Source of the DNA: an uncultured bacterium
Lineage (GTDB): Bacteria > Cyanobacteriota > Vampirovibrionia > Gastranaerophilales > Gastranaerophilaceae
Reading direction: 5' to 3'
Length of the DNA stretch: 64,000 bases
Assembly (NCBI GenBank): GCA_949296425.1
Contig: CASFPN010000015.1
Coordinates: 1 to 64,000 of the forward strand
In this document: positions 1-64,000 of the stretch, piece by piece
Position numbering within the stretch: position 1 is the first letter of the stretch
Layout: every line of letters begins with the position of its first letter
Position numbers and translations under genes: made by a program
Notes under the pieces: generated by a model
Databases searched by the model: none
Seen by the model: the letters and a program-made list of their open reading frames with translations, nothing else
Told to the model about the DNA's origin: nothing

Positions 1-257
1 ACGGAGTCTTCCTTAGTACGAGAGGACCGGGAAGAGGGGACCTCCAGTGTACGGGTTATCGCGCCAGCGGTAAACGCCCGGTAGCTGTGTTCCAAGCGGA
101 TAAGTGCTGAAAGCATATAAGTACGAAGCCCACCGTAAGATGAGATCTCTCATGACATAAGTCAGTAAGTCCCCGTGCAGATTACACGGTTGATAGGTCA
201 GAGATGTAAGAATGGCAACATTTTCAGTCGACTGATACTAATAGGACGAGGGCTTTT
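1..257 (+). rRNA. 23S ribosomal RNA, 3' end (partial)
   Basis: The window opens inside 23S rRNA. The sarcin-ricin loop core AGTACGAGAGGACC is at 15-28, and the conserved 3' end (ACTGATACTAATAGG followed by the closing stem) runs to about 257. The 5' part lies outside the window. The 3' boundary is estimated from the conserved terminal stem, not measured. A spacer of about 160 bases with no tRNA that I can recognise separates it from 5S. Confidence 0.95.
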
Positions 258-416
258 CCTAAAATGCGTTAGCAGGTGAACACAACGATTGCGAAGTAAG
301 AGTTTATGTAATAAACTTTGCAAAAGCAATAATTAACGCTCGAAAAGTTAAGCGATGATTACAAGTTTATAATCTTTATGCAGCTTTCAGGGTACAGTAA
401 ATCCCGTTTAAAAGAT

Positions 417-535
417 TTGCTGGTGACCAAGAGTGAGGAAAACACCCGTTCCCATCCCGAACACGGTAGTAAAGACTCATATCGGTGAAGATACTTGGCG
501 GGCCACCGCCTGGGAAAATAGCTCGTTGCCAGCGC
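417..535 (+). rRNA. 5S ribosomal RNA
   Basis: A region of about 119 bases has the 5S pattern. The terminal stem pairs GCTGG near 419 with CCAGC near 529-533. The conserved core CCCATCCCGAACACGG is at about 453-468, followed by the GGTGAAGATACTTGGCGGG arm. Its place directly after 23S is the usual operon order. End points are good to a few bases. Confidence 0.9.
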
Positions 536-545
536 CTAATTTAAT

Positions 546-576
546 AAAAGCCTTTAACTAAATGTTAAAGGCTTTT
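546..576 (+). terminator. Rho-independent terminator of the rRNA operon
   Basis: Perfect 13-base inverted repeat AAAAGCCTTTAAC (546-558) and GTTAAAGGCTTTT (564-576) around a 5-base loop, followed by a T-rich stretch. It lies just after 5S and ends the operon. Confidence 0.9.
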
Positions 577-595
577 ATATTTTATTTTTTTTATG

Positions 596-601
596 TATAA
601 T
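596..601 (+). promoter_or_regulatory. -10 box placing a leaderless start at 608
   Basis: TATAAT at 596-601 is six bases upstream of the ATG at 608, so transcription would start at about the A of that ATG. No clear -35 box is visible. The alternative ATG at 593 lies across this hexamer and has no ribosome-binding site, so 608 is preferred as start. Confidence 0.5.
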
Positions 602-607
602 TATTTT

Positions 608-1027
608 ATGCGGAAGTTTGAAAAGAGAATTATTAGTTTTGGGCTTACATTTTTACTTATTGTAACAGGTATTTATTATTTTGGTCTTAATTACGTGCCG
701 AAAACTTTGTACGAAACTCAAGTTATGCCTTCTGACAGAGATGAGGCTTATTATGTTGAAAAATGGTGTTCTCCTGAATTTGGCAGACGCGAAGCTGTTT
801 TATGGGATTTGACAAGAGTTGATTGTTTAACTAAGGATTATGCAATCGAGTTTGATTTCGCGAAAAAATGGGCTGAAAGTGTCGGGCAGTCATTATATTA
901 CGCAAAAATGACAAACCGACTTCCTGCGGTTGTTATAATTTTAACAAAATGGTCAGATATGATTTATGTTAAAAGGATTGAACGTTTAAACAATGGCATA
1001 AAAATATTTTTAATCAAAGCATTTTAG
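608..1027 (+). CDS. Small membrane-anchored nuclease-fold-like hypothetical protein
   Basis: 139 residues from ATG 608. Residues 10-27 form one hydrophobic segment, probably an N-terminal membrane anchor. The soluble part holds RVDCLT, AIEFDFAKKWAESVGQSLYYA and a hydrophobic PAVVIIL strand. From memory this pattern recurs in small conserved proteins that look like a reduced PD-(D/E)xK nuclease fold, with an acidic VD, an E-x-D and a final hydrophobic strand. The resemblance is by motif only and catalysis is not shown. No ribosome-binding site precedes it and the start looks leaderless. It follows the rRNA terminator and is probably a single transcription unit with, or just before, the zinc-ribbon gene. 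Confidence 0.6.
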   Translation: MRKFEKRIISFGLTFLLIVTGIYYFGLNYVPKTLYETQVMPSDRDEAYYVEKWCSPEFGRREAVLWDLTRVDCLTKDYAIEFDFAKKWAESVGQSLYYAKMTNRLPAVVIILTKWSDMIYVKRIERLNNGIKIFLIKAF

Positions 1028-1052
1028 TTGACAATTCTAAAAAAATTATTAT

Positions 1053-1445
1053 ATGAATAGTATGACTATTCTGGAGTTGTTGAAGTTCAATAAAATTTGT
1101 GAGCATTTAAAGGTTAGACCTGACGTTGACTATGCATATTGCCCTGATTGTGGTGAGCTGGTTGAAAATCAGTGGTATCTTATCAGATGTTCATGCTGCG
1201 GTGTTAAGCTCAAAGGATTTTTAAAAAGTGGTAAGATTACTCCTGAAAAGCGTTTTTGTCATAATTGCGGGGCTGGAGATTATATTATAGAGAGAATTGA
1301 TAAAATTAATTTTATTGATATTAGTTATGCGGTTCTTGTAAAGGCAGTTGTACAGCATAAGTTTACGAATTCTACTCAGAGCTGGGTAGAAACTGATTTC
1401 AGAACATCAAATTACAGACCGAGATTGCTGCAACAATTCCTATAA
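1053..1445 (+). CDS. Triple zinc-ribbon hypothetical protein
   Basis: 130 residues with three Cys pairs: CPDCGE near 30, CSCCGVK near 47 and CHNCGA near 69. This spacing suggests zinc knuckles or ribbons. The C-terminal half (INFIDISYAVLVKAV) is not recognised. Start may be 1053 or ATG 1062; TTGACA at 1028-1033 could be a -35 box but no convincing -10 goes with it. The last 47 bases overlap the 3' end of spmB on the other strand, so the C-terminal tail is read antisense to spmB. Function unknown; nucleic-acid binding is possible for a zinc ribbon but not shown. Confidence 0.65.
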   Translation: MNSMTILELLKFNKICEHLKVRPDVDYAYCPDCGELVENQWYLIRCSCCGVKLKGFLKSGKITPEKRFCHNCGAGDYIIERIDKINFIDISYAVLVKAVVQHKFTNSTQSWVETDFRTSNYRPRLLQQFL

Positions 1446-1935
1446 AATCAGCAATAAGTCCGACAAGTAAGGCATAGCGTAATTTAGATATTCCGACTGC
1501 TCCGAAATAAACGGCAAGCACATAGAACGTTGTTTCACTTGAGCCGACCATTATAGCTGCAAGTTTTGTAGCATAATCATCAGGACCGAGTGTGTGCGCG
1601 ATATCAGAAAAGACACCTAATGCTGCAGAACCTGAAAGTGATCTAACTATCATAACCGGAATTGTATCTGCTGGCACATTAAAGAAATTTAGTATTGGTG
1701 CAAGTGCATGGGCTGTCATTTCAATTATTCCGGACGCTCTTAACATTGATATTGCTACAATAATAGCGACGAGATAAGGTATAATATTCACTGAAACGTG
1801 AAATCCTTCTTTAGCGCCGTCTGTGAAGGTTTCGTATAGCGGAATTTTTCTAAATAGGCCGATTGTAAGAATTAATAAAATTATAGCTGGAAGTGCCCAC
1901 AGTGATATTATATCCATAAATGTTTTGAACATCAC
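1399..1935 (-). CDS. spmB: Spore maturation protein B-like membrane protein (SpmB)
   Basis: 178 residues, mostly hydrophobic with about five membrane segments and the Gate/nucleoside-recognition pattern: an SLSGSAALGVF stretch near 98 and a GSSETTFYVLAVYFG stretch near 130. This is the SpmB family, which in Bacillus acts with SpmA in spore-core dehydration but is widespread in non-sporulating bacteria, where its role is unclear. It overlaps spmA by four bases (ATGA), so translation is probably coupled. No other sporulation gene is in the window, so transport or nucleoside-related function is as likely as any sporulation role. Confidence 0.9.
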   Translation of the reverse strand: MMFKTFMDIISLWALPAIILLILTIGLFRKIPLYETFTDGAKEGFHVSVNIIPYLVAIIVAISMLRASGIIEMTAHALAPILNFFNVPADTIPVMIVRSLSGSAALGVFSDIAHTLGPDDYATKLAAIMVGSSETTFYVLAVYFGAVGISKLRYALLVGLIADFIGIVAAISVCNLMF

Positions 1936-2525
1936 TCATCCTCCGTTTGCGGGTGCCAAAATTTTTCAAATATTTTAGCAAGAGTAATTGCACTCAAAAA
2001 AGTTATTGATGTTACTAAAAGTGTCGGTGCAATAATTTCAGTTGGATTTTTGTAACCCACACCGATTAAAACTGCAATCACTGTAGCCGGAATAAGCTGA
2101 AATCCTGCAGTATTCATTGCAAGAAGCATGCACATAGCATTTGAGGCAGATTTTTTGTTTTTATTAAGTTTTTGCAGTTCTTTCATTGCTTTTATTCCTA
2201 TTGGAGTTGCAGCATTTGCAAGTCCAAGCGCGTTGGCGGAAAAATTCATTGCTATGTCGCCGATAGCTTGGGATTCTTCTGGAACTTCTTTAAACAGGTG
2301 TTTTGTCACTGGTTTGATAATTTTTGCAATAATTTCAACAAGTCCTGATTTTTCTGCTATTTTCATCATGCCAAGCCAAAAAGCCATAATTCCGATTAAG
2401 GAAAATGCAACTTTTACAGAAAGTTCTGCGCCTGACAAAATTGCATTTACAACATCTGTTAATTTCCCGTTTATTGCACCTGCAATTATTGAAATTACTA
2501 TAAGAAAGTAAAAAATATAATTCAT
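1932..2525 (-). CDS. spmA: Spore maturation protein A-like membrane protein (SpmA)
   Basis: 197 residues with several membrane helices and the conserved NFSANALGLANAATPIGIKAM segment near residues 95-115, typical of SpmA of the nucleoside-recognition (Gate) family. It is the upstream partner of spmB and overlaps it by four bases. There is no ribosome-binding site; a promoter whose -10 ends seven bases before the ATG suggests leaderless mRNA. Biochemical role in a non-sporulating Gram-negative-type cell is unknown. Confidence 0.9.
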   Translation of the reverse strand: MNYIFYFLIVISIIAGAINGKLTDVVNAILSGAELSVKVAFSLIGIMAFWLGMMKIAEKSGLVEIIAKIIKPVTKHLFKEVPEESQAIGDIAMNFSANALGLANAATPIGIKAMKELQKLNKNKKSASNAMCMLLAMNTAGFQLIPATVIAVLIGVGYKNPTEIIAPTLLVTSITFLSAITLAKIFEKFWHPQTEDE

Positions 2526-2531
2526 ATATTG

Positions 2532-2560
2532 ATTATATCATAAATTTCAGTGTCTGCTAA
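2532..2560 (-). promoter_or_regulatory. Promoter of spmAB, leaderless geometry
   Basis: Read on the minus strand: TTAGCA (2560-2555), 17-base spacer, then TATAAT (2537-2532) with an extended TGA just before it. The ATG of spmA follows after six bases (2531-2526), so RNA would start at or next to the start codon. Confidence 0.6.
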
Positions 2561-2561
2561 T

Positions 2562-3366
2562 TTAGTATTTAATTTCCCAATTATCCTGCATAATTCGATA
2601 AACACAAGACATTCCGTTAGAGTTATTTTTTGAAGGGTCACAGGCATCAAGGTTAGTGCTGTACGGTTCAATTTTATTGTTTTTGATTTTAAAAGCAAAT
2701 ATATCATCTCCGAAAGTATTAGGTTTTTTATTCCCGTTTATATCTGTATAAATAAAAAGTTGAGCATTAGTAGTTCCGACAATATCAAAAAATATATTGG
2801 TTCCATCTGCAAGAGTTATGTAATATGAGTATTGATTTGGAGTATTTATATTTGTAGAATTTCCATTCTGGTAATAGTATGGAAAAGCCCAGCAACCTCT
2901 TTGATTTTTACAGTTTTGTGCTACTTTCAGGTAAGGAATTATTTTTTTTACGGTACTTTCTGTTGCTTGGAAATCATAATCAACTAATTTCCAGTTTTCT
3001 GTTGTACCATCTTCCACAAGCGTTTGTTGTATTGCTTGTGATAAAACAGAATAAACTTTTTTTAGCTTAACTGCGCGGTCTTTTTTTTGAGTTTTGGAAA
3101 TTATAGTTGGCAAAGTCATCGCAGCTACTATACCTATTATGCCTAGGGTGATTAGAACCTCGGCTAAAGTAAAGGCACAACGACGAATATTGTTTGAAGT
3201 GAATACGTACGTAACAGCTTTTGCCAGAGAGAATGTGCATTTGCGTTTAGGATGTGAAAGAGTTTGTTTCGTTGAAGCTTCATACTTTTCTATCTTTTTA
3301 TCTTGTGAAAAGCAAGCCCAGCCTACTTTTTCGGGGGGCAATTCTCAGCTTCTTACTCTTTTTCAT
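2562..3366 (-). CDS. Prepilin-like secreted protein behind an out-of-frame leader (C6 run)
   Basis: A ribosome-binding site (GGAG) and ATG at 3366 begin a 22-codon leader ORF (MKKSKKLRIAPRKSR...) that stops at 3298. It runs over a C6 tract at 3333-3338. The prepilin frame lies one base further along; in that frame a TGA precedes TTG 3341, the only own start before the pilin segment. Joining the frames needs loss of one base or gain of two, giving 267 residues for loss of one. The prepilin part has CAFTLAEVLITLGIIGIVAAM, a type IV prepilin-like hydrophobic N-terminus, then a globular domain with Cys in CDPSKNNSNGMSCVY at the end, seen in sibling proteins. Either a slippage-controlled gene, a gene started at TTG, or a decayed copy. 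Confidence 0.6.
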
Positions 3367-3391
3367 AATAAAACTCCACTTATCACTTTTA

Positions 3392-3420
3392 ATTATACGT
3401 GATTTTTTACTGTTTGTCAA
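3392..3420 (-). promoter_or_regulatory. Consensus promoter of the prepilin-like gene
   Basis: On the minus strand TTGACA (3420-3415), exactly 17 bases, then TATAAT (3397-3392): a full sigma-70 consensus. The predicted RNA start near 3385 leaves a short leader with GGAG before ATG 3366. The -35 box touches the stop codon of the upstream gene at 3421. A consensus promoter argues that the gene behind it is used. Confidence 0.8.
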
Positions 3421-4020
3421 TTAATGTCTGTGGTGATGGTGTCTGTGATGGTGGTGATGATGTGGCGGTGGCGGAGGAGGAACCATATAATAAGGATACG
3501 GAATAATCGGGGGAACAACTACTGTATTAGCCTTTTGTTCTTCATAATCATCCATTATATTATTAAATTCATTATAATTTATTGTATGCGGGTTTGAATT
3601 TTCTTCATTGTAGTTTCTTGCAACCCGTCTGAATGTCCTTTGCCATTGTATGAGCATAGAGGATGTGGCCTTTAAGGGGTTATGTAAATTCCAGTTTTTT
3701 ATTTCGGTTGATACGACTTCTCTTTCCGAGAGGATTCCGTTACTGTTTTTATCAAGTTCTTCAAAAATTTCATCTCTGGATTTGTCATAATCAGGGTAAC
3801 TGGTATCTCCTATAATAAAGCTGGTAGGAACTTTTAAGCTTGTTGAGTATGTGTAATAAGTATTCGGATAAATAGGATATTGTGCCTCGGCTTGTGCGGA
3901 AGGCGACATTGCTGCAAGCGCTATAGCTGCAGCTCCTGCGGCATTTTTCAGTTTATTTTTTGTGGAATTTTCTCCTGTAAATACAGGTTTTGTTTGATAA
4001 TTGATTGCAGATATTTTCAT
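3421..4020 (-). CDS. Tagged EF-hand-like protein with proline and histidine-rich tail
   Basis: 199 residues from ATG 4020, chosen because AAGGGG lies five bases upstream. It begins MKISAINYQTKPVFTG, the short I-N-x-F-x-G tag seen on several proteins here, followed by an Ala-rich hydrophobic stretch (GAAAIALAAMSPSAQA) that could be a signal peptide with an A-x-A end. DKNSNGILSERE near 89-100 fits an EF-hand calcium loop (D-x-N-x-N-G-x-L-x-x-x-E). The C-terminus is PPPPPP followed by about a dozen His with a few Arg, a likely divalent metal-binding tail. Probably exported; Ca, Zn or Ni binding is inferred. No enzyme motif seen. Confidence 0.75.
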   Translation of the reverse strand: MKISAINYQTKPVFTGENSTKNKLKNAAGAAAIALAAMSPSAQAEAQYPIYPNTYYTYSTSLKVPTSFIIGDTSYPDYDKSRDEIFEELDKNSNGILSEREVVSTEIKNWNLHNPLKATSSMLIQWQRTFRRVARNYNEENSNPHTINYNEFNNIMDDYEEQKANTVVVPPIIPYPYYMVPPPPPPHHHHHHRHHHHRH

Positions 4021-4108
4021 ATACACCCCTTAAATTTTGACCTTATATTTATGATATGCAATAAATTTTGTTTGTGTTTATTTTTTAAGAAAAGTTTACA
4101 ATAAAAAA

Positions 4109-4132
4109 TACCGGCTTTTTATAAAGCCGGTA
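4109..4132 (-). terminator. Intrinsic terminator after acetyl-CoA synthetase
   Basis: TACCGGCTTT and AAAGCCGGTA form a 10-base stem around TTAT. On the minus strand it is followed by TTTTTTATTG, as expected for a terminator of the gene ending at 4151. T runs on the other strand as well mean it may work both ways. Confidence 0.8.
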
Positions 4133-4150
4133 TTTATATATTTTTTTTGA

Positions 4151-6310
4151 TTAGTGGCATAGAGAGCATTCAGAGCAAGTGCAACCTAAAGCTTCTTTTG
4201 CTTCTTCCATTCTTACTTTGATACGTCCGTCAACTGCTATGCCTTCGCCTGTTGTTTCAGAGATTAGCAACGGGTTAATATCTAATTCATCTATGAATTT
4301 AAAATCAGATACAAGTTGTGACAATCTTAGAAGTGTTTCCTGAATTTGACTAATTTGAGCCGGTTTTGTACCTCTTGCACCTTCAAGAAGTTTGTATGCC
4401 TTGACTGATTTAATCATATCCATTGCATCAACATCTGTCAGAGGAGCAATTCTGAAGGTTACGTCTTTCATAACTTCAACAAATACACCGCCTAAACCGA
4501 ACATCATCATCGGGCCGTATTGAGGATCTGTTGCGATACCGCAAACCATTTCACGGTTTCCTTTAACCATTTCCTGAATGATTACGCCTTCCAAACCGTC
4601 CAGTAAGCCTTTTGCTTCAAGTCTTTCAAGTAATCCTTTATATTCTTTTCTTAATTGTTCTTCTGATTTGATGTTAACAACAACTCCGCCTACATCTGTT
4701 TTATGTGATGTTGTTTTTGATGTCATCTTCATTACAACCGGATAGCCGATAGAGTTTCCGAGTTCAACAACTTCATCTTCATTTGTTGCTAAACCGTATT
4801 TGCATGCACGGATTCCGTAAGCCTGTAATACGTCAATTGATTCAAGAGTTGTTAATTGTGCACGATTTTCTGACAGTGCGTTTTTAATAATTTTTTCAAC
4901 TTTAGCTCTGTCTACATCATAGCAAGGGATTTTCCCTTCTTCTCTTTCCATCCATAATCTTTGCTGATTTAATCTGTTCAAACCGTCGGCAGCCTGTTCG
5001 GCGTACATAAAGAACGGCATATTAACATTCATATCAGACAGTTTTGAGAAGAATTCATTCTTAGTCATAAATACACCGATAATCGGTTTTTGCGGATTTT
5101 TAGCCTTAATTTCCATTAGAGCCTGAGCTACATCAATATCTTTCAAGCCCAAGAACGGAAGATAGATTGTAATAATCATGTCAACATTTTCATCGGCAAT
5201 AACTGTTTCAAGAGTTTGTTTGTAGTGTTCGATAGGTGCTGAGGCAATCATATCTATCGGGTTTTTAACTGATGCGGCAGAAGGTAAGAAGCTTCTTAAT
5301 TTTTCTTTTGTAGCATCAGAAATTTTAGCCATCTGCATACCGTATTCACAAACGGCATCGGTTGCCATGATTCCCGGACCGCCTGAGTTTGTAATGATTG
5401 CTACTCTGTCGCCTTTTGGAATAGGGCAATTTGCAAATACTTTTGCTGTTTCAAACAAGTTCTGCAGAGAAAATTCTCTGATAACGCCTGACTGGTGAAG
5501 CAGTGCTGCCGCAGCTTTATCTGCCCCTGCTAAAGAGCCGGTGTGTGAAGATGCAGCTGAAGCTCCTGCTGCAGAACGACCAGCTTTAAGAGCCAGAATT
5601 GGTTTTTTCTTAGTTACGCGCGATGCTAACTTTCTGAAATTTGCAGGGTTTTGGATTGATTCCATATAAAGCAAAATTTGTTGAACATCGTCGTCATTTT
5701 CCCAGTATTCGATAGCTGTTTCAGCGTTAACATCAGCTTGGTTGCCGATTGAGATGAATTGTGCAAAGCCTAAGTTAAGGTCTTTCAAAATATTCAAAAT
5801 ACCGCCGCCTAAAGCACCTGATTGTGATACGAAACCAATGTTTCCGCGTTCAGGTAAGCTTTCAGCAAAGCAGCCGTCCATTCTGATTTCGGGGTTAGTG
5901 TTTACAACGCCTAAACAGTTAGGACCTACGCATCTCATGCCGTATTCTTTAATTTTTTCTACTAATTGTTTTTCAAGTTCAGCGCCTTCAGCTCCTGTTT
6001 CTTTGAAGCCTGCGGTGATTATACATAAACCTTTGATGCCTTTTTCGTGGCACTGGTCAATTGTTGATAATACAAATTTTGCGTTAACAACGATAAGAGC
6101 AAGGTCAACTTCTCCGGGAACTTCCAAAACAGAAGTGTATGCTTGAAGACCTTCGATAATACCGCCTTTAGGGTTTACAGGATAAATTTTTCCGTTGAAT
6201 TTGTATTCCTGTAATCTTTTCATAATATCAGAACCGATGGTGTGTTCTTTTGTTGACGCACCAATAACCGCGATTGATTTCGGTTTCATAATTTTGTCTA
6301 ACAAAGTCAT
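4151..6310 (-). CDS. Acetate-CoA ligase (ADP-forming), fused alpha-beta subunit
   Basis: 719 residues. Order of domains: CoA-binding Rossmann domain (SIAVIGAST near 13, NPKGG near 47), succinyl-CoA ligase-like domains (GPNCLGVVN near 129, GFVSQSGALGGG near 158, SSHTGSLAGAD near 254 with the His expected to carry the phosphoryl group), a linker, then an ATP-grasp domain from about residue 490 (GYPVVMKMTS, VIIQEMVKG, MMMFGLGG). It makes ATP from acetyl-CoA or related acyl-CoA, giving acetate, the usual last step of fermentation in anaerobes. Here alpha and beta parts are one chain. The C-terminus is Cys-rich (CTCSECSLCH), an uncommon tail that may bind metal. GAAAGGAC precedes the ATG. Confidence 0.92.
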   Translation of the reverse strand: MTLLDKIMKPKSIAVIGASTKEHTIGSDIMKRLQEYKFNGKIYPVNPKGGIIEGLQAYTSVLEVPGEVDLALIVVNAKFVLSTIDQCHEKGIKGLCIITAGFKETGAEGAELEKQLVEKIKEYGMRCVGPNCLGVVNTNPEIRMDGCFAESLPERGNIGFVSQSGALGGGILNILKDLNLGFAQFISIGNQADVNAETAIEYWENDDDVQQILLYMESIQNPANFRKLASRVTKKKPILALKAGRSAAGASAASSHTGSLAGADKAAAALLHQSGVIREFSLQNLFETAKVFANCPIPKGDRVAIITNSGGPGIMATDAVCEYGMQMAKISDATKEKLRSFLPSAASVKNPIDMIASAPIEHYKQTLETVIADENVDMIITIYLPFLGLKDIDVAQALMEIKAKNPQKPIIGVFMTKNEFFSKLSDMNVNMPFFMYAEQAADGLNRLNQQRLWMEREEGKIPCYDVDRAKVEKIIKNALSENRAQLTTLESIDVLQAYGIRACKYGLATNEDEVVELGNSIGYPVVMKMTSKTTSHKTDVGGVVVNIKSEEQLRKEYKGLLERLEAKGLLDGLEGVIIQEMVKGNREMVCGIATDPQYGPMMMFGLGGVFVEVMKDVTFRIAPLTDVDAMDMIKSVKAYKLLEGARGTKPAQISQIQETLLRLSQLVSDFKFIDELDINPLLISETTGEGIAVDGRIKVRMEEAKEALGCTCSECSLCH

Positions 6311-6356
6311 TTTTTCTGTCCTTTCTTCGTAATTTAAAGTTCTTAGTTTTATATTT

Positions 6357-6743
6357 TTATGTAAATAAATTTTTTATTTTACCCCAAAAAGTATTTGACT
6401 TTTCTTCTTTTATTGAGGCTAATTTGTTTCTGTGCCTGTAACTTACAAGTTTTGCAGTACCTATAATAGCTTCAGGATGTGCAGTCGTTTCCATTGATGT
6501 TACTTTTTGAGCTTTATATCTTTCTATTTCATTAGCATTTTTGGCTGCTGTTATTCTTACATTAGTCTGCCAGTTAGTTTCTTCCACAAAGATATCAAAT
6601 TTATTATTTTTTATAATATTCATTGTATTTAACTGTTTGACAGCCTGTCTAATTTTTTTGCTGCCGTAAGAATTCGGATAATGGTTAATAAAAACAGCTC
6701 TGCCTTGAAAATTTGTTGACTGAATGTTTTGAACCTGCATCAT
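6357..6743 (-). CDS. Tagged hypothetical protein
   Basis: 128 residues starting MMQVQNIQSTNFQGRAVF, the clearest copy of the N-terminal I-Q-x-N-F-x-G tag in this window. The rest is basic and polar (SYGSKKIRQAVKQLNTMNIIKN; FDIFVEETNWQTNVRIT), with no membrane segment or Cys and a C-terminal FWGKIKNLFT amphipathic end. It lies between acetyl-CoA synthetase and the radical SAM gene, eight bases after the latter, so it may be its operon partner. AGGAAT-like Shine-Dalgarno upstream. I do not recognise the family beyond the tag. Confidence 0.6.
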   Translation of the reverse strand: MMQVQNIQSTNFQGRAVFINHYPNSYGSKKIRQAVKQLNTMNIIKNNKFDIFVEETNWQTNVRITAAKNANEIERYKAQKVTSMETTAHPEAIIGTAKLVSYRHRNKLASIKEEKSNTFWGKIKNLFT

Positions 6744-6751
6744 ATTCCTTT

Positions 6752-7366
6752 CTAATATCCGTTAACAATCCACTCTCTGACTCTAAATTTTGCGCCTAAA
6801 TCTTTTGCGATTTGTCCGCATTTTTCAAGGTCAAGATGTCTGCCTTTATAGCCTTCCACAACGCTTGCCGTAACTGATATTTCTTCATCAGAGCAGGCTT
6901 TTATAAACTTTTTCATCTCTTCGTATGCTTCGTCAAATTTTGGTTGAGAAAGTTTATCATATTCCTCTTTTGTAGAGCCATTTAAGCTTACTGAAAATTC
7001 ATCAACAAGCCCTTTTAATTCTGGAACAACATTTTTTTTATAAACAAAATTAGCGTGTCCGTTTGTATTAACTCGAATTTTTGTATCGGGGTATTTTTCT
7101 TTAATGTATTTTGCGACTTCTTTCAAAACATCTAATTTCATCATCGGTTCGCCGTAGCCGCAAAAAATAACTTCTTTTGACGGCTTAAAAGTTTCAAACT
7201 GTTGTATGACATCAAAAGAAGTAAAATTTTCATTATCAAGCCAGAGTTCCTGACCTTTGACATCACTTTTGTCTTTTCTAAGGCAAAATATACAGTCATT
7301 TGTACACCGGTTAGTAAGATTTATATAAATTTTTCCATCGAGTAAATATACTAAAGTGTTTGACAT
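6752..7366 (-). CDS. Radical SAM protein of the TatD-associated type
   Basis: 204 residues from ATG 7366, chosen because AAAGG lies six bases upstream; a longer frame to 7438 has no such site. CTNDCIFC near 19-26 is the C-x3-C-x2-C cluster that binds the 4Fe-4S cluster for S-adenosylmethionine cleavage. GYGEPMM near 70 is the SAM-contacting GGE-like motif, followed by a truncated beta/alpha barrel (RVNTNGHAN, VDEFSVSLNG, VTASVVEG). The length and YLLDGKIYINLTNRC start resemble the small TatD-linked radical SAM family, whose substrate is not known to me. No C-terminal auxiliary cluster domain. A small Cys-rich ORF starts 99 bases away on the opposite strand and could be a substrate. Confidence 0.85.
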   Translation of the reverse strand: MSNTLVYLLDGKIYINLTNRCTNDCIFCLRKDKSDVKGQELWLDNENFTSFDVIQQFETFKPSKEVIFCGYGEPMMKLDVLKEVAKYIKEKYPDTKIRVNTNGHANFVYKKNVVPELKGLVDEFSVSLNGSTKEEYDKLSQPKFDEAYEEMKKFIKACSDEEISVTASVVEGYKGRHLDLEKCGQIAKDLGAKFRVREWIVNGY

Positions 7367-7465
7367 GACAAGCCTTTCGATAACAAAATTATCGCACGCG
7401 CAAAAATATTTTACAAGTATAATATTGAAATAATTCAAAATTCGGCTCTTATTTTTTTAGAAAAT

Positions 7466-7570
7466 ATGTCAGTAAATGGTTGCACAACACCTTATGACAT
7501 AGTTATAACTAAGGATAATTACAAAGATGACTGTGAATGCGCTTCCGGCTGGGGATGTTCACCTTTGTAA
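7466..7570 (+). CDS. Candidate Cys-rich 34-residue peptide
   Basis: ATG 7466 to TAA 7570. It begins MSVNGCTTPYDIVITKDN and ends CECASGWGCSPL, with Cys at 6, 23, 25 and 31. The charged first part and the Cys/Gly/Ser-rich end look like a leader-core layout of a ribosomal peptide, and a radical SAM gene is divergent 99 bases away. TATAAT at 7418-7423 could be its -10 box, but there is no good -35 or Shine-Dalgarno site, which lowers confidence. It fills the otherwise empty interval between 7367 and 7584. Could be a chance ORF. Confidence 0.35.
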   Translation: MSVNGCTTPYDIVITKDNYKDDCECASGWGCSPL

Positions 7571-7583
7571 ATTATGGAGTAAA

Positions 7584-9143
7584 TTACTTCTTCTTTTCGC
7601 CGGAGTAATCTGCAGTGCCCGGGAAGCTGTTTTGACCCGTTGTCATTCTCGTAATCCAGTATTGCATTTTTGGAATTAATGTAGATAAGAAAAGTGCAGA
7701 TATTGCAAAACCGACAGACCAGTTGCAGGCATTTTTTATAAAGTTTTCACGGCAGGCTTTTTCAAGAATCTGGGATGTGATTTCGGTTTTGTTTTTGCGT
7801 GCTTTTTCAATTATTTTTGATACATATTGGAAGATATCTTCTTTTAATGTTGCGAGTTCTTCATAATTTACATAGCGGTATTTATCTGTAGATGCATTTT
7901 GGGTTGCTACGCTGAATACATTTTGAAGAAATTCAGGCTGGTTAATCGCGCCTTCTCTAAAGATGTCTTTAACCTGATTTTTTGTAAGCACGGCAACCCC
8001 TTCAACTTCAGGCTGAAGTTTTGACATGCGTTCAGCAAGATCTGTGTATTTTGAAATATTGTCAGATGTAAATTGTTGTGTTTGTTTTAAATACTCTTTA
8101 AATTCGTCAAGAGATATTACTTTGTGTTCGTCAAATTTGCGGATTAAATCTCTGTCGATAAAACCTACATTACTGTTATCGCCGGTGGCAAGTCTTGCAA
8201 ATGTTTCCACATCCATTCTGCCGCCTTGTTTTTTTAATACGGCTTCAAGATGATCGGTAACCTGTTTTGCCGCAACAGGATCAAGACGTGTTTTTCTGCC
8301 GTCTTCTATCTGATTGAGCCATCTGTTGATGTTTGGCATACTGAACATATAGAAATATATTGAAGTTAAATCTCTAAATAAGACTTCTGTTCTTTCATGT
8401 TTATTTCTTGAACTTATAGCACGTCCGCCTGCTATGCCGACATCTGTAGAAAGAAGCTGGTATGTTGCATCATTTTCAAATTTATTGGCTATTGAAAGAA
8501 GTGCGTTATAATTCATTCCGAACGGAATTTTTTTGTTATCTTCGGATTTTAAAAACTTATCCATAGATAATTGCTGATAATTCAATGATTGAGTATTTGA
8601 GTTTTCTTTATTTTGTCCGAAATGTTTTTGATGGTAAACAGCCGTTATATGCTGGTTTATTTTCGGGACAACAAAACCTACAAGAAGGTTGGCAAGTATA
8701 ATGCTGGAGCCTATTTTTAGAGCTTTAAATACGGCTATTTGATTTTTGCTGAGATTTTTGATTAATTTACCTGTTTTGCCTTGAAGTTTAGCATTTGCTT
8801 TTAATTTTTTATCATCAAACAGGAAGTTTTTGAGAGGTTTTCGCACTCCGTCTTCCTGAGCATCAAAGTTTGCGGTATGCAGTTTTAAGATTTTTTTGCC
8901 TATATAATCGTTCATTTTATTGAACATTTTGACGCCTGCAAACCAGAATGCAGCTCCTATAGTTTCCTCAGTGAAACGTTCTCTGGCTTCTTCAAAACCG
9001 CCTCTTTTGTAAGCCTGAACAGTTCTGCCTCCTGTTACGAAGCATTCCAGTAAAATTAAAGGCGCTAAACTGCGGCTTGCAAGTCCGCGGATAAACCGTC
9101 GGGGGTAACTAAACTGTGAAATTGTCTGTGGTCTTACATCCAT
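7584..9143 (-). CDS. Large membrane-associated hypothetical protein
   Basis: 519 residues beginning MDVRPQTISQFSYPRRFIRG. There are hydrophobic segments near 25-38, near 58-72, near 146-166 (SSIILANLLVGFVVPKI) and near 478-498 (GFAISALFLSTLIPKM). The middle, about 180-460, is soluble, helical and charged. No enzyme motif recognised. The start carries CGGAAAAA upstream. Size, helical content and placement of membrane segments suggest a structural or scaffolding membrane protein. The gene at 9341 on the other strand shares the style (Gly-rich membrane segments, loop with many Lys) but not clear identity. Family not recognised by me. Confidence 0.7.
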   Translation of the reverse strand: MDVRPQTISQFSYPRRFIRGLASRSLAPLILLECFVTGGRTVQAYKRGGFEEARERFTEETIGAAFWFAGVKMFNKMNDYIGKKILKLHTANFDAQEDGVRKPLKNFLFDDKKLKANAKLQGKTGKLIKNLSKNQIAVFKALKIGSSIILANLLVGFVVPKINQHITAVYHQKHFGQNKENSNTQSLNYQQLSMDKFLKSEDNKKIPFGMNYNALLSIANKFENDATYQLLSTDVGIAGGRAISSRNKHERTEVLFRDLTSIYFYMFSMPNINRWLNQIEDGRKTRLDPVAAKQVTDHLEAVLKKQGGRMDVETFARLATGDNSNVGFIDRDLIRKFDEHKVISLDEFKEYLKQTQQFTSDNISKYTDLAERMSKLQPEVEGVAVLTKNQVKDIFREGAINQPEFLQNVFSVATQNASTDKYRYVNYEELATLKEDIFQYVSKIIEKARKNKTEITSQILEKACRENFIKNACNWSVGFAISALFLSTLIPKMQYWITRMTTGQNSFPGTADYSGEKKK

Positions 9144-9340
9144 ATATTTTTCCGTTTTAAAACATTTTATTTAATATTCCTGAATGTTTTTTTTTGCTTT
9201 TAGTTTAAGTTTTTTTAAGATATTGTTACAAGATATAATGTAATTTTGACACTAATTAAGAAATGTAAAAAATCTATGATAAAATAACAATGTTTTTTCT
9301 TCAGTGTTTTTGATAAAATGGAAACATAAGGTAGTACATA

Positions 9341-10135
9341 ATGTCAGTTAATAATATTACATCATTTACAAGTCGAAATTATCCCGTAAAAAATAATACA
9401 GAGAAAAACAGAGAGAATAAATATTTGAAACCAGGCGTTATTCTTACATCTGCTTTGGGTGTAGGGGCAGCTTTGGCAGTGATTGCGAAAAAACAGGGAT
9501 TTTCTCTTAAACCTTCAGCTATAAAAAATACTCCGGTAAAAGACTGGGCAATTTTTAGATTGTATGATAAAAATCATCCGAATAAAAAGACTATTGAATT
9601 AGAAGACGAAAAAGAAATTATTTCATTGGCGGCGGCTTCTGTTGCTGGAGGTTTGGCAGGAGGTGCAATTTTTGATGATAAAAAACATTTTAAAGCAAAA
9701 CTGAGAGAGGCGGTTAACCAGCTTTTAGGCAATGTTCTTGTTCCTGTTGCATGTGTTGGCGGTGTTGCAAGACTTTATAAGGCAAATAAGGAAAAATTGG
9801 TGTCTGTCATGCCGCAACTCAAAAGTACAGGTAAATTTGCAAAGAATTTTAATAAAGTTATACAAATTTTACCTGGCTCGTTCGCTACAATTGTTTCACT
9901 CGGATTTGGAATTATTGCCGGAAACAAAGTTTCTAATTTTATTAACGAAAAATTATTCCACAAAAAAGTTGAAAGAAACATTAAAGGATCTGATTTTGCG
10001 CCTCATGTTGATGATCTGGGCATGGCAGTTTCATTGATGGCTGAAAAATCAAAAGGTGCTTCCTTTATACAAAGAATAGTTCCATTATTTTTATGTGTGC
10101 CGGGAATTGAAACAGGCATGCACAGAGATTTGTAG
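9341..10135 (+). CDS. Membrane protein of unknown function
   Basis: 264 residues. It starts MSVNNITSFTSRNYPV, a loose form of the N-I-x-F tag. Membrane segments: 30-49 (PGVILTSALGVGAALAVIAK), about 99-117 (LAAASVAGGLAGGAIF), about 130-147 (LLGNVLVPVACVGGVARL), about 180-198 (SFATIVSLGFGIIAGNKV) and near the C-terminus (IVPLFLCVPGIETGM). AAGG lies ten bases before the ATG. It is divergent from the 7584-9143 gene across about 200 bases. No known transporter motif; function unknown. Confidence 0.65.
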   Translation: MSVNNITSFTSRNYPVKNNTEKNRENKYLKPGVILTSALGVGAALAVIAKKQGFSLKPSAIKNTPVKDWAIFRLYDKNHPNKKTIELEDEKEIISLAAASVAGGLAGGAIFDDKKHFKAKLREAVNQLLGNVLVPVACVGGVARLYKANKEKLVSVMPQLKSTGKFAKNFNKVIQILPGSFATIVSLGFGIIAGNKVSNFINEKLFHKKVERNIKGSDFAPHVDDLGMAVSLMAEKSKGASFIQRIVPLFLCVPGIETGMHRDL

Positions 10136-10158
10136 AATTATAATTTATTTTGAAAATT

Positions 10159-12213
10159 TTACTGCTGTGGTTCCGGTTCTTTTAATATATCGGCATATTT
10201 TTGTAATTCATTAAGCAGTGGTCTGCATTCTGTATAAAGATTTTTTCTTAATTCTTTTTTATACGGGCTTTGCAATACTGCTCTGTCTATTTCTGCCTGT
10301 AAAGCTATTTTTAATACTTCGGGAACATTTATTGCAGTTGGATTTTCACTCGCAAGATTTTTATAATATTTATCTATAAAGTCAGGAGAAAGACGTTCCT
10401 GCCAGTTATCTTTTTTATCAACACCGCCGATATTATAAACTATGTCAGTTATGCCAAAAAGATCAGCAAAAGATAATTCAAATTTTTTCCTTGTCATAAG
10501 TTCCGCAAATTTTGCTTTTACACGTTCTGCATCGGCTTTTTTAAGTTCTTCTCCTGTCTTTCTTGTTTGATCAGGGTTACAATCTGAAATTTTATCACAA
10601 AATTCATCCCGTCTTTTGGCTCTGGCCGGATCCTGATTTAAGTATCCTGCAAGATACAAAGGATTCCATGCCTGATTGTTTCTTACCCAGTCTTTTTCCG
10701 CAAGCATTCTCTGTACAGGAATATCATCGTGTGAACCCAGAAGTGCCCAACGTTCATTCCATTTTATTATATTATCTTGTATTGGGAATTTCGAATCAAA
10801 TTTCGGCGTTTCAGCACGTTCCCACTGCAGGGTCATTAATTCCGGAAGTTTAAGCTGATTATAATAGACTTCTTTAAATATATCAGGATTACTGCAAATG
10901 GTTTCCCATATAGGATCTGAGGGCTTCAGATTATGTTCTTTAAGTGTAGGCAATATTATTTTTTCAAGAATTCTCGGGTAGTTATAGTAATCATCAATTT
11001 TTTGTCCGTTTTCTTGTGTCTGGGACATTAAAGAACCTTGTAATTTACCGTAATCAAGATTATGATTTTCGTCAAACGCAATGCTGTCTTTTCTTATAAG
11101 GAAAGGTTCGACAAGTCCCATTACATGGTCAATTCTTGTATTTTCACAAAATTCCAGTGCATAATCCAGTTTATCCTTTATAAATTGGCCGCCTCTGTTA
11201 AGTTTAAGCTCCGGACCTATAAATATTTTTTTAGGGTTAATAACAGGGAGCCACCATAACTGGTGTTTACCGTTTCCTTCATAAGCTCCTATTGAATAGT
11301 TATCCAAAAATACATCTTTATAGCGCCATTCATCCATTTTAGAGCAGCCGATTAGCAGGTCGTTAATATATTTAAAATTATTTTCATCGCGCCATTGTTT
11401 ATTTTCTTTTATTTGTTTTGTTGCAATAAATTGTTCAAACTTATATTGTTCTATTTGCTTTTTATTAGCTTTTTTGATTGTTGCTAATCTGTCTAACGCC
11501 TCAATATCTCCATTTGCAACGTAATCCATCAGGTTTTTATCTAAATCATTGTCCCAGTCTTCAAATTTGTCGGTTTTATAATGGTTGGCAAGTACTTTAA
11601 AGACGCCTTCATCGGTTAAACGTTTGTTGTGCCGTTTTAAAAACTGTTTAAATTCTTTATCAAGAGCTATAGCCTGAGGCTGGCCTTTTGCGAGGTTGGC
11701 TTTGAAGTTGTTAAAACTTTCTGTGAGTGCGGTGTCATAAGTCTTTAATGCTTCATTAAAGTTTGTGAGAGCATAGTCTTTATCTGTAATTTTAGGGATT
11801 GAAGTTACTTTATTAAATGTTTCGCCGGATAAAATGTTGCCGTAATTATCAGTTGTAAGCTCCTCAAGATCAATAAATAATTTGTTTTTTGCAAACGCTG
11901 AAGAATTGTAGGGAGAAGGTTTAAGCATTCCGGGGCTCATCATTTCTAATTCTCCTCCGGGCCCAAGCTGATTGCCGTTGAAGCCGTATAACTGGAGAAA
12001 TTTCATGTATTTCTTTGCAGCTTTTCCGTATGGGGAACCGATATAGGAGTCATACCCCAAGGCAGGAAAACATGACCCATGGGTTATTATAATGCGGTCT
12101 TTTGTGCCCATTAATTCAAATGTTTTTTGGCATGCCGCCTTTAAACCCGGTTCTTCTTCTTTTGTCGGCCGTCTTTCAAACGTGACAGTATTATTTATCC
12201 CTAAAATTTTCAT
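10159..12213 (-). CDS. 4-alpha-glucanotransferase, divergent GH77 (MalQ-like), tagged
   Basis: 684 residues. It begins MKILGINNTVTFERRP, which looks like the tag seen on other proteins here. GH77 signatures in order: SPYNSSAFAKNKLFIDLEEL near 103-122, RIDHVMGLVEPFL near 360 with the predicted nucleophile Asp, an ETICSNP region at the place of the usual EDLG acid/base motif, and GSHDDIPVQRM near 518 (usual form GTHDN). The enzyme transfers glucan segments between alpha-1,4-glucans in maltodextrin or glycogen turnover. Catalytic Asp and Glu appear kept but the motifs are clearly drifted, so activity should be viewed with care. The 1374-residue GH13-like protein at 51091 has a similar tag and may act in the same pathway. 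Confidence 0.85.
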   Translation of the reverse strand: MKILGINNTVTFERRPTKEEEPGLKAACQKTFELMGTKDRIIITHGSCFPALGYDSYIGSPYGKAAKKYMKFLQLYGFNGNQLGPGGELEMMSPGMLKPSPYNSSAFAKNKLFIDLEELTTDNYGNILSGETFNKVTSIPKITDKDYALTNFNEALKTYDTALTESFNNFKANLAKGQPQAIALDKEFKQFLKRHNKRLTDEGVFKVLANHYKTDKFEDWDNDLDKNLMDYVANGDIEALDRLATIKKANKKQIEQYKFEQFIATKQIKENKQWRDENNFKYINDLLIGCSKMDEWRYKDVFLDNYSIGAYEGNGKHQLWWLPVINPKKIFIGPELKLNRGGQFIKDKLDYALEFCENTRIDHVMGLVEPFLIRKDSIAFDENHNLDYGKLQGSLMSQTQENGQKIDDYYNYPRILEKIILPTLKEHNLKPSDPIWETICSNPDIFKEVYYNQLKLPELMTLQWERAETPKFDSKFPIQDNIIKWNERWALLGSHDDIPVQRMLAEKDWVRNNQAWNPLYLAGYLNQDPARAKRRDEFCDKISDCNPDQTRKTGEELKKADAERVKAKFAELMTRKKFELSFADLFGITDIVYNIGGVDKKDNWQERLSPDFIDKYYKNLASENPTAINVPEVLKIALQAEIDRAVLQSPYKKELRKNLYTECRPLLNELQKYADILKEPEPQQ

Positions 12214-12268
12214 AATATTTTAAAACCTGAACAAAAATTTTTTTGCTATTTAATTTTAAATTTAATTT

Positions 12269-13747
12269 TTAAATTTCTGAAATTATTTCTATTTGTGAAT
12301 TACAACCAATTTCTTCACGTGAGAGTACTGCAATATTATTCATGTAGTTGCTTAAAAGTGTGAATATCAGATGTCTAAATTCAAGCGGAACAATCAGTTT
12401 CGGATTTTCAATATTTAATTTGCGTACTTGTTTGTTTATTTTTTCAGCCAACTGTTCTGCAAAATCAGCATCAATTCGTATTATGGCATCGTCATCCTCA
12501 TCAAAATTCGGGCAAAATTTTGATAATGTTGTTTCTGAAATTTCAAATGCACTTATGACACCTTCCGAATTTTGATTGTTTTTGCATATTTGACGTGAAA
12601 GTGATAATCTCAGTTTTTTTATCAAATCGGATTTTGTGCTGTCAGCGGCAAAATCGTTAATTTTTTCGAAAATTGATGTGATATCTTTTATTGATATTTT
12701 TTCTCTGACAAGGCTTGTTAAAACAAATCTTAAATCGGACAGCGAAAGAAAATCCGGAATAATATTTGATATCAGAAATTCATTCGTGTTTGTTACAACA
12801 TCAATATATCTATCCAATTCATTATAGTCAAGGAGATCGTCGACATATTTTACCGCACAAAATTCAAGAGCCTGTGATATATATGCGGCACTCGAAATCC
12901 CTTCCTGCCAAAAATCTTTTGCCTTATTTTTTTCAATCCAGATTATTTTTCGCCCTGTTATTTTATCAATATCTGGTATTGAATCTTTGATTTTCTTTTC
13001 CAGATGCAATTGATCCGTATAGAACATTAAAAATCCGGGATATACACAAGATTTGAAAACTTCAAGACCTTTAATTTTTATGCAAAATTCATAAGGATTC
13101 AGATTTTCATCGTCTTTAAACACAATTTTCGGGATTATAAATCCGAGTGTTTCTGTGAGTTTGAGTCTGGATTTAACTGTTTCTGAGATGAGTTCTTCTT
13201 CTAATATTTCCTGATTTGGGTTTACATAACCAAGTATTTCTTCGCTTAACAGTATTGACAATTTTTCTTCTTTAAGCATAGAATACATAGCATCCGGGGA
13301 TGTTGCCCTTGCAAGTTTAAGCTTTAAGTCTTCTAACTCTTTTAATCCGGCTGATATTTTATCATTAAGTTTTTTTCTGTTCACTGAGGCGGGTGCTTCG
13401 CCTTCTAATTCTGCTTTTATTTTTGCAATTTTTGTTTTCTGTTCTCTTATTTTTTCCTGAATTTCAAGACAGATGTCATAAGGCGATTGTTCAGGTGAGA
13501 GCATTTTTTCCATCTGGCTTTTAAATGTTGATATGTTTATAACGTCAGCATTTGTTTCAGGAGTGCCGTATTCCGCCTCTTTCATAAAAATGCAATGACA
13601 TAGAACCTGGCCTTCTTCATTTTCAACTTCTTGCATGCTATAGAGTTCCCAGTTGTTCATTGACATTTCATTCAAAAGATTCTGTAATTCCTGGGTATTG
13701 TCACTTGAACAGGTTTTTATTACATATTGTAATTTTTTGTTAAACAT
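12269..13747 (-). CDS. Soluble FlhA C-terminal (FHIPEP) domain protein with DUF4177-like N-terminus
   Basis: 492 residues without any membrane segment. Residues 1-57 (QYVIKTCSSDN...NNWELYSMQEVENEEG) match the DUF4177 pattern; 92-145 is a charged coiled coil. From about 165 the chain follows the FlhA cytoplasmic domain step by step: LTETLGFIIPKIVFKDDENL, then YEFCIKIKGLEV, IIWIEKNKAKDFWQEG, IPDFLSLSDLRFVLTSLVRE, ISIKDITSIFEKINDFA, and the final PLEFRHLIFTLLSNYM...VLSREEI. FlhA normally has about 320 residues of membrane helices before this domain; they are absent here. In flagella and type III secretion this domain receives chaperone-substrate complexes at the export gate. It starts three bases after udp, as the last gene of a bamA-ompH-udp run. 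Confidence 0.85.
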   Translation of the reverse strand: MFNKKLQYVIKTCSSDNTQELQNLLNEMSMNNWELYSMQEVENEEGQVLCHCIFMKEAEYGTPETNADVINISTFKSQMEKMLSPEQSPYDICLEIQEKIREQKTKIAKIKAELEGEAPASVNRKKLNDKISAGLKELEDLKLKLARATSPDAMYSMLKEEKLSILLSEEILGYVNPNQEILEEELISETVKSRLKLTETLGFIIPKIVFKDDENLNPYEFCIKIKGLEVFKSCVYPGFLMFYTDQLHLEKKIKDSIPDIDKITGRKIIWIEKNKAKDFWQEGISSAAYISQALEFCAVKYVDDLLDYNELDRYIDVVTNTNEFLISNIIPDFLSLSDLRFVLTSLVREKISIKDITSIFEKINDFAADSTKSDLIKKLRLSLSRQICKNNQNSEGVISAFEISETTLSKFCPNFDEDDDAIIRIDADFAEQLAEKINKQVRKLNIENPKLIVPLEFRHLIFTLLSNYMNNIAVLSREEIGCNSQIEIISEI

Positions 13748-13750
13748 ATA

Positions 13751-14521
13751 TTACTCCTTGGATTGTGATATAAGAATTTTTAAGGCTTCAATTGCTGTTT
13801 TTATTGCTTTGTCTGCGTCATGGACAACAGGATTTTCAAGATTTTGTTTTTCTCTTTCCTGATTTGCAACAGTTAAAAATACTGAACCGACTTTTACTTT
13901 TAAAAGGCTTGCTACAATAAACAGAGCCGCTGATTCCATTTCTGATGCCAGACACCCCAGTTTTTTCCAGGCTTCCCATTTATTTATGAGTTCATAGCTT
14001 ACGGGCATTTGTTCAGGATAATGCTGCCCATAGAAAGAATCTTTGCATTGGACTATACCTGTATGGTATTCAAAATTAAGATTTTGTGCTCCTTTTACAA
14101 GGGCATTTATGATATCCAGATTTGCAACCGCGGGGAATTCTATCGGGGCATATTCTTTTGAAGTACCTTCCATTCTGATTGCACCTGTTGCAATTACAAT
14201 ATCACCGCCTTTGACATTAATATCAATACCGCCACAGGTTCCTACACGTATAAATGTTTCTGCACCGACCTTAACAAGTTCTTCAAGAGCTATTGCAGCT
14301 GACGGACCGCCTATACCGGTAGAAGTTACACTTACCTTAACTCCGTTTAAATAACCGGTATAGGTCGTAAATTCGCGTCTGTCTGCAATCAACTGTGCGT
14401 TTTCAAAATATTCGGCAATTTTTTTACATCGTTTCGGATCACCCGGTAATATTACGTATTGTCCCACATCGCCGGGTTTTAATCCTATATGATACTGTTC
14501 ATTATTTTCCGAATAATTCAT
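13751..14521 (-). CDS. udp: Uridine phosphorylase (nucleoside phosphorylase family)
   Basis: 256 residues. [19 protein letters not shown] near 22-40 is the phosphate-binding start of the PNP/UDP family; [17 protein letters not shown] near 68 and IRVGTCGGI near 90 form the ribose/phosphate site; [14 protein letters not shown] near 190 holds the ME-S substrate motif of uridine phosphorylases. It cleaves uridine with phosphate to uracil and ribose-1-phosphate in cytoplasmic pyrimidine salvage. A purine substrate cannot be fully excluded from motifs. Gaps to the genes on both sides are 3 and 17 bases, so it is cotranscribed with ompH and the FlhA-domain gene. Confidence 0.9.
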
Positions 14522-14538
14522 TATTATTTATTCCCTTT

Positions 14539-14997
14539 TTAGTATTTTCCGCTTTTTAATTTTTGGATTACGATATCTGATATATCAACGCCGCCGACAA
14601 AGATTACCCTGTAATCCAAAACGGCATCCAGTTTTTGCTGTACAAGAACTTCTTTTGTAGCTGCCTGAATTTTGTTGTAAACCTGTTCTTCTTTTTGATT
14701 TTTTAATCTCATGTAAGCTTCTTCTTTAAGTTTGAATTCACGAGCTGTTTGTTCTTCAAAATTTTGTTTTTTCAAAGGTGTGTCCAATGATTTGTATTGT
14801 TTTTCTTTGTCAACCATATATTGCTGCATTTCAAGAGCTTTGGCATCAATTTCTTTGATAGCCTGTTGTGCAAACGGGAAGTTTGCCTGAACTTTTTGAT
14901 AATCAATGTAACCTATTCCGGCTGCATTTGCCTGATTGCCAAATGTCAAAAACAAACCTGCCGTCATTAAAAGTGCTGCTAATTTAAATTTTTTCAT
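14539..14997 (-). CDS. Periplasmic chaperone of the OmpH/Skp family
   Basis: 152 residues. The signal peptide is MKKFKLAALLMTAGLFLTFG with cleavage near NANA|A. GIGYIDYQKVQANFP just after it is the conserved beta-strand start of OmpH/Skp, followed by a long charged coiled coil (about 40-120), the tentacle of the trimer, and the closing VLDYRVIFVGGVDISDIVI segment. Family members hold unfolded outer-membrane proteins in the periplasm. It follows bamA by 25 bases, the classic bamA-skp order, which supports the call. Confidence 0.9.
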   Translation of the reverse strand: MKKFKLAALLMTAGLFLTFGNQANAAGIGYIDYQKVQANFPFAQQAIKEIDAKALEMQQYMVDKEKQYKSLDTPLKKQNFEEQTAREFKLKEEAYMRLKNQKEEQVYNKIQAATKEVLVQQKLDAVLDYRVIFVGGVDISDIVIQKLKSGKY

Positions 14998-15022
14998 TTA
15001 ATACCTCCTAAGGAATTTTATA

Positions 15023-16978
15023 TTAGTACATTATGTCGCCTACACCAAAAGTAAAGTAACCGCTTCTGTTACCGTTATCACCCGGGTTGGTAAGCGGAAT
15101 ACCGTAATCAATTGACAACGGTCCCATTCCCGGAATATACAATTTTAACCCTATACCTGCAGATACCGCGTATGTCGGTCTGTCGTATATCTGATCCGTA
15201 ATTGACGGGTTAAATATTTTACCGGCATCAGCCCAAACCGTAAATCTCAAATTGTTTAAGAAGTTTATGCGCGTTCTGTCAAGAAACGGAATAGGAGTTG
15301 CAAATTCCGCACTTCCCATAATGAACGCATCACCTGTACCTACACCGCTCATTTTAAAACCTCTTACGGTATAGGGGCCGCCTAATCTGTATGCCATTAC
15401 TTCAGGCATGTTGTCGCCGTGAATTTTGCCGCCGCCTTTGGCAGTGAATGACAGTGAAGATTTTTTACCCACAGGAATGTATTGTTTTACCATACCGGTT
15501 AATTTTCCGTGTGTTTTGTCAAAGTCAATAATTCCGATTTCTTCATCAAATCTGATACTTGCCATTGTACCTTTTCTTGTAACAGTCGCATTATCACGTG
15601 TATCGTAAAGCAATGCGGGACTCAGAGAAAGGAAAAAACCGCCTTCAAGCTGTTTTGCACGTTCGGAAATCGGGATATTATATTTAGAATAAAGACTGCT
15701 GATTTTATTTCCGTCGCCTTCTGACACATCAATATTTTCAACACCGAGTGTGAATGTCGATGTTACATGTTTGTTGCTTTTCATTCTGTGAGCAACAGTT
15801 GCTTCTGCACCGATTCTTCTTTCGATTGCAAGCGGTACCTGATAGCTGCCGAAGTCTCTGTAGAAAATTTTACTCATTAAAGAAGTATCTGCATTATAGA
15901 AATATGGCTTAAAGTAGCTTAATTCCGCCTGAAGATTCATTCTTCTTTTGATAGAGGCATCGTTTAATATTACACCGGTACCTGCTATACCGTTTAAGGC
16001 AAGTCTTTCGTTTCGTCCCAGAAAATTATTATCAGCAATTCCGACTGAACCGAATACACCGGTTACAGAGTCGATACCGCCTCCAATGGAAACACTTGCG
16101 GTTCTTTGTTCTTCGACATTGATTGTAATATCGTATGTGTCAGGTTCTTCAGTCGGTTCAATTTCTCTTGTAACATCTTTAAAAGCCTGTGTTGCATATA
16201 ACCTGACAAGATCTTCTTTTAAAAGGTTTTCATTATAAATCATACCGGGTTCTGTAAGGATATTTCTTTCAATTACATAATCCTTTGTTTTTTCATTTCC
16301 GGCAATCATTATTTTGTTAATAGTACCTTCTTTGATACTGATATTTACCGTACCGTCAGGATCATCAGTCACAGAGTCAATTCTTGCAAGGATGTATCCT
16401 TTTGAACTGTAGCAATCCTGAATTTTTGCTATTGCTTCATTAAGTTCGGCAATATTTTGGGGTTTACCTTTCATGGGCATGAGATAGGTAAGTATTTCAT
16501 CGGTAGATATAACGGTATTGCCCTCGATTGTAAAGTCTGTAATCGGGGCGTTTTCTTCAAGGATAATTTTTAAGGTAACGGTACCGTCATGATTGTTGAC
16601 GGGGATAGCTTTCATATTTTCCGTGAAATAACCAAGCTGATAAATCGCTTTTAAATCGTCTTTGATTGCGGATTTGCTGTAAGTACCGCCTTTTTGAAGC
16701 TGCATTTGTTGAAGTATTAAGGAGGTTTCAATAACGTTGTTTCCAAGGATTTGTATATCTTTTATTGTTCTGGAACCATTGGTATCTTTATTTTTTACTG
16801 CAGATGTTTCAAGTTCCGGACTTTCTTCTGTCTGTATGGCAGAAGGCGGCTGGAGTTCATGTATTCCGGAATCAACCGTATCTCCCCAGAAGTTTTCTTC
16901 TGAAAAACTCTGCAAAGGACACAGGAAAACCAATAGCAGGGCTGTTAAAGATATATATATTTTATTTATTAAGTTCAA
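15023..16978 (-). CDS. bamA: Outer-membrane assembly factor BamA/Omp85
   Basis: 651 residues. Signal peptide at 1-26 (LLLVFLCPLQSFS). POTRA repeats follow: IKDIQILGNNVIETSLI near 73, ITDFTIEGNTVISTDEI near 150 and INKIMIAGNEKTKDYVI near 225. The C-terminal 16-strand barrel (about 300-651) contains the RLGGPYTVRGFKMSGVG segment near 545 with the VRGF motif that interacts with the barrel lumen, and ends in FTFGVGDIMY. It inserts beta-barrel proteins in the outer membrane, so the cell is diderm. It heads the bamA-ompH-udp-FlhA-domain run. Confidence 0.93.
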   Translation of the reverse strand: MNLINKIYISLTALLLVFLCPLQSFSEENFWGDTVDSGIHELQPPSAIQTEESPELETSAVKNKDTNGSRTIKDIQILGNNVIETSLILQQMQLQKGGTYSKSAIKDDLKAIYQLGYFTENMKAIPVNNHDGTVTLKIILEENAPITDFTIEGNTVISTDEILTYLMPMKGKPQNIAELNEAIAKIQDCYSSKGYILARIDSVTDDPDGTVNISIKEGTINKIMIAGNEKTKDYVIERNILTEPGMIYNENLLKEDLVRLYATQAFKDVTREIEPTEEPDTYDITINVEEQRTASVSIGGGIDSVTGVFGSVGIADNNFLGRNERLALNGIAGTGVILNDASIKRRMNLQAELSYFKPYFYNADTSLMSKIFYRDFGSYQVPLAIERRIGAEATVAHRMKSNKHVTSTFTLGVENIDVSEGDGNKISSLYSKYNIPISERAKQLEGGFFLSLSPALLYDTRDNATVTRKGTMASIRFDEEIGIIDFDKTHGKLTGMVKQYIPVGKKSSLSFTAKGGGKIHGDNMPEVMAYRLGGPYTVRGFKMSGVGTGDAFIMGSAEFATPIPFLDRTRINFLNNLRFTVWADAGKIFNPSITDQIYDRPTYAVSAGIGLKLYIPGMGPLSIDYGIPLTNPGDNGNRSGYFTFGVGDIMY

Positions 16979-17101
16979 AAAATCTCTACCTTAAAAACTT
17001 CGTTATACTATCCTAAAAATATTATATCATAAATTAAAAAAAGTGAAACATTTAAATCAGAATTAAGTTATTTGTATGATATGAGTTAATAATATTTTAG
17101 C

Positions 17102-17914
17102 TCAAGGGTTTAAGCACTTTTTATAAATATCATTTTTGTTGAGTTTGTAAAGTTCAGATAATATTATTGAAATATCTTTTGCTTTATACCCCTTTGATTT
17201 CAATAAAGAAATTTTTTCATCTATATTTGTTTCGGTGTTTACAACATTTTCTCTTAATACTGCTGATACAATTTCTCCTTTCAGAGTATTTTGCTTAAAA
17301 TATTCAATAATTTTTTCCGGTTTGTCGATAACAACTTCTTCAAAGACTTTTGTGAGTTCTCTGCCTACGGCGCATGTTGAATTAGGACGGTTATTTTTGA
17401 TTATTTCGAGGGTATTTAAAATTCGGTTTGGCGAGTCGTAAAAAATAATATCTGTTGTTTTATATTTATTTAAAATTGCTTCAATATGTGTTTTGTTTTT
17501 AGGCAGAAATCCCGTAAACAGAAAATCCTCGCCTTCTCTGGGAACTTGTGAGAGAAAAGTTGCAACTGCATTAGCTCCTGCCAGTGCTGTGACAGAAAAA
17601 TTATGTTTTTTAAGTTCTTTAACAATAACGGCTCCCGGGTCACAAAACAAAGGTGTGCCGGCATCTGAAACCAGTGCAATTTTTTTACCTTTTTTTAAAA
17701 TTTCCAGAAATAATTCAACCCGTTCTTTTTCGTTAAATTTATGATAAGAAATGCATTTTGTTTTAATGTCAAAATGATTAAGCAATTTTTGGGTTACTCT
17801 CATATCTTCGCATGCAATAATATCAACGAATTTTAAAATTTCAATTGCTCTTAAAGTTATATCTTTGAGATTGCCTATGGGGGTTGGAACTATGTAAAAA
17901 TCATATTCTTTCAT
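17102..17914 (-). CDS. rsmI: 16S rRNA 2'-O-ribose C1402 methyltransferase
   Basis: 270 residues. FYIVPTPIGNLKDITLRAIE near 6-25, ACEDMRVTQKLL near 34, SDAGTPLFCDPGA near 83 and GFLPKNK near 136 are the SAM-binding and catalytic motifs of RsmI of the tetrapyrrole-methylase fold. It methylates the ribose of C1402 in the ribosomal P site. TATAAT at 17927-17922 is seven bases before the ATG and there is no Shine-Dalgarno site, so the mRNA may be leaderless. The C-terminal part past about 225 is the small RsmI HTH-like tail (YKAKDISIILSELYKLNKNDIY). Confidence 0.93.
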   Translation of the reverse strand: MKEYDFYIVPTPIGNLKDITLRAIEILKFVDIIACEDMRVTQKLLNHFDIKTKCISYHKFNEKERVELFLEILKKGKKIALVSDAGTPLFCDPGAVIVKELKKHNFSVTALAGANAVATFLSQVPREGEDFLFTGFLPKNKTHIEAILNKYKTTDIIFYDSPNRILNTLEIIKNNRPNSTCAVGRELTKVFEEVVIDKPEKIIEYFKQNTLKGEIVSAVLRENVVNTETNIDEKISLLKSKGYKAKDISIILSELYKLNKNDIYKKCLNP

Positions 17915-17921
17915 ATTTTTT

Positions 17922-17927
17922 ATTATA
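17922..17927 (-). promoter_or_regulatory. -10 box close to the rsmI start codon
   Basis: TATAAT on the minus strand, seven bases before ATG 17914, in the 37-base gap after the lipoprotein gene. No good -35 box at 16-18 bases. With no ribosome-binding site, a leaderless start is possible. Confidence 0.4.
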
Positions 17928-17951
17928 TGCCAAAAACTTTTTTTATGTATA

Positions 17952-19091
17952 TCAGTTAAACCTTGGCTCCATTTCGGTTTTTAAATTATCTAAAATTTCT
18001 CTGTAATTAACTGTTACGGGAGTCGGTTTTGATGTCGAAATTATTTCCAAAAATATTATTCTATTCTCTGGTTTTTGTCTGTCTAAGAAAACTTCTGAAT
18101 TTGCAACACTTTGTCGTGCAGGAACTATTAGCCCGCTTTTTGTGAACTCTTTGATTGCATTTGACGATGACAGATATTTAATAAGTTTTTTTGCCTCCTG
18201 TTTATGCTTGGAGGACTTTGCAACAGCCCATCCGGATGCGTCAAGCGGTACAATACTGCCTTTAGTACCATTTGGAAACTTTGCTATATCCCAGTTAAAG
18301 TCGGCTTCTTCCCGAATTTTTGGCACCATCCAGCGACCTGATAAATACATTCCTAAACGTTTCTGCAAAAACATTTGAGCCATTGTTGCACTTGCACTTT
18401 CATTTTTTTTCGGTGCTGTATGGTATTTTTTTCTTAAGTTTGCATAAAAATCCAGAGATTTTTGACTTTTTTCTGTTTTTATTTCTTCCGGTAAAATTCC
18501 TCCGCCGTTGCTCATTAAATAAGGAAGATAAAAAAGCGGGTCCTCTTCAAAACTAATGCCGAAAGCAGAATTGTCAGTAAGCTTTTGCGAGGTAATAAGA
18601 AAATCTTCAAATGTCCAGTTATCTGAAGGATAGGGAATATGCTTTTTGTCAAACATATCTTTGTTGTAATAGATTACAAGATTTGAAACATCTCTGGGTA
18701 TGGCATACAATTGACCTTTAAAAGTAAGAGCTTCAAGCGCTTGAGGGAAAAAGTCGCTGTCTGATATTTGCAGTGGCTCCAGAACACCTGCATTTGCATA
18801 AACCGGAAGGTATAAATTATTAATAAAAATAACATCAGGCGAGGTATTTGAGGCAAATAAAAGATGAATTTTCTGGAAATAATTCTGCGGAATATGCATA
18901 AATTCCACTTTTATATCAGGATTTTCCTTCTCAAAATTCGCAAGCAGCGGCTGTAAGATTTCTATTTCAGATTTTGAACCCCAGCTTGCAAATTTAATTA
19001 CTGTTTGTTCGTCTTTTGCTGTACAGCCGCATAACAGAAAAAGGCTCATTAATAAAACAGTTAAAAAACTAAGTATGTTTTTCAGATTCAC
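17952..19091 (-). CDS. Sugar ABC transporter substrate-binding lipoprotein
   Basis: 379 residues. The signal MNLKNILSFLTVLLMSLFLLCGC ends in a lipobox (LLCGC), so the mature protein starts at Cys 23 and is lipid-anchored. IKFASWGSKSEIEILQPLLANFE, ASNTSPDVIFINNLYLP and AGVLEPL are typical of extracellular solute-binding family 1, which binds sugars or oligosaccharides. No permease or ATPase gene is adjacent: neighbours are a secreted protein (13 bases upstream) and rsmI. The permease must be elsewhere or shared with another system. A maltodextrin ligand would suit the glucan enzymes, but that is a guess. Confidence 0.88.
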   Translation of the reverse strand: MNLKNILSFLTVLLMSLFLLCGCTAKDEQTVIKFASWGSKSEIEILQPLLANFEKENPDIKVEFMHIPQNYFQKIHLLFASNTSPDVIFINNLYLPVYANAGVLEPLQISDSDFFPQALEALTFKGQLYAIPRDVSNLVIYYNKDMFDKKHIPYPSDNWTFEDFLITSQKLTDNSAFGISFEEDPLFYLPYLMSNGGGILPEEIKTEKSQKSLDFYANLRKKYHTAPKKNESASATMAQMFLQKRLGMYLSGRWMVPKIREEADFNWDIAKFPNGTKGSIVPLDASGWAVAKSSKHKQEAKKLIKYLSSSNAIKEFTKSGLIVPARQSVANSEVFLDRQKPENRIIFLEIISTSKPTPVTVNYREILDNLKTEMEPRFN

Positions 19092-19104
19092 GCACTACCC
19101 TTTT

Positions 19105-21087
19105 TTAAAGCTCAATCAGCACGCCCATTTTGTCGTTATTTACTTCTACGAGAGATTTAAAATTCTCGGCTTTAACCATATAAACGTTGGCATTATCATG
19201 TCTAACCTGAACCGGAGTATCTACTACTTTGTCATATTGTTTTAAAACGGTAATTTCATCATTAACTTTACCGATAAGCGCTGATTTCCCGTCCAGATTT
19301 ACCATATAAAATCCCTTTTTATCATCAATATTAAAGCCTGATTTAATAATTAAGCTGTTAAGATATGATGATTTTGTTTCATTTTTTAATTTAGATATTG
19401 GATTTGTAAGTTTTTTGAAATCATTTCCGGTTTTACGCATAACAGGTGCTGAAAATTCTTGCTGTTTTGCTGTTTTATATTCCTGAACAGGTTCTTTGTC
19501 AAGCAGTGAAAAATATTCCTCAACTGACGACATTATGTAATTTGTAGGTTTATACTTAATTCGGTTTTTATCGACATCTTCGATATTCAGATTGGCATTT
19601 TTAAGGCTTCTGGGATTAGTATGAAGCGGAGAAGTGCCGAGCTCGATATTTTTTTGTTCGTGCATAGGTCTTTCAACTTCATATTTTTTAAATCTGCTTT
19701 TAATTTTGTTTCTGTCAGTTATTTCCAAAGATTGTCTGTGCGTATCGAATGCTTTAAATTTAATGGTATTTGTAATAGAATTGTCTTCACTTTGAACATT
19801 TTCAACTATTTCAGGTTCAATATTCGGGTTTTGATAAGCAGGCATTTCATCAAGCAGTTTTTCAAGTTCATCTCGTTTCTGAGTTATGTTATCAGGTTCA
19901 GCCGGAGTTTTAATAAATGTATAATTGCCTTTATTGTTGCCTCTGGGAACCGGTTTTGCTGATGCGTCGAGATATCTCTGATATTTTTCCTGCCAGCTTA
20001 ATTCTTTATTATTGGTTATAGTGCTGTAGTTATTTGTTTTTTGACTGGCTGCCGAATTCGTATTAGGAATAGGCGCATAAGGTTTTTGAAGCGGTGTATT
20101 TTGCCTTGAAGAAGGCTTTATAAGTTTAAGCAGGAATAAAAGTCCTAACAACGTCATTGTAATAATGCCTGCTTTTTTAGGTATACGGTTATACAGTGAT
20201 TTAATTTTATGTTTAAATGTGTAAGCCGTTGATGATTTTGAAATTTTTGGCATTTCAGTGATATTTTTTACATCAGACGGCGGGTTGGTATCTGCTACAA
20301 CAGTAGTTGGCGGGATTGCAGGAGCTTGTTTTTCTGCCTGTTCCTGCTTTACTTCATTTATAAGTTCCGCAAGATGCTCTTTTCTGGTCTGTTTTTGAAG
20401 ATTTTCGTTTGCAATTTCCTGAAGTTCAAGATTTGGTTTTATATCAGGTACATGTTTTATATTGAGTTTTTGTGCAGCTTTAGGCTGGTCTTGTCTTACG
20501 GATTGTTTTGATTGTGGTGAAGTTTTAGCAGGTTTAGTTTGGGAATCTGCCGTTTTATTTGCAGTTAACGTAGCCTTATTAACGGTAATTTCTGTTTTTG
20601 CCGGAGTTTTTTTATGAATCGGTGCAGCTATATTATTTTTTGCTGTATTTGCTTCGGCGATAAGAGTTTTATAAACTTTTTCTTCTTCAGTTACCGGAGT
20701 GCTTTGCATTGTGTTTGTTTTTATATCAAGCGGTTTTTTGGTAATCAGTGTAACTTTTGTATAACCGCCGCTTGTATCATTAACAGTTTTTACGTCAATA
20801 TTTGATACAAGATCTTTTACCCCGTTAAGGCTCGGGCTGCTGTATCCGTAGCTTTGGACTTTAGGAATTAAAATAACGTATTTATTATCGGATTTTTTTC
20901 TAACCATAACATTGTCGTTATAGTTATTTGAGGTAAATAATGTTACATTAACGGAATCATTTGATGCACGTTTTAAATCAAGCTGGACAAGATTGTTGCC
21001 GCCGGATAAGGAAGCGGCACAAACCGGCGATAATGCAAGAGCCAGCAGCAATGCAATGCTGATTATTTTAGATTTTTTTACTACCAT
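19105..21087 (-). CDS. Exported, membrane-spanning AMIN-like hypothetical protein
   Basis: 660 residues. A signal peptide at 1-25 (IISIALLLALALSPVCA|A) is followed by a beta-rich segment, about 26-130 (LVQLDLKRASNDSVNVTLFTS; KYVILIPKVQSY; YTKVTLITKKPLDI), resembling AMIN domains that bind peptidoglycan. Residues 150-290 are a low-complexity Lys/Thr/Pro/Gln linker. One membrane helix lies near 310-325 (GIITMTLLGLLFLLKLI). The C-terminal half is polar and ends in a compact domain (KGFYMVNLDGKSALIGKVNDEI; VQVRHDNANVYMVKAENF). Thirteen bases separate it from the lipoprotein gene. Role in envelope organisation is inferred from layout only. Confidence 0.7.
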   Translation of the reverse strand: MVVKKSKIISIALLLALALSPVCAASLSGGNNLVQLDLKRASNDSVNVTLFTSNNYNDNVMVRKKSDNKYVILIPKVQSYGYSSPSLNGVKDLVSNIDVKTVNDTSGGYTKVTLITKKPLDIKTNTMQSTPVTEEEKVYKTLIAEANTAKNNIAAPIHKKTPAKTEITVNKATLTANKTADSQTKPAKTSPQSKQSVRQDQPKAAQKLNIKHVPDIKPNLELQEIANENLQKQTRKEHLAELINEVKQEQAEKQAPAIPPTTVVADTNPPSDVKNITEMPKISKSSTAYTFKHKIKSLYNRIPKKAGIITMTLLGLLFLLKLIKPSSRQNTPLQKPYAPIPNTNSAASQKTNNYSTITNNKELSWQEKYQRYLDASAKPVPRGNNKGNYTFIKTPAEPDNITQKRDELEKLLDEMPAYQNPNIEPEIVENVQSEDNSITNTIKFKAFDTHRQSLEITDRNKIKSRFKKYEVERPMHEQKNIELGTSPLHTNPRSLKNANLNIEDVDKNRIKYKPTNYIMSSVEEYFSLLDKEPVQEYKTAKQQEFSAPVMRKTGNDFKKLTNPISKLKNETKSSYLNSLIIKSGFNIDDKKGFYMVNLDGKSALIGKVNDEITVLKQYDKVVDTPVQVRHDNANVYMVKAENFKSLVEVNNDKMGVLIEL

Positions 21088-21175
21088 TTTCTACCGTTAA
21101 TTTTTTCCTATATTATATATAATACTTTGAGATAAAAAAAATTGCTACTTTGTAAAAAAAATATGCTTTTTATGT

Positions 21176-21181
21176 TACAAT
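21176..21181 (+). promoter_or_regulatory. -10 box giving era a leaderless start
   Basis: TACAAT, preceded by TGT, is six bases upstream of ATG 21188. No Shine-Dalgarno site is present (the six bases are T-rich). A TTGTAA at 21150-21155 is at 20 bases, longer than ideal. Confidence 0.4.
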
Positions 21182-21187
21182 TTTTTT

Positions 21188-22078
21188 ATGAAAAGCGGAT
21201 TTACTACTATAATCGGGCGCCCGAATGTTGGGAAGTCGACCCTTCTAAATAAAATTTTAGGACAAAAAATTGTAATTGCAACAGACAAAGCGCAAACTAC
21301 AAGAAAAAGGATTAAAGGGATTTATACTACGGAGGAAGGCCAGATTGTGTTTATTGACACTCCGGGAATTCACAAACCGTTAAATAAACTTGGAGAATTT
21401 CTTCTAGATGAATCAAAAACGGCTATTCCTGACACTGATTTGATTCTTTTTCTGGTTGACGGTTCAGAACCGGCCGGAAAAGGCGACAAATGGATTGTTC
21501 AAAATCTGCTTCAGACTCAAATACCTGTAATTATTGTTATGAATAAGGTTGATAAATTAAAAAATATGAATAAGGTAGAAGAAAATTTATTGACTTATAA
21601 ACTGCTGTTTGAGAAAAATTATCCTGTTGTAAAAATTTCCGCTAAAACAGGACGTAACATAGACACTCTTTTAAAAAATATTTTTAAATATTTGCCGCAT
21701 GGCAAACTGCTTTACCCAGAGGATATCGTAACAGAAGAAAGCATGCGTGATGTTGCCGAAGAAATCGTCAGGGAAAAAATATTACTGAATACATCTGATG
21801 AAATTCCGCATTCCGTGGCTGTTAAAATTGAAAGTTATGAAGAAAATGACGATATTGACAAAATTTTTGCAACAATTTACTGTGAAACAAAGAGTCAGAA
21901 GGGCATTTTAATAGGTAAAGGCGGAAATCTTCTGAAAAAAATCGGTACTGAAGCACGGCTTGAACTTGAAAAAATTGTTGAAAAAAAGGTCTTTTTAGGA
22001 CTAGAGGTAAAAGTTGAGAAAGATTGGCGAAAGAAGCAGAATTGTCTGAAAAACTTCGGCTATGAACAGAACAACTGA
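21188..22078 (+). CDS. era: Ribosome-assembly GTPase Era
   Basis: 296 residues. G1 GRPNVGKST at 10-18, switch region TTRKRIKGIYT, G3 DTPGIH near 58, G4 NKVD near 119, G5 SAKTG near 148, then a C-terminal KH domain with GILIGKGGNLLKKIG near 239. Era binds the 3' end of 16S rRNA and the 30S subunit during maturation. The start is fixed by the ATG; no Shine-Dalgarno site, and a -10 box six bases upstream suggests leaderless mRNA. It is divergent from the gene at 19105-21087 and convergent with the acetyltransferase-like gene. Confidence 0.95.
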   Translation: MKSGFTTIIGRPNVGKSTLLNKILGQKIVIATDKAQTTRKRIKGIYTTEEGQIVFIDTPGIHKPLNKLGEFLLDESKTAIPDTDLILFLVDGSEPAGKGDKWIVQNLLQTQIPVIIVMNKVDKLKNMNKVEENLLTYKLLFEKNYPVVKISAKTGRNIDTLLKNIFKYLPHGKLLYPEDIVTEESMRDVAEEIVREKILLNTSDEIPHSVAVKIESYEENDDIDKIFATIYCETKSQKGILIGKGGNLLKKIGTEARLELEKIVEKKVFLGLEVKVEKDWRKKQNCLKNFGYEQNN

Positions 22079-22115
22079 TTAACATTTGTTTACCGGTTAT
22101 AAAAATAAGCGGAAT

Positions 22116-22778
22116 TTATACGTCCAATGTTTCCAGCAGATTTATATCTTCTGAATTTTCCATGGGGTGCGTAATAATAATATCGTCGAGATGTTTCATT
22201 GTGTTTTTAACTTGCTGATTATTTGTTCTCATTTCAATCAGAAAATTTTTACCGCCCGTTTGACGGAATCCAAGCCTCATATATTTTGGCACAACCGGAA
22301 ACGGACCGTTTAATATCGCACACAGTTCAATAAAATCAGCTTTTTGTTTTAAAAAGTCGGAAAACATTTGTTTAAATAATGTTTGACCTGCCAGTGCAAC
22401 TTTTTTACCTGCTTCGACAGGCCAGGTACAAATACAGTCAAGATTAAAAGTTTTTTTATCGGGTTTGTATGTGATTATTCCGCATGGTTTGTTATCTTTT
22501 ACGGCAATTACACATTTTCTGTCTCCCAGCCCGGCTTTTGCTATTGCAACTTCAAGCATTGCCTGCCAGCGGCAGAATCCTTCATGAGAAATTCCTTTAT
22601 CGGCAGGCATGAGTTCTCTCATTTTGACGGTTTCTTCAAGCTTTTTTAAAAATGCTTTGTCTTTTGCGGTAATTTCGTATAAATCAATACTTGTCTCCAT
22701 ATTTTTAACACAGTTTACGGACTTTGCAATATGAATACCGGTAAAATAATTGTTTTGCTGTAAATTTGTAACCTTCAT
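22116..22778 (-). CDS. Tagged GNAT-like acyltransferase
   Basis: 220 residues starting MKVTNLQQNNYFTGIHIAKS, a clear copy of the N-terminal L-Q-x-F-x-G tag. The body has a GNAT-like layout: LYEITAKDKAFLKKLEETV, then KCVIAVKDNKPCGIITYKPD near 110 (beta 4), WPVEAGKKVALAGQTLFKQMF near 135-155 (alpha 3, where acetyl-CoA would bind; the usual R/Q-x-x-G-x-G/A is not clear), and YMRLGFRQTGGKNFLIEM near 185. Substrate unknown. AGGGAA precedes the ATG. The tag on a GNAT domain parallels that on the glucan enzymes. Confidence in the GNAT call is moderate. Confidence 0.6.
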   Translation of the reverse strand: MKVTNLQQNNYFTGIHIAKSVNCVKNMETSIDLYEITAKDKAFLKKLEETVKMRELMPADKGISHEGFCRWQAMLEVAIAKAGLGDRKCVIAVKDNKPCGIITYKPDKKTFNLDCICTWPVEAGKKVALAGQTLFKQMFSDFLKQKADFIELCAILNGPFPVVPKYMRLGFRQTGGKNFLIEMRTNNQQVKNTMKHLDDIIITHPMENSEDINLLETLDV

Positions 22779-22872
22779 AAATTCCCTTTTTATATGGAAG
22801 AAACTCCTAAAAATATAAAAATTTGCTACAAGTTAAACTTTTTTTAATAAAAATTTTTGAAATCTATAATGA

Positions 22873-22901
22873 TTGCAGGATCCGGTATCCTGTGATATAA
22901 T
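22873..22901 (+). promoter_or_regulatory. Promoter of the first poly-G prepilin locus, with palindrome in the spacer
   Basis: TTGCAG (22873-22878), 17 bases, then TATAAT (22896-22901) preceded by TGA (extended -10). The spacer holds the near-palindrome AGGATCCGGTATCCT (22878-22892), possibly an operator. The RNA start near 22908 leaves a short leader with GGAAAGGA before the ATG at 22932. Confidence 0.7.
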
Positions 22902-22931
22902 AAAAACATAACGGAAAGGATATGAACTAGT

Positions 22932-23887
22932 ATGGAACTAAATATTAAAAATTGTAAACTCGGGGGGGGGGCACTGTAGGCTCCGCCGGAGGCAAAAAAG
23001 CTAAGAGGCATAGATGCGAAGCTAGTTTAGAAGTTAAGAAGATAAGAAGATATGAAGATAGGCTATTAACAGCAACTACCTCCTTCCTTCCCTTATTATG
23101 GAAGGATAAGAGGATTGGTAACAATCAATACCCACCCCAACCCTCCCGAATCAGGGAAAGAGTATCCTGTCATTGCGAGGGTGCTACGCACGTAGATCTG
23201 CCGGTCAGTCAACGCAAATACGCTTTTACCCTTGCAGAAGTTCTCATTACCCTTGGCATCATAGGTGTTATTGCGGCTATAACGATTCCTGTTTTGGTTG
23301 AAAGTTACCGTGAAAAAGCTCTGGAAACAGGCTTGGAAAGATTTTATTCCGTAATGAATCAGGCTTTTTATCATTCGAGACTTGATAACGGAGATGAAGA
23401 ATATTGGGAAGATTTTGGAGATAACTCTTGTGCGTATTTTAAAAAATACCTTTTACCATATTTAAAAAATATTGAATATGAATGCGGATATTATAATAAA
23501 GTTGCCGATTTGAAAAATCCTTCCAAAGTTGATGATGAGAGATTTGTAGGTATATATTTTGCATCCGGTGATATGGCTGTTTTTTCCTATGGCAAATATT
23601 TTACTTATACAAATAAGAAAAAGTATTATAAGGTTTATCCTGAATTTATGAGTAGTAGTCCAAATGATAGTTCGGATTTATACGGCAGTGAGCTATTCGT
23701 TTTTAAGATAGCTAAAAATTGTGCGTCTAATGCAAAAGTCGGTGGAATAGTTCCGCTTAATGATTCGTTTATGTATTCTGATAAACAGCTATTAGAAATT
23801 TGTAAACTTCATTCTCGTCAATGTTCTACAATCATTGTTCGCAACGGTTGGAAAATTCCGGATAATTATCCTTATAGGATAAAATAG
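22932..23887 (+). CDS. Prepilin-like secreted protein behind leader and G10 tract (locus 1, frame off)
   Basis: ATG 22932 follows GGAAAGGA, which is unusually far (about eight to ten bases). As written it gives MELNIKNCKLGGGAL and stops at TAG 22979. The prepilin frame is one base out: it is open from TAA at 22955, has no ATG, GTG or TTG before TTG 23294, and that TTG lies at the end of the pilin hydrophobic segment, so it cannot be the start. One added G (or two lost) joins both parts into 318 residues: leader, Gly run, 84 filler codons partly made of dispersed repeats, then RKYAFTLAEVLITLGIIGVI (23216-23275) with the Glu5-type prepilin helix, then a Cys-containing globular domain (LEICKLHSRQCSTIIVRNGW). 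Probably surface-exposed through a type IV pilus or pseudopilus route. Confidence 0.75.
22962..22971 (+). repeat. G10 homopolymer at the leader-prepilin junction (locus 1)
   Basis: Ten G in CTC-G10-CACTG, in codons 11-14 of the leader ORF. Such tracts are slippage-prone in replication and transcription. G11 or G8 would open the prepilin frame; G10 closes it. Confidence 0.9.
23181..23194 (+). repeat. Short dispersed repeat GTGCTACGCACGTA, copy 1
   Basis: The 14-base unit also occurs at 37268-37281 and 49205-49218. It contains the arms GTGC-TAC-GCAC. In locus 1 and locus 2 it is translated as GATHV just before the prepilin signal; the next about 30 bases are also similar between the two loci (CAGTCAACGCAAAT). 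Confidence 0.85.
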
Positions 23888-23892
23888 TAATC

Positions 23893-24588
23893 TTATATAT
23901 TCAGCTTATACCCACCGCCATAGATAGTTTCAATATATTTTTTACCGTCGGCGATTTTATCTATTTTGCTTCTTAAATGTCTTATGTGTACTCTGATTGT
24001 TTCAATATCATCATCTGGTGAATATCCCCAGACATCCTTTAACAGACGTGCGGAAGATACCATATTGCCATGGTTTTGAAACAGCAGATTAAATATATCA
24101 AATTCTATGGGAGTTAATTTTGCCTGTTTGTCGCCTATTTTTACACTGTAAAGTTCAGGCAGAAGAGTTATTTCTCCCAGTGTCAAAAGTTCCCTTGTAG
24201 AAGCACTTTCAGGAATTTGTCTAGTCCTTTTTAAAAGTGCCCGAACCCGAACCTGTAATTCTTCCATTTCAAAAGGTTTTACAAGATAGTCATCTACACC
24301 GATATTAAAGCCTTTTACCTTATCATTTACTTGTGAAAGCGCGGTCAGCATTAATATCGGAATATCTTTGGTTCCTTCATTTTTTCTTATCCTTTGTGCA
24401 ACAGTAAAACCGTCCGTATCAGGCATCATAACATCAAGAATAACAAGTGACGGCAATTCTTGTTTGCAAAGTGCAAAACCTTTAACTCCGTCAAAGGCCT
24501 GTATAACTCTATATCCGTTTAACTCCAGATTGACTTTTATAAGCTCGTTTATAGCGTTGTCATCATCTATTACCAAAATTTTATTCAT
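23893..24588 (-). CDS. OmpR/PhoB-family response regulator
   Basis: 231 residues. The receiver domain (1-120) has the acidic pair DDD at 8-10, the phosphoryl-accepting Asp 52 in VILDVMMPD, the Thr in LMLTALS and the Lys in LVKPFE. The winged-helix DNA-binding domain (about 130-231) has LTPIEFDIFNLLFQN, the recognition region ETIRVHIRHLRSKI and the final GGGYKL. No histidine kinase gene is next to it, so it is an orphan regulator here. It ends six bases after the stop of prepilin locus 1 on the opposite strand. RpaB-like cyanobacterial regulators have this form, but a specific assignment is not possible. Confidence 0.92.
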   Translation of the reverse strand: MNKILVIDDDNAINELIKVNLELNGYRVIQAFDGVKGFALCKQELPSLVILDVMMPDTDGFTVAQRIRKNEGTKDIPILMLTALSQVNDKVKGFNIGVDDYLVKPFEMEELQVRVRALLKRTRQIPESASTRELLTLGEITLLPELYSVKIGDKQAKLTPIEFDIFNLLFQNHGNMVSSARLLKDVWGYSPDDDIETIRVHIRHLRSKIDKIADGKKYIETIYGGGYKLNI

Positions 24589-24833
24589 ATCTAAATTCTA
24601 TATATAAAAAATAAAAATACAACCTGTATATGTTAAAAAATATTAAAAAAAATAACCCGTTTGAATGATACATTATTTTTGACTTTCGGGCATATTTATA
24701 TGATAAGATTTGTAAAATATTTTTTTTCAAGTGTAAATTTTACAAATTTTCTGATTTTTATTGTAATATGTTAATTGCGTAATGCAAATTGTAGCAGGTA
24801 TAAGTATACATTTATAGATAGGAGGCACATGAA

Positions 24834-25289
24834 TTGGCAGTAACATCACCTTTTACAGCGTTTCAGGAAAACGGCAAAAAAGAAATCCACTTAGGACAAC
24901 ACGTTTTAGCAGAATTTTTCGAGTGTGACCCAAACACACTGAACAGTATTGATAAAGTAGAAAAGTACATGGTGGATGCCGCCCTTGAATGTGGTGCTAC
25001 TATCGTCCAAAAATGTTTCCATATGTTTAACCCCTATGGAGTTTCTGGTGTAGTTATTATATCAGAAAGTCATTTAGCAATTCATACCTGGCCGGAACTG
25101 GGGTATGCGGCAGTTGATTTGTTCACTTGCGGCGACAAATGTGACCCGAAAGTTTCTTATGAATTTTTAAAGAAAAAATTTAACTCTAAAAAAGCAACTT
25201 TCTCTGAGTTAAAAAGAGGAATTATTGATGAAGAAACCCTGAGAGTTGCTGAAAAACCTTTTGAAATTATGCAGCAATTCGCTGACTAG
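24834..25289 (+). CDS. speH: S-adenosylmethionine decarboxylase proenzyme
   Basis: 151 residues starting at TTG 24834. Start choice: GGAGG at 24821-24825 is eight bases before this TTG; the ATG at 24829 is only three bases after GGAGG and gives MNWQ then stop. SESHLAIHTWPE near 77-88 is the processing site: cleavage before Ser 79 makes the pyruvoyl group. LFTCGD near 98 and CFHMF near 61 hold the catalytic Cys and His region. The enzyme supplies aminopropyl groups for spermidine. The product is the short class 1 bacterial/archaeal form. Followed by a GGAGCG/CGCTCC hairpin and an intrinsic terminator, so it is monocistronic. Confidence 0.93.
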   Translation: MAVTSPFTAFQENGKKEIHLGQHVLAEFFECDPNTLNSIDKVEKYMVDAALECGATIVQKCFHMFNPYGVSGVVIISESHLAIHTWPELGYAAVDLFTCGDKCDPKVSYEFLKKKFNSKKATFSELKRGIIDEETLRVAEKPFEIMQQFAD

Positions 25290-25303
25290 GAGCGGGCCGC
25301 TCC
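25289..25303 (+). other. GC-rich hairpin at the end of speH
   Basis: GGAGCG (25289-25294), GGC, CGCTCC (25298-25303): a perfect 6-base stem beginning at the last base of the stop codon. No T run follows, so it is not an intrinsic terminator by itself; it could protect the 3' end or bind a protein. Confidence 0.5.
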
Positions 25304-25358
25304 ATCAGAAGCCAGAGAAGTGTGTCTGAACTTTTAAAATTGATTTAATCATAAAAAG

Positions 25359-25385
25359 GAAACCGAAAAAAAACGGTTTCTTTTT
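25359..25385 (+). terminator. Intrinsic terminator after speH
   Basis: GAAACCG (25359-25365) and CGGTTTC (25374-25380) with an A8 loop, followed by TTTTT. About 70 bases after the speH stop. Confidence 0.85.
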
Positions 25386-25468
25386 ATGTTAAATCATGTA
25401 AAAAATTTGACTTCATGCAATGACAATTCCTTTTGGTTTTTATATTATTTTCTTAACAGGGGGTAGAG

Positions 25469-25948
25469 ATGCCGGAAGATTTAATAGAAAAAAAATCAAA
25501 TTTTGACTTAACTTCAAGAAGTGCTTTTTCAAGAAACGATGAAGTTTTTACATCACGTTCTTATGCGGCGCTTTTAGCAAAAAATATAATTCCTTATTCA
25601 CACAGAAAACTTGCGGATAATTATATTATTATAAAAAAAGTGTTTAAATTCCAGGCTGTTATGCCGAGAATTACAAACGCAGAAAAAAAACTTCTCGCTA
25701 AATACGATTTTAATACTCTTGAATACACAACCGTTAAACAAATGTATGAAGAATTGGCTCTTTTGCAAAAATGGTCAATGTCTGCGGATGAAAATTTGAA
25801 AAAAGATTCTGATGAGATTTTAGAAATAAGAACAAAAGAACTAAAGTTTATTGTTGCAAATAGTTATGCAAATATTTCAAATGAAATATACAAAGGCTAT
25901 TTAGCACTCGAAAGTTACTTCACAGAAATAAGCAAATACAATGATTAG
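25469..25948 (+). CDS. Hypothetical soluble helical protein
   Basis: 159 residues. AGGGGG lies eight to nine bases upstream of ATG 25469. The chain is charged and mostly helical (ITNAEKKLLAKYDFNTLEY; TTVKQMYEELALLQKW; YANISNEIYKGYLALESYF) with no Cys, membrane helix or signal peptide. No family recognised. It is a single gene between the speH terminator and a repeat-rich spacer. Confidence 0.6.
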   Translation: MPEDLIEKKSNFDLTSRSAFSRNDEVFTSRSYAALLAKNIIPYSHRKLADNYIIIKKVFKFQAVMPRITNAEKKLLAKYDFNTLEYTTVKQMYEELALLQKWSMSADENLKKDSDEILEIRTKELKFIVANSYANISNEIYKGYLALESYFTEISKYND

Positions 25949-26013
25949 GATACACTGTGAAGCAGGGACTTATATCGCAGTTTACAGTAGGTATTCTTGA
26001 AAATAGTAATAAT

Positions 26014-26075
26014 GTCATTCCGAACTTGTTTCGGAATCTTTTCATTATAAGACCCTGAAACAAGTTAGGAATGAC
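26014..26075. repeat. Palindromic dispersed repeat (GTCATTCC type)
   Basis: GTCATTCCGAACTTGTTTC at 26014-26032 pairs, with one mismatch near the end, with GAAACAAGTTAGGAATGAC at 26057-26075. The GTCATNC-TGAACTTGTTTCAG-type unit is known from many bacterial genomes as an extragenic palindrome. Similar units are at 33307, 58984 and, degraded, near 27941. Its presence after a gene end without coding is the normal context. Confidence 0.75.
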
Positions 26076-26187
26076 GATATTCTAATGCTATAAAAATCAA
26101 TTAAAACATTGCTGGACACACGTATGAATAAGTGTATAATGTGTCTATGAAGTAGAATAATCAAATAAAAATTTGATAAGCCTGTGA

Positions 26188-26382
26188 ACAAGTTTAATCG
26201 CTGTTGTTGCCCTTTTAACGGGTGGGATAGTCGGTATTGTGATAACTGATATTAATACTATTTTAAAAGTCTTTTTACTTATATTTGGGATATATTTTGA
26301 AATATTATTTATTAGTAATATTATGAATATGAATAAAGAGATTATTAAAAATATAGGAGTTATGAAAGATGACATTAAATGA
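26188..26382 (+). pseudogene. Remnant of a small two-helix membrane protein
   Basis: The open frame reads LIAVVALLTGGIVGIVITD then ILKVFLLIFGIYFEILFISN and NKEIIKNIGVMKDD, two clear membrane helices with a charged end. A TGA at 26185 precedes it and there is no ATG before the helices; GTG 26239 would give only the second helix (47 residues). So it looks like a gene that lost its 5' end by stop or frameshift, or it starts at a non-standard codon. Its last 14 bases overlap the next small ORF. Confidence 0.45.
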
Positions 26383-26497
26383 TATTGTTTCAATAACCGG
26401 AATTATTGTTCTTGGTATAACTGGTATATATTTCAATTACAAATTTAATCAAATAGGTAAAGATAACGATTGGTCATCTGCGAAAAGCAAGAGATAA
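26369..26497 (+). CDS. 42-residue single-helix membrane protein
   Basis: ATG 26369 to TAA 26497. MTLNDIVSITGIIVLGITGI is one membrane helix; then YFNYKFNQIGKDNDW and a basic KSKR end. GGAG lies about ten bases upstream. It overlaps the preceding small membrane frame by 14 bases (ATGACATTAAATGA), the usual mark of translational coupling. The two may once have formed a pair of interacting small membrane proteins. Function unknown; a host-inhibitory or phage-derived peptide is possible. Confidence 0.5.
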   Translation: MTLNDIVSITGIIVLGITGIYFNYKFNQIGKDNDWSSAKSKR

Positions 26498-26507
26498 ATA
26501 ATGATGC

Positions 26508-26831
26508 TTATTCATTGATTGTAGCTTTTATAATTTTATAAATTGTTTCTATTTTTTGTCTGTCCTTGAGGTTTTGGACATCTGTAATAATTTCATTAAC
26601 CAAATCTTCCTGAGGTTTAATATGATCAACAGCAAACAATTCAGAGCTTGACACATTAAGAACATTAAGAATTTTTTCAAGCGTATCTGCAGTTAAAAAG
26701 TTTTCACCGGTTTCTATTCCGCTGAGTGTGCGCGGAGCTATATCAATTCTTTCTGCAAATTGCTCTTGCGTTAATCCTTTTTGGAGTCTTAGTCTTTTTA
26801 TTTTTGCACCTAATTGTTTCTTGATATTCAT
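26508..26831 (-). CDS. XRE-family transcriptional regulator
   Basis: 107 residues from ATG 26831, chosen because GAGG lies about nine bases upstream (a five-residue longer form is possible). LGAKIKRLRLQKGLTQEQFAERIDIAPRTLSGIETG is a Cro/CI-type helix-turn-helix; the rest (LTADTLEKILNVLNVSSSELF; ITDVQNLKDRQKIETIYKII) is the usual continuation and a helical dimerisation tail. It is divergent from the LysM gene, and an 11-base inverted repeat lies between them, so it may control itself and that gene. Confidence 0.88.
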   Translation of the reverse strand: MNIKKQLGAKIKRLRLQKGLTQEQFAERIDIAPRTLSGIETGENFLTADTLEKILNVLNVSSSELFAVDHIKPQEDLVNEIITDVQNLKDRQKIETIYKIIKATINE

Positions 26832-27003
26832 GATATTAAACCTCAAGTTTATTCTAAAAGATAACTTTTTATATCAAAACGAGATTAAATTGTTAAAAAT
26901 ATGTATATTTGTGTGTTAAACATCTAATAAATTAAAGAAATGTTAAGGAATATAAAGTATCAAATCCCTTGATATATAAAGCATATACAAAATATATGAA
27001 ATT

Positions 27004-27035
27004 TAATCTCATAATTTGGGCAATTTATGAGATTA
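27004..27035. promoter_or_regulatory. Inverted repeat, candidate XRE operator
   Basis: TAATCTCATAA (27004-27014) and TTATGAGATTA (27025-27035) are perfect 11-base arms with a 10-base centre. They lie between the XRE regulator and the LysM gene, about 50 bases before the LysM start. There is no T run after it, so an operator or a 5' UTR hairpin is more likely than a terminator. Confidence 0.55.
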
Positions 27036-27083
27036 CAATGTTTTTATATAAATGTACACATAAACACGAAAGGAGTAAAAACT

Positions 27084-27419
27084 ATGACATTAGACATTAA
27101 CAAAACCAATCAAAATCACCAGGTGAGGGGGGGGATGGACCAAAAACAGGCTAAAATGTACCTTGTTAAAGCTGGTGATACTTTAACAAGTATTGCAAAA
27201 CGTTTTGGAGTCTCTGTTAAGGATATTTTGAAAGTAAACCCGGATATTAAGGACGCAAATAAAATTATGGCCGGAGAAGTTATAAGAATGCCGGCAAAGG
27301 CAGAACTTAATCCTAATCATATAAATATATTTGATACGGTCGATAAGAATAATCCTAAGCTAAATATGGCTTTGCAATTGAATATGACGACAAAAGAAAA
27401 TCCAGGTTTTAAAAATTAA
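27084..27419 (+). CDS. LysM-domain protein with in-frame G8 tract
   Basis: 111 residues from ATG 27084, with AAAGGAG upstream. Residues 1-14 are MTLDINKTNQNHQV, then a G8 tract encodes RGG, then MDQKQAKMYLVKAGDTLTS. One LysM domain follows (about 25-70: YLVKAGDTLTSIAKRFGVSVKDILKVNP, IMAGEVIRMP), which binds peptidoglycan or other GlcNAc polymers; a polar tail ends the chain. No signal peptide. With G8 the gene is in frame; G7 or G9 would stop it early, though the in-frame ATG at 27135 sits directly after the G run, which could act as its ribosome-binding site. So slippage would alter only the first 17 residues or the expression level. Confidence 0.85.
   Translation: MTLDINKTNQNHQVRGGMDQKQAKMYLVKAGDTLTSIAKRFGVSVKDILKVNPDIKDANKIMAGEVIRMPAKAELNPNHINIFDTVDKNNPKLNMALQLNMTTKENPGFKN
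27127..27134 (+). repeat. G8 homopolymer in the LysM gene
   Basis: Eight G in GTGA-G8-ATGG, codons 15-17 of the LysM gene. In frame as written. It is shorter than the G10 tracts but of the same kind and also near the start of the gene. Confidence 0.9.
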
Positions 27420-27433
27420 TATTGCTATTCTAA

Positions 27434-27470
27434 AATAAAACCGGCAGATTTTTTGTCTGCCGGTTTTATT
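27434..27470. terminator. Bidirectional terminator between the LysM gene and rpsP
   Basis: AATAAAACCGGCAGA (27434-27448) and TCTGCCGGTTTTATT (27456-27470) form a perfect 15-base stem with a T-rich loop. The flanks are A-rich on the left and T-rich on the right, so it serves both converging genes. Confidence 0.88.
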
Positions 27471-27486
27471 GTTTTCTAATTTTCGT

Positions 27487-27882
27487 TTATGCTTCCGCAG
27501 GAGCTTCACTTGCTGTTTCTTCTGTTGCAGCAGCCTCCGCAGCTTTAGCTTCTTCTTCAGCCTTAGCTTTTGCTTCAGCTTCTGCAGCAGCTTTAGCTTG
27601 GGCTTTTTTAGAAAGTTTTACGGTTTCTTTTTTCTTGTAGTTTAAAGTGCCGTCATCATTGCAATTTTTAATTAAATAAGCAACAGTTTCAGTGGGCTGA
27701 GCGCCCTTTTTAACCCATTCCAAAGCTGATGTTTTGTCTAATTTCATAACTTTTGTTTTCGGGTTATAGTGACCTAATTCCTGAACCGGTCTGCCTTCGC
27801 GTTTTGTTGTTGAATTTATTACTACTATTCTGTATGTAGGCTGTTTTTTAGCGCCTAGTCTTTTTAATCTGATTTTTAACAT
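27487..27882 (-). CDS. rpsP: 30S ribosomal protein S16 with Ala/Glu-rich tail
   Basis: 131 residues. MLKIRLKRLGAKKQPTYRIV, REGRPVQELGHYNPKT and EWVKKGAQPTETVAYLI are the S16 signature. The family core is about 80-90 residues. From about residue 85 the chain continues with a Lys/Ala/Glu repeat tail of about 45 residues (KAKAEEEAKAAEAAATEET), likely a charged single helix or disordered extension. S16 is needed for 30S assembly. It stands alone here rather than in the common rpsP-rimM-trmD operon. Confidence 0.95.
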   Translation of the reverse strand: MLKIRLKRLGAKKQPTYRIVVINSTTKREGRPVQELGHYNPKTKVMKLDKTSALEWVKKGAQPTETVAYLIKNCNDDGTLNYKKKETVKLSKKAQAKAAAEAEAKAKAEEEAKAAEAAATEETASEAPAEA

Positions 27883-28051
27883 TTTAGAATTTCCCTTATT
27901 TTTTATGTAACCATCGGGATGTCATCCAACGCAGCCGCCGCTTTGTCTGTCATTCCCTTGAACAAGGCTAAGAGGAATTGCCCTATTCCATATTTATCAA
28001 ATCACAAAAATTTTTACTAATCAAGACATGATTAAGAAAACATAATAAATA
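27883..28051. other. Spacer with degraded GTCATTCC-type repeat
   Basis: Between rpsP and the next minus-strand gene. It holds GTCATTCCCTTGAACAAGG (about 27949-27967), a decayed copy of the palindromic repeat seen at 26014 and 58984. No ORF or RNA gene is seen. Confidence 0.4.
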
Positions 28052-29791
28052 TTATGTACTGAACATTGTGAATACTTTTTCAACATTTTTGCTGATTAGG
28101 TTTTTAACCGTATCATATTCTGTTGTTAATGCGGATAATTCAGTATCTATATTCTTCATCTTTAATTCAAGAGTTTCTTCTTTGTAGTTTAATTTATTTT
28201 TTGTCAATTCATATTCAAGTTCAGCCTGTGCAATAGCTTCTTCATCAGTAACTTCCTGAACATAGCCGTTCAATATATAAGCCCCCTGATAAAAATATCC
28301 GTCTGTATTCAAACTTGATATAAATAATTGCCCGTTTTTCAACGCTTGCATTAAATATTCTGGGTCGCTGACCATGTCACGTTTGATTGAATCAGTTGTG
28401 GCTCCGTTCATACATATCTGGTTATACAACTGGTTATAAAAATCAGTTGTTAATAAATCAGTTTCAGTAACTGCAGCTTTTTCCTCAAGTAAAAAAGTAT
28501 AATTTAAGTCATCCGTTGCATAAGTACTGTCTTTAACGGAATCATTAACACTAAATAAAGTTTCCTGTAAACCGTCAATAGCAATTGCAAAGTTTGTTAT
28601 ATAAGATTTTAAAAGGTTGGTCAAATTTATGGTTTCAACCCCTTTATCAGTCTTTACAATACCATTGTAGTTCTTTGATTCATTTGTAGAATTTGCAACT
28701 GCATGCGCAGTTGAAACACCTGTTGTCGATGTTGCAGGATCACCTATCAACAGTGATTCCGTAAACTCCATCGCAGTTTGCAACGCGTTATTGGCTTCCA
28801 TGTCAACATTTAAACCTATACCGTTAGCAGTAGTAGAACCAGGAGCATATCCCAAAAGTGTTGCCATTGCTTTAAGCATTTTACTTGCTTTACCATCTTG
28901 CCCGCCAATACTGCCAACAACAGTCATTGCATAATTCCCTGATAACAAATCTCCCAGTGAAAGATTTTGGATTTGTTCTCTGGAAAGAGCCGTTCCGTTT
29001 TGGGTGATAATTATTTTACCATTATCATTCGTAGTATCAGGAGAGGTTGTGTAACAGAACGTCTTATCCCAAGCTGCATTGATATCCTCGGTATTTATAG
29101 TCCCATCACTATTTGTATCGGTAACCTCAACTCCCAACGCACTTAAAAGGCCATACGTTCCTAATATACTGTCATTAAGTCCATATTTTAAATCGCCTTT
29201 TTTATGTGTATTAGTGTCTTCGTCATATTCTGCACCTAATGCTTTTATAAACGAATTACTTGTTAATGCATTTGCAATTGTTTTGTCAATAATTTCTCCG
29301 CCAATACCTGCTTTGGTATATTCATAAGACTTGACAGAATTTGCCGTGGAGAAAGCTATTTCCCCTTTGCTTGCCATTTCATCTATAAATTTATTCCTCA
29401 TTTCTTGCGTAAATAAATCTACAGCGTTACCGTCAGCATCGGAATGTATGGGATCACCATTTTCATCAATTATGCCGGCAGCTACCGCAGCATCAAACAT
29501 AGAATCCGTAAGGACAACCTTACCTTGTCCGTCAGTTATAATATACGGGTTATAATCATTAAGAGCGGAAGGTGTCATCAACAACTCATAAGACAAGTCA
29601 TAAACTTCATCCATATCTGTGTCCCAGACAAGTTTTGTGGCGTTTAGGGCATTTTGATATTTTGTAGTGGCAGACTGCAAATCACGGGTAACAGAAAGTT
29701 TGTCCTGAGCAATCTGCATGGACTGAAATTCACAGTTCATTTTCCGTGAAGTTATGGCTAAAAATCTTGCTTGTGATGCCGCCAATCCCAT
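28052..29791 (-). CDS. MGLAASQ-type secreted protein, hook-associated/flagellin-like ends
   Basis: 579 residues. It begins MGLAASQARFLAITSRKMNC, then a heptad-like helix to about 55, and ends with a second long helix (EEAIAQAELEYELTKNKLNY; ELKMKNIDTELSALTTEYD; VKNLISKNVEKVFTMFST). Paired N- and C-terminal helices around a variable Thr/Asn/Asp-rich centre (about 60-500) is the architecture of flagellin, hook-associated and other type III export substrates. There is no Sec signal peptide. From memory the MGLAASQAR start recurs in this group of bacteria. A calcium-loop-like DTNSDGTINTED segment lies near 227. Probably exported to the surface by a flagellum-type system; the assignment is by architecture. 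Confidence 0.6.
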   Translation of the reverse strand: MGLAASQARFLAITSRKMNCEFQSMQIAQDKLSVTRDLQSATTKYQNALNATKLVWDTDMDEVYDLSYELLMTPSALNDYNPYIITDGQGKVVLTDSMFDAAVAAGIIDENGDPIHSDADGNAVDLFTQEMRNKFIDEMASKGEIAFSTANSVKSYEYTKAGIGGEIIDKTIANALTSNSFIKALGAEYDEDTNTHKKGDLKYGLNDSILGTYGLLSALGVEVTDTNSDGTINTEDINAAWDKTFCYTTSPDTTNDNGKIIITQNGTALSREQIQNLSLGDLLSGNYAMTVVGSIGGQDGKASKMLKAMATLLGYAPGSTTANGIGLNVDMEANNALQTAMEFTESLLIGDPATSTTGVSTAHAVANSTNESKNYNGIVKTDKGVETINLTNLLKSYITNFAIAIDGLQETLFSVNDSVKDSTYATDDLNYTFLLEEKAAVTETDLLTTDFYNQLYNQICMNGATTDSIKRDMVSDPEYLMQALKNGQLFISSLNTDGYFYQGAYILNGYVQEVTDEEAIAQAELEYELTKNKLNYKEETLELKMKNIDTELSALTTEYDTVKNLISKNVEKVFTMFST

Positions 29792-30004
29792 TTTTTTTAA
29801 TCCTTTCTGATGGTTTTGCCTGAATTTATGGTATCTTAGTGAGTCGCTGCGCGCTATTTTTGTTGCTGTTTTATTCCTGCGCTTGTTCCCGCTTGAGATT
29901 TCCTTTCAATTTTGCTTAGTAACAACATGTCTGTTATTCGATTTGACGGCATTTTTAAACAAAAACTTTAAAAAATAGGGGCACAATGTAACGAATTATT
30001 AACA

Positions 30005-30235
30005 TTACTTTAAATCAATAAGTAAGTCATACATTTTATCAATTTTCTCTTTAACTTCAGAAAACTGATCTTTCAGATCAACAAAACTATTAATCGTTAC
30101 AAATTTTTCTTCTATTTCTTCAATAATTTCTCTATGTTTTTTTTCTAATTGCTCAGGCGTAACAAAAATACGCTGTTGAATAAAAAACATCAAAACAACA
30201 ATTATTATCGGTGAATATTCTATAATTTTTTCCAT
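30005..30235 (-). CDS. Small membrane coiled-coil protein, phage cassette
   Basis: 76 residues. One membrane helix at 7-24 (YSPIIIVVLMFFIQQRIFV), then a charged coiled coil (LEKKHREIIEEIEEKF; FSEVKEKIDKMYDLLIDL). AAAGGA precedes the ATG. It is the last gene of the cassette, 12 bases after TerL. The plan resembles small phage holin or spanin-like accessory proteins; a lysis role with the amidase at 41571 is possible but not shown. Confidence 0.55.
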   Translation of the reverse strand: MEKIIEYSPIIIVVLMFFIQQRIFVTPEQLEKKHREIIEEIEEKFVTINSFVDLKDQFSEVKEKIDKMYDLLIDLK

Positions 30236-30247
30236 TATATCCTTTCT

Positions 30248-31537
30248 TTAAAGCGTTATAGGCCAGTAAAAATCCACAAGATATGATGCGGCATCCATCG
30301 GATGTGATAAAAATTTTAGCTCTTTTGATTGTTTTATCTGCTGGTATGTCGGAATATCAATACGTGATGAACCTTCTCTATATCGCAAATTATATATATT
30401 ATAAAGAAGTTTTTCGCATTTTTTGTCAACAAAAAGACACACTTCACCATCTGCAGAGCGAACTTTAGCATTGAATGCGGCTATTCTGTTTTTTATCGGC
30501 GGGTTAAAGGCTTTAATTTGAATTTCTGCATCATAGCCGTACTGAAGAAGTTTTTTCTTTATAATTACATAGTTTGTATATTCGCTCGTACAGCTTCTGT
30601 TGTCACCGGATGCGTCGCCGTTTACAATAATTCGTCCCTTATGAGCGGGATAACGTCTGAAAAATTCATCACATGCTTTAGCGGTTGTAGTATTTTCCAG
30701 TGCTATTTCGTCAAAATAAAAAACTTTGTCATCAGTTTTATGCGCAAAAACCCAGCACATAGGATCAACGTTAAAATCGCAGGAAATATGCAAATCCATA
30801 TCCGGTTGATATGTTATGTTTTTTATATTTGCATCGGTAAAATCTTTTATAACAAGTCCGTTATTATATTCTCCGTTCTGCGCAAGTACAAAAATATTGT
30901 AATATTGTTCATCGTAAAGTTTTTTCAATTCATCGCAAAAACCTTCCGGCAGATAAATATTCTGGGTTGTCGGGGCGGTAATAAGCCTGTAATTTGGAGC
31001 AGGATTTTCCACAAATGTTTTATAAATCCAGCCCCTTTGCATTTCAGGGTTAGTATGCCCGAAAATACGATAGGTAAAATTTTTCCAGATCTTTTTAACT
31101 CTCTGCCTCATACGTCCCAGAAGCATTTTAAAAGTGTCATAAGGAATATCAGACATTTCCTCAATCTCTACAAACCCCAAATTTAAAGACTTTAATTTAT
31201 TAGGTTCATCAAAATGCCTGAAAAGAATTTCCGAACCGTTTTTGAAAGAGAGTTTCTGCAAAGTTGAAGACCATTCATAATCTTTTCCGTCTACAAAACC
31301 GAAATTTTCCAGATGTTCAAAATAAGTCTGTAACGTTGTATCTCTCACAAGAGTATAAGTTTGGGCGCCGACTAACCCGCGTACTCCCGGGAACTTTAAC
31401 GCAAGCAAAATCCCGAGAAGCGAGCCTGCAAAAGTTTTCCCCGAACCGTAACCTCCCTGATAAACTGCAACATCCAGAGTATAATCATGCGGAATTTCCA
31501 AAAATTCCCGCTGTGCTTTTAATAATTTGTACAACAT
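30248..31537 (-). CDS. Phage terminase large subunit
   Basis: 429 residues. VYQGGYGSGKTFAG near 25-38 is the Walker A motif; FVEIEEMSDI near 121 is Walker B with its catalytic Glu; GHTNPE near 158 is the coupling motif. The C-terminal nuclease domain shows ISCDFNVDPMCWVF near 249 (first acidic residue), IIVNGDASG near 303 and HPMDAASYLVDF near 412 (last acidic residue). All key acidic residues seem present, so the motor could be active. It packages DNA into the procapsid through the portal. It lies three bases after the preceding gene. Confidence 0.92.
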   Translation of the reverse strand: MLYKLLKAQREFLEIPHDYTLDVAVYQGGYGSGKTFAGSLLGILLALKFPGVRGLVGAQTYTLVRDTTLQTYFEHLENFGFVDGKDYEWSSTLQKLSFKNGSEILFRHFDEPNKLKSLNLGFVEIEEMSDIPYDTFKMLLGRMRQRVKKIWKNFTYRIFGHTNPEMQRGWIYKTFVENPAPNYRLITAPTTQNIYLPEGFCDELKKLYDEQYYNIFVLAQNGEYNNGLVIKDFTDANIKNITYQPDMDLHISCDFNVDPMCWVFAHKTDDKVFYFDEIALENTTTAKACDEFFRRYPAHKGRIIVNGDASGDNRSCTSEYTNYVIIKKKLLQYGYDAEIQIKAFNPPIKNRIAAFNAKVRSADGEVCLFVDKKCEKLLYNIYNLRYREGSSRIDIPTYQQIKQSKELKFLSHPMDAASYLVDFYWPITL

Positions 31538-31539
31538 AA

Positions 31540-32190
31540 CTACTTCCGTCTGTAATAACCTTTCACCTCTGTTCCGTCGCTGCGTTTATAACCTTTCACA
31601 TACACAGCATCACCTGACTGAATAACATTTTTTACATCCTTTTCAGACATTACATCCCCTCTGGATAAGGCTTTGTCAATAAGTTTTTTATTTATTTCAT
31701 ATTCATCAGGTGACATTGAGTCGATTTCTTCTCTTGTATAAATTCTTCCGTTATAAGGACTTGTTTCAAAATCTCTCAAGTCTTTTATTGTTGTAATCAT
31801 TTCGCCGTTTTTCATACGGTTATAAATCTTTTCGACAATCATATCTTCAAACATTTTTTGAGTTGTGAGATGTTTGAAATGACTTGTTTCATTTTTAACT
31901 TCTTCGCCAATCTCTCTGCCAATTGCGTTATTCCACAAGTCCATATTACGTTCACCTGCAGGCTGAGTATGTGTAATATCCCCGATTTTTTCATACACAT
32001 CCCCGACGAATTTAGCGTTTCCGGCTCCGCTGTTTGCCGTAATATAAGCCTGCATAAACGCATGTCTAAAGGCGTCAATTTCATCATCCCATCCCGGACT
32101 TACTTCATTTTCTTTTAAACCATATTTTTTCCCGTATTCCATAGCTTTGTTTTCATAGTACAAAGGCATCTGGTATTTTTTTGCAGCCAT
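31540..32190 (-). CDS. Phage-cassette protein with DAFRHA / MDLWNNAIGR motif
   Basis: 216 residues from ATG 32190, chosen by GAAAGGAG upstream. WDDEIDAFRHAFMQAYITA near 34-52 and NMDLWNNAIGREIG near 87-100 match, from memory, the DUF6973-like pattern (DAFRHA..., MDL-x-NN-x-x-GR), with His and Asp/Asn that look catalytic or metal-binding. A middle segment carries IYTREEIDSMSPDEYEINKK, the T-R-E-x-I-x-x-M module also seen in two other proteins of this cassette. The C-terminus is VYVKGYKRSDGTEVKGYYRR. Possibly a cell-wall or virion-associated enzyme. Confidence 0.6.
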   Translation of the reverse strand: MAAKKYQMPLYYENKAMEYGKKYGLKENEVSPGWDDEIDAFRHAFMQAYITANSGAGNAKFVGDVYEKIGDITHTQPAGERNMDLWNNAIGREIGEEVKNETSHFKHLTTQKMFEDMIVEKIYNRMKNGEMITTIKDLRDFETSPYNGRIYTREEIDSMSPDEYEINKKLIDKALSRGDVMSEKDVKNVIQSGDAVYVKGYKRSDGTEVKGYYRRK

Positions 32191-32210
32191 AAAAATTCTC
32201 CTTTCTAAAA

Positions 32211-32237
32211 AAGCCACCCGTTTGTGCGGATGACTTA
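32211..32237 (-). terminator. Terminator-like hairpin after the 32235 gene
   Basis: On the minus strand AGTCATCCG and CGGGTGGCT pair (with G-U pairs) around CACAAA, followed by TTTTTT. It ends at the start of the next gene's Shine-Dalgarno region. Confidence 0.5.
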
Positions 32238-32666
32238 ATGTGTAATATAAAACTTTTGATTTTCTATTCTTAAATTTACTTTATCTGCCGGAATACATCG
32301 TTTATGATAATCAATCTTATCACTTGTATATAACATTGATGCGCCTATGTAAAAAGGTATTATATTACCGTTATTTTTTACCAGAACTACTGAAGATGCA
32401 CCCTCTCCGGCAGGAGTTGTATATATTCTAAACCCTATAAAAGGGCTGTATTTTGCATTAATTCTTTCTAATTCAGGCTTAATAGAGCTGATACTATATA
32501 TGGAAATAAAGTAACAAATATACTTTGTATCTTTAATTTCGGTTTTGTAAGTTATATTTTTATTTTTCAAGGCAAGATTAATATATTTCAGATCGGGGTT
32601 TGAATTTTTGATTATGCCGAATATAATAATCAAAATAATAGGAAATAATATTAAAATCTTTTTCAT
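32235..32666 (-). CDS. Small membrane-anchored or exported hypothetical protein
   Basis: 143 residues. A hydrophobic N-terminus (ILILFPIILIIIFGIIK) serves as anchor or signal. The rest is a small beta-rich domain (YICYFISIYSISSIKPELERI; FIGFRIYTTPAGEGASSVVLV; IPFYIGASMLY) ending in KVNLRIENQKFYITH. No family recognised. Inside the phage cassette it is one of two exported-type proteins with no evident virion function, suggesting cargo or later insertion. Confidence 0.55.
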   Translation of the reverse strand: MKKILILFPIILIIIFGIIKNSNPDLKYINLALKNKNITYKTEIKDTKYICYFISIYSISSIKPELERINAKYSPFIGFRIYTTPAGEGASSVVLVKNNGNIIPFYIGASMLYTSDKIDYHKRCIPADKVNLRIENQKFYITH

Positions 32667-32739
32667 TTAAACATTATAACTTAAAACATATTTTTTAGTA
32701 TTACCCGAATAGATATTTTATTTTTAAATACTGAGAAAA

Positions 32740-33114
32740 CTAATCTTTAATTAAAACATGATTCCCGTTAATTGTAACCCATTTCCCTTCTGAAGAATCG
32801 CCTGACCTTTTGTCTGCTGAAGATTTGCTGACTGATTTTTCTGTTTTTTCAACAGAATTTTGAGAATATTGGCTGCGTGAATTGCCTATTTTGTTGCTTG
32901 CCAGACGATTATCAATTTCACGCTCGTAAACAGCAAATAAATCAGGATTCATTTGCGCGATATCTTCTCTTGTAATATCAGCATCGGAAATTTTATTAAT
33001 AAATAACGGATGTGATTTTTTGTATTCCTCCACGGGAACTGACTGCATACAATCGCCCATATCATCTATTCCGTGCGACTGAACAGAACCGAAAGGTGTT
33101 GTTGTCTTTTTCAT
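32740..33114 (-). CDS. Phage-cassette protein with T-R-E-D-I module
   Basis: 124 residues from ATG 33114, chosen because AAAGGAG lies upstream. It begins MKKTTTPFGSVQSHGIDDMG, then has DITREDIAQMNPDLFAVYER, a copy of the T-R-E-x-I-x-x-M module, a Ser/Lys-rich linker and the end GKWVTINGNHVLIK, a motif I recall from phage head proteins. Likely a virion or scaffold-associated protein. Its start overlaps the 3' end of the next gene upstream by 53 bases in another frame. Confidence 0.55.
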   Translation of the reverse strand: MKKTTTPFGSVQSHGIDDMGDCMQSVPVEEYKKSHPLFINKISDADITREDIAQMNPDLFAVYEREIDNRLASNKIGNSRSQYSQNSVEKTEKSVSKSSADKRSGDSSEGKWVTINGNHVLIKD

Positions 33115-33268
33115 AAAGAACTCCTTTAAAATTGCTGCCGCGGTCATAATTATTATCAACCACTTTCCAGCCGTTAGATGTTATTTCGCCTTTATATTCA
33201 GGTCTTGACATTTTGTTTGCTTCCGAGCACAAAATTTTGTATTCGTTAGCCATTGCGTGTTTGTTCAT
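33062..33268 (-). CDS. Small phage-cassette hypothetical protein
   Basis: 68 residues. AAGGAGG precedes ATG 33268, a very strong site. MANEYKILCSEANKMSRPEY and GWKVVDNNYDRGSNFKGVLY look like a small globular domain; the end FRFCSVARNR is read from DNA that also encodes the start of the next gene. The overlap of 53 bases may mean translational coupling, or that this ORF is a truncated version of a longer protein. Function unknown. Confidence 0.5.
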   Translation of the reverse strand: MNKHAMANEYKILCSEANKMSRPEYKGEITSNGWKVVDNNYDRGSNFKGVLYEKDNNTFRFCSVARNR

Positions 33269-33304
33269 TTTTTCCTCCTTTTTTAGTGAACATACCAGCT
33301 GCTA

Positions 33305-33345
33305 TCTGTCACCCTGAATTTATTTCAGGGGCTAAAATTATCAAA
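33305..33345. repeat. Palindromic dispersed repeat, divergent copy
   Basis: GTCACCCTGAATTTATTTCAGGGGC near 33307 is a diverged copy of the GTCATCCTGAACTTGTTTCAGGATC unit at 58984. It lies in the spacer between 33268 and 33469 inside the phage cassette; such chromosomal repeats inside a phage region suggest long residence. Confidence 0.55.
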
Positions 33346-33415
33346 ATATAATCATTCGACCCGGTTCAGAATGGCTATATTTGACATGCTAAATGCAAAT
33401 TTTGCATTAAAATAA

Positions 33416-33436
33416 AACCGCTGTTTTTAAGCGGTT
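33416..33436 (-). terminator. Intrinsic terminator after the 33469 gene
   Basis: AACCGCT (33416-33422) and AGCGGTT (33430-33436); read on the minus strand it is followed by TTATTTTAA. Just downstream a second palindrome AATGCAAA-TTTGCATT lies at about 33392-33407. Confidence 0.65.
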
Positions 33437-33468
33437 AGTAAAAAATCATACTTCTCAGCTATTCTTAA

Positions 33469-33933
33469 TTATTTGCTTGTATTAATTCCTATTGAAAAAA
33501 TTTCTTTATTATCTTTAAAAGAACCACCAATACTTATATCAATTTCATCATATCGTTGAAATCCCAGATATATTCTCATGTGCATCTCATCGACATTCAT
33601 TCCTTCTCTAAACGGGAGCGGTTTTACTGACAATATGATTTCTTTTACTTTTTTATCATAGTAGTCATTTTGGAAGATGGCACCTTTCATACCTTTCATT
33701 TCTCCGTCACGGGTTAATATAAATTCATATTCTGCTCCCCAGCCGCGAAGACGAAACATTTTTTTTGAATCCAAGGCCTGTTTTAAGGCTTTGCCATAAT
33801 CTTCAAGATAACCCCAGTATATTGGGTTAGTTTCTTTCGTTACTTTTATTCCTGCACCGGTAGGAGGGAATTCCTCGCCTAAGACAGGAATTTGAAATAT
33901 TAATAATAGTAATATTAAAATTAATTTTTTCAT
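33469..33933 (-). CDS. Exported TonB-C-like protein
   Basis: 154 residues from ATG 33933. Signal peptide LILILLLLIFQIPVLG|EE. The mature part has WGAEYEFILTRDGEMKGMKG, DYYDKKVKEIILSVKPLPFR, the pattern of TonB C-terminal domains (A-x-Y-x-F, D-G, PLP). There is no TonB membrane helix-proline linker, so it is a freestanding periplasmic domain. It sits within the phage cassette with its own terminator and so is likely a moron or chromosomal insertion. Confidence 0.6.
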   Translation of the reverse strand: MKKLILILLLLIFQIPVLGEEFPPTGAGIKVTKETNPIYWGYLEDYGKALKQALDSKKMFRLRGWGAEYEFILTRDGEMKGMKGAIFQNDYYDKKVKEIILSVKPLPFREGMNVDEMHMRIYLGFQRYDEIDISIGGSFKDNKEIFSIGINTSK

Positions 33934-33991
33934 AATCATATTCTACTAAAAAAGTTTTATTTGTATATAGACTTTTTGCTATTTAAATCGA

Positions 33992-34014
33992 ATAGTGCCG
34001 CATAGCGGCACTAT
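33992..34014 (-). other. Hairpin over the portal-gene stop codon
   Basis: ATAGTGCCGC (33992-34001) and GCGGCACTAT (34005-34014), a perfect 10-base stem with an ATA loop. It overlaps the stop codon at 34011-34013. The flank on the minus strand is only weakly T-rich, so it may be a terminator or an RNA-stability element. Confidence 0.55.
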
Positions 34015-35675
34015 GACTTGTTATTTTCAAGCAAAAAATTGTTTGAATTTTCTACTCCATACTGTTCAAGAACAAATTTGAAGCATTCGAGCCAATCAAT
34101 TTTTTCTTCAACTTCAGGCACTTGAGCAAATGAACTTACAATTTCAAAAAGTTCTTTCAATTTTGCCTTGCGTTCAAATGTTGCCTTACGATCCCCGTAC
34201 CTGTAAACATAATCAGCATTTCTAATCTCATCTGTTATCTCCAGAAAACTTGTTTTTCCGCGGTCATTTACGCCGATAATTTCAGTTCCGAGTTTAAAAT
34301 AAGAGATAATCTCGGCTGTTTTTTCGACCATAGGAACTATAATCTTCCTGTTTATTGCATCCAGTATCATATTCAAACGAGCTTCCTGCCCGCTAACCGA
34401 ATAATTAAGTTCCGTTGCGGTACGCTGTGCCGTCTGAATATTTCCTGCCATATTCTTGAAAATACCTGTCGCACTTTCAATTGTTGATTTAAAATAATTT
34501 AAGAAGTCCCAGCCGACCATTGCTTTGTCAAATGACAAAGGAGTCGGTGAAGCCGGCATTAATGCAGCATCATACTCTATAATTTTACCGGGTTTTACAT
34601 CCTGCTGTCCCTTAAAGCAGCCCTTTGGAGCAAGGTACGGAGGGTTCATCATCAAGGCAAGCGCATCAACCTGCTTATTCATTATTGTTGATGCAAGGTT
34701 ATTCAAAATAAGCGCAACTCTCAACGGTGAAATGCCGCGCCTTGTATATGGTGATTCAATTATATTTGCATGAATAAACGGATTCATCACAAACGGATTG
34801 CTTTCAAATCTTATTATTTCCCTTCTTGCAGCAACAACAATGAGCCAGTTTTTCAATAATTTTCCGTTTGAAAGTTCAATATCTCCCCAGTATTCCAAAA
34901 TTTCTACCTTTTTGCCCTCAACCGCTCCGTCATTATCATCGTTATTAGGGTATTTTTTACCGGCCACCACTCCTTTCAATACTTCCAGTTTTGTATCATC
35001 AAGCAGGTTGTTTGCTTTGTCCGCAAACAATTCATCTATTGTTGAATAAGTACGGTAAATCTTTGCACACTTATCCCAGTTGTCAAGATTATATTTGTCA
35101 AACACAAAATCTTCGGATTTTATATGTCTCACTTTCGGATTGTCATAAACAACTTTTTCATCTATTACAAATCTCTTTGTATCAGGATTTAAAATTTCTT
35201 CTTCAATTGTTTTAGGGCGTCGTACTGATTTTATTTTTGTTTCCCAACCTACAAAAAGCGTACTTTCACCTGTTTCTACGATACTGTCAATAACTTTTTC
35301 AATTTCATTTTCAATCTTCATATTTTCAAAAGTATTAACAAGCATTGCCTTTTGTTTATTCGCAAAGCCTTGTGTTGTCGGGGTTGTACCTGTTACATCA
35401 AACATTGCATCCGGATGTGAATACAAATTTTGACTGATATGAGATTTTAAAGTCTGAGCAAGTTCATAAATATCGGGGAGTTCAATTTTATTGTCCCAAC
35501 CGTTAATTTTAGGGATATCAGAACTGTAAACAGCATCCCTGACAAGTTTTATATCTGATAATTGTGAACTTCTCTGTTCATTAAAACGATCATATTTTTC
35601 CGTTATGTTTCCCAGTAAAAAACTTTCTTCCACATCAGAAAGCTTCTGTGTTAAATCTTCTGTTTCAATTTTCAT
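34011..35675 (-). CDS. Phage portal protein
   Basis: 554 residues. The order of segments fits a podoviral portal: an N-terminal helical part (LLGNITEKYDRFNEQRSSQL), DIYELAQTLKSHISQNLY, a beta-rich stem/wing (YDNPKVRHIKSEDFVFD; VEILEYWGDIELSNGK), then NPFIHANIIESPYTRRGISP and a crown-side helical region with IMNKQVDALALMMNPPYLAP. Twelve copies would form the DNA channel at one capsid vertex and dock TerL. It is the longest gene of the cassette. No sign of truncation. Confidence 0.85.
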   Translation of the reverse strand: MKIETEDLTQKLSDVEESFLLGNITEKYDRFNEQRSSQLSDIKLVRDAVYSSDIPKINGWDNKIELPDIYELAQTLKSHISQNLYSHPDAMFDVTGTTPTTQGFANKQKAMLVNTFENMKIENEIEKVIDSIVETGESTLFVGWETKIKSVRRPKTIEEEILNPDTKRFVIDEKVVYDNPKVRHIKSEDFVFDKYNLDNWDKCAKIYRTYSTIDELFADKANNLLDDTKLEVLKGVVAGKKYPNNDDNDGAVEGKKVEILEYWGDIELSNGKLLKNWLIVVAARREIIRFESNPFVMNPFIHANIIESPYTRRGISPLRVALILNNLASTIMNKQVDALALMMNPPYLAPKGCFKGQQDVKPGKIIEYDAALMPASPTPLSFDKAMVGWDFLNYFKSTIESATGIFKNMAGNIQTAQRTATELNYSVSGQEARLNMILDAINRKIIVPMVEKTAEIISYFKLGTEIIGVNDRGKTSFLEITDEIRNADYVYRYGDRKATFERKAKLKELFEIVSSFAQVPEVEEKIDWLECFKFVLEQYGVENSNNFLLENNKS

Positions 35676-35807
35676 TTTTTTACCCTTTCTATTTTTTAAG
35701 AAATTTAAAAGCCCAGTAGGTCAAGCCTGTTAGAATATAGTTAGGAGAGTAGAGCTGTCTATCTTCTTATAACTTGGGCTGCCTTCTGGATTTTTGTTCT
35801 TTTCGTT

Positions 35808-36302
35808 TTATTTGTTAAACACTGAATACACTTCTATATCCTGCAGTTTACCTTTTCTTATTGTCTCATTTTTTAATAATGCTTCTTTCTCAAAGCCTGC
35901 TGATTTCAAAAGTGTTTTTACTCGAAAATTCTCAGGATAGACAAGTGCTTTTATTTTTACAAAATTGTATTTTTTAAAGCAGTATCCGAAAAATAATTTT
36001 GCACAATACTTTGTGTAACCGCCCCAAAAACGCTTATCAAAACAGGTTGTAACTTCTGCACTGTGCAGCCTTTCATTGCCGCCTATAATATTATCAAGAT
36101 AAACAAATCCGCTGACACAATCATTTTCTACAAAAACATAGAAAAAAGGCTGTGTTCTTAATACAAGATTATAAAAATATTCATAAGCCGATAAACCGTT
36201 TAAAGCATAATCATCATCCAAAAATTTTGAATACTTTGTATATAAAAATAAAGCCTGCTCAAAATATGCAGGTTTTACAAAAGGCGATACAAGCTCTGTC
36301 AT
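35808..36302 (-). CDS. GNAT-family N-acetyltransferase in the phage cassette
   Basis: 164 residues. FYVFVENDCVSGFVYLDNI near 53-71 (beta 2-4), RLHSAEVTTCFDKRFWGGYTK near 77-97, then FKKYNFVKIKALVYPENFR and LLKSAGFEKEALLKNE, the usual GNAT C-terminal half. The acetyl-CoA loop (usual R-x-x-G-x-G) is replaced by RFWGGYTK, a form seen in phage GNATs. Substrate unknown; protein or nucleotide modification is possible. It is one base from the following gene, so cotranscribed. Confidence 0.75.
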   Translation of the reverse strand: MTELVSPFVKPAYFEQALFLYTKYSKFLDDDYALNGLSAYEYFYNLVLRTQPFFYVFVENDCVSGFVYLDNIIGGNERLHSAEVTTCFDKRFWGGYTKYCAKLFFGYCFKKYNFVKIKALVYPENFRVKTLLKSAGFEKEALLKNETIRKGKLQDIEVYSVFNK

Positions 36303-36653
36303 TTAAAATACTGCTTTCTCAAATTTTATATAGCAGTCATCGGTTGTAAACACATCCAATTCCCCTTGAAGCATCTTTTTTCTTATTATATCCTGTATTC
36401 CGATATAAGCATCCGCTTGGATTCCGTTTATATATGTTTCACACTTTGTATTTCTGTTAAAGCAACGGAAAACAGAATTTTTAGAAAAAATTTTGTCCTT
36501 CGGAACATCTTTTATATTTGTATATTCAATTTTTTTTGGTTTTTCTTTTGCTTTTTTAAAATCTTCCATAAATTCTTTTTCAATACGCATCTTTATCAAT
36601 TCATCCAGAGATGCATTATTCAATAATATTTCTTCCGCATCATTATTTTTCAT
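36303..36653 (-). CDS. Hypothetical protein between TerS and GNAT
   Basis: 116 residues from ATG 36653, chosen by AAGGAGA upstream. It is charged (LDELIKMRIEKEFMEDFKKA; KEKPKKIEYTNIKDVPKDK) with CFNRNTKCETYINGIQADAY near the middle; no membrane segment. Begins 20 bases inside the 3' end of TerS in another frame, so the pair is coupled. Family not recognised. Confidence 0.55.
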   Translation of the reverse strand: MKNNDAEEILLNNASLDELIKMRIEKEFMEDFKKAKEKPKKIEYTNIKDVPKDKIFSKNSVFRCFNRNTKCETYINGIQADAYIGIQDIIRKKMLQGELDVFTTDDCYIKFEKAVF

Positions 36654-36672
36654 AAAAAATTTCTCCTTTTTA

Positions 36673-37107
36673 TTAAATTTTGCTGTCATCAAGATTGGAA
36701 ATAGTTATAATTTTGGCTTGTTTATGCTCCTCTTCATCTTGATTTGCAGTAAATCCCAGATATTTACAAAGGCTTTCTAGCGCTTTCAAGCCTGCTGATG
36801 TATCTCTCAATTTCTTTTTGCCTGTGGCATATCCTTCTTTATCCAGAACATCTTCTTCTTCCAGTGAAAATTCCGCTATTTGAAGCAATTTTTGTATAAC
36901 ATAGCCCTTATTTACTCTTAATGAAGCTATCTGTTTTTTTAACTGATATTTAATTTCGTGAATAACAGAATCTTTTGAAAGAAGTTCTGTTGCAATTGCT
37001 TTTAAATCTTTTGATTTATACCCTGCTTTTTGAGCTGAAAGCTCGCCATTGAGGGATTTTATATATTCTAAAACAAATTTTTTTTGCTGATTGGTTAATT
37101 GTTTCAT
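36673..37107 (-). CDS. Phage terminase small subunit
   Basis: 144 residues. KQLTNQQKKFVLEYIKSLNG, ELSAQKAGYKSKDLKAIATE and LLSKDSVIHEIKYQLKKQ form the helix-turn-helix DNA-binding start of Terminase_2 proteins; the C-terminal part (TSAGLKALESLCKYLGF) is the usual oligomerisation helix. It recognises the packaging site and loads TerL. In this cassette TerS and TerL are separated by about 5 kb with portal between, an unusual order. Confidence 0.85.
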   Translation of the reverse strand: MKQLTNQQKKFVLEYIKSLNGELSAQKAGYKSKDLKAIATELLSKDSVIHEIKYQLKKQIASLRVNKGYVIQKLLQIAEFSLEEEDVLDKEGYATGKKKLRDTSAGLKALESLCKYLGFTANQDEEEHKQAKIITISNLDDSKI

Positions 37108-37159
37108 GGTCTTTTAAATTTGTTTAATTATGTACTTTCGTTACAAATCTTCGTATAAT

Positions 37160-37188
37160 TTGTAATTTTTGAAAAAAAATTGTATAAT
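37160..37188 (+). promoter_or_regulatory. Plus-strand promoter inside the phage cassette
   Basis: TTGTAA (37160-37165), 17 bases, TATAAT (37183-37188). It points against all phage genes, toward the small ORF at 37239. Confidence 0.55.
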
Positions 37189-37238
37189 AAACATGCTATT
37201 TATATTTCGGCTAGTGTAAATCTTAACAGGAGGGGAAA

Positions 37239-37340
37239 ATGAATTTTAAACTTCCTGTTTTTTTTGTGTGCTACGCACGTAAATATGTCAAGTTTTGCAT
37301 AAATTCGTCAAACATGGCGGCTAAAAAAGTAAAGGTATGA
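37239..37340 (+). CDS. 33-residue leader-like ORF with T8 tract
   Basis: ATG 37239 follows AGGAGGGG by three to four bases, one of the strongest ribosome-binding sites here. It reads MNFKLPVFFVCYARK and ends at TGA 37340. Codons 7-9 lie in a T8 run (37258-37265), directly followed by GTGCTACGCACGTA, which is also found before two prepilin signals. It may be the remains of a leader of the same type whose prepilin gene was lost, or a true small peptide. No prepilin frame follows; the next gene is on the other strand. Confidence 0.4.
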   Translation: MNFKLPVFFVCYARKYVKFCINSSNMAAKKVKV

Positions 37341-37445
37341 GCGTAGCGAAAGACGAACGACAATCAACGGAAACGTTGAGTTTTCAGTGTCGTTGTGAGC
37401 GGTACCGTTTAACGCGAACGGCAATGCTGCGCACGCAGCGCTTTG

Positions 37446-38084
37446 TTACCTTCTAAACATCCTCACAGACGGCACATCGTCAACACTTGCCGATATTCTT
37501 GAACGTAAATTCATCAATGCTTCTTTATACATACTGTACCAGTAGCTGAAACGTACATGCTCCGGATTACCTTTTAATTTCATACAGGAGCCGTACACAA
37601 TAATAGGTTCTACATAAGGTTCAGGTATCAAGGAGCAATCTTCTTCATTTTCCAACGAAAATTTTTCTTGTCCCTGAGCATTCGATGCACAATTTTTTGT
37701 ATAGTATATGATTTCTAAAGTTTTGTCCGAATTAAAAATCGGAAACAAAATCTTATCATTAAACAAACTATACGTATTTTGAGGTTGAGAATTAACAAAA
37801 AATCTTTCAAAATCCTGATAATATTCAAATTTAACTCCGTCTGCAATTATTGCTTCTATTCTTCCTTCAATTGTATTTTGTATTTCTGCGGTTGTTGCCG
37901 GCAGGGTAATTTCTTTCTTTCGAATTAAAAAATTCCACTTTTCAGAACCGCACACATCTGTGTTTACTATATTTATAATATTCTTTAATTTTTTATGATC
38001 ATTCTTTGTTAATTCGGAAAATGTATTAACCTGTTTGTAATTCAATTCCACAAGACATTTATTTATAAGTTCCAAATAATTCAT
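37446..38084 (-). CDS. Putative head-tail adaptor protein
   Basis: 212 residues. MNYLELINKCLVELNYKQVN, then DVCGSEKWNFLIRKKEITLP and QNTIEGRIEAIIADGVKFEY followed by a beta-rich core and the C-terminal helix (YWYSMYKEALMNLRS). This length and pattern (N-terminal helix, S-x-W-x-F-L, beta domain, helix) is typical of podoviral adaptor proteins that attach to the portal. Coding for it next to coat and scaffold fits. Named by context and layout, not by a diagnostic motif. Confidence 0.65.
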   Translation of the reverse strand: MNYLELINKCLVELNYKQVNTFSELTKNDHKKLKNIINIVNTDVCGSEKWNFLIRKKEITLPATTAEIQNTIEGRIEAIIADGVKFEYYQDFERFFVNSQPQNTYSLFNDKILFPIFNSDKTLEIIYYTKNCASNAQGQEKFSLENEEDCSLIPEPYVEPIIVYGSCMKLKGNPEHVRFSYWYSMYKEALMNLRSRISASVDDVPSVRMFRR

Positions 38085-38108
38085 AAATTTCCTTTCGTAT
38101 AAATCCTA

Positions 38109-38143
38109 AAGGGAAACAGCCTTAAACAAGACTGTTTTCCCTT
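38109..38143 (-). terminator. Terminator-like hairpin between the 38165 gene and the adaptor gene
   Basis: AAGGGAAACAG (38109-38119) and CTGTTTTCCCTT (38132-38143) pair with one bulge. The T run on the minus strand is weak, so read-through into the adaptor gene is likely. Confidence 0.45.
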
Positions 38144-38164
38144 AAAAGATTTTTTGATTTTTTG

Positions 38165-38812
38165 CTATTTTATTAGACCTTTCCTTAGCTGATCCATAAT
38201 CATACGTTCGTATTTAGCAAATTCTGCACCACTCATTTTGCCGATTTGTTCACGGGTAAAAACCAAATCCTTATTGCCGTCAGAAACTGAATTTTGTGCA
38301 TAGGCACGCAATTTTTGTTTGGCGGCTTCATTTTCGCTGTTTAATGTTTTTTCGTGATCTTTTTCTCTCAAGTATCTTTCTATTGCGGTATTTTCAATTT
38401 TTTCCACAAGAGCGGATATTTTAGAGAGTTCATCCTCATCAAATACGGCATTTGCATTTTTCAAATAATCAAATACGTCAACTCTTCCATCTCTGTTAAA
38501 GAACTCAGGCATAACATCTATACTCTGAACATTCTCAACTGCTGGCTGAATTTGTTGGGCATTAACAGGAGTCTGACTATTCTGTTGACTTAATGTATAC
38601 TTTTCAAACGCCTTTTTAGTTACATAATTCATTAAATTTTGTCCTTGTTCTTGCGTCATTACACCTGTTTGCACAAGGTTTTCGATTAATTGAATATCAT
38701 TTAAAGCCATTTGTTTTACTGATTGTACATCTTTTGACAAAGGCTGGTTTGCAGCTGCCGATGTTTGATTCCCGGCAGAGGATAAAAATTTTTCATTATT
38801 TATTGAATTCAT
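38165..38812 (-). CDS. Putative scaffold protein with T-R-E-Q-I module
   Basis: 215 residues, Gln/Asn/Ala-rich and helical, no Cys. Segments: LVQTGVMTQEQGQNLMNYV near 46-64, an Asn/Gln/Pro linker, LSKISALVEKIENTAIERYL near 132-152, and the C-terminal FTREQIGKMSGAEFAKYER. Position just upstream of the coat gene product in transcription order is reversed (coat is transcribed before it), yet composition is that of a phage scaffold or internal protein. The C-terminal module recurs in the proteins at 31540 and 32740. It overlaps the next gene by four bases. Confidence 0.6.
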   Translation of the reverse strand: MNSINNEKFLSSAGNQTSAAANQPLSKDVQSVKQMALNDIQLIENLVQTGVMTQEQGQNLMNYVTKKAFEKYTLSQQNSQTPVNAQQIQPAVENVQSIDVMPEFFNRDGRVDVFDYLKNANAVFDEDELSKISALVEKIENTAIERYLREKDHEKTLNSENEAAKQKLRAYAQNSVSDGNKDLVFTREQIGKMSGAEFAKYERMIMDQLRKGLIK

Positions 38813-39045
38813 AGTACCTCACTTTTCATATATTCAACCGCAAATTCAACAGCGTCATCAATAAATGAGGATAACAGCATTGAAATAAGCGGTTTTAAAG
38901 GAGCAAACACAGGAATATGGCTTACGATATATTTAATTGCCATATCTTTTTTCTGCTGGCCCTTCTGGCTGCCTAAAGCATCTTCTGCCTTAACAACAGC
39001 AGTTTTTGCAAGCTCCTTTATAGTGTCTTTTAATTTATCAAACAT
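38809..39045 (-). CDS. Small helical protein between coat and scaffold
   Basis: 78 residues: MFDKLKDTIKELAKTAVVKA, then HIPVFAPLKPLISMLLSSFI (weakly hydrophobic, perhaps peripheral membrane) and AVEFAVEYMKSEVL. Overlaps the 38165 gene by four bases (coupled). No family recognised. Confidence 0.5.
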   Translation of the reverse strand: MFDKLKDTIKELAKTAVVKAEDALGSQKGQQKKDMAIKYIVSHIPVFAPLKPLISMLLSSFIDDAVEFAVEYMKSEVL

Positions 39046-39069
39046 AATTTACCTCTTTATTTTTAAATA

Positions 39070-39102
39070 ATGCACCTCCGGAATAATTTACCGGAGATGC
39101 AT
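39070..39102 (-). terminator. Hairpin after the coat gene
   Basis: ATGCACCTCCGG (39070-39081) and CCGGAGATGCAT (39091-39102) pair with one bulged base around AATAATTTA. On the minus strand it is followed by TATTTAAAA. Placed 27 bases after the coat stop codon, it could lower transcription of the downstream genes relative to coat. Confidence 0.6.
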
Positions 39103-39128
39103 TCGGGGTATAAATGAACAATCAGTCG

Positions 39129-39998
39129 CTAAGAAGCTGACGGTGCTGTAACTACCATTTTAGCTAATGCGTTTGGCTGAACGACTTTTGCTCCGTAAAG
39201 ATATAGACCTCTAACAAGATCTGAGAAGCTGCTTTGATCTCTCAAACTTTCAATTTTAGCCAATTGAGATGCAAAAGTAATAGCTTCGTTTGTACCTGCA
39301 AGAACATAGTACTTATTTGAAACAGCAGTTAAATTTGTGCTTACAAGAACATCCATGCCTGCGATTCTTCCGATTGCACCTTCTCTTAAAGTTTTATCAG
39401 CAACATTGTGAGCACTGATAAATTCTGAACTCTGAAGCAGGTAGGATTCAATCGTCGGGTTAATAACAACCCAGGGTCTTACACCTGCGGATACTGCATC
39501 GGAATTTTTCAAACGCAAGGCAAGATCTACAAATTTTGAATAAATTGTTGTTTTGTCAAGAGAAATTGCTGAAGATTCAGTTCCGACTGTATTTGCTGAC
39601 GGAACACTTGAGTGCAGAGAAAGCAGATAAGCATCTTGAACTTCTTCAATAGCTTTTTTAGCATTTCTCAAATGGGCTTCCATAATATCTGTATTTGACT
39701 GAACCTGCGCAACATCATTAATTTTAAATGCAAAGAATTTTTTCTGATCAATTACAAGATCTGTAGAGGTAGGTGTTAATTCTTTGTATTCAAGAGTATC
39801 TGTACCCAGAGTTGAAATTGTTACGTCTGCAGGCTGAATAATTTTAACTTTATCACCCTGATTTTTAATTTCTCCTTCCCAGTTTCTGTTTACACATTGG
39901 AGCATAACACATTCTTTGGTCAGCATGTTGTTTAACTTCTGGCTCCAAATTTCCGGAATAAATACGGAATAAGCGTTAGTTGATGTTTGTGATGCCAT
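39129..39998 (-). CDS. Phage major capsid (coat) protein, P22 coat-like
   Basis: 289 residues. It starts SVFIPEIWSQKLNNMLTKEC, then GDKVKIIQPADVTISTLG and LTPTSTDLVIDQKKFFAFKI (first beta hairpin and E-loop region), a spine helix (AHLRNAKKAIEEVQDAYLL), RPWVVINPTIESYLLQSSEF and AGMDVLVSTNLTAVSNKYYV (A-domain), and ends in LYLYGAKVVQPNALAKMVV. This is the HK97 fold as used in P22-coat/gp5-family proteins. Not truncated. GAAAGGAAA precedes the ATG. Confidence 0.85.
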   Translation of the reverse strand: MASQTSTNAYSVFIPEIWSQKLNNMLTKECVMLQCVNRNWEGEIKNQGDKVKIIQPADVTISTLGTDTLEYKELTPTSTDLVIDQKKFFAFKINDVAQVQSNTDIMEAHLRNAKKAIEEVQDAYLLSLHSSVPSANTVGTESSAISLDKTTIYSKFVDLALRLKNSDAVSAGVRPWVVINPTIESYLLQSSEFISAHNVADKTLREGAIGRIAGMDVLVSTNLTAVSNKYYVLAGTNEAITFASQLAKIESLRDQSSFSDLVRGLYLYGAKVVQPNALAKMVVTAPSAS

Positions 39999-40058
39999 TT
40001 TTGTTTCCTTTCTTTTTTGTTAATTGGTGTAAATATGAGTAGTGCAAATATTCAAAAA

Positions 40059-41567
40059 TTAATCGTCATTATAAATTTCTCTGAATTGAAGTCCTATAAT
40101 TGCACAGGACTGTCCTGAATTTTTTCCTGATACACAAAGCTGAATAGAATAGTTAGACTCGGAAATCTCAGCTTTTTCAAGAGTATCTTTATTAACAGGC
40201 CAAACCGGATAATTTTCATTATCTTTTGCCCAGTGACAGGGGAGATTATCGGAAGTTGTATCATCTGCCCATAGCAAATGTTCCGGGTGAACTGAATAAA
40301 TTCTTTCAGAATCATCTGACATCTCACTGTCATAATCTTTATAAACGGAAAAGTTAAAATCATTATCATTTTCCGTATCAAGAAGAAAATAAAATTCATC
40401 AATCATTTTCCTGTGATGCGGATTTGAAATAGCAAGAAACGGGGATTTCCACATAAATTTAATAACCTGACCGTTAAAGGTTGTTCCGAAATCTTCTCTG
40501 TAAATCTTTCCCTCTTCATCAGCAGTATAAACGTTACCTTCATACATACAGGCTGTAACAATATTTTGTGGCACAACTCGCTTATACCAGGCTTTATTTA
40601 CATAATCATTTATCCAGATTGTATGAAAATAATCATCATCTGCATAGGGAAAGAAAAACCACATCTGGCTTTTTGCTTCATAATGAAGACAGATTGTATT
40701 TTCTAATTTACCGAAAAGAGAAAATTCTTCTTTTATTTTTAATGAAATCTCGCTTCCAAGCTGAATTTGGTTTAATTCTCCGACTTGTTCAAGTGCAAAA
40801 ATGCCGTTGCTCAAAAAATACTGTTTATTTTCAACATTAACTATAGCATTTGGTGCAACAGCACCTTTATTGGCAAAAAGAGTAATCGCAAAATCATCGG
40901 GGCTGGTTCCGGTCAGAAGATAAACACTATCTTTTTTATAAATCGCAAGATAGTCTTTATACATTTTTAAGGCAGTAATAGAGCCTGTATCCGTGTGAAA
41001 CTCATTAATATATCCTGCATCATTTTCACTTGTAAAATCATTATACGTTCCGAGCGCAGAATAATAAATTGTCGCATCTTTAGCAGCCCAGACCCTGCCT
41101 TTATAAACAGCAAGAACAGCTCCGGTTAAAGTATTATCGGACAAATCTTTTAAATTACAATCAACAATATCGTATGAAGCGTTATTTTTAATATAAAATA
41201 ACCCGTCACTTTCACTCATAATGAGAATACCGTTTAAAAAATTTAAAAAAACCGGTTTAACACCCGTCAAAGTTTTGGAAATCAGGGTAGTATCAGCAGA
41301 AATATTATCATAAATATAAATTTTACCCGATACTGTTGTTATAACGAGTTTATTTTTATCATACGCCGACAATTCCGCAAGACCCGTAATTTTTTCATTT
41401 ACGGTTGTTAACAAAGTATTGCCAAGCTGTCTTATAATTCCTCTGTTTTGGAATATTTCAACGTTTTCGGAATCTGACCAGTAAATTTTTTTTGTATCAA
41501 GACCTAACTCAGTTTTGGTCAAAGATTGATTTATACCGCCTGCTAAGTTATAATAAGAAACTTCCAT
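40059..41567 (-). CDS. P22 gp10-like tail-stabilisation protein (beta-propeller)
   Basis: 502 residues. YYNLAGGINQSLTKTELGLD at the start, then repeated beta blades (TGLAELSAYDKNKLVITTVS; PVFLNFLNGILIMSESDGLF; GAVLAVYKGRVWAAKDATIY; ITALKMYKDYLAIYKKDSVYLLTG), then a second domain with HTIWINDYVNKAWYKRVVP. This seven-blade-like layout is that of podoviral gp10-type head completion/tail proteins. It would form the short tail hub beneath the adaptor. Called by repeats and location. Confidence 0.65.
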   Translation of the reverse strand: MEVSYYNLAGGINQSLTKTELGLDTKKIYWSDSENVEIFQNRGIIRQLGNTLLTTVNEKITGLAELSAYDKNKLVITTVSGKIYIYDNISADTTLISKTLTGVKPVFLNFLNGILIMSESDGLFYIKNNASYDIVDCNLKDLSDNTLTGAVLAVYKGRVWAAKDATIYYSALGTYNDFTSENDAGYINEFHTDTGSITALKMYKDYLAIYKKDSVYLLTGTSPDDFAITLFANKGAVAPNAIVNVENKQYFLSNGIFALEQVGELNQIQLGSEISLKIKEEFSLFGKLENTICLHYEAKSQMWFFFPYADDDYFHTIWINDYVNKAWYKRVVPQNIVTACMYEGNVYTADEEGKIYREDFGTTFNGQVIKFMWKSPFLAISNPHHRKMIDEFYFLLDTENDNDFNFSVYKDYDSEMSDDSERIYSVHPEHLLWADDTTSDNLPCHWAKDNENYPVWPVNKDTLEKAEISESNYSIQLCVSGKNSGQSCAIIGLQFREIYNDD

Positions 41568-41570
41568 ATT

Positions 41571-42062
41571 TTATACTCCCTTTAATTTGTACCACTTGAT
41601 TTTTGAACGAATAAAACTTCCGACTTCGTCTTTTGACACCCATGGATATGGAGGAAGATAAATAATATCAATTTTTCCCGCTGATGTGGTTTTAGGATTT
41701 TTTACTCCGAACTCGTAATGTGTCATAACATTTTGTACAGTTATTGGAATGTTATACTTTTCACAAAGTGATGCACAAAAATCCATTGCACTTTCAAATT
41801 GTTTTTTCAGAATCGGATAATTCCCGACAGAAGTCTTATTTTTAAACCCTGCCATAGCACAAATTGCAACACCTATGCTTCCGGTATTTCCGCCTCCTGT
41901 ATGCGCTGCATATTTGCCTATTTTGCATATTTCATTGTCTTCCGGCTTAAATTTCCCGTTATGAATAAGTCCGTCTTTATCTACTAAAAAATGATAATGT
42001 TCTTTTTCAAAATCAGTCGGATAATATCCTCCCGCACTCCAATGTATTATTATTCTTTTCAT
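41571..42062 (-). CDS. N-acetylmuramoyl-L-alanine amidase (endolysin)
   Basis: 163 residues. RIIIHWSAGGYYPTDFEKEH near 3-22 has the first zinc His 7; HYHFLVDKDGLIHNGKF, AAHTGGGNTGSIGVAICAMA near 53-72 has the His of the second site; VMTHYEFGVKNPKTTSAGKID near 113 has the third (H115) and the K of the catalytic site. This is the Amidase_2 / T7 lysozyme fold which cuts between MurNAc and peptide. No signal peptide, so a holin or other route would be needed. It is read 50 bases into the 3' end of the HTH gene. Confidence 0.9.
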   Translation of the reverse strand: MKRIIIHWSAGGYYPTDFEKEHYHFLVDKDGLIHNGKFKPEDNEICKIGKYAAHTGGGNTGSIGVAICAMAGFKNKTSVGNYPILKKQFESAMDFCASLCEKYNIPITVQNVMTHYEFGVKNPKTTSAGKIDIIYLPPYPWVSKDEVGSFIRSKIKWYKLKGV

Positions 42063-42267
42063 AATATTCCTCTAACCAATCTTTTTTAATAAATTTGTAA
42101 ATCATCACCGCATGAGTTCTGTTTTGGGCATTTAATTTTAAAACTGCTTTATCAACATGGTTTCTTACTGTTCCGTATGTAATATTCAATTTCCTCGCTA
42201 TTTGTTTATCGGAATACCCAAGTGCAACTAAAGATAACACCTGCTCTTGTTTGAAAGATAATATCAT
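42013..42267 (-). CDS. LuxR-type HTH regulator of the phage cassette
   Basis: 84 residues. FKQEQVLSLVALGYSDKQIA and RKLNITYGTVRNHVDKAVLK form a GerE/LuxR-type helix-turn-helix (residues 5-50); only a short tail follows and there is no receiver or ligand domain. It overlaps the amidase start by 50 bases. As the second gene of the transcription unit it could activate or repress late genes. Confidence 0.75.
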   Translation of the reverse strand: MILSFKQEQVLSLVALGYSDKQIARKLNITYGTVRNHVDKAVLKLNAQNRTHAVMIYKFIKKDWLEEYYEKNNNTLECGRILSD

Positions 42268-42358
42268 TGTCCTTAATTCCTTTATGCTTCAATTTTTACA
42301 TTCAGATTACTAAAAAACAGATAAAGTTCATTCATAATATTTCCGTTCAAAAAAAAGA

Positions 42359-42375
42359 GGGCGGGTAATCCGCCC
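42359..42375 (-). terminator. Intrinsic terminator after the 42393 gene
   Basis: GGGCGG (42359-42364), GTAAT, CCGCCC (42370-42375); on the minus strand followed by TCTTTTTTTT. A strong terminator just 18 bases after the first gene of the cassette. Confidence 0.85.
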
Positions 42376-42392
42376 CGGAGAGTAAGATAATT

Positions 42393-42773
42393 TTAAGGAT
42401 TTATTTTCAAATCTTTGTTTTCAGCCAGTCCTATTTTTAATGTTCTCAAATTTGAATAGCACCTTTTTTTTACGCCGAATTCGTTATAATAAAGATAAAA
42501 TTTCCCTGTATTTATCCTATTGTAATTTATTGGACGAATTTCATACAAAATCACATTTTTTAGCTTCTCAAAAAATAATTTTGCTTTTTTATTAACTTTC
42601 CTGACAATAGAAATATTATCATCATCATCAATTCTTGTAAGCTGAACAACTGTATGTCCGCATACAGGACATTTTGAAAGATAATCCAGTTCGCTCACAA
42701 CAAAGTTTTCCTGCGGAACAAGGCGAAAAGTCCTTGTTTTATGCAAGGCGCCGCAGCAATGAATATAGCCCAT
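42393..42773 (-). CDS. Zinc-ribbon protein at the 5' end of the phage cassette
   Basis: 126 residues. HCCGALHKTRTFRLVPQENF at the start, CPVCGH near 35 with the CC at 6-7 probably the second half of a zinc site; then TRIDDDDNISIVRKVNKKAK and a beta-rich end (GKFYLYYNEFGVKKRCYSNL). GAGGGGATAGGGT precedes ATG 42773. It is followed by a strong terminator, so it is probably transcribed separately from the HTH gene. Function unknown. Confidence 0.6.
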   Translation of the reverse strand: MGYIHCCGALHKTRTFRLVPQENFVVSELDYLSKCPVCGHTVVQLTRIDDDDNISIVRKVNKKAKLFFEKLKNVILYEIRPINYNRINTGKFYLYYNEFGVKKRCYSNLRTLKIGLAENKDLKINP

Positions 42774-42968
42774 ACCCTATCCCCTCGCGTGGTAAACGAT
42801 TTTGCCGTCTTGGGCGTGAACCTTAACCACATTTTCAGTATAACGTATTCTAAATATTTGAAAAGTCCACGATTATATATACATGACCCCATGTCCATGT
42901 TTTCATGAATTTTTATATCCTAATATAACACGTTAAAGAAAAAATTTATTACACAAAATGCCTTAGAA

Positions 42969-44039
42969 CTATTTAACAACAAGCTCACAGCACATCTGGC
43001 AGGCACCAAAAACTTTTGACGCTTTAAGATTTTTTCTGAAGCATCTGTAATGAGGCAGGTTAAAAACTTTTTTTAACGACATATCTTTGACATTGCCGAT
43101 TTTTTGAGAAAGACACGGATAAACATCTCCCTGAGGATTTATCATCATGTTGGAATATGGATACATACAGGGTTTATAAATTTCTGACACAGACTTATCT
43201 GCAGGTGTGTTAAAAAATTCTTCAATTTTGGCAAGCGGATCTTTTGAATACTCAAATTTCGGTGAAAATCGTATCTTTACCCTGGATTTTTTGCTTAAAC
43301 TCATTAATTCTTTATAAACTTCTTTAAAATGTTCCATATCAAAATATTTTTGTATAGGATAGCTGGCATTAAATTCAGGTACAAAACTATCAAACAATAC
43401 GGAATTTTGTTTTAAATTATTGTTTCTTAAAAATGAAATTGACAGAAAATTAAACTTTTTCTCATCACACATTTTATATAGTTTTACAAGGTCATCAAGA
43501 TTATTTTCAAGAACAATTGTTTTAATATCAACCATCGGACGTTTTTTACGGGAATTCATGTTGTCAAAGTTGTCCATAATTTTATCCCAAATACCGTCTT
43601 TAGCCCTGTTTAAATCATGGTTTTTGCCGTAACCATCTAAAGAAACAGATAAAAGCATCATTCTGCTTTTTATAAACGCATCAATAATTTCGTCATTAAT
43701 CAAAATACCGTTTGAAACTACATTAAGTTTTCCAAAAGTTTTTTTTGAAGTTTTCATCAAAATATCAATAAAATCTTTTCTGATTAAAGGTTCTCCGCCA
43801 ACAAGTGTGACAAACGAATACCAAGGAATTTGATCAATAATTTTAAACCATTCATCAGTTGTAAGTTCATCTTTCTTCCTGTCATCCCCGACATAACAAT
43901 AAGGGCATTGAAGATTGCACCTGTATGTCAACTCAAAAAAGTATCTCAGAGGAACAGGCGCAAGGCCGCTTCTGTTATGGTAAGCAGGAAGTGCATATAA
44001 ATTTCTTCCGATATCAAATAAATTTGATAAATTCACCAT
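42969..44039 (-). CDS. Radical SAM / SPASM-domain protein
   Basis: 356 residues from ATG 44039. ELTYRCNLQCPYCYVGDDRK has the C-x3-C-x2-C cluster (near 40-46); FVTLVGGEPLIRKDF has the GGE motif; NVVSNGILI and SVSLDGYGK complete the barrel. The C-terminus has a SPASM-type auxiliary cluster set: CMYPYSNMMINPQGDVYPCL and FGACQMCCELV. Proteins of this form modify peptides or act in cofactor and lipid pathways. I find no convincing precursor peptide within 200 bases on either side. It starts directly after the ZIP gene and may be cotranscribed with it. Confidence 0.85.
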   Translation of the reverse strand: MVNLSNLFDIGRNLYALPAYHNRSGLAPVPLRYFFELTYRCNLQCPYCYVGDDRKKDELTTDEWFKIIDQIPWYSFVTLVGGEPLIRKDFIDILMKTSKKTFGKLNVVSNGILINDEIIDAFIKSRMMLLSVSLDGYGKNHDLNRAKDGIWDKIMDNFDNMNSRKKRPMVDIKTIVLENNLDDLVKLYKMCDEKKFNFLSISFLRNNNLKQNSVLFDSFVPEFNASYPIQKYFDMEHFKEVYKELMSLSKKSRVKIRFSPKFEYSKDPLAKIEEFFNTPADKSVSEIYKPCMYPYSNMMINPQGDVYPCLSQKIGNVKDMSLKKVFNLPHYRCFRKNLKASKVFGACQMCCELVVK

Positions 44040-44040
44040 A

Positions 44041-44841
44041 CTAACCGCCAATTAAAATTAAACTTACCCAGATAACCAAAATTCCGGAAATTATACCTAT
44101 CAATGACTGGTGCCAATCGCCGTATTCCTTTGCAAGAGGCAATAAAGTATCAAATGAAATATAAATCATAATACCTGCAACAGCCGCCATTAAAACCCCG
44201 ATTAACGCCTGCGGTAAAAACAATCCGAAAATAAACATACCCACAAGTGCGCCTATTGGTTCCGTAATACCTGACAATGCAGCATAAAGCATTGCATAAC
44301 GTTTTTTACCGGTTACATGATACATAGGAAGCGCAACTGCGATACCTTCCGGAATATTATGAATTGCAATTGCAATACCTACAGAAAGCCCTAAAGTTAT
44401 ATTCTGGGTTGTAGTAAAAAAAGTTGCCATACCTTCAGGGAAATTGTGAACACAAATTGCAATAGCCGTAAAAATCCCAGCACGTTTAATCTTATAATCA
44501 CGTCTGGCAGGTTCATCCGGATGTAAAACATCATCTGTATCAATATGATCCGGAAGAAAATAGTCTATTAAAATTGCGACAACCAAACCTATTATAAAGC
44601 CTGCATAAGCCAACCACTGTGATTTATGCGGAAAATTTAATGCCAGAAGTTTTTCAGCTTCGGGAACCATATCCATAAAAGAAACAAAAATCATTACGCC
44701 TGCAGAAAATCCCAGCCCAACAGAAAGTGCTTTCAAGTTATCTTTTTTTACTATAAATGCTATAGCTCCTCCTATTGCAGTCGACAAACCGGCAAACAGG
44801 GTAATTAACATAGCAGGGATAAAATTCTGCGGTAAATTCAT
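44041..44841 (-). CDS. zupT: ZIP-family metal transporter (ZupT-like)
   Basis: 266 residues with about eight membrane helices. VHNFPEGMATFFTTTQN near 150 and IAIHNIPEGIAVALPMYH near 175 hold the conserved H-N-x-P-E-G metal-binding motifs of transmembrane helices 4 and 5. It imports Zn and possibly Fe or Mn across the inner membrane. The variable loop at 95-110 (PDHIDTDDVLHPDEPARRD) is acidic with His. It ends two bases before the radical SAM start; the metal-import link to that enzyme is only suggestive. Confidence 0.92.
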   Translation of the reverse strand: MNLPQNFIPAMLITLFAGLSTAIGGAIAFIVKKDNLKALSVGLGFSAGVMIFVSFMDMVPEAEKLLALNFPHKSQWLAYAGFIIGLVVAILIDYFLPDHIDTDDVLHPDEPARRDYKIKRAGIFTAIAICVHNFPEGMATFFTTTQNITLGLSVGIAIAIHNIPEGIAVALPMYHVTGKKRYAMLYAALSGITEPIGALVGMFIFGLFLPQALIGVLMAAVAGIMIYISFDTLLPLAKEYGDWHQSLIGIISGILVIWVSLILIGG

Positions 44842-44884
44842 AATTCATATTTCCTTTCGGAAAAATTGTACCACAAAAGTATTA

Positions 44885-46231
44885 TTAAATATCAACATCT
44901 TTCATCATATCAATCAAAGTCTGCACTGTAGTATCCATACTTACAATATCTGATGTTCTTTGCTGCAAAAAAGCATTAATCTTTGGCATAAGTTCAATTG
45001 CAGTGTCAAGGCGCGGATTAGTTCCGGGCTGATACATACCAACATCAATTAAATCTTTGTTTTCTCTGTAAAGCGCCATAATTGCCCTCATTTTACCGGC
45101 TGCTTCCTTATGTTCAGGAGTAACAATGGATGACATAAGCCTTGAAATACTTCCGAGTACATCAATTGCCGGGTAATGATTCATTTCGGCAACCTTCCTT
45201 GACAAGAAAATGTGCCCGTCAACAATACCTCTTACAATATCAACAATAGGATCCGATATATCATCACCTTCCATTAAAACAGTGTATAAAGCTGTAACTG
45301 AACCCTTAGGGCTGTTTCCTGCACGTTCAAGAACCTTTTGGAGCCATGAAAAAATAGACGGCGGATAACCCTTCATGGTCGGTGGTTCACCAAGTGACAA
45401 ACCTACTTCACGTCCTGCCATTGCGCAACGTGTAACTGTATCTGTCATTAGAAAAACTTTTTTACCCTGATCTCTAAAATATTCACATACAGCAGTAGCT
45501 GTAAGCAGGGCTTTTTGACGTATTAAAGGCGGCTGATCACCTGTTGAACAAACAAGAACCGATTTTGCCATACCTTGTTCTCCAAGCGCATCTTCTACAA
45601 ACTCTTTAACTTCACGACCGCGTTCACCGATTAGGGCAACGACGTTTACATCAGCATCTGAATTTCTTGCAATCATGCCCAGAAGTGTACTTTTACCGAC
45701 ACCCGAGCCCGCAAACAATCCCAAACGCTGACCGCAGCCCATTGTCATGCAACTGTCAATAGCTCTAACACCGGTTGAAAAAATTTCCGTAATAATAGGT
45801 CTTTCAAACGGCCCAGGCGGCGGCCCTTCAACGGCACGCCATGTTGCGCCCGTTGTATCGAGCGGTTTTCCGTCAATCGGTTCCCCCATAGGATTAATAA
45901 GTCTTCCGAGCAAAAAATCTCCGACGGGAATAATAATAGGTTTACCTGTAGATGTAACAAGGCTCCCCTGTCCTATACCTTCGCCGTCATAAAGAAGCAA
46001 AAGCTGAGCAGCTTCCCCCTTAAAAGCCTGAACTTCCGCAGGTTTTTTGCGACCGTCTTTAGTTTCTATATAACATAGATCACCGACTTTCAAACCCGGC
46101 AGCTTAACCTCAACAGTCAAGCCCAGAAGTTTTGATACACTGCCTTTATACGTAAATAATTCTGTTTCATCAAGTTTATTTTTTACTCTGTTTTTAAGTT
46201 CATCAAGCCTTGTAGTATCCAAACCGTCCAT
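44885..46231 (-). CDS. fliI: Type III export ATPase FliI (SctN family)
   Basis: 448 residues. N-terminal beta barrel 20-90; [20 protein letters not shown] near 168-187 is Walker [20 protein letters not shown] near 200 and [20 protein letters not shown] near 250-269 (Walker B and Arg region); [20 protein letters not shown] is characteristic of FliI/SctN rather than F1 beta. It unfolds and feeds substrates to the export gate. No other flagellar gene is adjacent; only the FlhA C-domain protein (12269) and the MGLAASQ-type protein (28052) in this window are of the same type. The -10 box lies seven bases before the ATG: leaderless. Confidence 0.93.
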
Positions 46232-46238
46232 GATTTTT

Positions 46239-46266
46239 ATTATAACGGTTTTCAGATATTTTTCAA
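46239..46266 (-). promoter_or_regulatory. Promoter of fliI, leaderless geometry
   Basis: On the minus strand TTGAAA (46266-46261), 16 bases, TATAAT (46244-46239), then seven bases to ATG 46231. No Shine-Dalgarno site is present. Confidence 0.65.
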
Positions 46267-46270
46267 TTTA

Positions 46271-46294
46271 TTTACATAATATTTATTATGTAAA
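46271..46294. promoter_or_regulatory. Perfect palindrome between fliI and secA, candidate operator
   Basis: TTTACATAATA-TT-TATTATGTAAA: 11-base arms with a 2-base centre, four bases upstream of the fliI -35 box and about 90 before the secA start. The symmetry suits a dimeric regulator; no T run suggests termination. Confidence 0.6.
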
Positions 46295-46382
46295 ATATAA
46301 ATATTTCCTTAAGAGATATCTATTTTTTCTTATCCGTGTTAGTATTATAAATATAATACCAGACGGAGAGGAAATTTTTATA

Positions 46383-49019
46383 ATGATAAGTTTTTTATTA
46401 AAGTTATTAGGTGATCCTAACGAGAAAAAAATTAAAAATATAATGGGTATAATAGACCATATTAATGCGCTTGAACCACAGTTTGAGCAGTTGACAGATG
46501 CGGAATTGAAAGCTAAAACCGATGAATTTAAAGCAATTCTTGCTAAACGTCCCACATCTAATGATTTTAAAACCGATAGAAAGCTTGAAAAAGAAGCTTT
46601 GGATAAAATTTTGCCCGAAGCATTTGCAACGGTAAGAGAAGCCGGTAAACGTGTTTTAAATATGCGTCACTTTGATGTTCAGCTTATAGGCGGGTATTTT
46701 CTTCATAACGGTCACATCGCAGAGATGAGAACAGGTGAGGGTAAAACTCTGGTTGCTACGCTTCCTGCTTATTTAAATGCGCTTACGGGAAAAGGTGTTC
46801 ATGTTATTACCGTTAACGATTATCTGGCTAAACGTGACAGCGAATGGATGGGTAAGATTTATAAATTTTTGGGGTTGTCTGTAGGTGTAATTCTTTCCGG
46901 CGGCAGAAGCGCCGAAGATTTTGCCGCTAAAAAAGCTGCTTATGACTGTGATATTACTTATGGAACAAATAATGAGTTTGGATTTGACTATTTGCGTGAC
47001 AATATGGCAGCAAGTCTTGATATGCTTGTACAAAGACCTTATAATTACGCGATAATAGATGAAGTTGACAGTATTTTGATTGATGAAGCCAGAACTCCTC
47101 TTATCATAAGCGGTCGTCTTGAAAAGTCTGCAGAAACTTATCAGCTTATGGCTAAAGTGGCACCTCAGCTTGAAAAAATAAAAGATTACGAAGTTGATGA
47201 GAAAAATAAAAATATTATCCTGACAGAAGATGGTATTGATAAAGCTCAGGAAATTATCGGTGTTAAAGATTTGTTTGATATTAATACACAATACGCCCAT
47301 CATCTTTTGCAGGCCTTAAAGGCTAAAGAATTGTTCGTGAAAGATACTGATTATGTCGTTAAAAACGGTGAAGTTATGATTGTTGATGAATTCACAGGCC
47401 GTATAATGGAAGGCAGACGCTGGTCTGATGGACTTCATCAAGCTATAGAAGCTAAAGAAGGCGTGAAAATTCAGGATGAAACTCAAACACTTGCAAGCAT
47501 TACTTTCCAAAATTTATTCAGGCTTTACCCTAAACTTTCCGGTATGACCGGTACAGCAATGACCGAGGAAGCGGAATTCGGGAAAATTTATAACCTTGAA
47601 GTTACTACAATTCCGACAAACAAACCGGATATAAGAATTAATTATCCTGATGTTATTTATAAAACAGAGCGTGCAAAGTTCAATGCAGTGGTTGACGATA
47701 TTATAAAAATGCATGAAGCAGGCAGACCTGTTCTTGTCGGCACAATTAGTATTGAAAAGTCGGAATATGTTTCTGCGCTTTTAAAACAACGCAGAATTCC
47801 TCATCATGTTTTGAATGCAAAACATCATGAAAAAGAAGCTTATATCATAGCACAGGCTGGTCGTGTCGGAGCTGTTACCATTGCAACAAATATGGCAGGA
47901 CGCGGAACTGATATTTTATTAGGCGGAAATGCTGAATTTCTTGCAAAAGATATGCTTGACAGCAAAGGTATAACGCCTGACAACCCGAATTATGAGCAAG
48001 AAAAAGAGGCTGCTCTAAAACAGGCGCGTGCTATAACAGAGGCTGAGCATGCAAAAGTTGTTGAAGCAGGCGGTCTTCACGTAATAGGTACCGAACGTCA
48101 TGAATCCCGCCGTATTGATAACCAGTTAAGAGGTCGTGCAGCCCGTCAGGGAGACCCCGGATCTACCAGATTTTTCCTTTCAATGGAAGACAATTTGATG
48201 AGAATTTTCGGCGGCGAAAAAATGATGGCATTGATGGATATGCTTAATGTCGAAGAAAATATGGCTATTGAAAATACTCTTATAACAAAACAAATTCAAT
48301 CAGCCCAGAAAAAAGTTGAAACATATCACTTTGACATAAGAAAATCTGTTCTTGAATACGATGATGTGATGAATATACAGAGAGAAAAATTTTATGCTCA
48401 GCGTCGTAAAGTGCTTGCGGGTAAGAATTTGTCAGAAGATATTTATTATATGATTGAAAAAGAAATAGACAGGCTTCTTAAAAGTTATATTGCACCTGAC
48501 CTTCATCCTGAAGAATATGTCTATGAAGATTTACAGACTTTAATTAAGGAATTGCATTCAATAATTCCTCAATTGTCAGGAGTAAAAGTAGCTGATATTC
48601 AAAATTTAAGGTTTGAACCGGTTTACGATAAATTGAAAACACTTGCTATAAATGCATATAGACAACATGAAGAAGAAATTATACACTTCTATAATCAGGT
48701 TGTATCCCAGTACGAGCCGGATGCTGAGCCTCAAGAACCTTTTAGTGATAATAATGTTGTCAGAAATCTTGAAAAAGATATTTTGCTACGTGTTGTTGAT
48801 AACAAGTGGATAGATCATCTTCATAATATTGACATGTTAAGGGATGGAATTGGTCTTAGAGCTTACGGTCAAAAAGATCCGTTGATTGAATACAAACGCG
48901 AAGCTTATGACATGTTTAATAAAATGATGTATGAAATTCAGGGTGACACAGTAAAACACCTGTTTAGAACAAAATTTGGTATACAGGTAATTGGTCCTGA
49001 TAACGAGGATGTAGCGTAA
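46383..49019 (+). CDS. secA: Preprotein translocase ATPase SecA
   Basis: 878 residues from ATG 46383. An upstream extension to 46230 has no ribosome-binding site, whereas GGAGAGG lies before 46383. [20 protein letters not shown] is Walker [20 protein letters not shown] is the DEAD-like box; [29 protein letters not shown] and [21 protein letters not shown] are the NBD2 motifs. The C-terminus ends [14 protein letters not shown]; the usual zinc-binding tail (C-x-C-S-x8-C-H/C) that binds SecB and lipid is absent. It drives Sec export and inner-membrane insertion. A leader ORF of prepilin locus 2 starts 14 bases after its stop. Confidence 0.96.
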
Positions 49020-49033
49020 AAGGAGGTTTTTTA

Positions 49034-49884
49034 ATGTTGAATGTAAAGAAATGTGAACTCGGGGGGGGGGCACTCCTGAGCTAGGCAGAAGTCAAGAGGT
49101 CAAGAAGTCAAGCTATTTAAATCTCGTAAGATACTATGTCACTAAGGCACTAAGAAGTATCGTAAAAATTTTTCCTCTCTCGGGAGAGGAACTAAGGAAG
49201 AGGGGTGCTACGCACGTAGTCCTACCGACCAGTCAACGCAAATGCGCGTTTACATTGGCAGAAGTTCTCATCACCCTCGGCATCATCGGCGTGGTTGCAG
49301 CGATGACTCTGCCTGTTTTGATTACAAAGCATCGTGCTCAGGTTTTACAGACTCAATTTAAGAAGTGTTATTCCGAGGTCTCTCAGGCTCTTGCTCAGTT
49401 AAAAAAAGAGGATGAATATTTGTCGATTACTAACGGCCCTGAATTGCAGGATTTTTTGGTAAAACAGTTTAAGGAGGCTAAAGCTCCTGATCGTTTAATT
49501 TATTCGCAAACACCTGAAAAGCAGAAAGAATTAATCGGTTTTGAACTACCTGTTTATAAATCGTTCGACAAGAAAAATGAATTTTATAAACGAGCGCTTG
49601 ACGACGGGTTTATATTTATAAATAATGAATATTTTGTTTTTATTAATGCAGATTATTCTAGTATTTCGGATGCTGCAATAATAATTGATGTTAACGGACT
49701 TAATGGCCCTAATGTAGCCGGTTATGATTTATTTGCTTTTAAATTGGATGAAAATTTTAATTTGCGTTCTCAAGATAAAAATTCTCTTACCTGCACTGAA
49801 ACATTTCCAGGAGATCATAACGGTTTTTCCTGCAGTTATAATGCTATGACTGATAAAGATTATTTTAAAAATTTGGGCTGGTAA
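49034..49884 (+). CDS. Prepilin-like secreted protein behind leader and G10 tract (locus 2, frame off)
   Basis: AAGGAGG and ATG 49034 start MLNVKKCELGGGALLS, which stops at TAG 49084. The leader lies 14 bases after secA and has no promoter of its own that I can see. The prepilin frame is one base out; a TGA at 49054 closes it upstream and its first own start is TTG 49255 inside the pilin segment (FT|LAEV), so no independent start exists. One added G gives 283 residues: leader, Gly run, 59 filler codons, SQRKCAFTLAEVLITLGIIG, VVAAMTLP, then a domain with CTETFPGDHNGFSCSYNAM near the end, two Cys likely bonded as in the siblings. Prepilin peptidase would cut before the F of AFTLAEV; the long N-terminus is odd for a prepilin leader. 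Confidence 0.75.
49061..49070 (+). repeat. G10 homopolymer at the leader-prepilin junction (locus 2)
   Basis: Ten G in CTC-G10-CACTC, codons 10-13 of the leader. Same length, same surroundings and same register error as in loci 1 and 3. Confidence 0.9.
49205..49218 (+). repeat. Short dispersed repeat GTGCTACGCACGTA, copy 3
   Basis: Identical to copies at 23181 and 37268. Translated as part of GATHV in the prepilin frame, 10 codons before the AFTLAEV signal. Confidence 0.85.
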
Positions 49885-49956
49885 ATTTTTCTTTATAATT
49901 TTCTATGTTTAGTATAATATAGTTCTATCACAGATTATTAAAAAGGAATTATAAAT

Positions 49957-51054
49957 ATGCTCAGAACAGGAATAGTGGGACTGCCGAATGTCGGTAAATC
50001 AACTTTATTTAATGCCTTAACCAGTGCCAAAAATGCACAGAGCGCAAATTATCCGTTTTGTACGATTGAACCCAATGTCGGAGTTGTTAATGTTCCGGAC
50101 GAAAGGCTTGCAATACTTGCCAAATTATGCAAAACAGACGTTATAATCCCGACGGCTATTGAATTTGTCGATATTGCAGGGCTTGTAAAAGGTGCAAGCA
50201 AGGGAGAAGGGCTGGGTAATCAGTTTCTGCATAATATAAGAGAAGTTGATGCCATAATTCAGGTCGTAAGATGTTTTGATGACCCTAATACAATTCATGT
50301 TGCAGGTAAAGTAAACCCTCTTGATGATATAGAAGTTATAAATACAGAACTCGCACTTGCAGATTTGGCTTCTGTTGAAAAACGTCAGGCAAGAATTTCC
50401 AAACAAGCAAAAGGCGGTGATAAAGCTGCAGTATTAGAAGATAGTGTTTTGACAAAACTTGTGGATTTATTGTCTGAAGGTACGTTCATAAATGTAAAAG
50501 AACACTTTAATGAGGATGAAATTCCTGTTGTAAAACAGCTTAATCTTATGTCCACAAAACCGGTTATTTATGCTGCTAATGTCTCAGAGTATGATTTGAA
50601 AAATGGAAATAATTATACTCAGCAGGTTAAAGATTATGCTTCAAAACATAACGCAGAAGTTGTTCTGATTTCTGCAAAAATAGAAGAAGAACTTGCAGAA
50701 CTCGGAGCTGATGAAGCTAAAGAATATTTGAAGGAACTCGGGGTCGAAGACAGCGGTATAGATAGAATGATTAAATCAGTTTACAAGCTTCTTAACTTAC
50801 GAACATTTATAACAGCAGGAGAAAAAGAAGTTCACGCATGGACTATTCCTGCAGGTGCCAGGGCTCCTCAGGCTGCCGGTGTAATTCATACGGATTTTGA
50901 AAAAGGATTTATAAGAGCCGAAATTACTCCTTATGATGATTTTGTAAAATACGGTTCATACGCAGCCTGCAAAGATAAAGGTGTAACTCGTCTTGAAGGA
51001 AAAGATTATATAGTTCAAGACGGTGATCTTGTACATTTTAGATTTGCGGTCTAG
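49957..51054 (+). CDS. ychF: Ribosome-binding GTPase/ATPase YchF (OLA1)
   Basis: 365 residues. [20 protein letters not shown] at 5-24, a short G2 region, [20 protein letters not shown] near 67, and NMSE-type base motif replaced by AANVSEYD near 208, as known for YchF, which prefers ATP. C-terminal TGS domain includes [20 protein letters not shown] and [20 protein letters not shown]. YchF binds 50S/70S ribosomes and takes part in stress and translation control. AAAAGGAA lies before ATG 49957. Single gene, followed by a bidirectional terminator. Confidence 0.95.
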
Positions 51055-51060
51055 CTAAAA

Positions 51061-51087
51061 AATAACCCGTTTTATTAACGGGTTATT
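51061..51087. terminator. Bidirectional terminator between ychF and the GH13-like gene
   Basis: AATAACCCGTT (51061-51071) and AACGGGTTATT (51077-51087) around TTATT-type loop; A-rich on the left and T7 on the right, so it ends both converging genes. Confidence 0.9.
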
Positions 51088-51090
51088 TTT

Positions 51091-54000
51091 TTATTTACTT
51101 ATTAACGCAAGTTTTGAACCTGTTAAAACTTCCGATTTTGGTTTATAAGCATTTGAAAAAGTGAAGTTATACTGAGGATTATACAGAATTTTTCTTCCGG
51201 TGAAAGTAAGATTTTCTTTCGTTAAATTAGGATCATGATAAAGTATTAATGTTGAATCTTTAAATTTAATTGATGTATGATCCGGACCGGTTATCTGATT
51301 GTTGCCGTTAACATAGTAAATTGTTTTGTCATTCGGATCTGCATTTCTGAACATCAATCCCGGTTTAAGCCCGCCCGGCAGTCCAAGTTTATTGTCAGCA
51401 TTCAAATCAATGCATTTAAGTTCAACTTCTCGAGGTTCATAATGTTGATCATATTCGTGATTGAGTGCGGTTGTATTGAACAAAGAAACAGTCATTCTAC
51501 CGTCGGGACTTTGTCTTAGCAGACCTGAGAGAGAGGCCCCGTTTGCATTTTGCTGTTTTAAAATAAAAGGTGTTCCGTCGTTCAACGGCTGCAATTCTTT
51601 TCTCGTTCGCAGGTTGTACTGTTTGTCCATTTCATCTTTAAAATCTTTTACAAATTTTTTGAATGCCGGACTGTTTGTATCAGCCCATTCTTCATGAATT
51701 ATATTTCTGTTCTGGAGATAAATATTTTTTGTGGTTGTTTCAAAACCGGTTGATGCGTATTCATCTCCTGCATACAATGTCGGATTACCGGCAAGAGCAA
51801 CTAAAAATTTTGTCTGAGCCAACAGTCTTGACATTGCAGGTTTTAATATATATTCAAGAGCTTTATTTTTTAAGTCTTTTTTTGTATCTTCACTCAAACG
51901 CTGAGAGGAATCTCTGTTTATAGAATCCATTTCCATTAACACCAAATCTAGTGCTGTATTATAATCTTTAGTTCCGAAGCCGTCTGCCTCAAAAATTTTT
52001 CCTCTGAATTTTCCGTTTGAAAGATGGGATAAAGCAGATACCATTTTTTTGTAAACGTAATCTTTTTGGCTTTGTTCCATATTTAGCTCTTGAATAGCTT
52101 TTCCCATTCCGCTTGCAATTGCTTCACATTTTGCAACGGCAAGTGTACTTACACGGTCAAAGTCATAGTTATTTACTTGTTCCGGAGTAACATTAACGCC
52201 GTATAGTATGCCTTCCAGAATTTTGTATGCTCTTTCACGGTACTTGTACTTAGCAGGATCGGTTAGATCAGTATAAACCATGTCCATATCCATTGCAAAT
52301 CCGTCTAAAGCGCGGGCTTTATCGTGATTGCCTGCGAATGTATAAGAGTATATTAGTGATTCTAACGGCCCTGAGTGGATGAATTCTTCTAATTTCCCTT
52401 TGATAGTATGGTCTTGTGCACAACCTTTGTCAGGAGAATGTTTACCGTCAAAATCAAAAAGTTTGCCAACTATTTTTGTAATATCTGATGAGAAGTGGTC
52501 ATAATTTGCAAGTGTTGTAAAGCCTGCTTCGTTGATGAGTTTCTTTACGGCTTCTTGCGGATTTGAATATCTTGTCCCGGACTTGTCTCCTTTTCCTTTG
52601 GAATAAATATCATTAATATCAGTAACCTCAGCTGCAATATAGGCGTCAGGATGGTATTGTTTTACTCCATCAGTAAATTTTGACCAGAATTTGATTACAT
52701 CATTCCAGGTATATTCAAAATCGGTTTTTTCATTTTCTAAAGATGTGATATCCGCAATGTCTTTTGTTGCGTCAATTCTCCAGTCTAAACCTGCTCCTGT
52801 TCGTCCGACAATCATTTCTGCAAGTTTGAAACTGTTTGCATCAGTTCCTTTAATTGATTCCCACAAAATATTTGCAAATTGTCTTCTGTCTTCTTCAGTT
52901 ATTTTTTTGATTCTGTGTTTTAGCTTGTAAATTAAAGATGTTGCTTCATTTTCCGGAGTAATTGAAATTATCCCCATTGTATTCAATGAAGTATTTTTGA
53001 GTTTTTTATAATCGTAAATCATTGCACCTGAGTTTTTATCAAAGGAATAATTTGCTTCAGGCAAAACTGATTTAATTACAGCGAATTTTACAATTTCGGC
53101 AGTTAAAAGCGGAATAATATATTTTGCATAATCCGTTGGGTTGCCGTTTTTATCACGAAGTTTAATTCCTTCTTCTTCTTGTGCGCGGCTTTCTATAATT
53201 TTGAATACTTCATCTGCAAATTTTTTCATTTCATTTGTGTACATTTTGTCAGTTAATTCATAAGTGAATTTGAACTGCGGAAGTACATGTTTGTTTCCGT
53301 TTTTATACATATCAAAACGGCTTACGCCTATTTGTTTATCCGTAATTGCCCTTTTTGTTATATATGGAGATGCAAGAGCTGCAGATATATCGTCACCTAC
53401 TTCTATTGAATCAAGCGGTACATCCATAAGACCGCGTAGTATTAAATCATCATAAGAGTCTTTTGAATCAGCACCGTGTAAAAAGTAAGTGCCGTTCAAA
53501 ACATTTGTAACAATGTCTTTATCTACATCTAAATTTTTAGGGAAAACTTTGCCATCAGCTAAGCTGGTGATTTTATTGTAAATTTCCTCTGTAGTTTTAC
53601 CTTTTATATTTTTTAAAGTTTGTGCAACATAAAAGTTTAATATATCATTTGTTTTCTTTGTCCAATATTTAGCGGATGAAACAGCATAATCCTGAACCTG
53701 CATATTGCTTTGTTTAATACTTTCGGCTATTTCTGCACGTTTTTTCGGATCTGCAATATTTTTCAATTTTTGTGTATCGGAATTTGAATAAACATAATTT
53801 AGTTTTGCAATATCCGGATTTGCATTCCAGGTTTCAAATCCGCTTTCATGTTTGCCGTCCAGTCCGAAGTATTCAAAATGTGTAACCATTTTGGTGCCTT
53901 TGTAGCTATATAAACGTATACGGTTGTTTAAATCTATTTTTTTATTGTATTCGTTCAATTCTTCTACATTTTTTTTGTAAGTTTCGTCATTTATTCTGAA

Positions 54001-55215
54001 GCTGTAAGGGATTACCGTGTCATTATGGTTATTGAGTTCGACATGTGTTTTGTTAAGATTATTGTATGCATTGAGCAATTCTTCGGATGTCATCTTTTCG
54101 GCATTTTTAATCCTATTGTCATAAATCTGTATATATGTCGGGGATTTTTTATCATACAAACGATTCATTCTTATTTTAACCGAACCGTCAGCACGCTGTT
54201 CATAATCATATCTTGAATTGATAAGTCTGTGTGTTGTAAATTTTGATTTTTTACCGAAAACCCCCAGACTTAAAGGTCCTGATTGGAGTTCAGAAATTTT
54301 AAACCAGTTCATATACGGGGATTGATCTCCATATTTTAAAATATGCTGGAAGTGTATTCCTTCAAGTCCTTCGTTAACAAAAGCACCGTCTGATACATAG
54401 TTTATTCCTTTAGCAAAAAGTTTTTTCTGTAAGGAAGCATAGTTGTTGATGTTGCCGAGGCTTTGCACTATCTGCATGCAGTTTTTGTTCCAATAACCAT
54501 GGGCTGTAAGTTTATCATCGGTAAATAAAGGTAGTGTAATAATTCTTGTAAAGTTATCAAGTTTGCCTTCTTCAACATCTTTTTCCAATCCGGCAAGTGA
54601 GCCGCCGTATTTATTTACGAAGTTTTTTGAGGTATTTTTTAAACGTTCTATATGTTTGGTCTTATTTTTAATTATATTATTATTGTCATCATAAGTCCAG
54701 ATAACATTATTTATATCCAGATCAATAAGTTTCATTGCTCCGCCTTTTGAAACGGTTGAAGCTCTGTCTGTTACAATATTATATTTCTCCCACGGACTGT
54801 CGTCGGTAGAATTGTCTATCATATTTCCGGCTTCAATTTGCCACTTTGCATTTTGATGGGTTCCTTTCGGATAAAGTTTATAGTGATATGCAAATGCCTG
54901 GTCAGGAACTATTCCGAATTCGCATGCGAGATCTATTTGTGTGGCTTTACCGCTTTGCAATTTAATGCCGTCTTCTCCTTTGATAACATCGTCAGGATTT
55001 TGCGGAGCCCATTTTTTTTGCTCATTTATAAAGTAGTTGCCGTTATTATCTTTGTCTACACTGAAAATTTCCAGATAACAATCATATTTATCATCATCAA
55101 ATACGTAATTAAAATCATATACCTTGTCACCGTATTCTGATTTTACCGGTTTGTATCCCTCAAATTTAATATTACTATTGACTTTCGACTGGTTTAAATT
55201 AAGATTAACTTTCAC
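51091..55215 (-). CDS. Large GH13-like alpha-glucan enzyme, tagged
   Basis: 1374 residues from GTG 55215, chosen because AAGGAG lies eight bases upstream; a GTG three codons earlier overlaps the ribosome-binding site. It begins MKVNLNLNQSKVNSNIKFEG, a long form of the F-x-G tag. GH13 marks: GYWNKNCMQIVQSLGNINNY near 242 and FAKGINYVSDGAFVNEGLEG near 268 (region I-like), DWRIDATKDIADI near 815 with the nucleophile Asp, YIAAEVTDINDI near 857 with the acid/base Glu, and YTFAGNHDKARALDG near 953 with the third Asp. Thus catalytic residues seem complete. The size is two to three times usual alpha-amylases, with large insertions and a C-terminal beta domain. Probably starch or glycogen breakdown; location unknown as there is no Sec signal peptide. 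Confidence 0.82.
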   Translation of the reverse strand: MKVNLNLNQSKVNSNIKFEGYKPVKSEYGDKVYDFNYVFDDDKYDCYLEIFSVDKDNNGNYFINEQKKWAPQNPDDVIKGEDGIKLQSGKATQIDLACEFGIVPDQAFAYHYKLYPKGTHQNAKWQIEAGNMIDNSTDDSPWEKYNIVTDRASTVSKGGAMKLIDLDINNVIWTYDDNNNIIKNKTKHIERLKNTSKNFVNKYGGSLAGLEKDVEEGKLDNFTRIITLPLFTDDKLTAHGYWNKNCMQIVQSLGNINNYASLQKKLFAKGINYVSDGAFVNEGLEGIHFQHILKYGDQSPYMNWFKISELQSGPLSLGVFGKKSKFTTHRLINSRYDYEQRADGSVKIRMNRLYDKKSPTYIQIYDNRIKNAEKMTSEELLNAYNNLNKTHVELNNHNDTVIPYSFRINDETYKKNVEELNEYNKKIDLNNRIRLYSYKGTKMVTHFEYFGLDGKHESGFETWNANPDIAKLNYVYSNSDTQKLKNIADPKKRAEIAESIKQSNMQVQDYAVSSAKYWTKKTNDILNFYVAQTLKNIKGKTTEEIYNKITSLADGKVFPKNLDVDKDIVTNVLNGTYFLHGADSKDSYDDLILRGLMDVPLDSIEVGDDISAALASPYITKRAITDKQIGVSRFDMYKNGNKHVLPQFKFTYELTDKMYTNEMKKFADEVFKIIESRAQEEEGIKLRDKNGNPTDYAKYIIPLLTAEIVKFAVIKSVLPEANYSFDKNSGAMIYDYKKLKNTSLNTMGIISITPENEATSLIYKLKHRIKKITEEDRRQFANILWESIKGTDANSFKLAEMIVGRTGAGLDWRIDATKDIADITSLENEKTDFEYTWNDVIKFWSKFTDGVKQYHPDAYIAAEVTDINDIYSKGKGDKSGTRYSNPQEAVKKLINEAGFTTLANYDHFSSDITKIVGKLFDFDGKHSPDKGCAQDHTIKGKLEEFIHSGPLESLIYSYTFAGNHDKARALDGFAMDMDMVYTDLTDPAKYKYRERAYKILEGILYGVNVTPEQVNNYDFDRVSTLAVAKCEAIASGMGKAIQELNMEQSQKDYVYKKMVSALSHLSNGKFRGKIFEADGFGTKDYNTALDLVLMEMDSINRDSSQRLSEDTKKDLKNKALEYILKPAMSRLLAQTKFLVALAGNPTLYAGDEYASTGFETTTKNIYLQNRNIIHEEWADTNSPAFKKFVKDFKDEMDKQYNLRTRKELQPLNDGTPFILKQQNANGASLSGLLRQSPDGRMTVSLFNTTALNHEYDQHYEPREVELKCIDLNADNKLGLPGGLKPGLMFRNADPNDKTIYYVNGNNQITGPDHTSIKFKDSTLILYHDPNLTKENLTFTGRKILYNPQYNFTFSNAYKPKSEVLTGSKLALISK

Positions 55216-55360
55216 TATAAACACTCCTTACTACTTAATTTATAACTCAACTGAAGATTTTTTTTTGTCATGATACCTCTCTTTATTAAGAAATTTTTAC
55301 AAAAAATTATAGTATTTATATTTCCTTGTTATAATATTGGCAGAAAAGGAGAACTAATAA

Positions 55361-56626
<1,266 letters not shown>

Positions 56627-56636
56627 TAATTCTAAG

Positions 56637-56727
56637 ATTTGAAATTTCGTCAGACTCAATTTATTTTGCTATTCCGACCAAATTTTGAAACGAGTACAGA
56701 ATAACCGCGATAGACGAAATTTCAAAT
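56637..56727. repeat. 91-base element with perfect 15-base inverted ends
   Basis: ATTTGAAATTTCGTC (56637-56651) and GACGAAATTTCAAAT (56713-56727) flank 61 bases with no ORF. The right arm covers the stop codon of the glycosyltransferase gene. The form is that of a miniature inverted-repeat element, or of a large terminator-like hairpin between two converging genes. Confidence 0.6.
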
Positions 56728-57624
56728 TAGTATTTTAAAAATAAAGTAGAGTACATTTCTCATGCCGAGCTTTTTTCTCTGCTGCCACAAGAATTTTATA
56801 GTTTCAGGGCGGATTTTCAAATTATTTTTAATATTAATTTTTGTTATGTAATCACTGTGTAATTTTTTATTACCCGTAACCTGTGTGCAGTTGCAGGCAT
56901 TATTTTTGTGGCGTCTGTATCCGATAAGCGGTGCATCAATTATTGCCGAGCCGCCTATTAAATTTGCAAAGTTGAATACGAATTTATCAGGACAAATTTT
57001 CCACTTTTCAGGTACTGTATAATATTTAAGGATATCGATTGAAGCTTTACGAAACATTGCCGAACTGTTCGGTGACCAGTACCAGCCGCCGAAACGTTTG
57101 TGTTTAAGGGGTTTATACTTAACAGGTATGTCGCATAAAATTTCAATTCCATTAACGTCATTTTGAACTTGTTTTAAAATTCCGCATTCATTGTTGGAAG
57201 CTGATGAAATTGAGTTTAGTGTATGAATCTCATCCTCTTCGCCTATTTCAATTATACGGCATGAGGTAAAAGCTACTGATGTTTCAAGATGAACTCTCAG
57301 ATGAACGGCTGCATATTCTTTACATAAAACATCATCGCTGTCAATAAAACAGACAAATTGACCGTTTGCTTTATTCAGCCCTTTAATCATTGCTGCAAAC
57401 TGCCCCTGATTTGTATCTTGCTTTATAAGTGTGATTCGTAAATTCTGATTATCTGAAATAAAATCCTCAACAATTTTACAGGAATTATCACAGGAACAGT
57501 CATCTACAACAATAATTTCATAATTTTTATAAGTTTGTGCTTTTATACTTTCAAGTGTTTTTAAAATATATTTTTCGTAATTATAAGATGTAACTATGAA
57601 AGATACAAGCGGGAGTTTAAACAT
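56722..57624 (-). CDS. Family 2 glycosyltransferase
   Basis: 300 residues from ATG 57624, which overlaps the TerC-like gene's end; a longer frame to 57705 would run inside that gene. LPLVSFIVTSYNYEKYILKT at the start, EIIVVDDCSCDNSCKIVEDF near 33 (first Asp), GQFVCFIDSDDVLCKEY near 84 (the D-x-D-like metal motif, DSDD). GWYWSPNSSAMFRK near 190 and the ED-like CPDKFVFNFAN region follow. GT-A fold; transfers a sugar from a nucleotide sugar, target unknown (envelope polysaccharide likely). Overlap by eight bases with the upstream gene suggests coupling. Confidence 0.88.
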   Translation of the reverse strand: MFKLPLVSFIVTSYNYEKYILKTLESIKAQTYKNYEIIVVDDCSCDNSCKIVEDFISDNQNLRITLIKQDTNQGQFAAMIKGLNKANGQFVCFIDSDDVLCKEYAAVHLRVHLETSVAFTSCRIIEIGEEDEIHTLNSISSASNNECGILKQVQNDVNGIEILCDIPVKYKPLKHKRFGGWYWSPNSSAMFRKASIDILKYYTVPEKWKICPDKFVFNFANLIGGSAIIDAPLIGYRRHKNNACNCTQVTGNKKLHSDYITKINIKNNLKIRPETIKFLWQQRKKLGMRNVLYFIFKILI

Positions 57625-58693
57625 TTTCACCGCCGTTGTTTTCTTGGGCAAGCAGTCTTTCCATTTTTTTGTTATGCATAATTGAAGAAATAAATGCAAG
57701 GACAATAAATCCGAGTCCTATTCCGCCTGTTACGGCTTCAGGAATTTCTTTGACGGTTGATACAAGCATAAGACAAGCCAAAGCACCGATTGCCCAGTGT
57801 GCGCCGTGTTCCAGATATAAAAATTTGGTCAGGGTTTTCTTTTCAACAAGCATAATGGTCAAAGACCTTACAAACATCGCCCCGATTGCCAGACCTATTG
57901 AAATAATTATAATATCTTTACTTAATGCAAAAGCGCCTAAAACTCCGTCAAGAGAGAATGATGAGTCAATTAATTCAAGATATATAAAACTAATCAGGCC
58001 GGTACAGCCGGCACCTTTAGCCGCACAGCTTGCAAGGCGCATTTGTTCATGTTTTTCAAGATAATGTGTAAATCCGTCTATTGCAAGATAGGTTATTATT
58101 CCGGAAATACCTGATATTAAAACATGAATTTTTTGTTCAGCAGGTACAAAATTTTGGGTTGCCAGAAGCATCAGAAGTGAAATTATTACTTCAATACCTT
58201 TTATATGGTCAAAATGTGCTAACCAATATTCAACTGGTCTTATCCAGTGAACCTGTTTTTCGTGGTTGAAAAAATAGTTCAGGAAAAGCATAATCAAAAA
58301 CATGCCGCCGAATGTTACTATCGGAGCGTGTGTTTGATGTAGATAATATGCATATTTATCGGCATTTGTAAGTGCAATGTTAGCTACGTCAAGCATACTT
58401 AATTTCGCGAATATTGAAACTACCAGTATCGGGAATAAAAATCTCATTCCGAAAACAGCAATTAAAATACCCCAGGTTAAAAACCTCATACGCCATTTAT
58501 GACTCATTTTGTCAAGCTTCATCGCATTAACAACGGCATTATCAAAGGATAAGCTTACTTCTAATACCCCAAGAACCATTGCTATAAAAACGCAAGTCCA
58601 TCCTGTTCCTCCGTGTACGTGTTCTCCCCAGAAATAAGCGCCGATAAGACCTGCTATTGTAACTATATAAGAGCCTAAAAAGTATTCTAACAT
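57617..58693 (-). CDS. TerC/DUF475-family membrane protein
   Basis: 358 residues with about nine membrane helices. VLGVLEVSLSFDNAVVNAMK near 39-58 and ELIDSSFSLDGVLGAFALSK near 232-251 are the conserved acidic pairs of TerC proteins (E-x-S-L-S-x-D-N). The DUF475 branch has the extra helices and HFDHIKGIEVIISLL segment. TerC-like proteins are linked with manganese efflux or metal handling during Sec export and with tellurite resistance. AAGGAG precedes ATG 58693. Confidence 0.85.
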   Translation of the reverse strand: MLEYFLGSYIVTIAGLIGAYFWGEHVHGGTGWTCVFIAMVLGVLEVSLSFDNAVVNAMKLDKMSHKWRMRFLTWGILIAVFGMRFLFPILVVSIFAKLSMLDVANIALTNADKYAYYLHQTHAPIVTFGGMFLIMLFLNYFFNHEKQVHWIRPVEYWLAHFDHIKGIEVIISLLMLLATQNFVPAEQKIHVLISGISGIITYLAIDGFTHYLEKHEQMRLASCAAKGAGCTGLISFIYLELIDSSFSLDGVLGAFALSKDIIIISIGLAIGAMFVRSLTIMLVEKKTLTKFLYLEHGAHWAIGALACLMLVSTVKEIPEAVTGGIGLGFIVLAFISSIMHNKKMERLLAQENNGGENV

Positions 58694-58760
58694 TTATTTT
58701 TTCTCCTTATTCAAATTGATTATATATGAAAGATTGATTTTATACAACTTTATTAATGAC

Positions 58761-58789
58761 TTGCATATTGTCTGAATATATTTTATACT
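58761..58789 (+). promoter_or_regulatory. Promoter of the third poly-G prepilin locus
   Basis: TTGCAT (58761-58766), 17 bases, TATACT (58784-58789). RNA would start near 58796, downstream of the ATG at 58756, so that ATG would not be in the transcript. Confidence 0.65.
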
Positions 58790-58828
58790 TGAAACGTCAC
58801 TTATTTAAAAGAAAGGAGAAGCAAAAAT

Positions 58829-59901
58829 ATGGAAAAGATGTTAGAAAATCAGGTCTTCGGGGGGGGGGCACTCGCCGCTTAAGTTTCTTTCCCATCGCCT
58901 TTTGTGAGAGGGAGCAGTTGGGTGAACAAATTGAACTTACAACTGCTGGTGAGAGTCTTTTACAGGTCAAGAAGACAGTTTTTGTCATCCTGAACTTGTT
59001 TCAGGATCTAAAAAGGAGATTACGAAAATGTACTTCCCTCTCCCGGGAGAGGGTGGAGAAGGAAATATTCGCAAATCCCAAACTAACTCATCTACGTGAA
59101 AAACAGGCTGAGTTCACTCTTGTAAAAAAGTCAAAAGTATGTCATAATAGTGATATGATACATCTCAATAATAACTTCGATTTACGTTTCACTCCTCACC
59201 CTTCACTAAAGAAGAAAGCCGCGTTTACACTTGCTGAAGTCTTAATCACTCTCGGCATTATAGGTGTGGTTGCGGCCATGACTATTCCTGCAATAATATC
59301 AAAATATCAGCATAAAGCATTGGAATCTGCGTTTAAAAAGTCATATTCCAATCTAATGCAGGCAATGGTGTATGCAGAACCTGAATTAATATCTGATATT
59401 ACAGGCAGTGGAGTTGTTACTGGTGATTCTGAATTTTATAATAAGTTATGGGAAAGATATAAAATAATTGAAGATTTAACAGCACATAACAAATTTAATA
59501 TGGTGAATGTGTATTCTCAAGGAGTTAAAACTTATAATAAAAAGGCTGATGCAGATACTGCTTGTCCTCAGCTGCCTAATTTAGTTGTTTCTGACGGTTC
59601 ATCAGTCGGCGGAATGTTCAATTGTGCAGGAAACTGGGTGGTCATTGATACAAACGGTCCATATAAAAAACCTAATGCTGTGGGACATGATATTTTCTAT
59701 TTCGCGGTTGACTCAAAGACAAAACGTTTATTCCCTTTAGGTTCAAGTATAGTTTCAGGCTACTGGAATTTTAGCAATCAGGAGCAGTATTGTTCCATTG
59801 ATTCTTCTAATGCACGAAATGGTTATGCTTGTACAGCTTTTGCTCTTTCAAATAAATGTCCTGATGATGAATCAAAAACATATTGGGAATGTCTGCCATA
59901 A
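58829..59901 (+). CDS. Prepilin-like secreted protein behind leader and G10 tract (locus 3, frame off)
   Basis: AAAGGAG and ATG 58829 start MEKMLENQVFGGGALAA, stopping at TAA 58882. The prepilin frame is one base out. It could formally start at ATG 58756, but this has no Shine-Dalgarno site and lies before the predicted RNA start. One added G gives 357 residues: leader, Gly run, 118 filler codons that include FVILNLFQDLK (the well-known translation of the GTCATCCTGAAC palindrome) and two stretches of the TCCCTCTC...GAGAGGG kind, then LKKKAAFTLAEVLITLGIIG and VVAAMTIP, then a 200-residue domain with four Cys (TACPQLPN-, FNCAGNW, QYCSIDS, YACTAF and CPDDE-type sites). Probably exported through a type IV pilus/pseudopilus machine. 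Confidence 0.75.
58859..58868 (+). repeat. G10 homopolymer at the leader-prepilin junction (locus 3)
   Basis: Ten G in TTC-G10-CACTC, codons 11-14 of the leader; same register error as loci 1 and 2. Confidence 0.9.
58984..59008 (+). repeat. Palindromic dispersed repeat inside the locus 3 filler
   Basis: GTCATCCTGAAC then TTGTTTCAGGATC; ATCCTGAA and TTCAGGAT form the arms. The same family as 26014 and 33307, but here read in frame (VILNLFQDL) without stop. Confidence 0.8.
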
Positions 59902-59967
59902 TTTATTATAGCGTTAATAGCTATATGCTTGCAGCGTAACTGTCATATAAGTCTAAATTATATCAAT

Positions 59968-59995
59968 TTGAAAAAAAATATTTTCTTGATATACT
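59968..59995 (+). promoter_or_regulatory. Promoter of prfA, leaderless geometry
   Basis: TTGAAA (59968-59973), 16 bases, TATACT (59990-59995), then six bases to ATG 60002. No Shine-Dalgarno site. Same boxes and spacing as the fliI promoter. Confidence 0.65.
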
Positions 59996-60001
59996 TAAGT
60001 T

Positions 60002-61084
60002 ATGAAAGATATGTTAGACAAAATTCTCCAAATTGAGAAGAAATATAATGAACTTGGCGTTACTCTGTCGGATCCGTCAGTTATTCATGACTATAAAAAA
60101 TTTCGCGACCTTTCAAAACAGCGTAAATCAATGGAAGAAACCGTAAATCTTTATTATGCATGGAAAAAAGCTGTTGATGCCATTGAAGAAGCAAAGCAGA
60201 TGATTCATGAGGAAAAAGATGAGGAAATGAAAAGTTTTCTTAAAGCTGAAATTGAAAATAATGAAGCTAAACTTCCTGAATATGAACAAAAAATGAAAGT
60301 TTTACTTCTCCCTCGCGATCCTATGGATGATAAGGATATTATGCTTGAAATAAGAGGCGGAGCAGGTGGTGACGAGGCAAACATTTTTGCCGGTGATTTA
60401 GCAAGAATGTATATGAGGTATGCTGATAAAAAAGGCTGGCAGACACAGGTTTTGAGTAAAACAGAATGTGAAGCCGGCGGTGTATCGGAAATTATTATTT
60501 CAATAAAGGGCGACGCCGTATATTCCCAATTGAAATATGAATCCGGTGTTCATAGAGTTCAAAGGGTTCCCGCAACCGAATCTCAAGGACGTGTTCATAC
60601 TTCAACCGCTACAGTTGCTGTTATGCCTGAAGTGGATGATGTTGAAGTTGAATTGAATATGAATGATGTTGAAATCTCAACGGCACGTTCAGGTGGCGCC
60701 GGCGGGCAAAATGTTAATAAAGTTGAAACAGCCGCAAGAGTTTTTCACAAGCCTACAGGGATTATGATTTTCTGTACGGAAGAACGTTCACAGCTTCAAA
60801 ATAAAGAACGTGCACTTCAAATTCTTAAAGCAAAACTTTATGATATGGAAGTTCAAAAGCAGATGCAGGAGATTACGGATTTGCGCCGCTCTCAGGTAGG
60901 TACAGGCGATAGAAGCGAACGTATCAGAACATACAATTTCCCTCAGGGTCGGCTGACAGATCACAGAATAAATCATAACCTCAATGTTAATACGGTTATT
61001 GACGGTGATTTGGACGAATTAATAAATCTGCTTATGGAGCACGACCAGAAGCTTAAGCTGGAAAAATTAGCTGAGGTAAATTAG
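60002..61084 (+). CDS. prfA: Peptide chain release factor 1
   Basis: 360 residues, the same length as the E. coli protein. [19 protein letters not shown] near 180-198 has the PAT anticodon-like motif of RF1 (reads UAA and UAG); [20 protein letters not shown] near 227 has the GGQ that triggers peptidyl-tRNA hydrolysis. C-terminal [16 protein letters not shown] near 307. A promoter close to the ATG suggests leaderless mRNA. First of prfA-ylxR-infB-rbfA; its stop overlaps the GTG of the next gene by one base. Confidence 0.97.
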
Positions 61085-61329
61085 TGGTTGACAGAAAATG
61101 CGCCGGCTGCGGTAAACTGAAAAACAGAGAACAACTCATAAAAATAACAAAGCAAAACCCTGACGGTGAGGTTATTATAAACCACAGTAATAAAATATTT
61201 GGCAGATCAGTATATCTCTGCTATAATAATTCGTGTATAGAAGCTGTTTTTAAAAAAAATAGAATATCAAAAGTTTTAAAAGCTCCTGTACCGGAAGACT
61301 TGAAAGGAAAATTAATAAATGAGTTTTGA
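61084..61329 (+). CDS. ylxR: YlxR-family RNA-binding protein (DUF448)
   Basis: 81 residues starting at GTG 61084, which shares one base with the prfA stop. RKCAGCGKLKNREQLIKITK at 4-23 with the CxxC, then KIFGRSVYLCYNNSCIEAVF (G-R-x-x-Y-x-C) are the YlxR signature. The protein is a small nucleic-acid-binding factor usually found between nusA and infB; some members bind RNase P RNA. Its end overlaps the infB start by 11 bases. Confidence 0.93.
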   Translation: MVDRKCAGCGKLKNREQLIKITKQNPDGEVIINHSNKIFGRSVYLCYNNSCIEAVFKKNRISKVLKAPVPEDLKGKLINEF

Positions 61330-63820
61330 TACAATAAGGATAAATGAATTAGCAAAAGAATTAGGGCTTACAAGTAAGGAAGTTATAGAAAAATTCTCTC
61401 AAATTTCCGTAACAGGCAAAACTCATTCAAGCACGGTTACCCTTGAGCAGGTAAATAGACTAAAGGAATTTATTTCATCCGGCGGTGTTAAAGAAGCTAA
61501 AAAACCTAAAGCATTTGTTGTTAAAAAAGCTAAAACGCCTGACAGTGAACCGGAGGTAAAAGAAGAAGTTAAAGAAGAAAAAAAATCCGAAACAAAAAAC
61601 ATGATACCAAAAGTTGAAGTGGTAAAAAATAAACCACAGAATCGTTTGGAAATTGTTCGCCGTGCTCCTCAAAGACCGCTAACTGAAAGAACTGCTGATT
61701 CTGCTAAACGTTCAACCCCAAGACCAGAAAGAGCCCAAAGGAGTGAAAAAGGTGAAAAGGGTAAACCTTTTCCGGCTAAAAAGGATGGTAATGCACCGGC
61801 AAAAAAACCTTTTGAAAGACCGGCAGGAGAAAGAAAACCTATTCAAAGGACAATTATTTCACAGGATATTTACGAAAATAAAGGTTCGGGTAAAAGACGA
61901 TCTGGAGATAACAAGAAAAAAGGTAAAGATTTTAATTCAAAAAAAGAAGAACAGGAAAGAATTTCTTTAGAAAAAGCTGCAGCACAAAAGCATAAAAAAA
62001 AGGTTCATAAGGAAGAAGAAGTTAAAGAAGTTAAACAAATTGTTGTAAACCGTGCGATGACAATCAGTGAGCTTGCTGACAAGATTCAAAAGACGCCTGC
62101 TGAAATAGTAAAATTTTTGATGTTTCAAGGCATTATGGCAACTGTAAACCAGCTTATAGACGTTGATGTTATAAAAAAAGTCTGTGCAGAATATAACTTG
62201 GAAGTTCTTGACGAAGACTTAGACGCCTATATGGAAGAAGAATTGGAAAAAGAAGAAAAAGTTAAAAAACTTACCGAAGTAGACAAAAAATTATTGAAAA
62301 AACGCGCACCTGTTGTTAGTATTATGGGTCACGTTGACCACGGTAAAACAACACTCCTTGATAGTATAAGAGCTTCCAAGCACAAAATTGTCGCAACGGA
62401 AGTCGGCGGTATTACCCAGTCAATAGGTGCTTATACTGTTTATCTTGATAATAACAATGAAAAGAAAATTGTATTTGTTGATACTCCCGGGCACGAAGCA
62501 TTTACCGAGATGAGAGCACGCGGAGCAAAAGCAACCGATATTGCTATTCTTGTTGTTGCCGCAGACGACGGTATTATGCCACAGACAATTGAAGCTATAA
62601 ATCACGCGAAAGCCGCTGAAGTTCCAATAATTGTTGCAGTTAACAAAATTGATAAACCGGGTGCTAATCCCGATAAAATTTTGCAGCAATTAACGGAACA
62701 CGGTCTTGTTCCGGAAGAATGGGGCGGAGATACAATTACAGTCAAAGTATCTGCTTTGCAAGGTACAGGTATTGACGAACTTTTGGAATATATTCTTCTG
62801 GTTGCCGATTTGCAGGATCTCAAAGCAAATCCGAAGGCTGAGGCATCAGGGGTTGTTATTGAAGCTAACCTTGATAAAGGTAAAGGTCCTGTTGCAACGC
62901 TGCTTGTTCAAAACGGAACTCTGCGTGTGGGGAATTGTATTGTTGTTGGTACAGCGTGTGGTCGTGTAAGGGCACTTTTGTCTGACAGTGGTGAAAGAAT
63001 CCAGAAAGCCGAGCCGTCTACACCTGTTGAAATTCTAGGTTTAACTGAAGTGCCTCAGGCTGGAGATTATTTTGAAGTTGTGAAAAATGAAAAAGAAATG
63101 AAAGCAATTGTTGAAGAACGCAAAGAAAAAGAACGCAGCAAACGTCTGGATGCTATGCTGCCAGCTCATGTAAGACGTGAGGCAGTGGCTGGAGAAGATG
63201 ATATTCCTCAATTGAATTTGATTATCAAAGCAAACACAAATGGTGCGGCGGAAGCTGTTTCACAGGCTATTGCACAGCTTGATTCCAAAGAAATTAAAAC
63301 AAAAATTATTCATGTTGGTGTAGGTGATATCTCGGAAGCTGACGTTATGCTTGCTTCTGCATCAAACGCTTTAATTTTAGGTTTTACTGTAAAAGAAGAC
63401 GCCAATGCTCTTGCAGCAGCTGAAAAAGAAGGCGTTACAATCAAGAAATACGATATCATTTATCAAATTCTGGAAGATATGGAAAAAACAATGTTATCGC
63501 TTCTTGAACCTGAAATTAAAGAGGTTGAACTCGGTAAGGCAGAAGTACGTCAGGTGTTTACAATCGGTAAGACAACAAGAATTGCCGGCTGCTATGTAAC
63601 CGAAGGTAAAATTGTAAGAAGTAAAGATGCTGTTCTTATACGTGACGGCAAAGAAATATTCCGCGGCGCAATTGATCAGCTGAAGCGTTTCAAAGACGAT
63701 GTAAAAGAAGTTGCTCAAGGTTTTGAATGCGGTATATCATTTAGCAAATGGAATGATATTGAAGTCGGCGATATTATAGAAGTTTCTACAAAAGAAGAAG
63801 TTGAACGGCAGAGTCTTTAA
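61319..63820 (+). CDS. infB: Translation initiation factor IF-2
   Basis: 833 residues. An IF2_N-type helical domain at 1-50 ([20 protein letters not shown]), a Lys/Arg/Glu/Pro-rich linker at 60-240, a second IF2_N domain at 245-300 ([20 protein letters not shown]), then the GTPase: GHVDHGKTT near 336, [15 protein letters not shown] near 386, NKID near 440, SALQGTG near 480; domains II-IV follow and bind fMet-tRNA. AAGGAAAA precedes ATG 61319. The linker is longer in charged residues than average but within the known range. Confidence 0.97.
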
Positions 63821-63909
63821 AAAATCAATATTTTCATTTTTTGTCAATCCGAAGCGGTAATTTATTTTTTGGTATTTTATGCTATAATTTTTTTACTAAG
63901 GAGAAAATT

Positions 63910-64000
63910 ATGACTCTAAGAAATGAACGTGTAAGAAAAGAATTAATGCGCGATATCTCTGATATATTAAGGAAAGAAGTCAGAGGACTTGCAGGTGTTG
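63910..64000 (+). CDS. rbfA: Ribosome-binding factor A (partial, 5' end)
   Basis: Thirty residues before the window ends. LRNERVRKELMRDISDILRK and EVRGLAGV are the RbfA N-terminal pattern. AAGGAG lies before ATG 63910. It follows infB by 90 bases, the standard infB-rbfA order. RbfA helps 30S maturation. Confidence 0.9.
   Translation, partial: MTLRNERVRKELMRDISDILRKEVRGLAGV

Follow-up and report, generated by a model that had tools for sequence, protein, structure and literature searches.

To our knowledge, every FlhA/SctV protein has its sorting platform attached to the membrane gate, which makes the role of the platform by itself difficult to assess. Within FlhA, according to the available text of two studies, the GYXLI switch occupies residues 368–372, and D456, F459 and T490 belong to a chaperone dimple (PMC10965912; PMC5789064). 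Flagellar export proteins can also be kept where there is no flagellum. In Chlamydia pneumoniae, which has no flagella, FlhA, FliI and FliF are kept and interact mutually and with parts of the injectisome; its FlhA has the transmembrane part, and the text of the study, as far as it was available, describes no separate soluble paralogue (PMC2830194). Incomplete flagellar gene sets of Gastranaerophilales, which are relatives of cyanobacteria from the gut, were explained, in the accessible portions of Soo et al. (PMC4040986) and Di Rienzi et al. (PMC3787301), by loss or ongoing reduction. The latter account also mentions two flhA genes in ACD20, one of which might, at a guess, be the soluble gene described here. 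A literature search covering titles and abstract openings, with subscription journals and supplements largely outside its reach, found neither a soluble FlhA_C paralogue nor a second export system in Gastranaerophilales.

Architecture of the soluble FlhA_C paralogue

The window, which is the whole stretch of 64,000 nucleotides analysed here, carries at positions 12269–13747 of the minus strand an intact open reading frame of 492 amino acids, while the plus strand of the same interval is full of stops. As established by the sequence comparisons, this protein is a paralogue of the cytoplasmic domain of FlhA that stands on its own, with a DUF4177-like domain, a predicted helical hairpin and no predicted transmembrane segment. 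This is essentially what the earlier note on this DNA had read from the letters (a soluble FlhA_C with a DUF4177-like module and a coiled coil), and the DUF4177 label is the weaker part of it. The FHIPEP profile PF00771 matches residues 142–481 (12305–13324, minus strand) with 163.7 bits and E 8.6e-48, in agreement with profile matches to solved FlhA_C structures. The match covers profile positions 321–653 of 657, as expected from the claim of homology over the whole length of the domain, and the positions before 321, which describe the N-terminal multi-pass membrane domain, are unmatched. The absence of the membrane part, also claimed beforehand, is seen as well in the hydropathy profile: none of 18 homologues has a 19-residue Kyte–Doolittle window above 1.6, compared with 3.0 in the full-length FlhA1. 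Against the NCBIfam model of FlhA (TIGR01398) the protein scores 156.6 bits, far below the whole-protein equivalog cut-off of 772.1, which is expected because the membrane half is absent. SctV/YscV gate proteins (TIGR01399) belong to the same superfamily and are matched more weakly than FlhA, again without the membrane half (81.6 bits, below the equivalog cut-off of 692.25). When solved structures were searched by sequence at E ≤ 1, all 21 matches were named as FlhA/SctV-family proteins, and a profile built from 21 orthologues matches the B. subtilis FlhA_C in the PDB at E 1.5e-46.

The N-terminal domain (residues 1–57; 13577–13747, minus strand) is defined by Pfam matches in homologues and by conservation in the alignment. 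Its likeness to DUF4177 (PF13783) is found in 11 of 21 homologues at E ≤ 10 (best member 3.2e-4), and the window protein itself gives no match. Conservation of the domain extends to all 18 aligned orthologues, across seven families, with Y8, L25, N26, M28, W33, L35, Y36, E40, C52, I53 and F54 invariant. At E ≤ 1e-20 its occurrence in the 58 relatives is limited to the soluble protein (in 55 of them); elsewhere in these genomes there are weak matches only, the best (E 0.0025) being a short frame with a stop. Against solved structures the domain gives two chance-level matches (E 0.7 and 0.76), and a literature search on DUF4177, judged by titles, found no paper on secretion gates. Behind it, a helical hairpin is predicted at residues 89–148 (13304–13483, minus strand) in two low-confidence AlphaFold models, one of the protein alone and one with 18 close homologues (mean pLDDT 45.0 and 44.2, too low for judging the FlhA_C fold). 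Its helices span residues 89–115 and 122–148 (124–148 in the second model), with a local pLDDT of about 63–86.

A protein that consists of half of FlhA raises the question of whether the gene is truncated, decaying or an assembly artefact, and the missing membrane half is what such an explanation would predict. We consider this to have next to no probability. The search for a full-length flhA in the genome, proposed in the earlier note, found one (FlhA1, 703 aa) at a separate locus (G000:C46:20763-22751, E 3.1e-219), where it adjoins fliH, fliF and fliE; the soluble gene is therefore not one half of a broken gene. Orthologues have open frames of 473–519 aa in 55 of 58 relatives and share the N-terminal domain described above. 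The median dN/dS of the gene against 18 loci of the genus is 0.046 (12 comparisons with finite dS), and these findings together rule out the reading as a fragment or pseudogene. The gene is under strong purifying selection; its value is similar to those of ompH (0.047) and bamA (0.058) and lower than those of malQ (0.144) and rsmI (0.103).

Gene neighbourhood and distribution

The soluble gene lies in a minus-strand run of bamA (15023–16978), an ompH/skp-like gene (14539–14997), a udp-like nucleoside phosphorylase (13751–14521), the soluble gene itself and, downstream, a malQ-like 4-alpha-glucanotransferase (10159–12213), with gaps of 25, 17, 3 and 55 bp. The udp-like gene, 3 bp upstream, is likely on the same transcript. 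Cotranscription with bamA, ompH and udp, as proposed in the earlier note, agrees with the close same-strand run, from whose spacing a shared transcript is inferred; scans for promoters and terminators gave counts near the shuffled expectation. The position of the gene outside the flagellar genes was confirmed for this genome. Across the genus, the order udp–soluble gene–malQ is found at 18 of 18 loci and ompH/bamA stand beside it at 17 of 18 (locus L036 ends first). In G033, of a sister genus, the bamA–ompH neighbourhood is kept, with a 440-aa gene in place of udp. Elsewhere in the window, an ORF run at 30248–41567 resembles, by eye, phage terminase, portal and capsid genes, and is likely a prophage.

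Such a setting could suggest that the FlhA_C fold was reused outside secretion for another cytosolic task, for example with the adjoining nucleoside or envelope genes. The neighbours in its own family are in favour of this idea, as is the lack of a conserved link to export genes. Yet, the neighbours change: at the 15 loci listed from other families they differ, and since they vary between families the local operon is a poor guide to function. The earlier suggestion of a new role at the envelope is not supported on the same ground, as the bamA–ompH setting is kept in the genus and in G033 and gives way to other neighbours at those 15 loci. The homology over the full length of FlhA_C also speaks against a task outside secretion, and so does the confinement of the gene to Gastranaerophilales, whose 57 searched members all have export genes. 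We regard this reading as rather unlikely, and nevertheless as a real rival.

In a first search the soluble protein was found in 55 of 58 relatives, the own genome included; the three without it are G034, G054 (83% complete) and G057, which belongs to another order. Among Gastranaerophilales genomes at least 95% complete, 236 of 237 have the gene and only G034 is without it. Presence was called at a best E ≤ 1e-120, where FlhA1 alone gives about 1e-80. With the same profile, and with 13 genomes of Gastranaerophilales as a control set, the gene was found in 0 of 42 genomes of other orders of the class; the matches in these 42 start at model position 112 or later, correspond to the FlhA_C of other FlhA forms and never include the N-terminal domain. 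Scanning 84,980 species with a sequence pattern, a method that reaches close relatives only, gave 18 loci, all named as Gastranaerophilales or uncultured bacterium.

The retention of the soluble gene follows the core export set and not the filament. Flagellin is found in 100 of the 237 genomes and is missing from 137, including the own genome (no matches), and the soluble gene is present in 100 of 100 and 136 of 137 of these, respectively. The co-occurrence check proposed in the earlier note links the gene to a flagellin-less export system; as it is present in nearly all genomes, the co-occurrence is weakly informative. G034 (98% complete) keeps FlhA1 without the soluble gene, which indicates that the latter is not strictly needed. 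The idea that G034 lost its rod along with the soluble gene was rejected, as weak FlgB/FlgC-type matches are found there. FlhA1 alone is likewise seen in G306, G312 and G382 (91–94% complete). The possibility, raised in the earlier note, that the soluble protein replaces the export gate is not supported, because a full-length FlhA1 is present in the same genome and at least two FHIPEP genes are found in most of the genomes sampled from the class; the exceptions that bear on this are G210, G301 and G321 (90–97% complete), which showed the soluble gene alone and no FlhA1 match.

Another option is that the protein is an accessory of the true flagellum (system 2), for example when export changes over from hook to filament. 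In G040 the soluble gene is just upstream of fliJ-fliK-flgD-flgE of the flagellar kind (flgD named by eye), a hook-type gene lies 3 kb from it in G045, and in G037 and G039 flagellins are encoded less than 5 kb away. The retention of the gene in nearly all flagellin-less genomes strains this explanation, which we consider very improbable. Because the soluble gene is kept without flagellin, it most likely serves the filament-less system 1, and not the flagellum or the adjoining envelope genes.

The filament-less export system

In genomes without flagellin, system 1 is made up of FlhA1, FlhB, FliPQR, FliO, FliF, FliE, FliH, FliI, rod and hook-like proteins and one SpoA protein, and flagellated relatives have a second, canonical flagellar set besides it. 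In the own genome, FliP, FliQ, FliR, FliO and a 396-aa SpoA protein are encoded in one run, and FlhB, FliE, FliF, FliH, rod proteins including FlgC and a 278-aa hook-like protein are also present, together with FliJ-like (E 0.0012) and FliK-like (E 1.4e-5) matches that are both under the cut-off. The FliI-type ATPase of the system lies in the window (44885–46231, minus strand) and shares 78% identity with the system-1 FliI of G040 and 51% with the flagellar FliI of that genome. FlhA1 scores 702 bits against the flagellar equivalog cut-off of 772, compared with 852 for the FlhA2 of G040, and FliI1 scores 558 against a cut-off of 630, compared with 656 for FliI2.

The two sets can be seen side by side in G040, where several gene names were assigned by eye from translations. 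Set one (L056) contains flgB, flgC, an SLT transglycosylase, fliE, fliF, two FliG-position proteins, fliH, flhA1 and fliI; set two (L093, with FlhA2 elsewhere) contains flgB/C, fliE, fliF, a true FliG, fliH and fliI. The tandem FliG-position proteins (L056:5942-6505 and 4971-5930) are a conserved part of the system and can be called FliG-like by position only: a search of this family against solved structures gave no meaningful match (best E 0.011, a designed protein), and the member of the own genome has no Pfam match. In G044, FlhA2 and FlhA1 stand tail to tail, 2 bp apart (L075:6862-11087), and the two export systems meet. The window also encodes a 579-aa protein (28052–29791) that starts with MGLAASQARFL and has no NCBIfam match, and similar starts are found near an FlhA1 locus (L052:11988-12314 and 13623-14882). 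Proteins of this type could possibly be exported by system 1, which is a guess; the regular expression MGxxxSQAR missed the window's own member and its matches are no census.

Copy numbers were compared in the set of 58 relatives. Flagellin is found in none of the 35 genomes of family f1 and in 21 of the 22 of families f2–f7, the exception being G047; in the larger sample, family f1 includes flagellated genera. FlhB has one copy in 35 of 35 f1 genomes; of the 22 genomes of f2–f7, 16 give at least two matches, counting fragments, and six give one. SpoA (FliMN_C) is a single ORF in all 35 f1 genomes (matched in two pieces in G033) and gives three matches in 20 of 22 f2–f7 genomes, with one in G047 and two in G054. 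By its predicted gene content, system 1 is related to the flagellum and is a non-standard, filament-less system of flagellar type. That the soluble gene persists nearly throughout the order, also where a filament is missing, suggests a modified secretion machine and not a decayed flagellum. What is retained here differs from the published partial flagellar sets in that it forms a second, paralogous system, equipped with FlhA, FlhB, FliI and SpoA of its own and accompanied by a soluble FlhA_C.

Altered residues and possible function

The places of the functional motifs of FlhA were located by alignment to full-length FlhA: the GYXLI switch falls on residues 168–172 (13232–13246, minus strand) and the D456–G460 part of the dimple on residues 261–265 (12953–12967, minus strand). 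Judged by these aligned residues, both motifs are mostly rewritten. G368, present in 48 of 48 full-length FlhA, is a serine (S168) in all 18 soluble proteins, and position 370 is a glutamate (E170) in all of them, so that GYXLI as a feature of FlhA membership is lacking. D456 is kept in 17 of 18; an aromatic residue at position 459 is found in none, compared with Y in 11 and F in one of the order's FlhA1 and F in 18 and Y in one of FlhA2. At position 490, T is outside the five commonest residues, and H491 is kept in five of 18, compared with 12 of 12 FlhA1; as a membership feature the D456/F459/T490 dimple is likewise missing. Among the 42 columns of the C-domain that are conserved at 90% in the 48 full-length FlhA, 12 are kept, 20 partly kept and 10 lost. 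A like count gives 39 of 43 for the FlhA1 group, 34 of 84 for FlhA2 and 36 of 52 for the f10–f12 group. The low number of kept columns also adds to the case for a task outside secretion. The earlier note had also suggested that the protein may compete with the export gate platform or bind chaperones; as the dimple is largely lost, it seems unlikely that the protein binds the usual chaperones in the usual way.

One explanation of this pattern is a decoy, i.e., a negative regulator that would hold substrates or enter the FlhA1 ring and throttle export by system 1. The overall FlhA_C and D456 are kept while the aromatic dimple residue and GYXLI are lost, as in a domain that docks and cannot cycle, and GYXLI mutants were reported, in the available text, to be impaired in export switching and chaperone binding (PMC10965912). 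Yet, such a decoy need not persist almost throughout the order under the strong constraint seen here. We consider it unlikely, and count it with the role outside secretion as a real rival to a secretion factor.

In a tree of 68 cytoplasmic domains the soluble proteins form one clade (support 100/100) on a long branch. When three long rows are removed, the clade stands beside FlhA1 with a support of 91.7, which is not firm, and AU tests reject neither the FlhA1 of Gastranaerophilales alone (p 0.244) nor FlhA2 (p 0.381) as sister. Other shortened forms were also observed. Three f1 genomes, two of the own genus and one of g27, encode proteins of 593–594 aa (L090:7123-8907, L089:1272-3056, L155:6042-7823) with, by eye, an N-terminus like that of the FliG-position proteins and a short hydrophobic stretch, followed by FlhA_C; FHIPEP matches the two that were scanned at E 8e-51 and 2.7e-46. 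Further shortened FHIPEP proteins of 289–335 aa are found at L156:6146-7036, L157:5972-6979 and L131:6998-7867, the last adjoining FlhA1 in another order. It seems that FlhA_C was detached several times in the class, and some of these proteins may be decaying copies.

We suggest that the soluble protein probably acts in docking or sorting, with an altered specificity, or else modulates the FlhA1 ring. The more specific form that we tentatively favour is a cytosolic docking or sorting factor for the filament-less system 1. In the cytosol the protein would bind either a class of substrates or the ATPase complex and hand them over to the FlhA1 ring, possibly while seated beside or inside that ring. 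Attachment or oligomerisation, in place of the membrane anchor, would fall to the N-terminal domain and the hairpin. Given the rewritten switch motif and dimple, the ligand would be expected to be something other than the chaperones commonly used by flagella. Against a role in system 1, a direct physical or operon link between the soluble gene and system-1 genes is absent at the examined loci, and the place of the gene in G040 speaks for the flagellum in that genome.

As a natural case of a free-standing platform, found order-wide, the protein opens the function of the platform alone to testing. The "incomplete flagella" of gut Gastranaerophilales also appear in a different light, as the genes that remain resemble an export system of their own that is under selection and could release proteins into the gut. 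It is possible, if somewhat doubtful, that this is a third kind of type III machine, derived from the flagellum and filament-less, in which the platform is split into a membrane-bound FlhA1 ring and a detached, cytosolic FlhA_C for sorting. If so, sorting and gate would be physically separate, the sorted proteins would be a new class of exports, and the other detached or re-fused FlhA_C forms in the class would represent repeated attempts at such a separation.

Follow-up and report, generated by a model that had tools for sequence, protein, structure and literature searches.

Prepilin-like genes encoded one base short at ten-base poly-G/poly-C tracts in a Gastranaerophilales genome, a candidate phase-variable family

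Most tract-bearing type IV prepilin-like genes of the Candidatus Gastranaerophilales genome analyzed here (G000; 2.0 Mb in 46 contigs), which belongs to a gut genus with kinship to cyanobacteria, are encoded one base short, with a leader and a prepilin frame that meet at a run of ten G or C residues and are joined only when one base is added. When the length-10 prepilin tracts of this genome and of related genomes were pooled, +1 was needed at 178 of 194, no shift at seven and +2 at nine. Poly-G phase variation, in which the pilins would be off at a set-point length and turned on by +1 slippage during replication, is the explanation that we favor with moderate confidence.

Organization of the prepilin loci

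Three such loci were found in the window, which is the whole stretch of 64,000 nucleotides that was analyzed (C15:1-64000), together with a fourth prepilin gene on the opposite strand (Table 1). The layout that the first-pass annotation had described for locus 1, in which ATG 22932 opens a short leader that runs into the G10 tract ahead of a prepilin frame with no start of its own, was recovered when the sequence was re-read. Ten codons of the leader (MELNIKNCKL-GGGAL) precede the tract. The prepilin frame, which has offset 2 within the run, continues without a stop to its end, and ATG, GTG and TTG are all absent from the stretch that separates the tract from the FTLAEVLITLG motif; the first stops in the other two frames of the filler are reached after 5 and 13 codons. 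Addition of one G fuses leader and prepilin into 318 codons, as had been claimed. The promoter proposed earlier is present as a match to the consensus, and the proposed Shine-Dalgarno sequence is likewise present but lies rather far from the start codon.

Table 1. Features of the prepilin loci in the window
Feature	Coordinates	Strand	Remarks
Promoter-like TTGCAG-17-TATAAT, locus 1	22873..22901	+	match to consensus alone
Shine-Dalgarno-like AAAGGA, locus 1	22915-22920	+	11 nt 5' of ATG 22932, rather far
Leader ORF, locus 1, MELNIKNCKLGGGAL	22932..22979	+	48 nt; stop TAG 22977-22979
G10 tract, locus 1	22962..22971	+	flanks CTC-G10-CACT; run length exactly 10
Filler, locus 1	22972..23224	+	mosaic of dispersed repeat modules; prepilin frame sole open one
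Mature type IV prepilin-like protein, locus 1 (FTLAEVLITLGIIGV...)	23225..23887	+	220 aa; PF07963, DUF6613
Leader ORF, locus 2 (MLNVKKCEL...)	49034..49084	+	AGGAGG upstream
G10 tract, locus 2	49061..49070	+	needs +1
Mature prepilin, locus 2	49249..49884	+	211 aa; N_methyl PF07963
Leader ORF, locus 3 (MEKMLENQVF...)	58829..58882	+	GGAG upstream
G10 tract, locus 3	58859..58868	+	needs +1
Mature prepilin, locus 3	59224..59901	+	225 aa
Fourth prepilin, ATG 3366	2562..3366	-	C6 relic of tract at 3338-3333, out of frame

Loci 2 and 3 share the layout of locus 1, and all three G10 tracts need +1. An upstream ATG at locus 3 (58756) shares the prepilin frame but lacks a Shine-Dalgarno site. At the fourth prepilin gene the leader is at offset 2 and the pilin at offset 0, and the leader belongs to the same family as those of the C10 loci. 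Over the whole window, ten overlapping G8 matches were observed compared with 0.22 expected.

The fillers of the three loci (22972-23224, 49071-49248 and 58869-59223) and of loci L004, L026, L027, L002, L003 and L025 are mosaics of modules common to several loci. Parts of the FTLA region (FTLVKGAAHAALPNKQRKC) are duplicated in them, and several contigs break off within filler. Exchange points between fillers fall at the tract, as L004 and L026 are alike upstream of it and L004 and L027 are alike downstream.

Frame rule and distribution of tract lengths

Leader starts were picked by start codon, Shine-Dalgarno match and distance, and the prepilin frame was not used. As in contingency genes, the homopolymer run lies within the coding region and its length sets the frame. 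Six of nine length-9 prepilin tracts needed +2 and five of eight pooled length-11 tracts needed no shift. Loci outside the own genome were mostly retrieved via G10 patterns, which biases how often pilins with G9 or G11 appear there; in the own genome all four G11 loci of the C-G-CACT type were in frame. In a highly contiguous related genome with 700 kb contigs (G007), 60 of 61 length-10 tracts needed +1. The rule was independent of sense (G10 or C10) and of codon phase, with leaders of 18 to 87 nt: offsets 0, 1 and 2 among the +1 loci numbered 98, 11 and 20 in the G sense and 17, 5 and 27 in the C sense, and no fixed slippery-codon phase was observed. Many loci are paralogues, so that the independent events are fewer than these counts, but they still include several leader families and both senses.

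Stops were absent from 8102 pilin-frame filler codons, compared with 610 and 671 in the other two frames; since broken-frame loci (seven of 225) had been set aside, this absence is partly a matter of selection, whereas the rarity of broken loci is not. Most tract loci have their own Shine-Dalgarno leader. Internal translation starts 3' of the tract were rejected as an explanation, since 89 of the 178 loci have no start codon between tract and motif, and a Shine-Dalgarno-backed start was found there at only seven.

About 98 good prepilin matches were found in the own genome. Among 87 distinct prepilins that were read, a tract is present in 55 and absent from 32, of which some are cut by contig ends, and about four of the roughly 55 tract-bearing prepilins are at G11. 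The exact sequence C-G10-CACT occurs 31 times, compared with 0 for the reversed control, and the wider pattern C-G6..-CACT occurs 37 times (31 G10, four G11, one G6AG3 and one G10CGG). With any flank, the genome contains 73 G10, five G9 and seven G11 runs. Across 15 genomes of the genus, sampled at one genome per species, the counts were 72 for G9, 652 for G10 and 70 for G11, so that G9 and G11 each make up about 10%. Genomes of other families in the order contain 0 to 3 G10 runs each, and in other genera of the same family such runs are mostly rare or absent, G053 being one of the exceptions. G10 runs are numerous in G053, G062 and G068, all from other genera of the family, often with different flanks. 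Viral contigs contained no copy of the two tract patterns that were searched.

According to the first-pass annotation, a single run length in all relatives would speak against switching; G9 and G11 were instead found beside G10 in related genomes. Matching loci with identical flanks also differ in length, with C10 in L075 and L097 and C11 in L077.

Non-pilin genes and sister species as controls

Of 13 non-pilin genes that contain a C-G10-C tract, 10 were in frame at ten, compared with 7 of 194 pilins (Fisher p 1.6e-10); the 13 genes are a hand-made set in which some assignments are uncertain. The in-frame genes include two family 2 glycosyltransferases, a starch-synthase-like gene and an FtsH-like gene. 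Family 2 glycosyltransferases are a common target of phase variation. Because non-pilin C-G10-C genes are mostly in frame at ten, a systematic miscount of G11 as G10 is unlikely. Two non-pilin genes also need +1, L243 in the own genome (C16:101948, a stretch of 313 aa) and L257 in G004, which encodes an OmpA-domain protein.

Two sister species of the same genus (G013 and G022) lack the C-G-CACT tract and their prepilins have short in-frame leaders; three prepilin genes of G022 have a long filler yet an in-frame start. Misassignment of leaders was rejected on these grounds, as tract-less prepilins start in frame, some of them with long filler.

Prepilin products and selection

PF07963 scored above the cut-off at all three window loci. 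In the AlphaFold2 model of the mature part of locus 1 (pLDDT 83, pTM 0.78), a helix at residues 3-55 is followed by a small sheet, and thus an N-terminal methylation/cleavage motif followed by a hydrophobic helix was found. A Foldseek comparison of the locus 1 model against the PDB gave no solved relative and no match with E below 0.7; the prepilin label is a prediction from the N-terminal motif and not from a fold match. Predicted leaders ahead of the prepilin peptidase site range from about 20 to more than 200 residues.

The median dN/dS of mature pilins encoded one base short was 0.20 (34 independent pairs, both members of which require +1), with values as low as 0.07 in cross-species pairs with near-saturated synonymous sites; tract-less pilins gave 0.19, from only four pairs. 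Purifying selection thus acts on the pilins of these one-base-short genes, which implies that the proteins are produced and of use for at least part of the time. Seven of 163 mature parts are shorter than 150 aa.

Strand polarity of the runs

In the own genome all G10 runs were on one strand in each of the 17 contigs with at least two runs (61 runs; chance 2^-44), for example eight on the plus strand of C43 and five on the minus strand of C44. Along the long contigs of G007 the strand of the runs switches at only a few points, and the polarity seems to hold in G053. Genes point either way, those along the run having G10 in their mRNA and those against it C10. The run strand is probably the leading strand and has a slightly positive GC skew, but skew was rejected as the whole cause of the polarity because it is merely +0.01 to +0.08. 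The runs follow the orientation of replication and not of transcription, which speaks for the DNA level.

The restriction to one strand per replichore recalls chromosome-orienting motifs such as KOPS. On the G strand, C is found on both sides of the run in 172 of the 178 tracts, including that at 22961-22972 of the window, which is 35% G+C, and codon needs give no explanation for these C flanks.

Proposed switching and alternative explanations

What the genome sequences establish is the layout of the genes, the +1 rule, how tract lengths are distributed, the non-pilin genes in frame at ten, purifying selection on the product and strand polarity. We infer in addition that tract length changes frequently within populations, that this change controls pilin output and that the leader is cleaved. 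Locus 1 would then belong to a set of about 50 prepilin contingency genes in each genome, in which a short leader equipped with its own ribosome-binding site is followed by a C-G10-C tract and a prepilin frame. A gene would be off at ten and on at eleven, replication slippage would add or remove tract bases, and a cell lineage would express just the few pilins with a tract at eleven. Translation would pass through leader and filler, and prepilin peptidase would cut the long N-terminal extension before FTLAE.

A switch at the DNA level is favored because the tract is in frame in glycosyltransferase and other genes, because lengths differ between matching loci and because orientation follows replication; phase variation is also favored by the type of tract, the kinds of genes that carry it and the precedent of Bifidobacterium breve pili. 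Of the two options offered by the first-pass annotation, slipped-strand on/off switching thus gained from the new evidence, and a fixed share of in-frame product from slippage by polymerase or ribosome is kept alive by the uniform +1 offset, which that annotation had not foreseen.

Some observations argue against switching. G9 runs are as frequent as G11 runs, and a random off-state would therefore leave many genes one base long and not short, but +1 is needed at 178 loci and +2 at only 9. Replication slippage alone leaves this bias toward +1 and away from -1 unexplained. As a possible reason, longer runs may mutate faster, so that changes between 10 and 11 would be quicker than those between 10 and 9 and expression would come in brief episodes. 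More than 90% of tract loci are off in the consensus genotype, though the identifiable related assemblies are metagenome bins and thus represent in-host cells. Purifying selection is also equal in G10-coded and tract-less pilins (0.20 compared with 0.19).

Alternatively, RNA polymerase might add one base at G10 or C10 in some transcripts, by which the pilins would be made constantly at a reduced level while their genes stay fixed at one base short. Such programmed transcriptional slippage, which we consider rather unlikely, explains directly the +1 offset at 178 of 194 length-10 loci in both senses and all codon phases, and agrees with the sharp peak at exactly ten across species. Ten bases is the length of the RNA:DNA hybrid. 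The combination that it predicts, a constant offset conserved across species together with a conserved product, was found, as cross-species pairs with near-saturated synonymous sites retain length 10 and +1 with dN/dS down to 0.07. Polymerase slippage at homopolymers usually yields insertions, but transcript insertions in E. coli and Buchnera occurred only at A/T runs and not at G/C runs (PMC5574713). Furthermore, C-G10-C is in frame in ordinary genes, where slippage would do harm, the orientation of the runs tracks replication, and poly-G and poly-C transcripts would need to behave alike. We consider it rather unlikely that a whole pilin family of at least 50 genes per genome is encoded one base short and expressed via programmed +1 polymerase slippage. 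To our knowledge, no recoding of this kind is known for a G/C run in bacteria. The uniform +1 offset would let replication slippage and recoding be told apart.

It is improbable that the copies are dead genes or silent recombination cassettes that are not expressed in situ; filler mosaics common to several loci and exchange points at the tract would be consistent with this, but the frames are intact (only 7 of 163 mature parts below 150 aa), dN/dS is 0.20 and most loci have their own Shine-Dalgarno leader. Slightly less probable still is programmed -1 ribosomal frameshifting on the GGG GGG or CCC CCC codons in the run. A -1 shift equals one added base and every run has two homopolymeric codons, but the runs are ten bases long in all three phases, whereas the minimum for slippage would vary with phase; different tRNAs would have to act alike on C-runs and on G-runs; and the sequences 3' of the run differ between tract families, with nothing in common. 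Frameshifting was rejected as the main answer because run length is independent of codon phase. The least credible alternative is a sequencing or assembly error that hides true G11 runs in genes that are simply in frame: G-runs are difficult to sequence and reference lengths can deviate from the population majority (PMC9187656), but this was rejected via the non-pilin C-G10-C genes that are in frame at ten in the same genomes (10/13 compared with 7/194), G11 calls occur at loci that require no shift, and independently assembled genomes agree, one of them with 700 kb contigs.

Comparison with known systems

Our literature search found no description of such a tract system in Gastranaerophilales. 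The nearest likeness to the phase variation favored here is in B. breve, in which the sortase-dependent pilus genes bbr_0113 and bbr_1889 have G10/G11 tracts, are off in the reference genotype and are turned on by replication slippage (PMC9187656). Both cases involve a gut commensal and a G10/G11 tract in a pilus gene (in B. breve the first) whose deposited genotype is off and whose frame is opened by an indel. In the Gram-positive B. breve, however, two loci for sortase pili are turned on by losing one G, whereas here about 50 dispersed loci encode type IV prepilin-like proteins and would be turned on by gaining one base, in the G or C sense.

Campylobacter jejuni NCTC11168 has 28-29 poly-G/poly-C contingency loci (PMC4965091). 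In both cases poly-G/poly-C tracts within genes, of G8-G12, determine whether expression is on or off. The C. jejuni genome is also AT-rich, like the present one. The C. jejuni genes differ in whether they are mostly on or mostly off and in their on-lengths, whereas here a single family shares one length, flank and offset. Programmed transcriptional slippage, described for bacterial IS elements (PMC1088944) and for potyviruses, where one base is added (PMC4552492), similarly uses a homopolymer offset for expression, but the bacterial cases described use A/T runs and not G/C runs.

A 2 Mb genome has as many as about 126 G/C tracts, all of one length, and most of those examined belong to prepilin genes that are off by default. 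If true, this would give an uncultured gut lineage a contingency repertoire of very large size. A small random subset of about 50 pilins could then be displayed by each cell, with relevance to adhesion, escape from phages and recognition by the immune system. Automated gene prediction will truncate these genes or misplace their starts, so that public genomes probably contain mis-annotated members of the family.

Larger proteins with an N-terminus of the YTLSEIIIVML type make up a second family that has G10/G11 tracts near the start (L239, L240, L241 and L246; L204 and L231 in G007), and in two of its members in the own genome the CA flank is lost and the frame differs.
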